In this document: positions 1 through 41,773 of the stretch, piece by piece
How positions within the stretch are numbered: the stretch's first letter is position 1
Layout of the letters: the number at the start of each line of letters is the position of its first letter
Position numbers and translations under genes: made by a program
The notes under the pieces: generated by a model
Databases searched by the model: none
What the model was told of the DNA's origin: nothing
What the model saw: the letters and a program-made list of their open reading frames with translations, nothing else
NCBI GenBank assembly: GCA_945871285.1
Contig: CAMBWO010000005.1
Coordinates: 1-41,773 of the forward strand
Length of the DNA stretch: 41,773 nucleotides
Direction: 5' to 3'
Source of the DNA: Pseudorhodobacter antarcticus
Lineage (GTDB): Bacteria > Pseudomonadota > Alphaproteobacteria > Rhodobacterales > Rhodobacteraceae

Positions 1-920
1 TGGGGGAAGTTATAGGTGCGGATGCGTTCGCTGCGGTCGCCGGACCCCACCTGCGCCTTGCGGTCGGCGGCACGGGCGCCGTCCACGCGGTCACGCTCCA
101 TCTGATACAGCCGCGCCCGCAGGACCTGCATCGCCATATCCTTGTTGCGATGCTGCGATTTCTGGGCCGAAGTCACGATCATGCCGGTGGGCAAGTGCGT
201 GATTCTAACGGCGGAATCGGTGGTGTTGACGTGCTGGCCGCCTGCTCCGGAGGCCCGCATCGTGTCGATGCGGATGTCGGAGGGGGGGATGACCAGATCC
301 ACCTCCTCGGCCTCGGGCAGCACGGCAACCGTCGCGGCAGAGGTATGCACCCTGCCCTGCGCCTCGGTTTCGGGCACGCGCTGGACGCGGTGGACGCCGG
401 ATTCGAATTTCAGCTTGGCAAAGACGCCCTCGCCTTTCACGGACACCGAAACGTCCTTGATACCACCAAGGTCGCTGTCTTGCTGGTCCAGAATTTCAAA
501 GGTCCAGCCCTGCCCTTCGCAGTATTTCTGATACATTTTCAACAGGTCAGCGGCGAAAAGCGCCGCCTCGTCCCCGCCGGTGCCGGGGCGGATTTCCAGG
601 ATGGCGGGGCGGGTGTCGGCGGCATCCTTGGGGAGCAGCGCCAGTTGCAGGCGATGCTCCATTTCCGGGATCCGGGCCCTGAGCAGGGGCAGCTCTTCCT
701 CGGCCAGGGCCTTCATCTCGGGGTCGGCCAGCATCACCTCGGCCTCGGCCACATCGTCAAGCGCTTGACGATAGGCCTGAATTTCCTCGGCCACGGGTTT
801 GAGGTCAGAGTATTCGCGCGACACGGCGGCGATTTCGGCGGGGGCGGCGCCAGCGTTCAGCCGCGCTTCGAGATACTCGAAACGCTGGGTGATCTGGGCG
901 AGTTTGTCCAAGGGAACCAT
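1..920 (-). CDS. prfA: Peptide chain release factor 1 (3' end truncated by window edge)
   Basis: Reverse-strand translation [22 protein letters not shown]...[24 protein letters not shown]...[24 protein letters not shown]; the GGQ motif is diagnostic of class I release factors. Open at window start, so absent from the ORF track. Confidence 0.96.
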
Positions 921-941
921 GGCCGGGGTTTGGCGAATAGT

Positions 942-1424
942 TCAGGTCTGGTCAAGGGCAGTCAGCCAGGCTTTCAGCCGGGCGGCGTTGACACCCATGT
1001 CACCCCGGCCAAAACGCAGGCGGGAATGGATCGCAAGCCGGGCACCCTGCGGCGTGGTTGTCGCCTCGGCGGTGATGTAGTCGGGAAAACCCATCACTTT
1101 GGAACGCGAGACCCAAGTGATCCGCCCTTCGGCCGGTGTTCCAGCCAGCAGGACCGTGCGGGGATAGGCCATTGCAATCGCTGACAGCCTGTCCAGAACG
1201 GCCTCGGGCGCGCCTACCCGCAGACAGACCGCCCGCGCCCCGCCCATCTCGGCCCGGATCTGATTGGCGCAGGGGCCGGGCTGCGCCTGAAACGCATCCG
1301 ACACGGGCTGATGCCAGACCGCCGGATCACTGGGCAACAGCCGGATCGCCAGAACAACGGCAAGGGCCGCCACTGCAATCCCAAGGATCGCCATACCGCC
1401 CATTGCCGTTCTCCTTTGGGTCAT
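942..1424 (-). CDS. DUF1499-family protein with N-terminal membrane segment
   Basis: ORF 942..1454; start MTQRRTAMGG at 1424 makes an ATGA overlap with the upstream ureohydrolase stop. Hydrophobic N-terminus, then a DUF1499-like body (SRSKVMGFPDYITAEA...RFGRGDMGVNAARLKAWL). Confidence 0.75.
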   Translation of the reverse strand: MTQRRTAMGGMAILGIAVAALAVVLAIRLLPSDPAVWHQPVSDAFQAQPGPCANQIRAEMGGARAVCLRVGAPEAVLDRLSAIAMAYPRTVLLAGTPAEGRITWVSRSKVMGFPDYITAEATTTPQGARLAIHSRLRFGRGDMGVNAARLKAWLTALDQT

Positions 1425-2386
1425 CTTTGGGTTTTTGCCCAGTGGTACAGGCAAATGAGTTCATATCCGACATGCGCCCCGGCAATCGCCGTGGCCCCGG
1501 TCGTGTCATAGGGGGGCGACACTTCGACCACGTCACCACCAACCATGTTGATGCCCGCCAGATCGCGCAGCATCGCCGCCGCCTGCCAGGAATGAAGGCC
1601 GCCCCAGACCGGGGTGCCAGTGCCGGGGGCATAGGCGGGATCAAGGGCGTCGATGTCAAAGGTCAGGTAAACCTTTGTATCGTCGACGATATCCTTGATC
1701 TTGGCCACGGCGGCGGCACAGCCTTTTTCGTGGACCTCGCGCGCGTCGATCACGTTAACGCCCAGATAATCCTCGGTCGTGGTGCGGATGCCGATCTGGA
1801 CCGAGCGTTTGGGGTCGACATAGCCCATCTTGACGGCCTTATACATCATGGTGCCGTGGTCGATGCGGGTCATGTCGTCATCGGGCCAGAGGTCGGAATG
1901 GGCGTCGAAATGGATCACCGACAGGGGGCCGAATTTTTCGGCATAGGCTTTCAGGATCGGGAAGGTGATGTAGTGATCGCCGCCCAGAGTGATGGTGCCG
2001 GCCCCGGCGTTCAGGATGGTGCGGATGTGCTGGGTCAGGGTTTCGGGGAAGTCTGAAGTCTTGGCATAGTCGAAGGCGCAGTCGCCATAGTCGATGATGT
2101 TCAACTCATCCAAGGGGTTGGTCGGCCAGCCATAGGGCGGGTCATAGGGCATCAGACTGGACGCCTCGCGGATGGCCCTTGGCCCGAAACGGGTGCCGGT
2201 GCGGTGGGTGACGGCCTGGTCGAAGGGCACGCCGGTGATGGCGAGGTCCACCCCGGTCAGGTCCTTGGTATAGCTGCGGCGGAGGAATGAGGTTGCGCCA
2301 CCAAAGGCGTTTTCAAAGGCATAACCGCGCAGACCCTTGCGGGTAAAGGCGGTGTCAACTTCAGTTTTGGCATCTTCAAGGGCCAT
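1421..2386 (-). CDS. speB: Agmatinase / arginase-family ureohydrolase
   Basis: Ureohydrolase metal motifs GGDHYITFP, HFDAHSDLW and FDIDALDPAYAPGTGTPVWGG; 321 aa. The substrate (agmatine or another guanidino compound) is not determined by sequence alone. Confidence 0.85.
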   Translation of the reverse strand: MALEDAKTEVDTAFTRKGLRGYAFENAFGGATSFLRRSYTKDLTGVDLAITGVPFDQAVTHRTGTRFGPRAIREASSLMPYDPPYGWPTNPLDELNIIDYGDCAFDYAKTSDFPETLTQHIRTILNAGAGTITLGGDHYITFPILKAYAEKFGPLSVIHFDAHSDLWPDDDMTRIDHGTMMYKAVKMGYVDPKRSVQIGIRTTTEDYLGVNVIDAREVHEKGCAAAVAKIKDIVDDTKVYLTFDIDALDPAYAPGTGTPVWGGLHSWQAAAMLRDLAGINMVGGDVVEVSPPYDTTGATAIAGAHVGYELICLYHWAKTQR

Positions 2387-2556
2387 GTCAATCTCGGGAG
2401 TTTGAAGCGCGCTATCCTTGGGTCCGGAGACGCCGCTGATCCGGTTCAGGTGTGGTGAGTGGGTTGCCGGGCAAAGTCAATCGCCCCGCAACCGACGCTG
2501 GCTTGATGCGCTGAAATCAGGTGGTTTTGGGCGGAGTCGCCAGACAACGGGTCCTA

Positions 2557-3957
2557 TCACCCAAGTTTGACCCCCTCGCGTACCAGATCATCCGTCACGA
2601 CGGTGATCGCCTTCTCCAGCGTTTCGGCGATGAAATCCACATCCTGTTCGGTGATGATCAAGGGCGGTGACATCACGTTCAGATGTCCGATCGGGCGCAC
2701 CAGAAGGCCCATGCTTTCGGCCACATTGGAAATGCGCTTGCTCTCGTTCACGCCGTCGGGCAGCAGGTCCTTGGTGTGTTTATTGGCAACATTCTCGACG
2801 CACAGCATCAATTTGCGACCCCGAACCTGGCCGACCAGCGGCAAAGCCTCCAGTTCCTTCATCCGCGTTTCGAAATAGGTGCCGACGCGGGTGGCGTTGC
2901 CTAACAGATCTTCACGTTCCATGATCTCGATGTTTTTCAGACCCGCCGCACAAGCGACCGGGTGGCCGGAATAGGTGAGGCCAGAGGTGAACCAGCGTTC
3001 CCCGCCCTTGGCCATGACGTCCCAAATGCGGTCGGAGAAGATCAGGGCGCCCAGCGGGATGTAGCCCGAGGTCAGGCCCTTGGCCGAGGTGATCATGTCG
3101 GGCTGGACGCCGAATTCGGCGAGGGACGCGAACCAGTGGCCGAGGCGACCAAAGGCGGTGACGACCTCATCGGCGATGAAGAGGATGTCGTTGCGTTGGC
3201 AGACGTCCCACATGCGTTTCAGATAGCCGTCCGGTGGAATTATGATGCCGCCCGAGGCCTGAATGGGTTCGGCGATGAAACCGCCGATGCGGTCAGCGCC
3301 GACGCGGGCGATCAGCGCCTCGAACTCGGCCACCAGATCGTCGCAGAACTGGGCTTCGGTCATGCCCTCGGGGCGGCGGTAGGGGTTGGGGCAGCGCAGG
3401 TGGTGGATGCCGTCGGTTTTATAGCGGAACTCCTCGACCCGGTCGCCGGGACGCTTGCCGACGGATTGCGAGAGATAGGTCGATCCGTGATAAGAGTAGT
3501 CGCGGGCAACAATGTCGGTTTTATTCGGGTTGCCGTTGGCGTGGTGGTAATAGCTGACCATGCGCACGGCGGTATCAACCGCGGTCGAGCCGCCGGTGGT
3601 GAAGTGAACGCGGTTCAGATCGCCCGGCGCGAGGTCGGCAATCCGTGCCGACAAAAGGGCTGCGGGGTCATTGGTCATGTCGACAAAGGTGTTGGAAAAC
3701 GCCAGCCGTTCGACCTGATCGGCAATCGCCGTGGCCATTTCGCGGCGGCCAAGGCCGATGTTGGTGCACCACAGGCCGCCCACCGCATCGAAATACCGCC
3801 GCCCCTCGGCATCCCACAGATACGCCCCCTCGCCCCGCGAAATGACCAGCGAGCCTTCGCGTTCAAAGGGGCCAAAGTTGGTCCAGGGGTGCAGGGAATG
3901 GGCGCGATCCATCTCCCACAGGTCTTGATTGGTGCGGGTCTGGGCGGCGGCGGTCAT
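2557..3957 (-). CDS. Class III PLP-dependent aminotransferase (omega-amino acid/polyamine:pyruvate type)
   Basis: MTAAAQTRTNQDLWEMDRAHSLHPWTNF..., FIADEVVTAFGRLG and the PLP lysine context ITSAKGLTSGYIPLGA. The upstream extension in the ORF track (to 3990) is probably untranslated. Confidence 0.88.
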   Translation of the reverse strand: MTAAAQTRTNQDLWEMDRAHSLHPWTNFGPFEREGSLVISRGEGAYLWDAEGRRYFDAVGGLWCTNIGLGRREMATAIADQVERLAFSNTFVDMTNDPAALLSARIADLAPGDLNRVHFTTGGSTAVDTAVRMVSYYHHANGNPNKTDIVARDYSYHGSTYLSQSVGKRPGDRVEEFRYKTDGIHHLRCPNPYRRPEGMTEAQFCDDLVAEFEALIARVGADRIGGFIAEPIQASGGIIIPPDGYLKRMWDVCQRNDILFIADEVVTAFGRLGHWFASLAEFGVQPDMITSAKGLTSGYIPLGALIFSDRIWDVMAKGGERWFTSGLTYSGHPVACAAGLKNIEIMEREDLLGNATRVGTYFETRMKELEALPLVGQVRGRKLMLCVENVANKHTKDLLPDGVNESKRISNVAESMGLLVRPIGHLNVMSPPLIITEQDVDFIAETLEKAITVVTDDLVREGVKLG

Positions 3958-4032
3958 TTTGAATCTCCAGTCAATACCGACGCAGACCATAACAAATGGG
4001 TTGCGGGCGTCCAGAGGAATTTGATCAAAAGT

Positions 4033-4440
4033 TCAGAAGAGGGTCTGCTTGGCGCGGGCGATGGTAAAGCCGTGCCCGGCGGGGTTGGTGCAGGTCATGC
4101 CGGTCTTCTCGGACGAACAGCGAAACCCGCCGAGGTCGATGTGGTCGCCATAGCCAAGGGTCATTCCACCCGGATCGGCCACGGTATCGCCGGCGCAGAG
4201 GCGGGCGCCACGGGTGTCTTGCAGCCCGATGCCGAAGGCGTGGCCGTAATCCAGGTCGCAATCGGCAGGGGGCGGCGGGATCTTGTTGGTCAGTTGCATC
4301 AGATCGCAGCGTGCCTCGGACCAGTCGCCGGTGGCGATCATGCAGAAGATGTTGCCGGAGGGGGCCTGAAAGAACATCAGGTCATCGGCAAGGGTCGGGG
4401 TGGCAAGCAGGGTCAGCAAGGCGGCAGTTTTGAGCATCAT
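4033..4440 (-). CDS. Small secreted protein, DUF6636-like
   Basis: Signal peptide MMLKTAALLTLLATPTLA; body FFQAPSGNIFCMI...ARCDL..GFRCSSEKTGMTCTNPAGHGFTIARA. GGAGG just upstream of a double ATG. Confidence 0.65.
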   Translation of the reverse strand: MMLKTAALLTLLATPTLADDLMFFQAPSGNIFCMIATGDWSEARCDLMQLTNKIPPPPADCDLDYGHAFGIGLQDTRGARLCAGDTVADPGGMTLGYGDHIDLGGFRCSSEKTGMTCTNPAGHGFTIARAKQTLF

Positions 4441-4486
4441 ATCCTCCACTTCAGCCATGTCATTTTCAGACCAGTTAGGCTGCGCG

Positions 4487-5650
4487 TCAAGGCAAAGGTT
4501 GGGCGGCCTCGACCAGGCGGGCAAAGAACGAGGCGCCGATGGGGGCCACGTCGTCGTTGAAGTCATAGGCCGGGTTGTGCAGGCTGGGACCGGGCCCCTG
4601 CCCTAGCAGGACAAAGGCGCCGGGGCGGGATTGCAGCATGAAGGAGAAATCCTCGGACCACATCTTGCGCGGGCAGGCGTCGTTGACATTGGGGGCACCG
4701 ACCACCTGACGCGCCACTTCGGCGGCAAGGGCGGCGTTGGCGGTGTGGTTGATGGTGGGGGGATAGCCCACGTCATAGGTGATGTCCGCCGCCACGCCAT
4801 AGGCGGCGGCGGTGCCTTGGATGATTTCGGCCACGCGGCGGCGGATCAGGGCCTGCACTGTGGCGTCAAAAGTGCGGATCGTGGCGCAAAAGCTGGCGGT
4901 TTCGGGGATAATGTTGGAGGCGGAGCCGGCGTTGACTTGCGTGACGGAAATGACGGCCTGATCGGCGGCACCCAAGTTGCGGCTGAGGATGGTTTGCAGC
5001 GAAGTTATCATCGCCAGCATCGCCACGATGGGATCGACGCAGGTTTCAGGCATCACGCCATGGCCGCCCTTGCCGATGACGGTGACGAACAGGGTGTCGA
5101 CCGCCGCAGCGATGGGGCCCGCGGTGGTGTGGAACATGCCAAAGGGAATCGCGGGTTCGTTGTGCAACCCGTAGACTTGGGTGATGGCGAAACGGTCCAT
5201 GATCCCCTCTTGCACCATGACCTGACCGCCGCCGGCGTCTTCCTCGGCCGGTTGGAAGATCAGAGCGACGCGGCCCGAAAAGTTGCGGGTTTCGCACAGG
5301 TAGCGGGCGGCACCCATCAGCATGGTCATGTGGCCGTCATGGCCGCAGGCGTGCATATTGCCCTGGGTGGTCGAGGCATGGGCGGCCCCGGTTAGTTCGT
5401 GGATGGGCAGGGCGTCCATGTCGCTGCGCAGGCCGATGGTGCCGCCGGGCACCTTGCCGTTGATGATGGCCACAATCCCGGTGCGGGCGATGCCACGATG
5501 CACCTCGTCGACGCCGAATTCGGCCAGGCGGGCGGCGACGAAATCGGCGGTCTGGTGGCAGTCAAAGCTGAGTTCGGGGTGCTGATGCAGATGGCGGCGC
5601 CAGGCGGTCATGTCGGGGGCGAAATCGGCGATGCGGTTCAGGACGGGCAT
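4487..5650 (-). CDS. M20D-family amidohydrolase (hippurate hydrolase/N-acyl amino acid hydrolase-like), copy A
   Basis: HPELSFDC, MHACGHDGHMTMLMGAA, QPAEEDAGGGQVM, SEDFSFML, LHNPAYDFND; 387 aa. Confidence 0.9.
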   Translation of the reverse strand: MPVLNRIADFAPDMTAWRRHLHQHPELSFDCHQTADFVAARLAEFGVDEVHRGIARTGIVAIINGKVPGGTIGLRSDMDALPIHELTGAAHASTTQGNMHACGHDGHMTMLMGAARYLCETRNFSGRVALIFQPAEEDAGGGQVMVQEGIMDRFAITQVYGLHNEPAIPFGMFHTTAGPIAAAVDTLFVTVIGKGGHGVMPETCVDPIVAMLAMITSLQTILSRNLGAADQAVISVTQVNAGSASNIIPETASFCATIRTFDATVQALIRRRVAEIIQGTAAAYGVAADITYDVGYPPTINHTANAALAAEVARQVVGAPNVNDACPRKMWSEDFSFMLQSRPGAFVLLGQGPGPSLHNPAYDFNDDVAPIGASFFARLVEAAQPLP

Positions 5651-5655
5651 GGGGA

Positions 5656-6819
5656 TCAGGCCAGGGGTTGGGCGCGTTCAACGAGGCGGGCAAAGAAGCT
5701 GGCACCGATGGGCGAGGCGTCGTCGTTGAAGTCAAAGGCCGGGTGGTGCAGGCCCGCGCCGGGGCCGGTGCCAAGGAACAAGTAAGCACCGGGGCGAGCC
5801 TCGAGCATGTAGGAGAAATCCTCGGACCCCATTTCGCGGTTGGTGTTGCCGTCGGTGGCATCAGCGCCCACGACTTCGGCGGCGACTTCGGTGGCAAAGG
5901 CCGCCTCGGCGGCGTGGTTGATGGTGGCGGGATAGCCCCAGTCATAGTCGACCCGCGCCTCAACGTTGTAGGCCATGGCGTGGCCCGCGACGATTTCGTG
6001 GAAGCGTTTCTTCAAAAGCTCGCGCACATCGGGTTTGAAGGCGCGGATCGTGGCGCAGAACATCGCCTCTTCCGGGATGATGTTCGACGCGGTGCCGGTG
6101 TGGATTTGAGTGACGGAAATTACCGCCTCATCAAGGGCATAGACGTTGCGGGGGATGATGGTCTGGATGGCGGAGACCATGCCGACCACGGCGATGACAG
6201 GGTCCACGCAATCATGCGGGGTGGCGCCGTGGCCGCCCTTGCCGGTGATATGGACAAAGGCCGTGTCGACCGAGGCCATCAGCGCGCCAGGGTTGGTCAG
6301 GAACCTGCCAAAGGGCACGTTGGGGGCGTTGTGGATTCCGTAGACCTGCGCAATGTCGAACCGGTCCATCATGCCGTCCTGCACCATGGCCTGGCCCCCT
6401 GCCCCGTCCTCCTCGGCCGGTTGAAAGATCAGCGCCACGCGGCCAGCAAAGCGGCGGGTCTCAGCCAGGTATTTGGCGGCCCCCAGCAGCATGGTGACAT
6501 GGCCGTCATGGCCGCAGGCATGCATCTTGCCGGGGATGGTCGAGGCATGGGCCGCGCCGGTCGCCTCGACGATCGGAAGCGCATCCATGTCGGCACGCAG
6601 GCCGATGGTGGGGCCCGGGCCCTGACCGTCGATGATGGCGACAACGCCGGTCTGGCCGATGCCAGTGTGAATCTCGTCCACGCCCATCTCTTGCAGGCGG
6701 TCGGCAATGAAGGCAGCAGTGTTGACGCAATCAAAGGACAGCTCCGGATGGGCGTGCAGATGCCGACGCCAGCCCTTCATTTCGTCGGAAAAAGCGGCGA
6801 TACGGTTGAGGACGGGCAT
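5656..6819 (-). CDS. M20D-family amidohydrolase, copy B (tandem paralogue of copy A)
   Basis: MHACGHDGHVTMLLGAAKYL, QPAEEDGAGGQAM, GGHGATPHDCVDP, GSEDFSYML, LHHPAFDFND; 387 aa, same length as copy A. Confidence 0.9.
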   Translation of the reverse strand: MPVLNRIAAFSDEMKGWRRHLHAHPELSFDCVNTAAFIADRLQEMGVDEIHTGIGQTGVVAIIDGQGPGPTIGLRADMDALPIVEATGAAHASTIPGKMHACGHDGHVTMLLGAAKYLAETRRFAGRVALIFQPAEEDGAGGQAMVQDGMMDRFDIAQVYGIHNAPNVPFGRFLTNPGALMASVDTAFVHITGKGGHGATPHDCVDPVIAVVGMVSAIQTIIPRNVYALDEAVISVTQIHTGTASNIIPEEAMFCATIRAFKPDVRELLKKRFHEIVAGHAMAYNVEARVDYDWGYPATINHAAEAAFATEVAAEVVGADATDGNTNREMGSEDFSYMLEARPGAYLFLGTGPGAGLHHPAFDFNDDASPIGASFFARLVERAQPLA

Positions 6820-6873
6820 GGGGCAACTCCTGTGTCTGGTCTTTGATCAAATCGTAAAACCAAGGGGGCCGCA

Positions 6874-7698
6874 ATGGCTGACGCCCAATCTGACGCGCTG
6901 GTGCGAGATGCGAATGGCGGATTGCCGCGCCTGCGCGAGATCATGCGCCGCCTGCGCGACCCTCAGGCGGGCTGCCCCTGGGACATTGTCCAGACCTTTG
7001 CCACCATCGCGCCCTATACGGTCGAGGAGGCACATGAGGTGGCCGATGCGATTGACCGGCAGGCCTGGGGCGAGTTGCCGGGCGAGTTGGGTGATTTGCT
7101 GTTGCAGGTGGTGTTCCATGCCCAGATGGCCGAGGAGGCGGGGCTGTTCACCCTCGATGACGTGACGCAGGCGATCAGCGACAAGATGCTGGCGCGGCAT
7201 CCGCATGTCTTTGGCGACGAAAGCCGCGACAAGAGCCCCGAACAGCAGACGGTCGATTGGGAGCGGTTGAAGGCGGCCGAGCGTGGGCCCGCACGGGTGC
7301 TGGACGGGGTCGCATTGGGCCTGCCCGGGCTGACGCGGGCGGTCAAGCTGCAAAAGCGGGCAGCGCGGGTGGGGTTTGACTGGCCATCCACCGATCAGGT
7401 GCTGGCCAAGATGGCAGAGGAGATGGCCGAACTGGTCGAGGCGCGTGACACGCTGACCGAGGCCGAGGTCACCGAGGAGTTTGGCGATTTGCTGTTCGTG
7501 ACGGCCAACCTGGCGCGGCACATGCAGGTGGACCCCGAGGCCGCCTTGCGCGCCGCCAATGCCAAATTCGTGCGGCGGTTTCAGCGCATCGAGGATTGGC
7601 TGGCCGAGGAGAACCGCACGCCAGACCAGTCCGATCTGGCCGAGATGGACGCGCTGTGGAACCGGGCCAAGGCGATGGACAAGGCGGTTCCGAAATAA
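6874..7698 (+). CDS. mazG: Nucleoside triphosphate pyrophosphohydrolase MazG
   Basis: LREIMRRLRDPQAGCPWDIVQTFATIAPYTVEEAHEVADAI, ELGDLLLQVVFHAQMAEE and EEFGDLLFVTANLARH: the duplicated MazG signature. Confidence 0.93.
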   Translation: MADAQSDALVRDANGGLPRLREIMRRLRDPQAGCPWDIVQTFATIAPYTVEEAHEVADAIDRQAWGELPGELGDLLLQVVFHAQMAEEAGLFTLDDVTQAISDKMLARHPHVFGDESRDKSPEQQTVDWERLKAAERGPARVLDGVALGLPGLTRAVKLQKRAARVGFDWPSTDQVLAKMAEEMAELVEARDTLTEAEVTEEFGDLLFVTANLARHMQVDPEAALRAANAKFVRRFQRIEDWLAEENRTPDQSDLAEMDALWNRAKAMDKAVPK

Positions 7699-7770
7699 AG
7701 TAATTTAGTCAGGTATTGACCCGAGGCGATTTTCGCGGTCTAAGGCAATTCCCGACAAAAGGAGTCAACC

Positions 7771-8766
7771 ATGTCTCGGATCGCTTTGCTCGCCCTCGCC
7801 TTCGCCAGCCCCGCATGGGCCGAGGAGGTCAACCTCTATTCCCACCGCCAGCCCGAACTGATCCAGCCGCTGATGGACGCCTTTACCGCCGAAACCGGCA
7901 TTGCCGTGAACATCGCCTTTGTCGACAAGGGCATGGCCGAACGGTTGAAGGCCGAGGGCGACCGCTCGCCCGCCGATCTGGTGCTGACAGTCGATATCGG
8001 ACGGCTGATCGAACTGGTCGAGGGCGATGTGATCCAAGCCGTCGATGACCCGGCCCTGACCGCGAACATCCCCGCCGAATTCCGCGACCCGGCCAACCAC
8101 TGGTTTGGCCTGACGACGCGGGCGCGGATCGTCTATTCCTCGGTCGAGCGGGTGAAACCGGGCGAGATCACCACCTATGAGGACCTGGCCGATCCGAAAT
8201 GGCAGGGCCGGTTGTGCATGCGGTCGGGCTTGAACGATTACAACGTCGCCCTGACGGCGGCATTTCTGACCCATCACACGCCGGAAGAAACGACGGCCTG
8301 GCTGACCGGGTTGAAGGCCAATCTGGCCCGCAAACCCACCGGCGGCGACCGCGATCAGGTCAAGTCGATCTGGGCGGGCGAATGCGACATCGCGCTGGGC
8401 AACACCTATTACATCGGGCAAATGCTGAACGACCCCGAGCAGGTGGACTATGCCAAGGCGGTGCGGATTGACTTCCCGGTCTTTGCCGGGGGTGGCACCC
8501 ATATGAACGTGTCGGGCATCGCGATGACCATGGCCGCGCCGAACAAGGACGCCGCGCTGAAGCTGATGGAATGGCTGAGTTCGGACGAGGCGCAGCGGAT
8601 CTATGCCGGAACGAACCACGAATTCCCGGTCAAACCCGGTGTGGCGCGCTCCGAACTCGTGCAAGGCTGGGGCGACTTCACGGCCGACACCGTCAGTCTG
8701 GCCGATATTGCCGCAAACCGGCCCGCTGCAGTCAAGCTGATTGAAACCGTCGATTTCGACGGCTGA
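7771..8766 (+). CDS. ABC transporter substrate-binding protein, Fe(3+)/FbpA-like
   Basis: Signal peptide MSRIALLALAFASPAWA, then EEVNLYSHRQPELIQPLMDAFTAETGI...DLADPKWQGRLCMRSG; AAGGAG RBS. No adjacent permease. Confidence 0.85.
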   Translation: MSRIALLALAFASPAWAEEVNLYSHRQPELIQPLMDAFTAETGIAVNIAFVDKGMAERLKAEGDRSPADLVLTVDIGRLIELVEGDVIQAVDDPALTANIPAEFRDPANHWFGLTTRARIVYSSVERVKPGEITTYEDLADPKWQGRLCMRSGLNDYNVALTAAFLTHHTPEETTAWLTGLKANLARKPTGGDRDQVKSIWAGECDIALGNTYYIGQMLNDPEQVDYAKAVRIDFPVFAGGGTHMNVSGIAMTMAAPNKDAALKLMEWLSSDEAQRIYAGTNHEFPVKPGVARSELVQGWGDFTADTVSLADIAANRPAAVKLIETVDFDG

Positions 8767-8781
8767 CCCGAACCCTGAATA

Positions 8782-8808
8782 GCTTTCAACCCCCATTGGG
8801 TTGAAAGC
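8782..8808. terminator. 11-bp perfect inverted repeat; candidate terminator after the Fe-type substrate-binding protein gene
   Basis: GCTTTCAACCC-CCATT-GGGTTGAAAGC, 15 nt after the stop codon. No strong U-tract, though AAAACGCGTTGGGGTTTT follows. Confidence 0.5.
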
Positions 8809-8884
8809 AAAACGCGTTGGGGTTTTCTGACCGGATGGACAAATCTTTCGGAATGGCGTTTCTTTCGCCCAAAGGAGTCCGCCC

Positions 8885-9832
8885 ATGCAACATCCGCCGC
8901 GCAAGATCATCATCGACACCGACCCCGGCCAGGATGACGCCTTTGCCATCCTGCTCGCCCTCGCCTCGCCCGAGGATGTCGAAGTGCTGGGTCTGACGGC
9001 AGTGGCGGGCAATGTCGGGCTGAATTGGACCGAGCGCAACACCCGCATCATCTGCGAACTGGCGGGCAAGCCGCAGATGAAGGTCTTTGCCGGCTGTGAC
9101 CGTCCGATGCGGCGCGATCTGGTGACGGCCGAGCATGTCCATGGCAAGACGGGCCTTGACGGCCCGGTGATGGTGGAACCGACAATGCCGCTGCAAAGCC
9201 AGCATGGCGTGGATTTCATCATTGAAACGCTGCGCCGCGAACCGACGGGGTCGGTCACGCTGTGCCCGCTGGGGCCGCTGACCAACATCGCCACGGCCTT
9301 TGTACGGGCGCCCGACATCGTGGGGCGGATTGCGCAGATCGTGCTGATGGGGGGCGGGTATTTCGAAGGCGGCAACATCACCCCCGCCGCCGAATTCAAC
9401 ATATTCGTCGACCCTGAAGCCGCAGATATCGTGTTCCGCGCCGGGGTGCCCCTGGTCGTGATGCCGCTCGATGTGACCCACAAGGCGCTGACCTCGCGGG
9501 CGCGGGTCGAGGCGTTTCGGGCGCTGGGCAGCACCGTGGGCCGCGTCGCCGCCGAATGGGCGGACTTCTTTGAAAGGTTCGATATGGAGAAGTACGGCTC
9601 GGACGGCGCGCCGCTGCATGACCCTTGCGTCATCGCCTATCTGATCCGGCCCGACCTGTTCAAGGGCCGCCATATCAACGTGATGATCGAAACCCAGTCC
9701 GAATTGACGCGTGGCATGACAGTGGCCGATTGGTGGGGTGTGACGGGCCGCCCGGCCAATGCTCTGTTCATGGGGTCGGTCGATGCCAATGGCTTCTTTG
9801 ACCTGCTGACCGAGCGGTTGGGCCGGCTTTAG
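8885..9832 (+). CDS. Nucleoside hydrolase (inosine/uridine-preferring family)
   Basis: IIIDTDPGQDDAFAILLALASPEDVEVLGLTAVAGNVGL; GPLTNIATAF; LMGGGYFEGGNITPAAEFNIFVDPEAA. Confidence 0.92.
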   Translation: MQHPPRKIIIDTDPGQDDAFAILLALASPEDVEVLGLTAVAGNVGLNWTERNTRIICELAGKPQMKVFAGCDRPMRRDLVTAEHVHGKTGLDGPVMVEPTMPLQSQHGVDFIIETLRREPTGSVTLCPLGPLTNIATAFVRAPDIVGRIAQIVLMGGGYFEGGNITPAAEFNIFVDPEAADIVFRAGVPLVVMPLDVTHKALTSRARVEAFRALGSTVGRVAAEWADFFERFDMEKYGSDGAPLHDPCVIAYLIRPDLFKGRHINVMIETQSELTRGMTVADWWGVTGRPANALFMGSVDANGFFDLLTERLGRL

Positions 9833-10935
9833 AGCGCGTCCAGCGACCGCTGCAACGCCGTCCAAAGGGTTTCCGCCGGTTCACAGCCGATCGACAGGCG
9901 GATGAACCCGGGCGCCACCTTGTCGCCCCACCGCAGACGCCGTTCGCCCGAGGTGTGGGTCGAGCCGAAACTGGTGGATTGGACGATCATCCTGCAATCG
10001 GTCAAAAAGCGTTCGGCGGTTTCGGCATCGTTCAGCTCAAAGCTGATCAGAAAGCCGAAACCGGTCATCTGGCGGGCTGCGATTTCATGCGAAGGATCGG
10101 TGGCAAGACCCGGATAGCGCAGGGTTTTGACGGCAGGATGTGCCACCAGACGGGGGGCCAGTTTGCCCGCCGTATCGCACATGCGCGACAGGCGCACGTC
10201 CAGCGTTTCCAGACCCCGGTGCAACAACCACGCCTCGAACGCGCCGGGCACGGAGCCGGTCAGGCGGCGGTTTTCGCGGACGCGGGCAATGAAGGCCGGG
10301 TCACGGCTGGCGACATGGCCGAACAGGACATCGGAATGGCCCGCAGGCGCCTTGGTGTCGGCCGCAACCACGACATCGGCCCCAAGGTCGAGCGGGCGTT
10401 GCAGATAGGGCGTCATGGTGGTGTTGTCGGCAACCACCATGGCCCCGGCGGCATGGGCGCGGGTGCAAAGGGCTGCGATATCAATCACATCCAGACCGGG
10501 ATTCGAGGGGGTTTCGATCAGCACCACATCAACACCGGTGAAATCGGCGGCGGTCATGTCCAGCGTGGGGACCTCGATCACCTTGACGCCATAGGTCGCC
10601 AGATGCGCGCCCAGCAGTCGGCTGACGTAATAGCCGTCGGAGGGCAGCATCAGCACCTTGCCCGCGCCCAGCCCGGCAAAAAGGGCGGCATTGATCGCGG
10701 CCATGCCCGAGGGAAAGGCGACGGTTTCGGCCCCTTCGAGCAGGGCCAGCTGAGCCTCAACCGCCTCCCAGGTGGGCATGCCGGAACGGCCGTAGATGTG
10801 GCTGAGATTGGCCATGTCGGGCGTATAGAACGTCGCCGACGAGGTGATGGGCAGGGCAATCGGGTCACTGGCCGACAACCCTTGCGCCCGGTGATGCAGC
10901 AGGGCCGCGGCCCGTTCGTCTGATGCCTTGTCCAT
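9829..10935 (-). CDS. metC: Trans-sulfuration family PLP enzyme, cystathionine beta-lyase-like
   Basis: ALLEGAETVAFPSGMAAINAALFAGL, VVADNTTMTPYLQRPLDLGADVVVAADTKAPAGHSDVLFGHV, RLSIGCEPAETL. The motif around the PLP lysine is variant (ADTKAPAGHSD versus the common SxTKYxxGHSD). Confidence 0.75.
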   Translation of the reverse strand: MDKASDERAAALLHHRAQGLSASDPIALPITSSATFYTPDMANLSHIYGRSGMPTWEAVEAQLALLEGAETVAFPSGMAAINAALFAGLGAGKVLMLPSDGYYVSRLLGAHLATYGVKVIEVPTLDMTAADFTGVDVVLIETPSNPGLDVIDIAALCTRAHAAGAMVVADNTTMTPYLQRPLDLGADVVVAADTKAPAGHSDVLFGHVASRDPAFIARVRENRRLTGSVPGAFEAWLLHRGLETLDVRLSRMCDTAGKLAPRLVAHPAVKTLRYPGLATDPSHEIAARQMTGFGFLISFELNDAETAERFLTDCRMIVQSTSFGSTHTSGERRLRWGDKVAPGFIRLSIGCEPAETLWTALQRSLDAL

Positions 10936-10986
10936 CTCAACCTCCGGGTTTTCGCGACCCTGCCCCGTTGCGGGGGCAGGTGCAAG

Positions 10987-11877
10987 TCATTCCAGACGCG
11001 CGGGGAAACCATCGGCGCGCAGGTCGGTGTGCAGCAGATCCTCGAGCAGTTTCGCGATCATCGGGGATTGCGCCTCGCCACCATAGGCGGCTTTGGCGGC
11101 GATATAGGTCTGGTTCGTCATCGAGGCGAGATCGAGAGGGACACCGAATTCCTTGCCAAATCCCAAGGCGAATCCAAGGTCTTTCAGGGCGAGGTCAATG
11201 TTGAATGCGATGTCGTAGGACCCGTTCAGGATCAGCGCGCCTTCGGTCTCATGGACAAAGGAATTTCCGGAGGAGGCCGCGATGGCCGCATGGGCCTGCG
11301 CCAGATCAAGCCCGCCGCGCTTGGCCAGCATCAATGCTTCGGACGTAGCCTTGAGGTGAATGAAGGCCAGCATGTTCGTGATGACCTTGATGATCGAGGA
11401 CGATCCCAAGGGGCCCATATGGAAAATCCGGTCGCCCATCGCCTGCATCGCGCCGTGATGCAGGTCGAACAGGTCACGGTCGCCGCCCGCGAGCATGGTG
11501 ATCTTGCCCTGATGGGCCAAATGGACGCCACCCGTGACGGGCAGTTCCATCATGCGGATGCCAACGTCGGACGCGACGGCGGCCAGGCGCAAGACCTCGT
11601 CCCGGCCAAGGGTGGACATCTCGACCCAGGAGGCGGTTTTCTGCATATTGGGCAGGATGTTGCGCAACACTCTTTCCGAAACCGCAGGCGACGGCAGGCA
11701 GGTGATGACATGATCGACCGAGGCCGCCACAGCCTCGGCACTGGTGGCGCGGGTGGCCCCAGGGACGGTCAGAGCGGGGTTCAGGTCATAGACGGTGACC
11801 GGGAAACCCGCCTTGACCAGACAGCCCGCACAGGCAGCACCCAGGTTGCCAAGGCCGATGTAACCATAGTGAATCAT
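10987..11877 (-). CDS. NAD(P)-dependent beta-hydroxyacid dehydrogenase (3-hydroxyisobutyrate dehydrogenase-like)
   Basis: MIHYGYIGLGNLGAACAGCLVKAGFPVTVYDLNP, MELPVTGGVHLAHQGKITMLAGGD, GSSSIIKVITNMLAF. Start ATG overlaps the MttB-like stop (ATGA). Confidence 0.85.
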   Translation of the reverse strand: MIHYGYIGLGNLGAACAGCLVKAGFPVTVYDLNPALTVPGATRATSAEAVAASVDHVITCLPSPAVSERVLRNILPNMQKTASWVEMSTLGRDEVLRLAAVASDVGIRMMELPVTGGVHLAHQGKITMLAGGDRDLFDLHHGAMQAMGDRIFHMGPLGSSSIIKVITNMLAFIHLKATSEALMLAKRGGLDLAQAHAAIAASSGNSFVHETEGALILNGSYDIAFNIDLALKDLGFALGFGKEFGVPLDLASMTNQTYIAAKAAYGGEAQSPMIAKLLEDLLHTDLRADGFPARLE

Positions 11878-13436
11878 TGGAAATACATCCTGTATTTGGC
11901 ACGGATGGCGGCGTCGATGGCAGGGGCGACCATGCAGCCCGCCTTGGCAAGGATGGCGTTCTTGCGCTCGATCGCCTTGTCCAGCAGCAGGGGCTTCTTG
12001 GCCTCGTTCCACTCTTTGGGCGACATCCGGTTGGCGACGGCGGGATAGATGTATTCGGTTTGCATCAGTTTCAACGTCTGGTCCGAGCCGAGGTAATGGC
12101 CAGGACCGCCGAGGCAAACCTGCTTCATCGCCTCGATGCTGGTGTTGTCCTCGGTGACCTCGATGCCACGGACGCAGCGCAAGGCCTGACCCAAAAGATC
12201 GTCGCCCAAGATCAGGGATTCATGGCAAAATCCCAGAAGCGAGGCGTGCATCCCCACGGCCTCATAGCACATGTTCAGGCCTGCCAAACCTGCGAGGGTG
12301 TTGGTGATGCCCTGTTCCCACCCGGCCTGCATGTCGGGCAGTTTGCTGTCGGTGATGCCCGAGGCAGCACCGCCGGGCAGGTCGTAAAATCGGTGCATCT
12401 GGGCGCAGCCTGCGGTCAGCAGAGCCTGCTCGGCACTGCCACCCGACATGGCCCCGGTCCGCAGGTCGGATACAAAGGGCCAGGTGCCAAAGATCGCCGG
12501 GGCGCCCTTTTTGATGGCGTTGACATAGACGACCCCAGCCAGACATTCGGCCATGGCCTGCACGATGGCGAGCGCAATGGGGGCCGGAGCAGTGGCCCCG
12601 GCCTGGCCTGCGGAGAGGAGAAGCATGGGCATGCCGCGACGGACGCAATCCTCCATCACCTTGCAGGACTCTTCGGCGAATTTCATCGGAGGGACGACGA
12701 AGCAGTTGGAATTGCTGACAAAAGGCCGCTCCAGCCATTTGCCCTCGCCCCCCGCGACCATGTGCAGGATGTCAAAGGCGGGGGCGACGGATTCGGGTTC
12801 GAAGAATGAGGTGCCGACGTGTTTGGTCGTGGCGGCAAGGCAGGCGTACAGCGTGTTCAGGTCCATGTCGCGGTTGTCGATGACATCGCGGCAGACCATG
12901 GTGCGCTGGTAGAAATGAATGTTGTCAAGGTGATGCACCAGACGGCCCGCATCATAGAGGTCCTGCGCGGTCGAGTCGCGATACTCCAGCGTGATGGGGT
13001 CGACAATATGCACGGCGGCCCCTGCGGTGCCGAAGTGGACGTTGGAGCCGGACAGGTGCAGGTCGTGCTTTTCCTCGCGGGCGTGCAGGGTGATGTTGCG
13101 GGCGGCGACGGCCAGCATATCCTCGACCAAAGCCCGCGGGAAACGGATGCGGCCATCGTCGCCCAGGATCGCGCCTGCCCCGGTCAGGATTTCGACACCG
13201 GACTCGGGCGCCTGGGAAAGGCCAATCACCTCAAGCGCTTGCAGGGCGCTTTCGTGAATTTTGGCGATGCCGGCCTCGGTCAGGGGTTTGTATTGGCCGC
13301 CGGGCATGCCCGCACGCACGGGGCGCAGATTGTCGGCCAAGGGCGCAGAACGGACGGCGACGCGGTTGGCGCGGCCCCCGGAGCGGCGGTTGCGGGCGGG
13401 CTCGCAGGCCTCGCCGATATCAGCAATATCGTTCAT
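11874..13436 (-). CDS. Trimethylamine methyltransferase (MttB) superfamily protein, non-pyrrolysine type
   Basis: PLTEAGIAKIHESALQALEVIGLSQAPESGVEILTGAGA, LHLSGSNVHFGTAGAAVHIVDP, GGPGHYLGSDQTLKLM. Uninterrupted frame (no internal amber codon). Confidence 0.87.
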   Translation of the reverse strand: MNDIADIGEACEPARNRRSGGRANRVAVRSAPLADNLRPVRAGMPGGQYKPLTEAGIAKIHESALQALEVIGLSQAPESGVEILTGAGAILGDDGRIRFPRALVEDMLAVAARNITLHAREEKHDLHLSGSNVHFGTAGAAVHIVDPITLEYRDSTAQDLYDAGRLVHHLDNIHFYQRTMVCRDVIDNRDMDLNTLYACLAATTKHVGTSFFEPESVAPAFDILHMVAGGEGKWLERPFVSNSNCFVVPPMKFAEESCKVMEDCVRRGMPMLLLSAGQAGATAPAPIALAIVQAMAECLAGVVYVNAIKKGAPAIFGTWPFVSDLRTGAMSGGSAEQALLTAGCAQMHRFYDLPGGAASGITDSKLPDMQAGWEQGITNTLAGLAGLNMCYEAVGMHASLLGFCHESLILGDDLLGQALRCVRGIEVTEDNTSIEAMKQVCLGGPGHYLGSDQTLKLMQTEYIYPAVANRMSPKEWNEAKKPLLLDKAIERKNAILAKAGCMVAPAIDAAIRAKYRMYFQ

Positions 13437-13452
13437 CTTGCGTCCCTTTGCT

Positions 13453-15897
13453 TTAAGCGCGCACGCGCTCGGATTTCGGGTCATGCATTGGGGTCAGCGA
13501 GGCAATCGCCTCGTGCCGCTGACCCGCTACTTCGATTTCGTATTTGGAACCAAGGAGGTCCGCCTCGCTTTGCCCCTTGCACGGGACATAGCCCATGCCG
13601 ATGGCACCACCGAGGAAGTGGCCGTAATTGCCCGACGTCACCGGGCCAACGATCTGGCCATCCCGCACGACGGCTTCGTTGTGAAAAAGCAGCGGTTGCG
13701 GATCTTTCAGGCGGAATTGCACCAACTTGCGGTCCAGACCGGCATCCTGTTTGCGCAAGACGGCATCACGACCGATATAGGCGGGCTTCTTGCGGCTGGC
13801 GGTGAAGCCAAGGCCGGCCTCCAGAACGTGATCCTCGTCGGTGATGTCATGGCCCCAATGGCGGTAAGCTTTTTCGATGCGGCAGCTGTCCAACGTGTGC
13901 AGGCCGCAGAGTTTCAGCCCCAACGGCGCGCCGGCCTCTTCGATCGCCTCGAAGATATGGGCGGTCTGGTCCGACGAGGCGTAGATTTCCCAGCCGAGTT
14001 CGCCGACATAGGTGACGCGGTGGGCGCGGGCTATCCCCATGCCAATCTCGATTTCGCGTGCCGTGCCAAAGGGATGCGCGGCATTACTGAAGTCCATCGG
14101 TGAGACGGCTTGCATCAGGTCACGCGCCTTGGGGCCCATGATGCACAGGACGGATTCGGCGGCGGTCATGTCGGTGATGACGGCGAAATCATCGGCCACG
14201 TGGGCGCGCAGCCAGGCGAGGTTGCGTTGCAGGGTGGCTCCGGGGACGACCATCAGATAGGCGGTTTCGGACAGGCGGGTGACGGTCAGGTCAGCCTCGA
14301 TCCCGCCACGGTCGTTCAGCAGCATGGTGTAGACGATGCGGCCCTGAGCGACATCCATTTCGGCGGAACAAATGCGGTTCAGGAATTTGCAGGCGTCGCG
14401 GCCCTCGATGCGGATCTTGCCGAAAGAGGACATGTCGAAGAAGCCAACGCCCGTGCGGACGGCCATGTGTTCGGCGCGCTGATTGTCGAACCAGTTCTGG
14501 CGTTTCCACGAATATTCATAGGCGGGTGTCTGATCGGGGTTGGCGAACCAGTTGGCGCGTTCCCAGCCAGCAACCTCACCAAAGACGGCACCGCGAGCCT
14601 TCAGAAGGTCATGCAGGGGCGTTCGGCGGACACCGCGGGCGGTTTCGACTTGGCGGTAGGGGAAGTGGTCGGCGTAGAGGAGCCCGAGGGTCTCGGTCAC
14701 GCGTTCCTTCAGGTATTTGCGGTTGCGCTGAAAGGGTTGGGCACGGCGGATGTCGACCTCCCAGAGGTCAAAGGGGGCCTCCTTTTCCACGATCCAGTGG
14801 GCAAGCGCCATGCCTGCACCACCGGACCCGGCAATCCCGACCGAGTTGTAACCGGCTGCAACCCAGTAGCCGCCCAGTTCCGGCGCCTCGCCCAGATAAT
14901 AGCGGTCATCGGGGGTGAAACTCTCGGGGCCATTGAAGAAGGTGTGGATGCCGGCAGTCTGGAACAGCGGCAGGCGGTTCATGGCGTGTTCCAGGATGGG
15001 TTGGAAATGGTCCCAATCCTCGGGCAGGGTGTCAAACATGAAGTCGTCGCGGATGCCGGTCATGCCCCAGGGTTTGGCCTTGGGTTCAAAGGCACCGACC
15101 ATCATCTTGCCGGCGTCGGATTTGTAATAGGTGCATTCGTCGGGCACGCGCAGAACCGGCAAGTGGCCCAGACCGGCCACGGGTTCGGTGATGAGGTAGA
15201 AGTGTTCGCAGGCGTGCAGCGGCAGGGTAACGCCAGACTGACCTGCAAGCTCCCTGCCCCACATGCCGCCGCAGTTCACCACGACATCGGCGGCGATATG
15301 GCCGGGCTCGCCGTCTTTGGTGACATAATCGACACCGGTCACCTTGCCGTTCGCCTGCGTCACCCCGGTGACCTTGGTATGCTCGAATATCTGCGCACCC
15401 TGCATCCGGGCACCCTTCGCAAGCGCCATCGCGATGTTGGCGGGGTCGCATTGGCCATCGAGCGGCAGATGGACCGCGCCCACAACACCGTCGATGTTCA
15501 GGTGGGGATACATCGCCTTTGCCTCGTTCGGCGAGATTTCGGTGACATCGACGTTGAAGATGCGGGCGACGGTGGCCTGGCGCAGCAACTCCTCATGCCG
15601 CGCCTCGGTCAGCGCGACCGAGATGGAGCCGACCTGACGCATGCCGGTTTCGACCCCGGTTTCGGCGGCGAGTTTGACATACAGATCAGCGGAATACTTG
15701 GCCAGACGGGTCATGTTGGCCGATCCGCGCAACTGCCCGATCAGGCCCGCTGCGTGCCATGTGGTGCCCGAGGTCAGCTGTTTCCGCTCGAGCAAAACCA
15801 CATCGGTCCAGCCCATCTTGGCCAGGTGATAGGCGACCGAACAGCCGGAGACGCCGCCGCCGATGATGACCGCACGGGATTTGGTTGGGATGGTCAT
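13453..15897 (-). CDS. FAD-dependent oxidoreductase fused to GcvT/aminomethyltransferase domain (dimethylglycine/sarcosine dehydrogenase-like), 814 aa
   Basis: GGGVSGCSVAYHLAKMGWTDVVLLERKQLTSGTTWHAAGL; C-terminal GcvT motifs ELGWEIYAS, GLHTLDSCRIEKAYRHWGHDI, GPVTSGNYGHFLGGAIGMGYV. Confidence 0.93.
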   Translation of the reverse strand: MTIPTKSRAVIIGGGVSGCSVAYHLAKMGWTDVVLLERKQLTSGTTWHAAGLIGQLRGSANMTRLAKYSADLYVKLAAETGVETGMRQVGSISVALTEARHEELLRQATVARIFNVDVTEISPNEAKAMYPHLNIDGVVGAVHLPLDGQCDPANIAMALAKGARMQGAQIFEHTKVTGVTQANGKVTGVDYVTKDGEPGHIAADVVVNCGGMWGRELAGQSGVTLPLHACEHFYLITEPVAGLGHLPVLRVPDECTYYKSDAGKMMVGAFEPKAKPWGMTGIRDDFMFDTLPEDWDHFQPILEHAMNRLPLFQTAGIHTFFNGPESFTPDDRYYLGEAPELGGYWVAAGYNSVGIAGSGGAGMALAHWIVEKEAPFDLWEVDIRRAQPFQRNRKYLKERVTETLGLLYADHFPYRQVETARGVRRTPLHDLLKARGAVFGEVAGWERANWFANPDQTPAYEYSWKRQNWFDNQRAEHMAVRTGVGFFDMSSFGKIRIEGRDACKFLNRICSAEMDVAQGRIVYTMLLNDRGGIEADLTVTRLSETAYLMVVPGATLQRNLAWLRAHVADDFAVITDMTAAESVLCIMGPKARDLMQAVSPMDFSNAAHPFGTAREIEIGMGIARAHRVTYVGELGWEIYASSDQTAHIFEAIEEAGAPLGLKLCGLHTLDSCRIEKAYRHWGHDITDEDHVLEAGLGFTASRKKPAYIGRDAVLRKQDAGLDRKLVQFRLKDPQPLLFHNEAVVRDGQIVGPVTSGNYGHFLGGAIGMGYVPCKGQSEADLLGSKYEIEVAGQRHEAIASLTPMHDPKSERVRA

Positions 15898-16925
15898 TCA
15901 GGGGACTCCGTGGGGATCAGGACCAGTTTACCGGGATAGCGCCCGGCAACGAGGTCGGCTTGGGCAAGGGCGATGTCGCGCATCGGGTAGGTTTGCGACA
16001 CGACGGGGCGGATGCGGGCGGTATTGATGAGGATGACCAGCCCGGCGAAAACCTCGCGGGGTTGGTGGGTTGCGCCGTGGAGGGTCAGGTCATTGAGGTA
16101 GATGGTGCGCAGATCGCCCTTGATCATCGGCCCGGCCACCGCGCCGCTTGTGGCATAGCGGCCACCGGGTTTCAGGGCGGTCAACCGCGCTTCGAACCCG
16201 TCGCCACCGACCACGTCGATGACAACGTCAAAGCTGCGGGGGCCGGGTGTGCTGTCGCGGTCAAGCACGGCCGCGCCAAGACTGCGCACCACGCCGGATT
16301 TGCTAAGCGAGCATTGCCCCGTCACCGCGGCCCCCCGCAACAGCGCCAGTTGCACAGCCGCCAGACCGACCCCGCCCGAGGCACCCGTGACCAGAACCCG
16401 CTCACCCGCTGCCACTTGGGCGCGGGTCAGCAAGCTGTGGGCGGCGCCGTGGGCGCAGGGCATCGCGCCAATTTCGATGTCGGACAGCGTCGAGGCGGTC
16501 ACGTCATGCAAGTGCTGCGCCTTAACGACACAGTATTGCGCAAACGCGCCGTCAAACTCGGACCCGATCGAGACAAAGGCGATGGGATTATCGGGTGTCG
16601 GTTCGTGCTGATTGGTCGGGCAGATCACGCGTGCGCCTATGGGAGGGCCATCGACACCCTCACCCAAGGCGACCACCCGTCCGCACAGGTCAGACCCCTG
16701 GATTCGGGGAAAGGCCACCTCGCCCGCCCACCCTGCCCGCCCATCGCGGCCATACCAGCCGACGCGGGTGTTGACGTCGGTCATGTTGACTCCCGCCGCC
16801 AGAACCCGCACCAGAACCTGACCGGGACCGGGGCGTGGCACCGCGATGTCATCCCGCCAGACCAGCATGTCCGGCCCGCCATGGCCGGTCAATTGGACGC
16901 CTGACATGGTTGCCGGAAGGGTCAT
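15894..16925 (-). CDS. MDR-family zinc-type alcohol dehydrogenase / quinone oxidoreductase-like protein
   Basis: MTLPATMSGVQLTGHGGPDMLVWRDDIAVPRPGPGQVLVRVLAAGVNMTDVNTR; VLVTGASGGVGLAAVQLALLRGAAV. ATGA overlaps at both ends. Confidence 0.88.
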   Translation of the reverse strand: MTLPATMSGVQLTGHGGPDMLVWRDDIAVPRPGPGQVLVRVLAAGVNMTDVNTRVGWYGRDGRAGWAGEVAFPRIQGSDLCGRVVALGEGVDGPPIGARVICPTNQHEPTPDNPIAFVSIGSEFDGAFAQYCVVKAQHLHDVTASTLSDIEIGAMPCAHGAAHSLLTRAQVAAGERVLVTGASGGVGLAAVQLALLRGAAVTGQCSLSKSGVVRSLGAAVLDRDSTPGPRSFDVVIDVVGGDGFEARLTALKPGGRYATSGAVAGPMIKGDLRTIYLNDLTLHGATHQPREVFAGLVILINTARIRPVVSQTYPMRDIALAQADLVAGRYPGKLVLIPTESPE

Positions 16926-19363
16926 GCGCGGATACGCTCGTTCTTCGGGTCCCACAGGGGTTGGTCGACCTGAACCGTGGCAGGGAAAAGCTGGCCGAAA
17001 ATCTCGACCTCGACCTTGGTGCCGGGGACGTTGATTTCGGTTTTCAACATGCCAAGGCCGATGCAGGCCTGCACCCGGTGGCCGTAATAGCCCGAGGTCA
17101 GTTCGCCCACAACTTTGCCGTCATGCCAGATGGTCGACATATAGGGCGGGTCCTGATCGCCCGCGTCGATCAGCAGGGTGCAAAAGCGTTTGGTGACGCC
17201 GCGCTGCTTTTCCGCCTCCAACGCCTGTTTGCCGCGGAAGGCCGGTTTGGCCCAGTCGATGAACCTGTCAAGACCGCCTTGCAACACGGTGTAATCGGTG
17301 GACAAATCGCCCTTCCAGGCCCGGTAGCCCTTTTCCACGCGAAGGCTGTTCAGCGCGAACATGCCGAACGGGCGCAGGCCCTTGGGCGTTCCGGCGGCCA
17401 TGACGGCATCCCAGACTTTGGCCGTATCAGCGACAGGCGTGTGGATTTCCCAACCGAGTTCCCCGGCGAAGGAAACGCGGAAGAGATAGACTTGAACCCC
17501 GGCGATCTGGGCCTGTTGAAAGGTCAGCCAGCCGCGGCCCAAGTCGGCATCCGAGCAGGCGGCAAGGATGTCGCGGGACTTGGGGCCGGTCAGGATGTGG
17601 CAGGACCACACGTCAGTCGCGTCCATCAGGGTCAGCCCGGGGGCGAGGTGTTTCTGGAGCCATTCCTTGTCGTGGGATTGGGCGGTGGCGGCGGTGATCA
17701 GCAGAACCTGATCCTGACCCAGCCGTGCCACCGACATTTCGGTGACGATCCGGCCCTTGTCGTCGGCAAAATAGGCCAGACCCAAGCGGCCGATCGAGGG
17801 CAGTTTGCCGGTGATCTGCTGGGCGAGCCAATCCGCCGTGCCGGGGCCGGTGATCATGTATCGGCTGAACCCCGGCAGGTCGAGGATCCCTGCGGCGTCA
17901 CGAACGGCGGCGGCCTCCTCGGCCACGGCACCAAACCAAGGCCCTTTGCGATCCCAGGTTTGCTGGGCGGATTCAGACGTGTCATCGCCAGGGCGGGCAT
18001 ACCACAGCGCCCGCTCCCACCCGTTATAGGGGCCGAACTGGCCGCCCAAAGCCTTGGTGCGGTCATGCACGGCGCTCAGTTTCTTGTCGCGCCCCTCGGG
18101 CCAGGTGTGGTGCGGGAACTGGATGGCGTATTCGTGGCCGTAGACTTCCATCCCCTTTTTGACGCAGTATTCTTGATCTTCAAACCCCGTAAACCGGCGC
18201 GGATCGCAGGACCACATATCCCATTCGGTGGCGCCTTCGGTGATCCATTCCGCCAGAACCTTGCCCGCGCCACCCGATTGGCAAATGCCAAAGGTAAAGA
18301 CGCAGGCCTCGAACGCATTGGGCACGCCGGGCATGGGGCCGATCAGCGGGTTGCCGTCGGGGGTATAGGGGATCGGGCCGTTGATGACCTTGGTCAGCGC
18401 CGCCTTCTCCAACAGGGGCACGCGGGCCATGGCGTCGTTGATGTGCCATTCCAGCCGCTCCAGATCGTCGGGGAACAGTTGAAAGCTGAAATCCTCGGGG
18501 AACGGGTCGTCAGGGGTGTGCCAATGGGCGCGGCAGTTGCCCTCATAGGGACCAAGGTTGAAGCCGTTCTTTTCCTGGCGCAGGTAGTAGGAGCTGTCCA
18601 CGTCGCGCAGCAGGGGCAGTTTGTGGCCCACCTGTGCGGACCAGTCGGCCAGTTCGGGGATTGTGTCGAACAGCATGTATTGATGCGACATCACCATCAT
18701 CGGCAGATCGCGGCCGAACCACTTGCCGACCTCGCGGGCGTAATACCCGGCGGCGTTCACGACATATTCGCAGCGGATATCGCCCTTGGGGGTGCTGATG
18801 ACCCACTCGTCGCCCTCGCGCCGCGCCCCGGTGGCGGGGCAAAACCGCTCGATCCGGGCGCCCATGTTGCGAGCACCCTTGGCCAGGGCCTGGGTCAACT
18901 GTGCGGGGTCGATGTCGCCGTCATAGGGGTCATAAAGCGCCCCTGTCAGATCGTGGGTCGAGACGAAGGGATAGCGGGTCTTGATCTCGTCCGGGGCAAG
19001 GATTTCAAGGTCCATGCCCTGATAACGGCCCATGCCGACGACGCGCTTGAACTCTTGCAGGCGTTCCTTGGTGTGGCCAAGGCGCACCGAGCCTGTGACA
19101 TGATAGTTCATCGGGTAATCAACTTCGGCGCCCAAACCCCGATAAAGGCTCGCAGAATAGCGCTGCATGTTCATGATCGACCATGAGGAGGAGAAGGTCG
19201 GCACATTGCCGGCCGCGTGCCAGGTGGAGCCTGCGGTCAGCTCGTTCTTCTCCAACAGCACACAATCCGTCCAGCCCGCCTTGGCCAGATGATACAGCGC
19301 GGAGGCCCCAACGGCCCCGCCGCCAATGATGACGACGCGCGCCTGTGTCGGAAATTCTGCCAT
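16922..19363 (-). CDS. FAD-dependent oxidoreductase fused to GcvT domain (dimethylglycine dehydrogenase-like), 813 aa
   Basis: VVIIGGGAVGASALYHLAKAGWTDCVLLEKNELTAGSTWHAAGN; ELGWEIHTPVADTAKVWDAVM; MFALNSLRVEKGYRAWKGDL; GELTSGYYGHRVQACIGLGML. Confidence 0.93.
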   Translation of the reverse strand: MAEFPTQARVVIIGGGAVGASALYHLAKAGWTDCVLLEKNELTAGSTWHAAGNVPTFSSSWSIMNMQRYSASLYRGLGAEVDYPMNYHVTGSVRLGHTKERLQEFKRVVGMGRYQGMDLEILAPDEIKTRYPFVSTHDLTGALYDPYDGDIDPAQLTQALAKGARNMGARIERFCPATGARREGDEWVISTPKGDIRCEYVVNAAGYYAREVGKWFGRDLPMMVMSHQYMLFDTIPELADWSAQVGHKLPLLRDVDSSYYLRQEKNGFNLGPYEGNCRAHWHTPDDPFPEDFSFQLFPDDLERLEWHINDAMARVPLLEKAALTKVINGPIPYTPDGNPLIGPMPGVPNAFEACVFTFGICQSGGAGKVLAEWITEGATEWDMWSCDPRRFTGFEDQEYCVKKGMEVYGHEYAIQFPHHTWPEGRDKKLSAVHDRTKALGGQFGPYNGWERALWYARPGDDTSESAQQTWDRKGPWFGAVAEEAAAVRDAAGILDLPGFSRYMITGPGTADWLAQQITGKLPSIGRLGLAYFADDKGRIVTEMSVARLGQDQVLLITAATAQSHDKEWLQKHLAPGLTLMDATDVWSCHILTGPKSRDILAACSDADLGRGWLTFQQAQIAGVQVYLFRVSFAGELGWEIHTPVADTAKVWDAVMAAGTPKGLRPFGMFALNSLRVEKGYRAWKGDLSTDYTVLQGGLDRFIDWAKPAFRGKQALEAEKQRGVTKRFCTLLIDAGDQDPPYMSTIWHDGKVVGELTSGYYGHRVQACIGLGMLKTEINVPGTKVEVEIFGQLFPATVQVDQPLWDPKNERIRA

Positions 19364-19420
19364 GGTTGCCCCCGTATTTGCGCCCAGATTATCACCGCCC
19401 CGCGCCCCGCTTTCAATTCG

Positions 19421-19467
19421 CCCTGATCTGCGCTATTGATCGACAAATCCGATCAGGGGGCGCAGAT
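19421..19467. promoter_or_regulatory. Nested inverted repeats in the divergent LysR/demethylase-operon intergenic region; candidate LysR operator
   Basis: CCCTGATC(19421-19428)/GATCAGGG(19451-19458) and ATCTGCGC(19426-19433)/GCGCAGAT(19460-19467), plus TGATC at 19437-19441. Confidence 0.5.
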
Positions 19468-20335
19468 GCAGATTGAACTTCTGGATACTTTCCTTGACCT
19501 TATCGAAACCCGCAGCTTTCACCGCACGGCGGAGCGGTTGCACATCACGCAGTCCACCGTTTCCGCCCGGGTGCAGGCGCTGGAGGCGGCGGTGGGGGGG
19601 CGGTTGTTCACCCGGTCCCGCGCCGGGACCAACCTGTCGACTGAGGGGCTGAAGTTTGAGGCGCATGCCCGCGCCCTGCGCCACGCCTGGACCGAGGCGC
19701 GGCGGGCAGTGGAACCCAGCAGCACGGCCATCACCCTGCGCATCGGCATCCAGAACGACCTTGCGGCGGGGCAGATTGGCGATTGGGTGTCCAATTTCCG
19801 GCGCAGCCTGCCAGACTGTGCGTTCTATATCGAGCCGGATTACTCGCTCCAGATGTGCCGCGATCTGGACCGGGGGGCGCTGGATTTCGCAGTCGTATAT
19901 TCGCCGCAATCCCTACCCGACCTGCACATCGTCTCGATTGGCGAGGTGCGCTATCGCCTGATCAGCACCGATGGCGCAACCAAAACGGATGTGAACCCGC
20001 TGCGCTATATTCGCGGCAGCTATTCCCCCGCATTCGACATTGCTCACCGACAAGCCCTGCCTGACCATTCGGTGGCGCTGCTCGCTTCGGGGCAGAACAC
20101 CGCTGTTGCGGGGCTGTTGCAGTCGATGGGCGGGTCGGGGTTTGTGCTGGAAGACAGTGCCAAGGCAATGGTGGCGCAAGGAAAATTCCAGATGGTGGCC
20201 GATGTCGAGCCTATCGGCCAGCCGATCTATGCCGTCATGCACCAACGCCACCGCACCTCGCGCATGCACCGGCGTTTGACGCGGATCGTTGCGCGCGAGA
20301 TTGCGGGGCGCGACGGCACTAGAGCAGCGTCGTAA
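19466..20335 (+). CDS. LysR-family transcriptional regulator
   Basis: MQIELLDTFLDLIETRSFHRTAERLHITQSTVSARVQALEAAVGGRLFTRSRAGTNLSTEG: canonical LysR HTH. Divergent from the demethylase operon. Confidence 0.93.
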   Translation: MQIELLDTFLDLIETRSFHRTAERLHITQSTVSARVQALEAAVGGRLFTRSRAGTNLSTEGLKFEAHARALRHAWTEARRAVEPSSTAITLRIGIQNDLAAGQIGDWVSNFRRSLPDCAFYIEPDYSLQMCRDLDRGALDFAVVYSPQSLPDLHIVSIGEVRYRLISTDGATKTDVNPLRYIRGSYSPAFDIAHRQALPDHSVALLASGQNTAVAGLLQSMGGSGFVLEDSAKAMVAQGKFQMVADVEPIGQPIYAVMHQRHRTSRMHRRLTRIVAREIAGRDGTRAAS

Positions 20336-20999
20336 GCCGGTAGCCTGGCGCATGGGCCAATCTGACCCAGGTGATCGGCGCCTCGGTCCCCCAGGTGCAG
20401 CGTTCGGTGATGAAAAGTGCCACACCGGGGTGCAGGGCCAGGGCCGCCGCTTCCTCGGGGGTCGCGGATTCGGCGGAAAAGGCGATGTCGCCCGTGGCAA
20501 AGGCGATGGTGGCGACCAGCCATTCGTTGACGCTGATCTGGGTAAAGTCGGGCGCGGGCTTGGGCAGGACGGCGGGGTTCAGCCAGCGGTCCTCATACAC
20601 CTGCGGGACACCTGCGGCGAGGTGAAGGGTCTGCAGATGCAGCATCGGTGTGCCGGCCAGAAGGCCCAGACGGGCGGCGACGGTGACAGGGGGTTGGTCC
20701 AATTCCTGCCGGATCAGGCGAAAGGCATAGGTTTGTCCCCGCGCCGCAACCTCTTGGCGGATCACGGGAATATCCAGCGTCGCCTTGCGGACAGGCAAGG
20801 CCGCAACCCGCGTGCCGGCCTTGCGCTTGCGCTCCAAGACGCCCGCATCGGCCAGCTCTTTCAACGCCCGGTTCACAGTGGCCCGGGCGACGCCAAACAC
20901 CTGCGCCACCAATTCGTCGGACGGGATCAGCCCACCGGGGGGCCAAACGCGGGTGCGGATGCGGCGCGTCACCTCGGCGCGGACCGCCTCCCACCCCAT
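20319..20999 (-). CDS. hutC: GntR/HutC-family transcriptional regulator (histidine utilisation repressor)
   Basis: GntR HTH (PSDELVAQVFGVARATVNRALKELADAGVLERKRKAGTRVA) and UTRA-type effector domain; TGATG coupling to hutF. Confidence 0.85.
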   Translation of the reverse strand: MGWEAVRAEVTRRIRTRVWPPGGLIPSDELVAQVFGVARATVNRALKELADAGVLERKRKAGTRVAALPVRKATLDIPVIRQEVAARGQTYAFRLIRQELDQPPVTVAARLGLLAGTPMLHLQTLHLAAGVPQVYEDRWLNPAVLPKPAPDFTQISVNEWLVATIAFATGDIAFSAESATPEEAAALALHPGVALFITERCTWGTEAPITWVRLAHAPGYRLTTLL

Positions 21000-22357
21000 C
21001 AGAGCGCCCCGCGCAGGCGGGTGACGGTGGCGGCATAGGCGCGGGTCACGGCATCACGGGCGTGGTGGCGGCCCGCGGTGACCAAATGGCGTCCAGCGGA
21101 CCACAAATCCGTGACCAGACGGTCGTCCCCGGCAAAGATATAGGTGTCCAGAATGGTATCGCCCGTGGCGTCCATCAGGTCAGGCCCCGACAGGTCGAGC
21201 GCCATGAGATCGGCCCACATCCCCACCGCAATCGACCCCGACGACCGACCCGCTGCCCGTGCGCCCCCGGCCAAGGCACCGTCCAACAGCACCCGCCCGG
21301 TGGACCGATCTGCCGTGGCCAGAATGGCGCGGCCTTTCAGACCCAGGCGCTGGGAATACTCCAACAGACGCAACTCTTCTGACAAGGATATCCGCAGGTT
21401 GCTGTCCGATCCTATGCCAAAAACGCCGCCCGCAGAGAGGTAGGCTTGCCCGTCAAAGATGCCGTCGCCGAGGTTTGCCTCTGTGATCGGACACAGGCCC
21501 GCCACGGCCCCGGACAAGGCCAGGGCGCGGGTTTCGGCGGGCAGCATTTGCGTGGCGTGGATCAGGCACCAGCGGGCATCTACGCCGTGATGGGTCAGCA
21601 ACCAGTCCACCGGACGCTGACCAGTCGAGGCCAAAACCTCCGTTACTTCAGCCACTTGTTCGGCGACGTGAATGTGAATGGGGGCCTTGGGAGCGATCTG
21701 GGCAGCCATGGCCAGCCCCTCTGGGCTCGCGGCGCGCAGGGAATGGGGGGCGACGCCCAGAACGGAATCGGCGGGCAGGTCGCGCAAAGCAACCGCACTC
21801 GCCTGCCACAGCGCGGCAAACTGATCGGGGTCATTGCCGAACCGCCGCTGCCCGGCTGTCAGCGCCCGGCCATCACAGCCGCCGCGTTCATAGAGCACCG
21901 GCAGATGGGTCAGCCCCAGTCCGGTTTCCACCGCCGCCGCCGCAATGCGCGCCGACATTTCGGCAAGGTTGTCATAGCGCACGCCACCCGGCGCGTGGTG
22001 CAGATAGTGAAACTCGGCCACCGCCGCAAACCCGGCTTCGGCCATCTCGACCATCACCATCGCGGTAATCGCCTGCACATCCTGCGGCGTCAATTGGTCC
22101 AAAAACCGATACATCAGGGTCCGCCAGGTCCAGAAACTGTCCTGCCCGGCGCTGCGCTTTTCGGTCAAGCCTGCCATGGCCCGCTGAAAAGTATGGGAAT
22201 GCAGGTTGACCGGTGCTGCCAGCAGACAGTCCAGCCGCTGCCCCCGTGGTGCCGCCCCCGCTGTGACCGCTATGATGCGACCACCCGCGATTTCCACCAG
22301 AACATCCTGCGCCCAGCCCTGGGGCAGCAGCGCGGTTTTTGCGTGAAGATGGATCAT
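20999..22357 (-). CDS. hutF: Formimidoylglutamate deiminase
   Basis: MIHLHAKTALLPQGWAQDVLVEIAGGRI..., VNLHSHTFQRAMAGLTEKRSAGQDSFWTWRTLMYRFLDQLTP; hut context. Confidence 0.92.
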   Translation of the reverse strand: MIHLHAKTALLPQGWAQDVLVEIAGGRIIAVTAGAAPRGQRLDCLLAAPVNLHSHTFQRAMAGLTEKRSAGQDSFWTWRTLMYRFLDQLTPQDVQAITAMVMVEMAEAGFAAVAEFHYLHHAPGGVRYDNLAEMSARIAAAAVETGLGLTHLPVLYERGGCDGRALTAGQRRFGNDPDQFAALWQASAVALRDLPADSVLGVAPHSLRAASPEGLAMAAQIAPKAPIHIHVAEQVAEVTEVLASTGQRPVDWLLTHHGVDARWCLIHATQMLPAETRALALSGAVAGLCPITEANLGDGIFDGQAYLSAGGVFGIGSDSNLRISLSEELRLLEYSQRLGLKGRAILATADRSTGRVLLDGALAGGARAAGRSSGSIAVGMWADLMALDLSGPDLMDATGDTILDTYIFAGDDRLVTDLWSAGRHLVTAGRHHARDAVTRAYAATVTRLRGAL

Positions 22358-22365
22358 GCTATCCC

Positions 22366-22394
22366 TTGACCTGCGCATTATGTGCAGACATAAT
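22366..22394 (+). promoter_or_regulatory. Sigma70-like promoter for hutI operon
   Basis: TTGACC (22366-22371), 17-nt spacer, CATAAT (22389-22394), 30 nt upstream of hutI ATG. Confidence 0.55.
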
Positions 22395-22415
22395 AGCCAT
22401 AAGTTCAGACATAAG
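22377..22415. promoter_or_regulatory. Candidate HutC operators (two sites)
   Basis: Perfect palindrome ATTATGT-GCAG-ACATAAT (22377-22394) overlapping the -10; second partial site CATAAGTTCAGACATAAG. CAGACATAA is repeated exactly 21 bp apart (22385 and 22406). Confidence 0.6.
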
Positions 22416-22423
22416 GCAAGCCA

Positions 22424-23617
22424 ATGTCACTTCTCCTCAGCAATATGACCCTCGCAACGATGACCGGCGGCTATGGCCTGATCCCCGATGGCGCGGTGGT
22501 GATCGAGGACGACATCATCGTATGGGTCGGCCCGCGCGGGCAGGTCCCCGGCCCCTACGACACGCTGCCGCCGACCGACATGGGCGGGCGTCTGGTCACG
22601 CCTGGGCTGATTGACTGCCACACCCACATCGTCTTTGGCGGCGACCGGGCGGCCGAGTTTGAAATGCGGCTGAACGGCGCGAGTTATCAGGAGGTCGCCC
22701 GCGCCGGGGGTGGCATCCTGTCCACCGTCACCGCGACCCGTGCGGCGGATGAGGAGGAGTTGCTGGCGCAGGCCTTGGTGCGGGCAGACCAGATCATCGC
22801 GGGCGGTGCCACGACGATCGAGGTGAAGTCGGGCTATGGTCTGACCGTGGACGATGAGGTCAAGATGCTGCGCGTCGTCCGCCGGATTGGCGAGATGCGC
22901 GATGTCACGGTGCTGACCACCCATCTGGCCGCCCATGCCGTGCCGCCGGACTACAAGGGACGTGCGGATGCCTATATCGACGAGGTGGCGATCCCCTCGC
23001 TGCAGGCTGCAAAGGGCTTGGTCGATGCGGTGGATGCGTTCTGCGAGGGCATCGCCTTTTCGCCCACACAGGTGGAGCGGTTGTTTCAGGCGGCTCAAGC
23101 CCTTGGTTTGCCCGTGAAACTGCACGCCGAACAACTGTCAGACCTGAAGGGTGCCATGCTTGCGGCACGGTTTGGGGCGCTGTCGGCGGATCATCTGGAA
23201 TATCTGGCGCAGGACGGCGTGGACGCCATGGCGCAGGCCGGGACAGTGGCGGTGATCCTGCCGGGGGCATTCTATACGCTGCGCGAAACGCAGCCTCCGC
23301 CGATTGCCGCCCTGCGCGCCGCCGGAGTGCCGATGGCGTTGGCGACGGACTGCAACCCCGGATCGTCGCCGATCACCTCGCTGACGCTGGTCATGAACAT
23401 GGCCTGCACCCTGTTCCGCATGACCCCGCAGGAGGCGCTGCAAGGCGTGACGACCCATGCCGCCCGCGCCTTGGGCTTGACCGACCGTGGCCAGATTGCG
23501 CCCGGCCTGCGCGCCGATCTGGCGGTATGGCAGGCGCGTCATCCGGCAGAACTGTCTTACCGCATCGGGGCGACCCCGCTGCATTCCCGCATTTTCGGAG
23601 GCCGCCTTGACGCCTGA
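22424..23617 (+). CDS. hutI: Imidazolonepropionase
   Basis: [75 protein letters not shown]. Confidence 0.96.
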
Positions 23618-25136
23618 AATCCTGCTGCCCGGTCAGACAACACTGGCCCAACTGTCCCGTATCTATCGCACAATGGCCCCAGCCACCCTGCACCCCACGG
23701 CCCGACCGGGGGTCGAGGCGGCGGCGGCGGCAATCGCGGCGGCAGCGGCGGGAACGGCGGCGGTTTACGGCGTGAACACCGGTTTCGGCAAGCTGGCCTC
23801 GTTGAAGATCGCGCAGGAAGACACGGCCACCTTGCAGCGCAACCTGATCCTGTCGCATTGCTGCGGCGTGGGCGACCCCATGTCGACCCGCGTGACCAGG
23901 CTGATGATGGCGCTCAAGCTGTTGTCGCTGGGGCGTGGCGCGTCGGGTGTGCGCTGGACGATCATCGCGCAACTCGAGGCGATGCTGGCGCAGGGCGTCA
24001 CCCCGGTTGTTCCCGCGCAGGGGTCAGTCGGCGCCTCGGGCGACCTCGCCCCCTTGGCGCATATGGCCGCCGTGATGATTGGCGCGGGTGAGGCGGAGTA
24101 TCAGGGACAAGTTATGCCGGGGGCCGAGGCACTCGCCGCTGCCGGGATGGACCCCGTGGTTCTGGGGCCAAAAGAGGGGTTGGCGCTGATCAACGGCACG
24201 CAGTTTTCCACCGCCTATGCCCTCGCCGGGCTGTTCGACGGCTGGAATGCGGCGGTCACCGCGCTGGTGACATCGGCCCTGTCCACCGATGCCATCATGG
24301 GATCGACCGCCCCGCTGCACCCCGAAATCCACACCTTGCGCGGTCATGCGGGCCAGATCGAGGCGGCAGCGGTCATGCGCACCCTGCTGGACGGCTCGGC
24401 CATCCGCGAGAGCCACCGCGAAGGCGATGCGCGTGTGCAGGACCCCTATTGCATCCGCTGCCAGCCGCAGGTGACCGGCGCCGCGATGGACGTGCTGCGC
24501 ATGGCCGCCCATACGCTGGAAGTTGAGGCGAATGCGGCGACGGACAATCCTTTGGTATTGTCGGATGGCCAGATCGTGTCTGGTGGCAACTTTCACGCGG
24601 AACCCGTTGGTTTTGCGGCGGATATAATGGCGATGGCGCTGTCCGAGATTGGGGCGATTGCGCAGCGGCGCGTGGCTTTGATGGTGGATCCGGTGCTGTC
24701 GTTCGACCTGCCCGCCTTCCTGACCCCGCGCCCCGGATTGAATTCGGGTCTGATGATTGCCGAGGTGACGACGGCCGCCTTGATGAGCGAGAACAAACAC
24801 CTGGCCCATCCGACCGTGATCGACAGCACCCCTACCAGTGCCAACCAGGAGGACCACGTCTCGATGGCCGCTCATGGTGCGCGGCGGTTGGGCAAGATGG
24901 TGGAAAACTTGAATGTGATCCTCGGGGTCGAGGCGATCTGTGCCGCGCAAGGCGTTGATTTCCGTGCCCCTTTGCCAACGTCTGCCCCCTTGCAGGCCGT
25001 GGTGGCCCGTCTGCGGCAGGATGTGGCGACCTTGGGCGACGACCGCTATCTGGCCCCTGATCTGGCAGCCGCGACCCGTCTGATCGGAAATGGCGATCTG
25101 GCACGGGCGGCGGGCATTGCCTTGCCGAGCCTGTGA
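23607..25136 (+). CDS. hutH: Histidine ammonia-lyase
   Basis: Probable TTG start at 23607 (GGAGG at 23597-23601), [15 protein letters not shown]...[16 protein letters not shown]-forming ASG in [32 protein letters not shown]. Confidence 0.95.
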
Positions 25137-26278
25137 TGAAACCGTTGGACGGCCTGCGCGTGCTGGACCTGACCCGCGTGATGGCCGGGCCATTTTGCAC
25201 AGCGCTCTTGGCCGATCTGGGGGCCGAGGTCATCAAACTGGAGCCGCCGCAGGGCGATGACTACCGCCATATCGGGCCGTTTGTGCAGGGCGAAAGCGCG
25301 CTGTTCACCCTGATGAACCGGGGCAAACAGTCGATCGTGCTGGATTTGAAGGACGAGGCCGCCCGCACCACGGCGATCAAGATCGCCCTGCACTGCGATG
25401 TGATCGTTGAAAACTTTCGCCCCGGCGTGGCCAGCCGGCTGGGGCTGGGTCCGGAACTGCGGGACGTGAAACCTGCCCTCGTCTATGCCTCGATCTCCGG
25501 CTTTGGCCAGACCGGCCCTGCGGCCCACCTTCCCGCTTATGATCTGGTCGCCCAGGCCATGTCGGGCCTGATGGCCGCGACCGGCGAGGATGGCGGCGCG
25601 CCGCTGAAGGTGGGGGAAAGCTACGGTGATCTCATGGCGGGGCTATACGCCAGCTGGGCCATTCTGGCCGCCCTGCACCAGCGCGACCGAACTGGCGTTG
25701 GGGCGACACTGGATGTGGCCATGTTTGACGCCCTGTTTTCCCTGCTGCCCACCTCCCACGCGGTCCAGTTCTATGCAGGGACCACACCGCAGCGCGTCGG
25801 CAACCGTCATCCCCTTTCGACCCCCTTTGGCTGTTATGCCACATCCGACGGTCAGGCCGTGATTGCCGTTCTGGGGGATCGGCAATGGCTGTCGCTCTGC
25901 GCCCTGATCGGCCACCCCGACGCCGCCCAGGACCCACGCTTTGCAACAGACACCACCCGCACCGCCCATGAACCACAGGTCAAATCGATGATTGAGACTT
26001 GGTCGTGCACCTTGCCCACCGATCAGGTGATCGCGGCCCTCTCGGCCGCTGGCATCCCAACCGCTCCGATACAAACCCTTGAAACCGCAGCCAACTCCGA
26101 CCACGCCCGCGCTCGCGGTCTGGTCACCGACCTGCCCCATGCCACCCTGGGCACCGCCCGCACCGTGGGCCAACCCGTGCGCTTTGACGGGGAAAAGCCG
26201 ATTGCCACCCAATCGGCCCCCGCCCTTGGCGCCGATACAGCCGCCATCCTGCACCGTTTGGGGATCGCCCATGGCTGA
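25136..26278 (+). CDS. Class III (CaiB/BaiF/FRC-family) CoA-transferase inside the hut operon
   Basis: PLDGLRVLDLTRVMAGPFCTALLADLGAEVIKLEPPQGDDYRHIGPF; catalytic Asp context VGESYGDLMAGLYA; TGATG coupling to hutH. Confidence 0.94.
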   Translation: MKPLDGLRVLDLTRVMAGPFCTALLADLGAEVIKLEPPQGDDYRHIGPFVQGESALFTLMNRGKQSIVLDLKDEAARTTAIKIALHCDVIVENFRPGVASRLGLGPELRDVKPALVYASISGFGQTGPAAHLPAYDLVAQAMSGLMAATGEDGGAPLKVGESYGDLMAGLYASWAILAALHQRDRTGVGATLDVAMFDALFSLLPTSHAVQFYAGTTPQRVGNRHPLSTPFGCYATSDGQAVIAVLGDRQWLSLCALIGHPDAAQDPRFATDTTRTAHEPQVKSMIETWSCTLPTDQVIAALSAAGIPTAPIQTLETAANSDHARARGLVTDLPHATLGTARTVGQPVRFDGEKPIATQSAPALGADTAAILHRLGIAHG

Positions 26279-27419
26279 CCTGTTCCACATGCTGACCGAC
26301 GAAGAGCGCGCCTTTCTGGACATGCTCGCCATCTTCTGCACCCGCGAAATCGCGCCGAAGGCGGCGGAGACGGATGAAACCGCAACCTTCGTCCATGCCC
26401 AGCTGGCGGCCTTGGCGCAGACCGGGATGATGGGGGCGAACCTGCACGAACCCTATGGTGCCGGCATTTCGGCCCAGGCGCTGCTGCGGGCGGTCGAGCT
26501 TGTGGCAGGGACTTGCGGGTCCACCGCGTCAGCCTTGACGGCGCATTTCCTCGCCACCGACAGTATTGCGCTGGGCGGTGACGCGGCCCTGCAAGCCCGC
26601 TATCTGCCCGCGGCGGCCGAGGGGCGCAGCCTTGGCGCCTTTGCCCTGACCGAACCCAACGCCGGGTCCGACCCCGCCGACATGCGGACACGGGCCACGG
26701 TCGAGGGGGATGGCTACCGCATCAGGGGCCGCAAATGCTTTATCTCCAACGGCGGAGTGGCCGATTTCGTGGTGGTCTATGCCGTCACCGACCCCGCCGC
26801 CGCCCATCGCGGAATTTCGGCCTTTGTGGTGGATCGCGGCACACCAGGTCTGGTGCCGGGCCGGGTCGAGCGCACGATGGGCCTGCGGGGCGGGCATGTG
26901 TGGGAGTTGGATCTGGACCTCCATGTCCCCACCGAAAACCGTCTGGGGCCTGAGGGCACAGGGTTTCCCACCGCGATGAAAGTGCTGGACAATGGCCGGG
27001 TCGAAGTGGCCGCCATGGCCATCGGTATTGCAGGGCAAGCCATTGATCTTGCTGTGGAATGGGCACGCACCCGCATCATCGGCGGCGAGTCTTTGGCGGC
27101 CCGTCAGGGCATCCGCTGGCAATTGGCAGACATGGCCACCGACCTGCACGCCGCCCGCCTGATGGCGCTGGAGGCAGCGCGGCAGCGGCAGGCGGGTGAG
27201 AGGTTCACCGAAGCCGCCTCGATGGCCAAACTCTACGCCTCTGAAATGGCCCACCGCGTCACCGACGGCGCCTTGCAAATCCACGGCGGCTATGGCTTTA
27301 CCCGCGATTTCCCGCTGGAACGCCTGTCCCGCGATTGCCGCATCCTGCGCATCTACGAAGGCTCCTCCGAAATTCAACGCAACATCATCGCCAGCCATCT
27401 GGCCCTGAGGACATCATGA
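26271..27419 (+). CDS. Acyl-CoA dehydrogenase inside the hut operon
   Basis: [83 protein letters not shown], with the YEG catalytic glutamate context. Confidence 0.95.
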
Positions 27420-29095
27420 CCCGCCACAACACCCGCGACATCTATCCCGCCACCGGCAGCACGATCACCGCCAAGTCCTGGATGACCGAGGCGCCGATGC
27501 GGATGTTGATGAACAACCTGCACCCCGATGTCGCTGAAAACCCACACGAATTGGTCGTTTACGGCGGCATCGGCCGCGCCGCGCGGACGTGGGAGGATTT
27601 CGACAAGATCGTCGCCACTCTGAAAACCCTGAACGACGACGAAACGCTGCTGGTGCAATCCGGCAAGCCCGTGGGCGTCTTTCGCACCCACAAAGACGCC
27701 CCCCGTGTGTTGATCGCGAACTCCAACCTTGTGCCACATTGGGCGACCTGGGACCATTTCAATGAGTTGGATAAAAAAGGTCTGGCGATGTATGGCCAGA
27801 TGACCGCGGGGTCCTGGATTTACATTGGCACTCAAGGGATTGTGCAGGGAACCTATGAAACATTTGCCGAGGCCGGGCGCCAGCACTACGACGGCAACCT
27901 GACCGGCAAATGGATCCTGACCGGCGGCTTGGGCGGCATGGGTGGCGCACAGCCTCTGGCCGCCGTGATGGCCGGGGCCTGCTGTCTGGCCGTGGAATGC
28001 GACGAAACCCGCATCGATTTCCGCATCCGCACCCGCTATGTCGATGCCAAGGCCCGCACATTGGACGAAGCCTTGGCGATGATCGACGACTGGACAGCCA
28101 AGGGCGAGGCGAAGTCGGTGGGCCTTCTGGGCAATGCCGCCGATGTGTTCCCCGAACTGGTGCGCCGCATGAAGGCCGGCGGACATCGCCCTGATATCGT
28201 GACAGATCAAACCTCTGCTCATGATCCTCTGAACGGCTATCTGCCGCAGGGCTGGACGGTGGAACAGGCCAAGGCCGCCCGTGAAGCCGATCCAAAATCC
28301 GTTGAACGCGCCGCCCGTGCCAGCATGAAAACCCATGTCGCCGCGATGGTCGATTTCTGGAACGCAGGCGTCCCGACGCTCGACTACGGCAACAACATCC
28401 GCCAGGTCGCCAAGGATGAAGGCCTGACCAACGCCTTCGCCTTCCCCGGCTTCGTTCCGGCCTATATCCGCCCCCTCTTTTGCCGCGGCATCGGCCCCTT
28501 TCGGTGGGTCGCGCTTTCGGGCGACCCCGCCGACATCCACGCCACCGACGCCGCGATGAAGCGCCTCTTCCCCGACAACGCTCACCTGCACCGCTGGCTC
28601 GACATGGCCGCCGACCGCATTGCGTTTCAGGGATTGCCGGCCCGCATCTGCTGGATCGGGCTTGGCGATCGGCACAAGGCCGGGCTGATGTTCAACGACA
28701 TGGTCCGCTCGGGCGAACTCAAGGCCCCCGTCGTGATCGGCCGCGACCATCTCGATTCAGGGTCCGTCGCCTCGCCCAACCGCGAGACCGAGGCGATGAA
28801 GGACGGCTCCGACGCCGTTTCGGACTGGCCCCTCCTCAACGCCCTCCTCAACACCGCCTCCGGTGCCACCTGGGTTTCGCTGCATCATGGCGGCGGCGTC
28901 GGGATGGGCTTTTCGCAGCATTCGGGCATGGTCATCTGTGCCGATGGCACCGAGGATGCTGCCCGAAGGATCAGCAATGTGCTGTGGAACGACCCCGCCA
29001 CCGGGGTCATGCGCCATGCCGATGCGGGCTATGACATCGCGCTGGATTGTGCCCGCGAACATGACCTGCGGTTGCCGGGCATTTTGGGGAATTGA
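27416..29095 (+). CDS. hutU: Urocanate hydratase
   Basis: [92 protein letters not shown] overlap with the acyl-CoA dehydrogenase. Confidence 0.97.
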
Positions 29096-29186
29096 GGTGT
29101 CCACGCGCGGACGCTTTTGAAAATCATTCCATATCAATGGCTTGCAGTTTTTCGTTAGGGGTTAGTTAACCTGGAACCCCTTGTAG

Positions 29187-29233
29187 GATGGGCAGTCCTG
29201 CGTTTTCCCTCGGAAAACGCGGGTTTGCCCATC
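29187..29233. terminator. Long two-part hairpin between convergent hutU and the PHP gene; possible bidirectional terminator or dispersed palindromic element
   Basis: GATGGGCA(29187-29194)...TGCCCATC(29226-29233) enclosing GCGTTTTCC(29200-29208)-CTC-GGAAAACGC(29212-29220). Confidence 0.6.
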
Positions 29234-29237
29234 TTCC

Positions 29238-30194
29238 TTACACCACCCTTGGGTTCGCCGCCTTGGCGCCGGTCCAGATTGGGTTGGACCAGGCCCGTTT
29301 TCCGGCGGCGTCGATCACGGCGGCGCGGACCCAAGGGGAGTTGTTCAACCGCTCCAGCGGAACGGCGCCGCGGGTCAGCGAATGGCCGTGAACGGCCTTG
29401 GCCCCTGTCCCCCAGCCAATCGCGATGATCGAGGCAGCGGCAGAGCATTCCACCACCAGATGGTCGTCCTCGATCCGCACATCGCGCAACTCGGGCCCTT
29501 GGGTCGAATAGAAATGGCCGGCCTTCAATGCGGTCAGCAGCGCCTCGGGCTCATTCGCTTGCGATTTGACCATCACCCAGCCGCCGAAATGGTCGGGTTC
29601 CGAGAAATGCGCGTCGTCGGTCGCGATCATGGTCAGGGCGCGGCCTTCGGTCAGCAGCAGATCGGCAAGCGCGAAGCCGTCGGGCCGGTCGCAGCCTGTG
29701 GCGCAGCCGTGGTTGTAGATCTCGACCGCATGGGCGGCTGTGATGCTGCGGGCATCCTGCGCCGTCAGGCCCGACCATTGCGGATGGGCAATCGCCACAA
29801 AGGCCCCGGCCGCCACGGCCCGTGCCGCAATCTGCGGCCCGGTTTCCTGACCCGCCACCGGCAAAAAGCTGGGCGAATTGGACGGGGCGAAATCGGGCGG
29901 CAGGCCGACCGCCAGAATATGCCACAACTCGCCATTCGCCATGGCACCGGAATGCAGTTCGGCCCCCAGAATGGTGGTAAAGCTGTTGGTCCGCATCGGC
30001 ACGGTATCGACAATGGGATAGTCATAGTGCCCGACGAAATGGTCGGTCAGCGCCAGGAAATCATAGCCTTCGTCGCGGTAACGCCGGCACACCTCTTCCG
30101 GGGCCAGCACGCCATCGGAGCGGGTGGAATGGGTGTGCAGATTGCCGCGCCAAAAGCGGCCGGCGGCGGTAAAGGCGGGGTCACGCAACGTCAT
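29238..30194 (-). CDS. PHP-domain metallohydrolase (CehA/McbA-like)
   Basis: FWRGNLHTHSTRSDGVLAPEEVCRRYRDEGYDFLALTDHFVGHYDYP; VAIAHPQWSGL; TDDAHF. Confidence 0.85.
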   Translation of the reverse strand: MTLRDPAFTAAGRFWRGNLHTHSTRSDGVLAPEEVCRRYRDEGYDFLALTDHFVGHYDYPIVDTVPMRTNSFTTILGAELHSGAMANGELWHILAVGLPPDFAPSNSPSFLPVAGQETGPQIAARAVAAGAFVAIAHPQWSGLTAQDARSITAAHAVEIYNHGCATGCDRPDGFALADLLLTEGRALTMIATDDAHFSEPDHFGGWVMVKSQANEPEALLTALKAGHFYSTQGPELRDVRIEDDHLVVECSAAASIIAIGWGTGAKAVHGHSLTRGAVPLERLNNSPWVRAAVIDAAGKRAWSNPIWTGAKAANPRVV

Positions 30195-30510
30195 TGCATC
30201 CTCGGGGGTTGGGGCTTTGGCGGCAAACTGTCAGGCAAAGCCCCCTGCCGCAAGCCGATCGCCGACATTGGCCGCGAATTTTGTTTGGTTTATTTCAGTC
30301 CGGGCCCCATGAACCTGCCCCACACTTCAGCGGGGCTTGGCCTTCGCCGTGATCGGTGTCAGCCGTCCGACTCTCAGATCACCTATTATAGGTCAACGCG
30401 GCGTTACCCAGTGGGGTTCATACTTTGGCGGCCATTGTTTCCAGTTGCCATAGAAACGCCGCATTCAATTGCTGAACTGGTCTTCCGGATGATCCGAAAA
30501 GGGGAACATC

Positions 30511-30633
30511 ATGTCGGTTACAGAAACAATGGCACTGACCCTGCTGATTACAGGCAGCCTTTCGCTCTACCTCATCTTGCACGCGGCGATTGATCTGTAT
30601 CGCAATGGTCTGCCCGACCGTCGAAAACGCTGA
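30511..30633 (+). CDS. Small (40 aa) single-pass membrane protein candidate
   Basis: MSVTETMALTLLITGSLSLYLILHAAIDLYRNGLPDRRKR*, preceded by AAAAGGGGAACATC (RBS-like). Below the ORF track's apparent size cut-off. Confidence 0.55.
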   Translation: MSVTETMALTLLITGSLSLYLILHAAIDLYRNGLPDRRKR

Positions 30634-30635
30634 CC

Positions 30636-31358
30636 CTACCCCCGCCCGATATAGGGCATATCACGCGCCATGATCGTCATGAACGGCACATTGACGGTCA
30701 AGGGCAGGCTCGCCATGTGCAAGACCGCCCCCGCCACCTCGGCCACGTCCATCGTGGGTTCAATCGCAATGCGGCCATCGGCCTGCGGCACACCTTTGGT
30801 CATTGCGCGGGCCATGTCGGTCAGGGCGTTGCCGATGTCGATTTGGCCGCAGGCGATGTTGAAGGCGCGGCCATCGAGGCCCACGGTGCGGGTCAGGCCC
30901 GTGACGGCGTGTTTGGACATGGTATAAGGCGTGGACCCCGGACGCGGCACCTGCGCCGAGATCGAGCCATTGTTGATGATGCGCCCGCCCTGCGGCGTCT
31001 GGTGGCGCATGATGCCAAAGGCGGCGCGGGCGCACAGGAACATGCCGGTGATGTTGGTGTTGCAGACGGCAAGCCAGGTCTCGACCGGAATCTCGTCAAT
31101 CGGCGCGCCCTTGGCCGACATGCCGGCGTTGTTGAACAGAACGTCCAAGGTGCCAAAGCTGGCAAAGCTGGCCTCGACCGCGGCGGGGTCGGTCACGTCG
31201 CAGGGCAGGACAACGGCATTGGGATTGCCATCTGCGGTTTCGGCCAGGGGTTCCGCCCGGCGGCCAATCAGCCCGACGCGCCAGCCCTGCGCCAGAAAGG
31301 CTTGCGCGGTGGCGCGGCCAATGCCAGAGCCTGCGCCGGTCACGATGATGGATTTCAT
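30636..31358 (-). CDS. Short-chain dehydrogenase/reductase
   Basis: MKSIIVTGAGSGIGRATAQAFLAQGWRVGLIGRR; LFNNAGMSAKG; YTMSKHAVTGLTR. Confidence 0.92.
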   Translation of the reverse strand: MKSIIVTGAGSGIGRATAQAFLAQGWRVGLIGRRAEPLAETADGNPNAVVLPCDVTDPAAVEASFASFGTLDVLFNNAGMSAKGAPIDEIPVETWLAVCNTNITGMFLCARAAFGIMRHQTPQGGRIINNGSISAQVPRPGSTPYTMSKHAVTGLTRTVGLDGRAFNIACGQIDIGNALTDMARAMTKGVPQADGRIAIEPTMDVAEVAGAVLHMASLPLTVNVPFMTIMARDMPYIGRG

Positions 31359-32452
31359 TGGGTCACCTGATAGGTTGCGTTGTCCAGAAAGGCGGGGTTG
31401 ATTTCGACGCCCCAGCCCGGTTCGGCGGTCACGATGGCATGACCATCGACGATGCGGTAGGGGTCGTTCCGGAAAAGCCCGTCCTGCCAGGGGTAATAAT
31501 CAAGGCCCTCGATCGAGAACTCCAGATACTTGCCGCCGTTCGGAATCGCCTTGAGCAGGTGCATCGTGCACATCGTCACCAGCGACAGGTTGGCGGCATG
31601 GGGGGTGATGGGCAGGCCGGCGCGGGCCCCCATCGCGCAGACCTGAAGGGTGCGGGTGATGCCGCCCATATACATGACATCGGGTTGCAGGATGTCGACG
31701 GCGTGGCGGTCGATCATCAAGGTCCAGGCCGACAGTTCGCAATCCTGCTCGCCACCGGTGATGTCGATGTCCAGCGCGGCGCGGACCTGGGCGGTTTGGT
31801 CCACCTCCCAATAGGGGCAGGGTTCCTCAAAATGGCTGATGCCGTTGTCTTGCAGGATATGCCCCACCTCGATGGCGCGGGCCGGGGCATAGCAGGAATT
31901 GGCGTCAACCAGTTTGTCAATTCCGTCGCCCAAGGCTTTGGCCACAGTGGGAATAACCTCTTCGGTGCGGCCCGGCCATTCGTCAAGGCCCCGGCCACAT
32001 TCGGCCCCGACACGCCATTTGAAGGCGGTAAAGCCGTGGTCGTCGCGCAGTTTCACGAACCGCGCCGCCTCGTCCATGGGTGTGATGTCGCGCTTCATCG
32101 ATGAGGCATAGGCGCGCAGGGGGCCGGGGGTTCCACCCAACAGTTCGACCACCGGCCTGCCCGCCAGTTTGCCGCGCAAATCCCAGATTGCGGTGTCAAA
32201 TCCGGTCTGGGCGCGGCGCAGGTAGGAGCCGGGGTATTTGTGTTCGCGCTCGGAAATCAGGTTCAGCGTGTCCTCCATATCGTCGACCCGCGTGCCGATG
32301 GCGTGGCGGGCGACCTGGCGGTGAAAGACCTGCGCTGTGATGTCGGCGTTATAGGTGGACAGTTGCCCCCAACCCGTCGCGCCCGTTTCCGTGGTGACGC
32401 GGGTAAAGGTGACGAATTCGTTGCCGAAGGTTTCAAGCTTGATTATTTTCAT
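31355..32452 (-). CDS. Mandelate racemase/muconate lactonizing enzyme (enolase superfamily) protein, probable sugar-acid dehydratase
   Basis: RRAQTGFDTAIWDLRGKLAGRPVVELLGG; FKWRVG; metal-ligand contexts LVDANSCY, HFEEPCPYWE, ITGGEQD; ITPHAAN. Confidence 0.85.
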   Translation of the reverse strand: MKIIKLETFGNEFVTFTRVTTETGATGWGQLSTYNADITAQVFHRQVARHAIGTRVDDMEDTLNLISEREHKYPGSYLRRAQTGFDTAIWDLRGKLAGRPVVELLGGTPGPLRAYASSMKRDITPMDEAARFVKLRDDHGFTAFKWRVGAECGRGLDEWPGRTEEVIPTVAKALGDGIDKLVDANSCYAPARAIEVGHILQDNGISHFEEPCPYWEVDQTAQVRAALDIDITGGEQDCELSAWTLMIDRHAVDILQPDVMYMGGITRTLQVCAMGARAGLPITPHAANLSLVTMCTMHLLKAIPNGGKYLEFSIEGLDYYPWQDGLFRNDPYRIVDGHAIVTAEPGWGVEINPAFLDNATYQVTQ

Positions 32453-32456
32453 GGGG

Positions 32457-33419
32457 TTACAGCCATTTCTTCCATTTGAAATACAAAAACGTGCCCCCCG
32501 CCGACAGCAGCATCAACCCCAGAGCAAGCGGATAGCCCCAGGGTTTGTCCAGTTCGGGCATGACATGAAAGTTCATGCCATAGATCGAGGCGATCAGGGT
32601 GGGCGGCAGGAACAAGACGGCGACAACCGACACGATACGCACCGTGCCGTTCTGCAACAGGTTGATCATGCCCAGCGTGGTGTCCGTGGCCTGAGCCACG
32701 CGGGTGGCCAGATAGTCGCAGTGCACCTCAAGTGCGGCAATGTCGCGCTGCAACCCCTTGGCAATGCTTCGAAAAACGGCATCTGCCTTTTTGTCGGACA
32801 GGCCCAAAATGGCAAAGCTCATCGCCCGCTCCAGCGTCAGCAGGGCCAGACGGACGCGGGCGATCAATTCGCTTTCGCGGCCAATCAGTTGCAGGGCGTC
32901 CTGCAACATCGCCGCCGTCCGGCCTTGATCACCCGAGGCATAGACGGTGCGGTAAATCTCCTCCAACCCGCGCCCGGCGCTTTCCAGAAGGTCGGCCAGA
33001 CGGCCCACGATTTCGTCCATCAGCCCCAGGAACAACTTTTGCGCGGTGTCGCAACCCGCCCCGCCTTTGTCGGCGCGGTCGGGAAAGGTTTCAAACGGGC
33101 GGGGCACGTGGTGGCGGACGGTGATCAGCTGACGAGCGGTGAGGATGAAGCAGACCGGGCTGGACAGCGGCGTGTTGGTTTCCGTTTGGCCAGGCAGCAC
33201 GACCGTGATGTAATCGGCACCCGGTTCGCGGTAAAGGCGGTTGGAAATCTCGATCTCTTCCATGTCGGCGAGGGTCGGCACATCCACCCCCAGCGCCGTC
33301 ACGCGGTCGGTCTGGGCGGGCATGGGTTTGTACAGATCGATCCAGATCGCCTGGGCCAGGTCGGCATCGGGGTCAAGCCTGACCAGTTTGCCGCCCTCCT
33401 GCCGGTATGCATACAGCAT
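32457..33419 (-). CDS. corA: CorA-family magnesium/divalent cation transporter
   Basis: C-terminal [56 protein letters not shown] (GMN motif, two TM segments). Confidence 0.93.
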
Positions 33420-33541
33420 CTTGTCCCCCTTGTGTCACGCCAATGCCTAACCCGCCCCGCAGGCCGATCCAAGCCTTGTCGCGGGACTGCTGGACAAAAG
33501 GCCGGGCGCAGGCCAAACCCATGCGGGAAACCGGGGGTCCT

Positions 33542-34213
33542 ATGGCGATTGATCTGGTCATATTCGATTGCGACGGCGTGCTGATCGACAGCGAAATCAT
33601 CTCGGCCCAGATGCTGATTGATGAATTGGCGGGCTTGGGGGTGCGGATTGACCTGGCCTATGTGGCGCGGCATTTTCTGGGGCGGTCCTATCCCACCGTG
33701 ATGGCGACGATCCGCAAGGAATTTGGCCTGGACCTGCCGCCCGCGTTCGAGGACCAGTATCGCACCCGCCTGATGGCGGCGTTTGCGGCCGGGCTGACCA
33801 TCATGCCCCATGTGCAGCAGACGCTGGACAGCCTGACCCTGCCCTATTGCGTGGCGACATCCAGCAGCCCGATGCGGGCGCAAAAGTCGTTGGAAATGGT
33901 GGGTCTGGCGCATCTGACCGGCGCTCGGCTGTTCACGGCAACGATGGTGGCCCACGGCAAACCCGCGCCGGACCTGTTTTTGCTGTGCGCCGAACGACAT
34001 GGCGTGGCCCCGGCAAACTGTCTGGTGATCGAGGACAGCCTGAACGGCGTGCGGGCGGCGCGGGCGGCGGGGATGCCGGTCTGGCGGTTCATCGGCGGGT
34101 CGCATCTGAGGGGTCGGGCGCTGGATGAACCTGAAGGCGCGCGGCCAGACGGACACTTTGATACATTCGCCGGATTTTACGACATTCATCCGGATCTGAA
34201 GGGGATGAGATGA
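33542..34213 (+). CDS. HAD-superfamily phosphatase (beta-phosphoglucomutase/phosphoglycolate phosphatase-like)
   Basis: [84 protein letters not shown]. Confidence 0.9.
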
Positions 34214-35163
34214 GCAGGATCGACAACGAACCCTCCTTGCATGACGAGGCGGCGCGGGCGGGGTGGCTGTATTATGTGGGGGGCATGACGCAGGATCAGA
34301 TTGCGACCGAGTTGGGCGTGTCCCGCCAGCGGGCGCAGCGTCTGGTCAGCCGGGCCATGGCCGAGGGGTTGATTCAGGTGCGGCTGAGCCACCGCATCGG
34401 CACCTGCCTGACGCTGGAGGCCGCCCTGACCGACCGTTACGGCCTGACGCGCTGCCGTGTCGTGCCCTCGCTTGCCCCCGGTGCCGATGCAGTGCGCGCC
34501 ACCTCGCCCGCTGCGGCGGCCGAGTTGGAGCGGGTGTTGCGGATGCCCGAGCCCAAGGTGATTGCACTGGGCACTGGCCGTTCGATGCGCGGGATGGTGG
34601 ATGCGTTGGAGGGGGTCGAGGCCGATCACCACCGGTTGGTGTCGCTGATCGGCAATATCGCGCCGGACGGGTCGGCGTCGTTCTTTGACGTCGTGATGCG
34701 GATCGCCGACAAGGTCCGCGCCCCGCATTACCCGATGCCGGTGCCGGTGATTTCGACCACCCCCGAGGAGAACGCCGCCTTTCACGCCCTGGCCCCGGTG
34801 CGGCGGGTGGTTGATCTGGCGCGGGCGGCGGATGTGATCTTTGTCGGCGTCGGCCAGATGTCAGATGATGCGCCGCTGCTGGCCGATGGCTTTGTCACGC
34901 GGGCCGAGTTGGACGAGATGCAGGCGGCCGGGGCGGTGGGCGAGGTGGCGGGTTGGGTTTTTGATTCGCAAGGTCAATACCTGGATGTGGGCACCAACCG
35001 GCGCACCGGGGGGGTGCGGATCGTGCAGGGACTGGACCGCCCGGCGATCGGAATCGCGGCGGGGGCGTCCAAGGTCGCGGCGATTGCTGCGGCGCTGCAA
35101 TCACGCATTATCAACGGCTTGGTCACAGACGAGGCCACGGCAACCGCCATTCTGGCCCGCTGA
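34210..35163 (+). CDS. SorC/DeoR-type sugar-binding transcriptional regulator
   Basis: [46 protein letters not shown], then a sugar-binding domain; sits directly upstream of the polyol ABC operon. Confidence 0.9.
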
Positions 35164-35165
35164 GC

Positions 35166-35248
35166 TTTTGCTCATGCAGCATAAAAAAGCTCTTGACGGA
35201 GCACGGAGTCATATGAGCATTTACCCGTCAGGCGATGTTTTGCTCAAT
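35166..35248. promoter_or_regulatory. Repeated TGCTCA/TGAGCA half-sites upstream of the polyol ABC operon; candidate SorC-type operators
   Basis: TTTTGCTCA at 35166-35174 and 35238-35246 (direct repeats) and TGAGCA at 35214-35219 (inverted). Confidence 0.4.
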
Positions 35249-35269
35249 CGCTATCCAGGGAGGATACCA

Positions 35270-36583
35270 ATGAAGATGACTGTTCGCGCGCTTTTGGGCG
35301 CGTCGGCAATGCTTGCCTTGACCGGCGCGGCATTTGCCCAGACCACGATCACTGTCGCCACCGTGAACAACGGCGACATGGTCCGCATGCAGGGCCTGAT
35401 GGCGGACTTCAACGCCAAGCACCCCGACATCACCGTAGAATGGGTGACGCTGGAAGAAAACGTGCTGCGCCAGAACGTCACGGCCGATATCGCCACGGGC
35501 GGCGGCCAGTATGACGTGATCACGATCGGCACCTATGAGGTTCCGATCTGGGCCAAGCAGGGCTGGCTGGAAAGCCTGAACGACCTGCCGGCCGATTATG
35601 ATGTGGATGACCTGCTGCCGGCGATCCGCGGCGGTCTGACCGTTGACGGCAACCTGTACGCATCGCCGTTCTATGGCGAATCGTCCTTTGTGAACTATCG
35701 CAAGGATCTGGCCGAGAAGGCCGGGATCACCATTCCCGATGCACCGACCTGGGACGACATCAAGGCCGCAGCCGCCGCGATGACGGATACCGAGGCGGGC
35801 ATCTATGGCATCTGCCTGCGCGGCAAGGCCGGCTGGGGCGAGAACATGGCCTTCCTGACCACCATGGCCAACAGCTATGGCGCGCGCTGGTTCGATGAAA
35901 ACTGGGTCCCCCAGTTCGACCAGCCGGAATGGAAAGCCGTGATGACGGACTATGTCGAACTGCTGACCAAATACGGCCCACCCGGCGCGTCCAACAACGG
36001 CTATAACGAAAACCTGACGCTGTCCTTGCAGGGCAAATGCGCCATGCGCATGGACGCCACGGTTTCGGCAGGGTCGCTGACCGATCCCGCACAGTCCGAG
36101 TTTGCCGATCAGGTCGGTTTCGCCCTGGCCCCCGATATGGGTCTGGGCAAGCGGGCGAACTGGCTCTGGGCCTGGTCGCTGGCGGTTCCGGCATCGTCCG
36201 ATGCCAAGGAAGCGTCCAAGACCTTCATCAACTGGGCGACGAACAAGGACTATCTGGCCCTTGTCGCGGCCAAGGAAGGCTGGCGCAATGCACCTCCGGG
36301 CACGCGGACCTCGCTGTATTCCAACCCGGAATATGCGGCGCTGCCCTTCGCCAAGATGACGATCGATTCGATCAACGCGGCTGACCCGACCAACCCGACC
36401 ACCAAGCCGGTGCCCTATGTCGGCGTCCAGTTCGTTGCGATCCCCGAGTTTGCCGGTCTGGCCACCTCGGTTGGCGAAATCTTCTCGGCCGCTTTGGCTG
36501 GGCAAAAGACGGTTGATGAGGCCCTGGCTGAAGCGCAGGCTTTGGCTGTCGAGGAAATGACCTCGGCTGGTTACATCAAGTAA
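35270..36583 (+). CDS. smoE: Sorbitol/mannitol-type ABC transporter substrate-binding protein
   Basis: MKMTVRALLGASAMLALTGAAFAQTTITVATVNNGDMVRMQGLMADFNAKHPDITVEWVTLEENVLRQNVTADIATGGGQYDV; smo-like operon context. Confidence 0.88.
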   Translation: MKMTVRALLGASAMLALTGAAFAQTTITVATVNNGDMVRMQGLMADFNAKHPDITVEWVTLEENVLRQNVTADIATGGGQYDVITIGTYEVPIWAKQGWLESLNDLPADYDVDDLLPAIRGGLTVDGNLYASPFYGESSFVNYRKDLAEKAGITIPDAPTWDDIKAAAAAMTDTEAGIYGICLRGKAGWGENMAFLTTMANSYGARWFDENWVPQFDQPEWKAVMTDYVELLTKYGPPGASNNGYNENLTLSLQGKCAMRMDATVSAGSLTDPAQSEFADQVGFALAPDMGLGKRANWLWAWSLAVPASSDAKEASKTFINWATNKDYLALVAAKEGWRNAPPGTRTSLYSNPEYAALPFAKMTIDSINAADPTNPTTKPVPYVGVQFVAIPEFAGLATSVGEIFSAALAGQKTVDEALAEAQALAVEEMTSAGYIK

Positions 36584-36590
36584 GTGCCGG

Positions 36591-36655
36591 GGTCCGGCCT
36601 TGATGGCCGGGCCTCGCTTCTCTCTCCCGCGGTTTTCCAAGGGCGCGGGAGAGAG
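36591..36655 (+). promoter_or_regulatory. Two tandem hairpins between substrate-binding protein and first permease; candidate mRNA-stabilising/attenuating elements
   Basis: GGTCCGGCC-TTGAT-GGCCGGGCC (36591-36613) and perfect 12-bp stem CTCTCTCCCGCG (36620-36631) / CGCGGGAGAGAG (36644-36655). Confidence 0.65.
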
Positions 36656-36692
36656 TTCCACCCGACCCGCCCTCGCATCCTCGGAGACCCCC

Positions 36693-37565
36693 ATGGCTAC
36701 GCAGTCTTCCCGTGCCGCTGCCCGTTTGATGGTCGCCCCGTCTGTCATCGTCCTGTTCATCTGGATGATCGTGCCGCTGGCGATGACCATCTGGTTTTCG
36801 TTTCGGCTTTACCGGCTGTTGTCGCCCGAACGGACAGGCTGGGTCGGGTTTCGCAATTACAGCTGGTTTTTCAACTCGCCCGATTTCTGGCTGGCGATTT
36901 CCAACACGCTGTTGCTGGTCGGCGGAGTTCTGGCCATCACCATCGTGCTGGGGGTGTTGATCGCGTTGCTGATCGACCTGCCGGTCTGGGGTCAGGGGCC
37001 GTTGCGCATCCTTGTCATCTCACCGTTTTTCGTGATGCCACCCGTGGCCGCGTCGATCTGGGAAAACCTGTTCATGCATCCGCAAAACGGCATGTTCGCG
37101 TCCTTTGCCCAAGGCCTGGGGATGAAGCCGATCCTGTTCATGGAAAGTTATCCGATGTCCTCGGTCATCTTCATCGTGTCCTGGGAATGGCTGCCCTTTG
37201 CCACGCTGATCTTGCTGACCGCCCTGCAATCGTTGTCCTCGGAACAGCTGGAGGCGGCGGAAATGGATGGCGCATCGGCCATCAGCCGGTTCCGCTATAT
37301 CGTGCTGCCGCATATGACCCGCGCCATCACCGTCGTCATCCTGATCCAGACCATCTTTTTGCTGGGCATCTTTGGCGAGATTTTCACCACCACCCAAGGC
37401 GGCCCGGGCTCTGCCTCTACCACCCTGCCCTACATGATCTATAAACAGGCCGTCATCGCCAAGGACATTGGCCGGGCGGCGGCGGGGGGGATCATCGCGG
37501 TCATTCTGGCCAATATCGTCGCCTACTTTCTCATGCGCAGCATGGGCAAGAATCTGGACGCCTGA
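36693..37565 (+). CDS. smoF: Sugar/polyol ABC transporter permease
   Basis: MATQSSRAAARLMVAPSVIVLFIWMIVPLAMTIWFSF; EAAEMDGASAISRFRYIVLPHM (EAA motif). Confidence 0.9.
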   Translation: MATQSSRAAARLMVAPSVIVLFIWMIVPLAMTIWFSFRLYRLLSPERTGWVGFRNYSWFFNSPDFWLAISNTLLLVGGVLAITIVLGVLIALLIDLPVWGQGPLRILVISPFFVMPPVAASIWENLFMHPQNGMFASFAQGLGMKPILFMESYPMSSVIFIVSWEWLPFATLILLTALQSLSSEQLEAAEMDGASAISRFRYIVLPHMTRAITVVILIQTIFLLGIFGEIFTTTQGGPGSASTTLPYMIYKQAVIAKDIGRAAAGGIIAVILANIVAYFLMRSMGKNLDA

Positions 37566-37580
37566 GAGGAGGAGACCTCT

Positions 37581-38411
37581 ATGGCCCGTGCCGTCTCGAC
37601 CCGTCGCAAAGTGTTTTACACCGCTGCCGCGTGGTCTGTTGCCCTGCTGATCTTCTTTCCGGTGTTCTGGACGATTCTGACCAGTTTCAAGACCGAAGCC
37701 TCTGCCGTCGCCTCGCCGCCGCAACTGTTCAGTGCCGACTGGACGCTGGACAATTATGCCGAGGTTTGGGGGCGGTCGGACTACCCCCGCTTTTTCTGGA
37801 ATTCGGTGGTGATTTCGGTGGGGTCCACCCTGCTGGGCCTGATCATCGCCATTCCGGCCGCCTGGTCGATGGCCTTTGTGCCGGGCAACCGGACCAAGGA
37901 TCTGCTGATGTGGATGCTGTCGACCAAGATGATGCCCGCCGCCGCGGTGCTGATCCCGATGTATCTGATATTCCAGCGCACCGGGTTGTTTGACACGCGC
38001 ACGGGGCTGGTATTGGCGCTGATGCTGATGAACCTGCCGGTGATCGTCTGGATGCTGTATACCTATTTCAAGGAAATCCCCTCGGAAATCCTGGAAGCGG
38101 CGCGGATGGATGGCGCGTCCTTGGGCAAGGAAATCATCTATGTCCTGACGCCGATGGCGATACCCGGCATTGCGTCGACCATGCTGCTGAACATCATCCT
38201 GGCCTGGAACGAGGCGTTCTGGACCATCACCCTGACCACGGTGAACGCGGCCCCCCTGTCGGCCTTCATCGCCAGCTTTTCGGCGCCGCAGGGGTTATTT
38301 TACGCCAAACTGTCGGCGGCCAGCACCATGGCCATTGCGCCGATCCTGATCCTGGGCTGGTTCAGCCAGAAACAATTGGTCCGCGGCCTGACGTTTGGCG
38401 CGGTTAAGTGA
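37581..38411 (+). CDS. smoG: Sugar/polyol ABC transporter permease (MalG type)
   Basis: [49 protein letters not shown] (EAA motif). Confidence 0.9.
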
Positions 38412-38418
38412 GGGAACC

Positions 38419-39417
38419 ATGGGCAAGATCGTTCTGAACGCCGTTCGCAAATCATTTGGCGAGGTGGATGTGATCCCCGGCGTCGACCTGACCATCGAGG
38501 ATGGTGAGTTTGTGGTCTTTGTCGGCCCCTCGGGCTGCGGCAAATCCACCCTGCTGCGGCTGATTGCGGGGCTCGAGGATACCACCTCGGGGGCCATCGT
38601 GATTGACGGGGCCGATGCCACCGCCCTGCCCCCCGCCAAGCGCGGGCTGGCGATGGTGTTTCAATCCTATGCGCTGTACCCGCATATGACGGTGCGCAAG
38701 AACATCATGTTCCCGCTGAAAATGGCGGGCATGGAGATTGGTGAGGCGACCCGCCGCGCCGATGCCGCCGCCAAGGTGCTGAACCTGACCGCCTATATGG
38801 AGCGGCGTCCCGGCCAGTTGTCTGGTGGGCAGCGGCAGCGCGTGGCGATTGGCCGGGCCATCGTGCGCGAACCTGCGGCCTTTCTGTTTGACGAGCCGCT
38901 GTCGAACCTCGATGCCGCTTTGCGGGTGAACATGCGCCAGGAAATCACCGAACTGCACCAGTCGCTGAAAACCACGATGATTTATGTGACCCATGATCAG
39001 GTCGAGGCGATGACGATGGCCGACAAGATCGTCGTGCTGAACGCAGGCCGGATCGAACAGGTGGGCAGTCCGCTCGCCCTGTATAACAACCCCGGAAACA
39101 CCTTTGTCGCGGGCTTTATCGGCAGCCCCAAGATGAACCTGATCGAGGGGCCCGAGGCTGCGGCGCTGGGGGCCACCACCATCGGCGTGCGGCCCGAACA
39201 CCTGTCGGTCGTCAGCGAAGGTGGCTGGGAAGGCGTCGTGGGTCTGTCCGAACATCTGGGGTCGGACACCTTCCTGAAGGTGACGACAGACCGGGTCGGC
39301 ACGATCAACGTGCGGGCGGGCGGCGAAGTGATACTGCGCCCCGGCGACCGGGTGCATCTGGCGCCCCAACCGGGCAAGATCCACCGCTTTGGTGCGGACG
39401 GAAAGGCCATGACATGA
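38419..39417 (+). CDS. smoK: Sugar/polyol ABC transporter ATP-binding protein (MalK/UgpC type)
   Basis: Walker [10 protein letters not shown], signature [34 protein letters not shown]-terminal regulatory domain. Confidence 0.95.
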
Positions 39418-40181
39418 GGTTGCAGGGAAAGCGCGCCCTGATCACCGGGGCGGCACGGGGCATCGGCTTTGAATTTGCCCGCGCCTATATCGCCGAGGGT
39501 GCGGTGGTGACGCTGGCCGATGTGAATGGCGCAGCCCTTGCGGCGGCGGTGGCGGACCTCGGGCCACAGGCGCGGGCGCAAGTGATCGACGTGACCGATC
39601 AGGCCTCGATTGACGCAGGCTTTGCGGCGGCGATTGCCGATATGGGGGGCTTGGACATCCTGATCAACAACGCCGCCCTGTTTCAGGCGGGTCCCGTGGT
39701 GGACATCACCCGCGCCACCTATGACCTTTTGTTTGCCGTCAACGTGGCGGGGACGCTGTTCTGTCTGCAAGCGGCGGCACGGCATATGATGGCAAATGGC
39801 GGTGGCAAGATCATCAACATGGCCTCCCAGGCCGGGCGGCGGGGTGAGGGGTTGGTGGCGGTCTATTGCGCGACCAAGGCCGCCGTCATCAGCCTGACCC
39901 AATCTGCGGGGCTGGACCTGATCAAGCATGGCATCAACGTCAACGCCATTGCCCCCGGCGTGGTGGACGGCGCCCATTGGGACGGCGTGGACGCCGAGTT
40001 TGCCAAATATGAAAACCGCCCCTTGGGCGAGAAAAAACGCCTTGTCGGGGCCGCGGTGCCGATTGGCCGCATGGCCACGGCGCAGGATTTGACCGGCATG
40101 GCGATTTTCCTTGCCACAGCAGAAGCAGATTACATCGTCGCGCAGACCTTTGGGGTCGACGGCGGAAACTGGATGGCCTGA
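39414..40181 (+). CDS. smoS: SDR-family polyol (sorbitol) dehydrogenase
   Basis: [105 protein letters not shown] overlap with the ATPase gene. Confidence 0.9.
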
Positions 40182-40182
40182 C

Positions 40183-41616
40183 ATGAACACACTAGCCCTG
40201 CCCGCCTATGACCGCAGCACCCTGACACCGGGGATCGTCCATATCGGCCTGGGCAATTTCCACCGCGCCCATATGGCGGTCTATCTGGATGACCTGTTCG
40301 CCATGGGTCTGGATCACGACTGGGCCATCCTGGGCGCCGGAGTGCGCGCCGGCGATGCCGCCATGCGTGAGGCGCTGTTGGCGCAGGATTGCCTGTCCAC
40401 CGTGATCGAGTTGGATCCGTCCGAACGTCGCGCCCGCCGGGTGGGGTCGATGGTGGGGTTCCTGCCGGTGCAGGCCGACAACGCCGCCCTGATCGCCGCC
40501 ATGGCCGACCCTGCCATCCGCATCGTGTCGCTGACCGTGACCGAGGGCGGCTATTTCGTCGATGCCGCGACCGGGCAGTTTGACCCTACTGCGCCTGACA
40601 TTGTGGCGGACGCCGCGGCCCCCTCCCGGCCCGGCACTGCCTTTGGCGCAATCCTGGCGGCCCTGCGCCTGCGCAAGGCGGCCGGGACCCTGCCCTTTAC
40701 CGTGATGTCCTGCGACAACTTGCCGGGCAATGGCCATGTGACGCAGGCCGCCGTGGTGGGGCTGGCCCGGCTGTCCGACACGGCGTTTGCCGATTGGGTG
40801 GCGCAGAATGTCGCCTTTCCCAATGGCATGGTGGACCGCATCACCCCCGCCACCGGCCCCCGCGAACGCGCCATGGCCGCCGAATTTGGCCTGACCGACC
40901 CGGTGCCCGTCACCTGCGAACCCTTCCGGCAATGGGTGCTGGAGGACAACTTTCCCATGGGCCGCCCTGCCCTGGAAAAGGTCGGCGTCACCTTCACCCC
41001 CCATGTCCATGCGTTCGAGGCGATGAAGATTCGCATCCTGAACGGCGGCCACGCCATCATCGCCTATCCGGGCGGCCTCAAGGGCCATGAATATGTCCAT
41101 GAGGATATGGCCGACCCCACCATCCGCGCCTTTCTGGACGCGGTGGAAACCCGTGAAATCCTGCCCATCGTGCCCCCGGTGCCGGGGCAGGACCTGAACG
41201 ACTACAAGACCCTGATCATCCAGCGGTTCAGCAACCCCGGGGTGGCCGACACCGTGCGCCGCCTGTGTCTGGACGGAACCAATCGCCAGCCCAAGTTCAT
41301 CATCCCCTCGATCCGCGATGTTCTGGCAGCGGGGGGGCGGGCCGAGGGGTTGACGCTGCTCTCGGCCATGTGGTGCCGCTATTGCACGGGCGTTGATGAA
41401 AATGGCACGGTCATTGCGCCGAATGACCCCAATTGGGACACCTTGCAGGCCCGCGCCATCGCCGCGAAACAGGACCCCACGCTCTGGATCGGCATGACCG
41501 ACATCTACGGCGATCTGGCGCAGAACCCGGTCTTTGCGGCAGGCTTTGCCGAGGCGCTGAACTTCCTTTGGGCCAACGGGGCCGAGGCGGCTATGCGCCG
41601 CTATCTGGCCGGCTGA
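40183..41616 (+). CDS. mtlK: Mannitol 2-dehydrogenase (polyol-specific long-chain dehydrogenase)
   Basis: [95 protein letters not shown]. Confidence 0.95.
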
Positions 41617-41773
41617 TCTGGCCGCCCCCCACCGCTGCCGGAACCCCGGTGGTGGTGGGCGAGGAGGTCGGCAGACCCCGCGCCACCCGCACCGCCAGAT
41701 AGGCAAAGGCCTGCGCCTCCAGCATGTCACCATTCAGGCCGACAGCCTCGACCGGCTGCACCTCAGCAAAGCC
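41591..41773 (-). CDS. anmK: Anhydro-N-acetylmuramic acid kinase (C-terminal end; truncated by window edge)
   Basis: Reverse-strand translation [60 protein letters not shown]; overlaps the mtlK 3' end by 26 nt. Confidence 0.88.

Follow-up and report, generated by a model that had tools for sequence, protein, structure and literature searches.

In the hut operon of Pseudorhodobacter antarcticus, a family III CoA-transferase gene and an acyl-CoA dehydrogenase gene (the pair) probably provide an oxidative entry of imidazole propionate (dihydrourocanate) into the Hut pathway; the substrate, the direction and the CoA donor are inferred from comparative sequence evidence. An earlier note on this DNA had proposed that the pair converts imidazole propionate to urocanate, and the proposal is supported by linkage of the pair to hut genes, its co-occurrence with urocanase, predicted HutC operators, and hutU-pair units without hutH.

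The window, meaning the whole stretch of 41,773 nucleotides that was analysed, contains the following features around the pair.

20319..20999, minus strand: hutC, GntR/UTRA repressor of the hut genes (TIGR02018 HutC equivalog, 233 bits, cut-off 220; Pfam GntR and UTRA)
20999..22378, minus strand: hutF, formimidoylglutamate deiminase (Pfam HutF_N, Amidohydro_1)
22379..22392, unstranded: predicted HutC-type operator 1, TATGTGCAGACATA, in the hutF-hutI promoter (motif scan with Markov control)
22400..22413, unstranded: predicted HutC-type operator 2, TAAGTTCAGACATA (motif scan, 2 mismatches)
22424..23617, plus strand: hutI, imidazolonepropionase (TIGR01224, above cut-off)
23607..25136, plus strand: hutH, histidine ammonia-lyase, TTG start (Pfam Lyase_aromatic, E=1.3e-179)
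25136..26278, plus strand: family III CoA-transferase, proposed imidazolepropionate:urocanoyl-CoA CoA-transferase (PF02515, E=2.6e-124; catalytic Asp165)
26271..27419, plus strand: acyl-CoA dehydrogenase, proposed imidazolepropionyl-CoA dehydrogenase (PF02771/PF02770/PF00441; catalytic Glu363)
27416..29095, plus strand: hutU, urocanate hydratase (TIGR01228, 957 bits, cut-off 375; Pfam Urocanase N/M/C)

The earlier note had described hutI, hutH, the pair and hutU as one overlapping run, and the ORF coordinates confirm it: hutI and hutH overlap by 11 nt, hutH and the CoA-transferase gene by 1 nt (TGATG), the two genes of the pair by 8 nt, and the dehydrogenase gene and hutU by 4 nt (ATGA), with no internal stop in any of the five ORFs. 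Upstream of hutI, hutF and the above-cutoff hutC are divergent. The hutU product scored under the NCBIfam cut-offs for thiourocanate hydratase. A genome of the same genus (G355, locus L100) carries hutI-hutH-hutU without the pair, and thus the pair is an accessory insert in the hut operon. In many relatives, hutG separates hutH from the CoA-transferase gene. No hutG was seen at 22424-29095 of the window, though hutF is present, and therefore the formylglutamate deformylase gene must be elsewhere. Positions 16922-20335 and 29238-30194 hold a dimethylglycine/sarcosine dehydrogenase-like gene, a LysR regulator and a Pfam-less protein, and in several close relatives these, too, are in the vicinity of hut.

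Both enzymes keep their catalytic contexts, as had been noted earlier from the window alone, and the residues are invariant among orthologs. The CoA_transf_3 domain spans residues 4-368 of the 380 in the CoA-transferase; its catalytic aspartate, D165 in 'SYGDLMAGLYA', is invariant in 104 orthologs (98% cut) and aligns with the aspartate of the YfdE/formyl-CoA transferase chains. The dehydrogenase has its N-terminal, middle and C-terminal domains, and its catalytic glutamate, E363 in the Y-E-G motif 'YEGSSEIQ', is invariant in 106 orthologs (98% cut). The folds of both acyl-CoA dehydrogenases and family III transferases are promiscuous, and sequence does not reveal the substrate. The best NCBIfam equivalog scores were 299 of 700 bits for the CoA-transferase, below every curated cut-off, and 368 of 640 bits for the dehydrogenase, also below the curated cut-off. 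By score, the profile nearest to the dehydrogenase is acryloyl-CoA reductase, and its PDB relatives include the caffeyl-CoA reductase CarC. One acidic residue, E245, is specific to the clade and may contact the imidazole ring.

The same genome encodes an ETF (PF01012 pair on contig C107) and an ETF-QO (PF05187 on contig C86). Near the pair, ETF genes were matched in none of 110 loci, and an acyl-CoA synthetase signature in only 2 of the 110, one of them a paralog locus excluded below (L131). The presence of an ETF and ETF-QO in a genome whose pair has no dedicated ETF or synthetase agrees with a cycle that is oxidative and recycles CoA, and ETF, ETF-QO and the canonical catalytic residues together support a predicted oxidation to ubiquinone.

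The earlier note had called for a genome search for the pair beside hut genes. Among the best 80 named genome matches (61-85% identity, Alphaproteobacteria), the CoA-transferase gene is directly 5' of the dehydrogenase gene in all 80, and hutH, hutI or hutU lies beside the pair in 69, from Rhodobacterales, Hyphomicrobiales and other Alphaproteobacteria; further hut-linked pairs were found in other lineages. In a maximum-likelihood tree, 106 dehydrogenases formed one orthologous clade (SH-aLRT 98), set apart from paralogs that include the acyl-CoA dehydrogenases of the window's own genome. One 45% match (G672, L131) grouped with unrelated paralogs, lacked a CoA-transferase and was excluded. Deep lineages in the tree were HutC-type alphaproteobacterial, with hutIH(G)-pair-hutU; LysR-divergent, with LysR and the pair flanking a hut cluster in L089, L090, L091, L129, L132 and L079, while most LysR-controlled members do not adjoin hut; and Pseudomonas-like, with hutC-hutU-pair-NCS1. 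At least three deep lineages of what the tree resolves as one orthologous family are tied to hut, each by a different gene order. Hut linkage is therefore not confined to close relatives, the pattern that the earlier note would have taken as a sign of chance insertion.

Urocanase accompanied the pair in every pair-bearing genome checked. The dehydrogenase occurred in 5 of 289 genomes of the class sample, all five with urocanase (baseline 84/289; hypergeometric 1.9e-3), and in 13 of 279 genomes of the family sample, again all with urocanase (baseline 146/279; hypergeometric 1.7e-4); because the sampled genomes are related, which the test ignores, these values are not strict probabilities and the co-occurrence counts are not phylogenetically independent. 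Four of four further pair-bearing genomes checked in the phylum sample also had urocanase, and where the pair is not part of an intact hut operon, as in 11 genomes, all 11 encode urocanase elsewhere.

The Pseudomonas-like loci, a label that we give from gene content and operator type, link the pair most directly to urocanase. In the family of genome G626, hutU is immediately 5' of the pair in 15 of 16 positive genomes. Four loci (L128, L160, L161, L162) consist of hutC, hutU, the CoA-transferase, the dehydrogenase and a urocanate-type transporter of the NCS1 family, with hutH absent there, while in L163 and L165 the pair is within a full hut cluster. The pair-linked urocanase of G626 is an ordinary urocanate hydratase by NCBIfam and is 96% identical to the main HutU of that genome, which is itself adjoined by an NCS1 transporter (79% identical). 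A HutC-linked urocanase without an adjacent histidase calls for another source of urocanate, for which the pair is the candidate, and since urocanate can arise by alpha,beta-desaturation only from its dihydro compound, the substrate would be imidazole propionate. From these units we infer, by what we regard as a tight argument, that the pair makes urocanate from imidazole propionate.

The pair is under predicted HutC-type operators even when it lies away from hut. The palindrome of the window's hut promoter, TATGTnTAGACATA, recurs in 64 of 67 testable hut or module promoters; there were 89 copies in 9.9 kb of promoter sequence versus 8 in the other 1.23 Mb, and 0-2 would be expected in total from Markov-1 sequences. 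The published footprinted site of Pseudomonas HutC is TGTA-N2-TACA, and HutC leaves the DNA upon urocanate (PMC12977541). In the Pseudomonas-like loci, TGTA-N2-TACA is in the leader of hutU2, or in L159 in that of the CoA-transferase gene, and for most of these loci it is the sole copy in 18-20 kb. A HutC-like palindrome, ATTATGTAAATACATAAT, also adjoins the pair in L132 (9010), L089 (4062) and L090 (6082); in L132 a TRAP transporter, which may serve as an alternative importer, is encoded directly downstream of it.

Seven rhizobial-type loci (Phyllobacterium, Sinorhizobium, Shinella, Mesorhizobium, Aquamicrobium and others) carry the pair without hut genes. In all seven, a HutC-like regulator is encoded divergently, four genes specify an ABC importer of amino-acid type, and TATGTnTAGACATA is directly upstream of the CoA-transferase gene. 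Two regulators of these detached modules were scanned and both were above-cutoff HutC by NCBIfam, as was the regulator of a Mesorhizobium plasmid module, which likewise has the operator and an ABC importer of amino-acid type. Strong scores for the importer were found in 3 of 13 pair-positive versus 1 of 67 pair-negative hutU genomes (p about 0.01). No ABC transporter lies beside the window's pair. Since the importer tracks the pair loosely and is absent there, we rejected it as a required partner. In L054 (6372-9500), an intact pair and the ABC importer are between fragments of hutI and hutU, which are deletion scars of a hut operon reduced to the module. The same importer, at 75-80% identity, occurs without the pair in L164 of genome G296 (7165-13355). 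The genes divergent from it there are molybdenum hydroxylase genes resembling CoxG, CoxS and CoxL, and the locus may provide another route for using an imidazole compound.

In the mechanism that we propose, the CoA-transferase would load CoA onto imidazole propionate, and the dehydrogenase, with Glu363 as base, would form the alpha,beta double bond to give urocanoyl-CoA. Electrons would pass from FAD to ETF, ETF-quinone oxidoreductase and ubiquinone. The CoA-transferase would then release urocanate, to be hydrated by HutU, the product of the next gene, with HutI acting next. As no synthetase gene lies at the pair, the simplest means of activation would be the transferase, whose most likely donor in steady state would be urocanoyl-CoA; it is this absence by itself that suggests the donor. 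The earlier note had called the cycle self-priming, which would hold once the cycle is running and fails for its start, where the first CoA would come from elsewhere, such as succinyl-CoA or another cellular CoA ester. HutC would control the operon, and if urocanate releases it as in Pseudomonas, the product would induce its own route.

The chemistry is reversible, and the pair might instead activate urocanate and dispose of electrons by reducing it to imidazole propionate, in the way that anaerobes reduce caffeate or cinnamate. The acryloyl-CoA reductase profile and the presence of CarC among the PDB relatives agree with such a direction. However, caffeyl-CoA reductase comes as CarC-CarDE (PMC5861303), whereas ETF genes are missing from the neighbourhood of the pair in the 110 loci. 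With ETF-QO in the genome, and with the pair found next to an importer and a urocanase copy that consumes urocanate, we consider reduction very unlikely. Chance capture by the hut operon of genes for the catabolism of an unrelated acid is the explanation to which we give the least credence. Both enzyme families are large and versatile, and the G355 operon identifies the pair as an accessory insert, but several independent gene orders, operators retained after the pair left hut, and the presence of urocanase in every pair-bearing genome checked argue against capture by chance.

Another histidine-derived acid, either N-methylated imidazole propionate or imidazole lactate as its CoA ester, is an unlikely main substrate, with imidazole propionate as a side substrate. 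Some loci (L125, L126) have a VanA-type Rieske oxygenase, a reductase, a HisC-like aminotransferase and a GlcD-like dehydrogenase with the pair, and where Rieske genes occur a substituted (e.g. N-methyl) imidazole propionate might be used. The Rieske, aminotransferase and GlcD-like genes are, however, absent from the window and from most loci, and the satellite urocanase is an ordinary HutU. Imidazole lactate would be better served by the co-located 2-hydroxyacid dehydrogenases and aminotransferase, and dehydration of a 2-hydroxyacyl-CoA is not a reaction expected of an acyl-CoA dehydrogenase.

Several neighbouring genes suggest use of related compounds. Two plasmids, p2 of Gemmobacter fulvus and Mesorhizobium pMspAR02a, carry next to the pair the genes for a VanA-type Rieske oxygenase and a reductase, together with those for an aminotransferase resembling HisC and a dehydrogenase of GlcD type. 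A VanA-type Rieske oxygenase, a possible N-demethylase of methyl-imidazole compounds, recurs beside hut or the pair in L126 (3887-8542), L125 (10296-15152), L101 (11037-12044), L078, L091, L050 and L058, and in L125 and L126 it is found with a 2Fe-2S reductase, the HisC-like aminotransferase and a GlcD-type FAD dehydrogenase. In the non-alphaproteobacterial locus L165 (2720-12095), hutH is followed by 2-hydroxyacid dehydrogenases of LldD and GlcD type, a related importer of the ABC family, an aminotransferase resembling HisC and a further copy of HutC; this set adjoins hutU-pair-NCS1-hutI-hutG. The genes are likely to serve imidazole-lactate utilisation, from imidazole lactate through imidazole pyruvate to histidine. 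PhyH-type and 2OG-Fe(II) oxygenase genes adjoin hutU and the pair in L079 (6004-6843) and L165 (12266-13360).

We give about even chances to a broader reading, in which a funnel controlled by HutC, with the pair at its core, brings imidazole acids derived from histidine back into Hut in both Alphaproteobacteria and Pseudomonas-like bacteria. Imidazole propionate would enter via CoA esters as urocanate, D- and L-imidazole lactate via FAD/FMN dehydrogenases and the HisC-like aminotransferase as histidine, and N-methyl forms via the Rieske demethylase. Imidazole propionate would thereby have a general sink that has so far had no genetic definition.

Microbes, including those of the gut, form imidazole propionate from histidine. 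The compound has been linked to both type 2 diabetes and heart disease, and its synthesis by UrdA is well studied. Coote and Hassall (Biochem J 132:409, cited in PMC9157411) reportedly described in 1973 the degradation of imidazolylpropionate and imidazolyl-L-lactate by Pseudomonas testosteroni, which is reported to grow on imidazolylpropionate; to our knowledge, no genes were identified for the degradation of imidazolylpropionate. Our search of the open-access literature found no gene for imidazole propionate breakdown, only metabolomics, UrdA and general Hut work, and no paper that names urocanoyl-CoA or imidazolepropionyl-CoA. The pair points to a genetically undefined way of turning imidazole propionate into urocanate for catabolism. 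Since the pair, an operator and an importer are defined and carriers can be cultured, among them Paracoccus denitrificans with the same operon (L053), degradation becomes directly testable, and if the role is true, the enzymes would offer a route to remove or measure imidazole propionate.

Compared with known systems, the pair shares with the classical Hut pathway and HutC regulon the operon, the repressor family, the feed into urocanase and operator half-sites, TGT-N4-ACA as in TGTA-N2-TACA, but it would add a side entry that depends on CoA, has a starting compound other than histidine and can do without HutH. In the caffeate system, the CoA-transferase recycles CoA between product and substrate. 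That system, in Acetobacterium woodii, likewise joins a CoA-transferase to an acyl-CoA dehydrogenase-family enzyme acting on an arylpropanoid/arylacrylate pair; it is reductive and electron-bifurcating with a dedicated EtfAB, whereas the window's pair has no dedicated ETF, and the importers and HutU beside the pair argue for oxidation, unlike the caffeate system. The CaiB/CaiA carnitine system also combines a family III CoA-transferase with an acyl-CoA dehydrogenase-family protein but uses crotonobetaine reductively, and the window's proteins score far below the NCBIfam cut-offs for carnitine CoA-transferase and crotonobetainyl-CoA dehydrogenase. UrdA is a flavin enzyme that reduces urocanate itself (PMC10882135). 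UrdA shares the urocanate/imidazole propionate substrate pair in the opposite direction, whereas by Pfam the window's pair has acyl-CoA dehydrogenase and CoA-transferase domains only, with no UrdA-type flavin reductase domains found. Thus the caffeate- or carnitine-type chemistry of a CoA-transferase/dehydrogenase cycle, here oxidative, classical Hut and the opposite reaction by UrdA are already known, while, as far as the open-access literature shows, the assignment of the genes appears to be new, and so do the mobile module under HutC control and the spread of that module.
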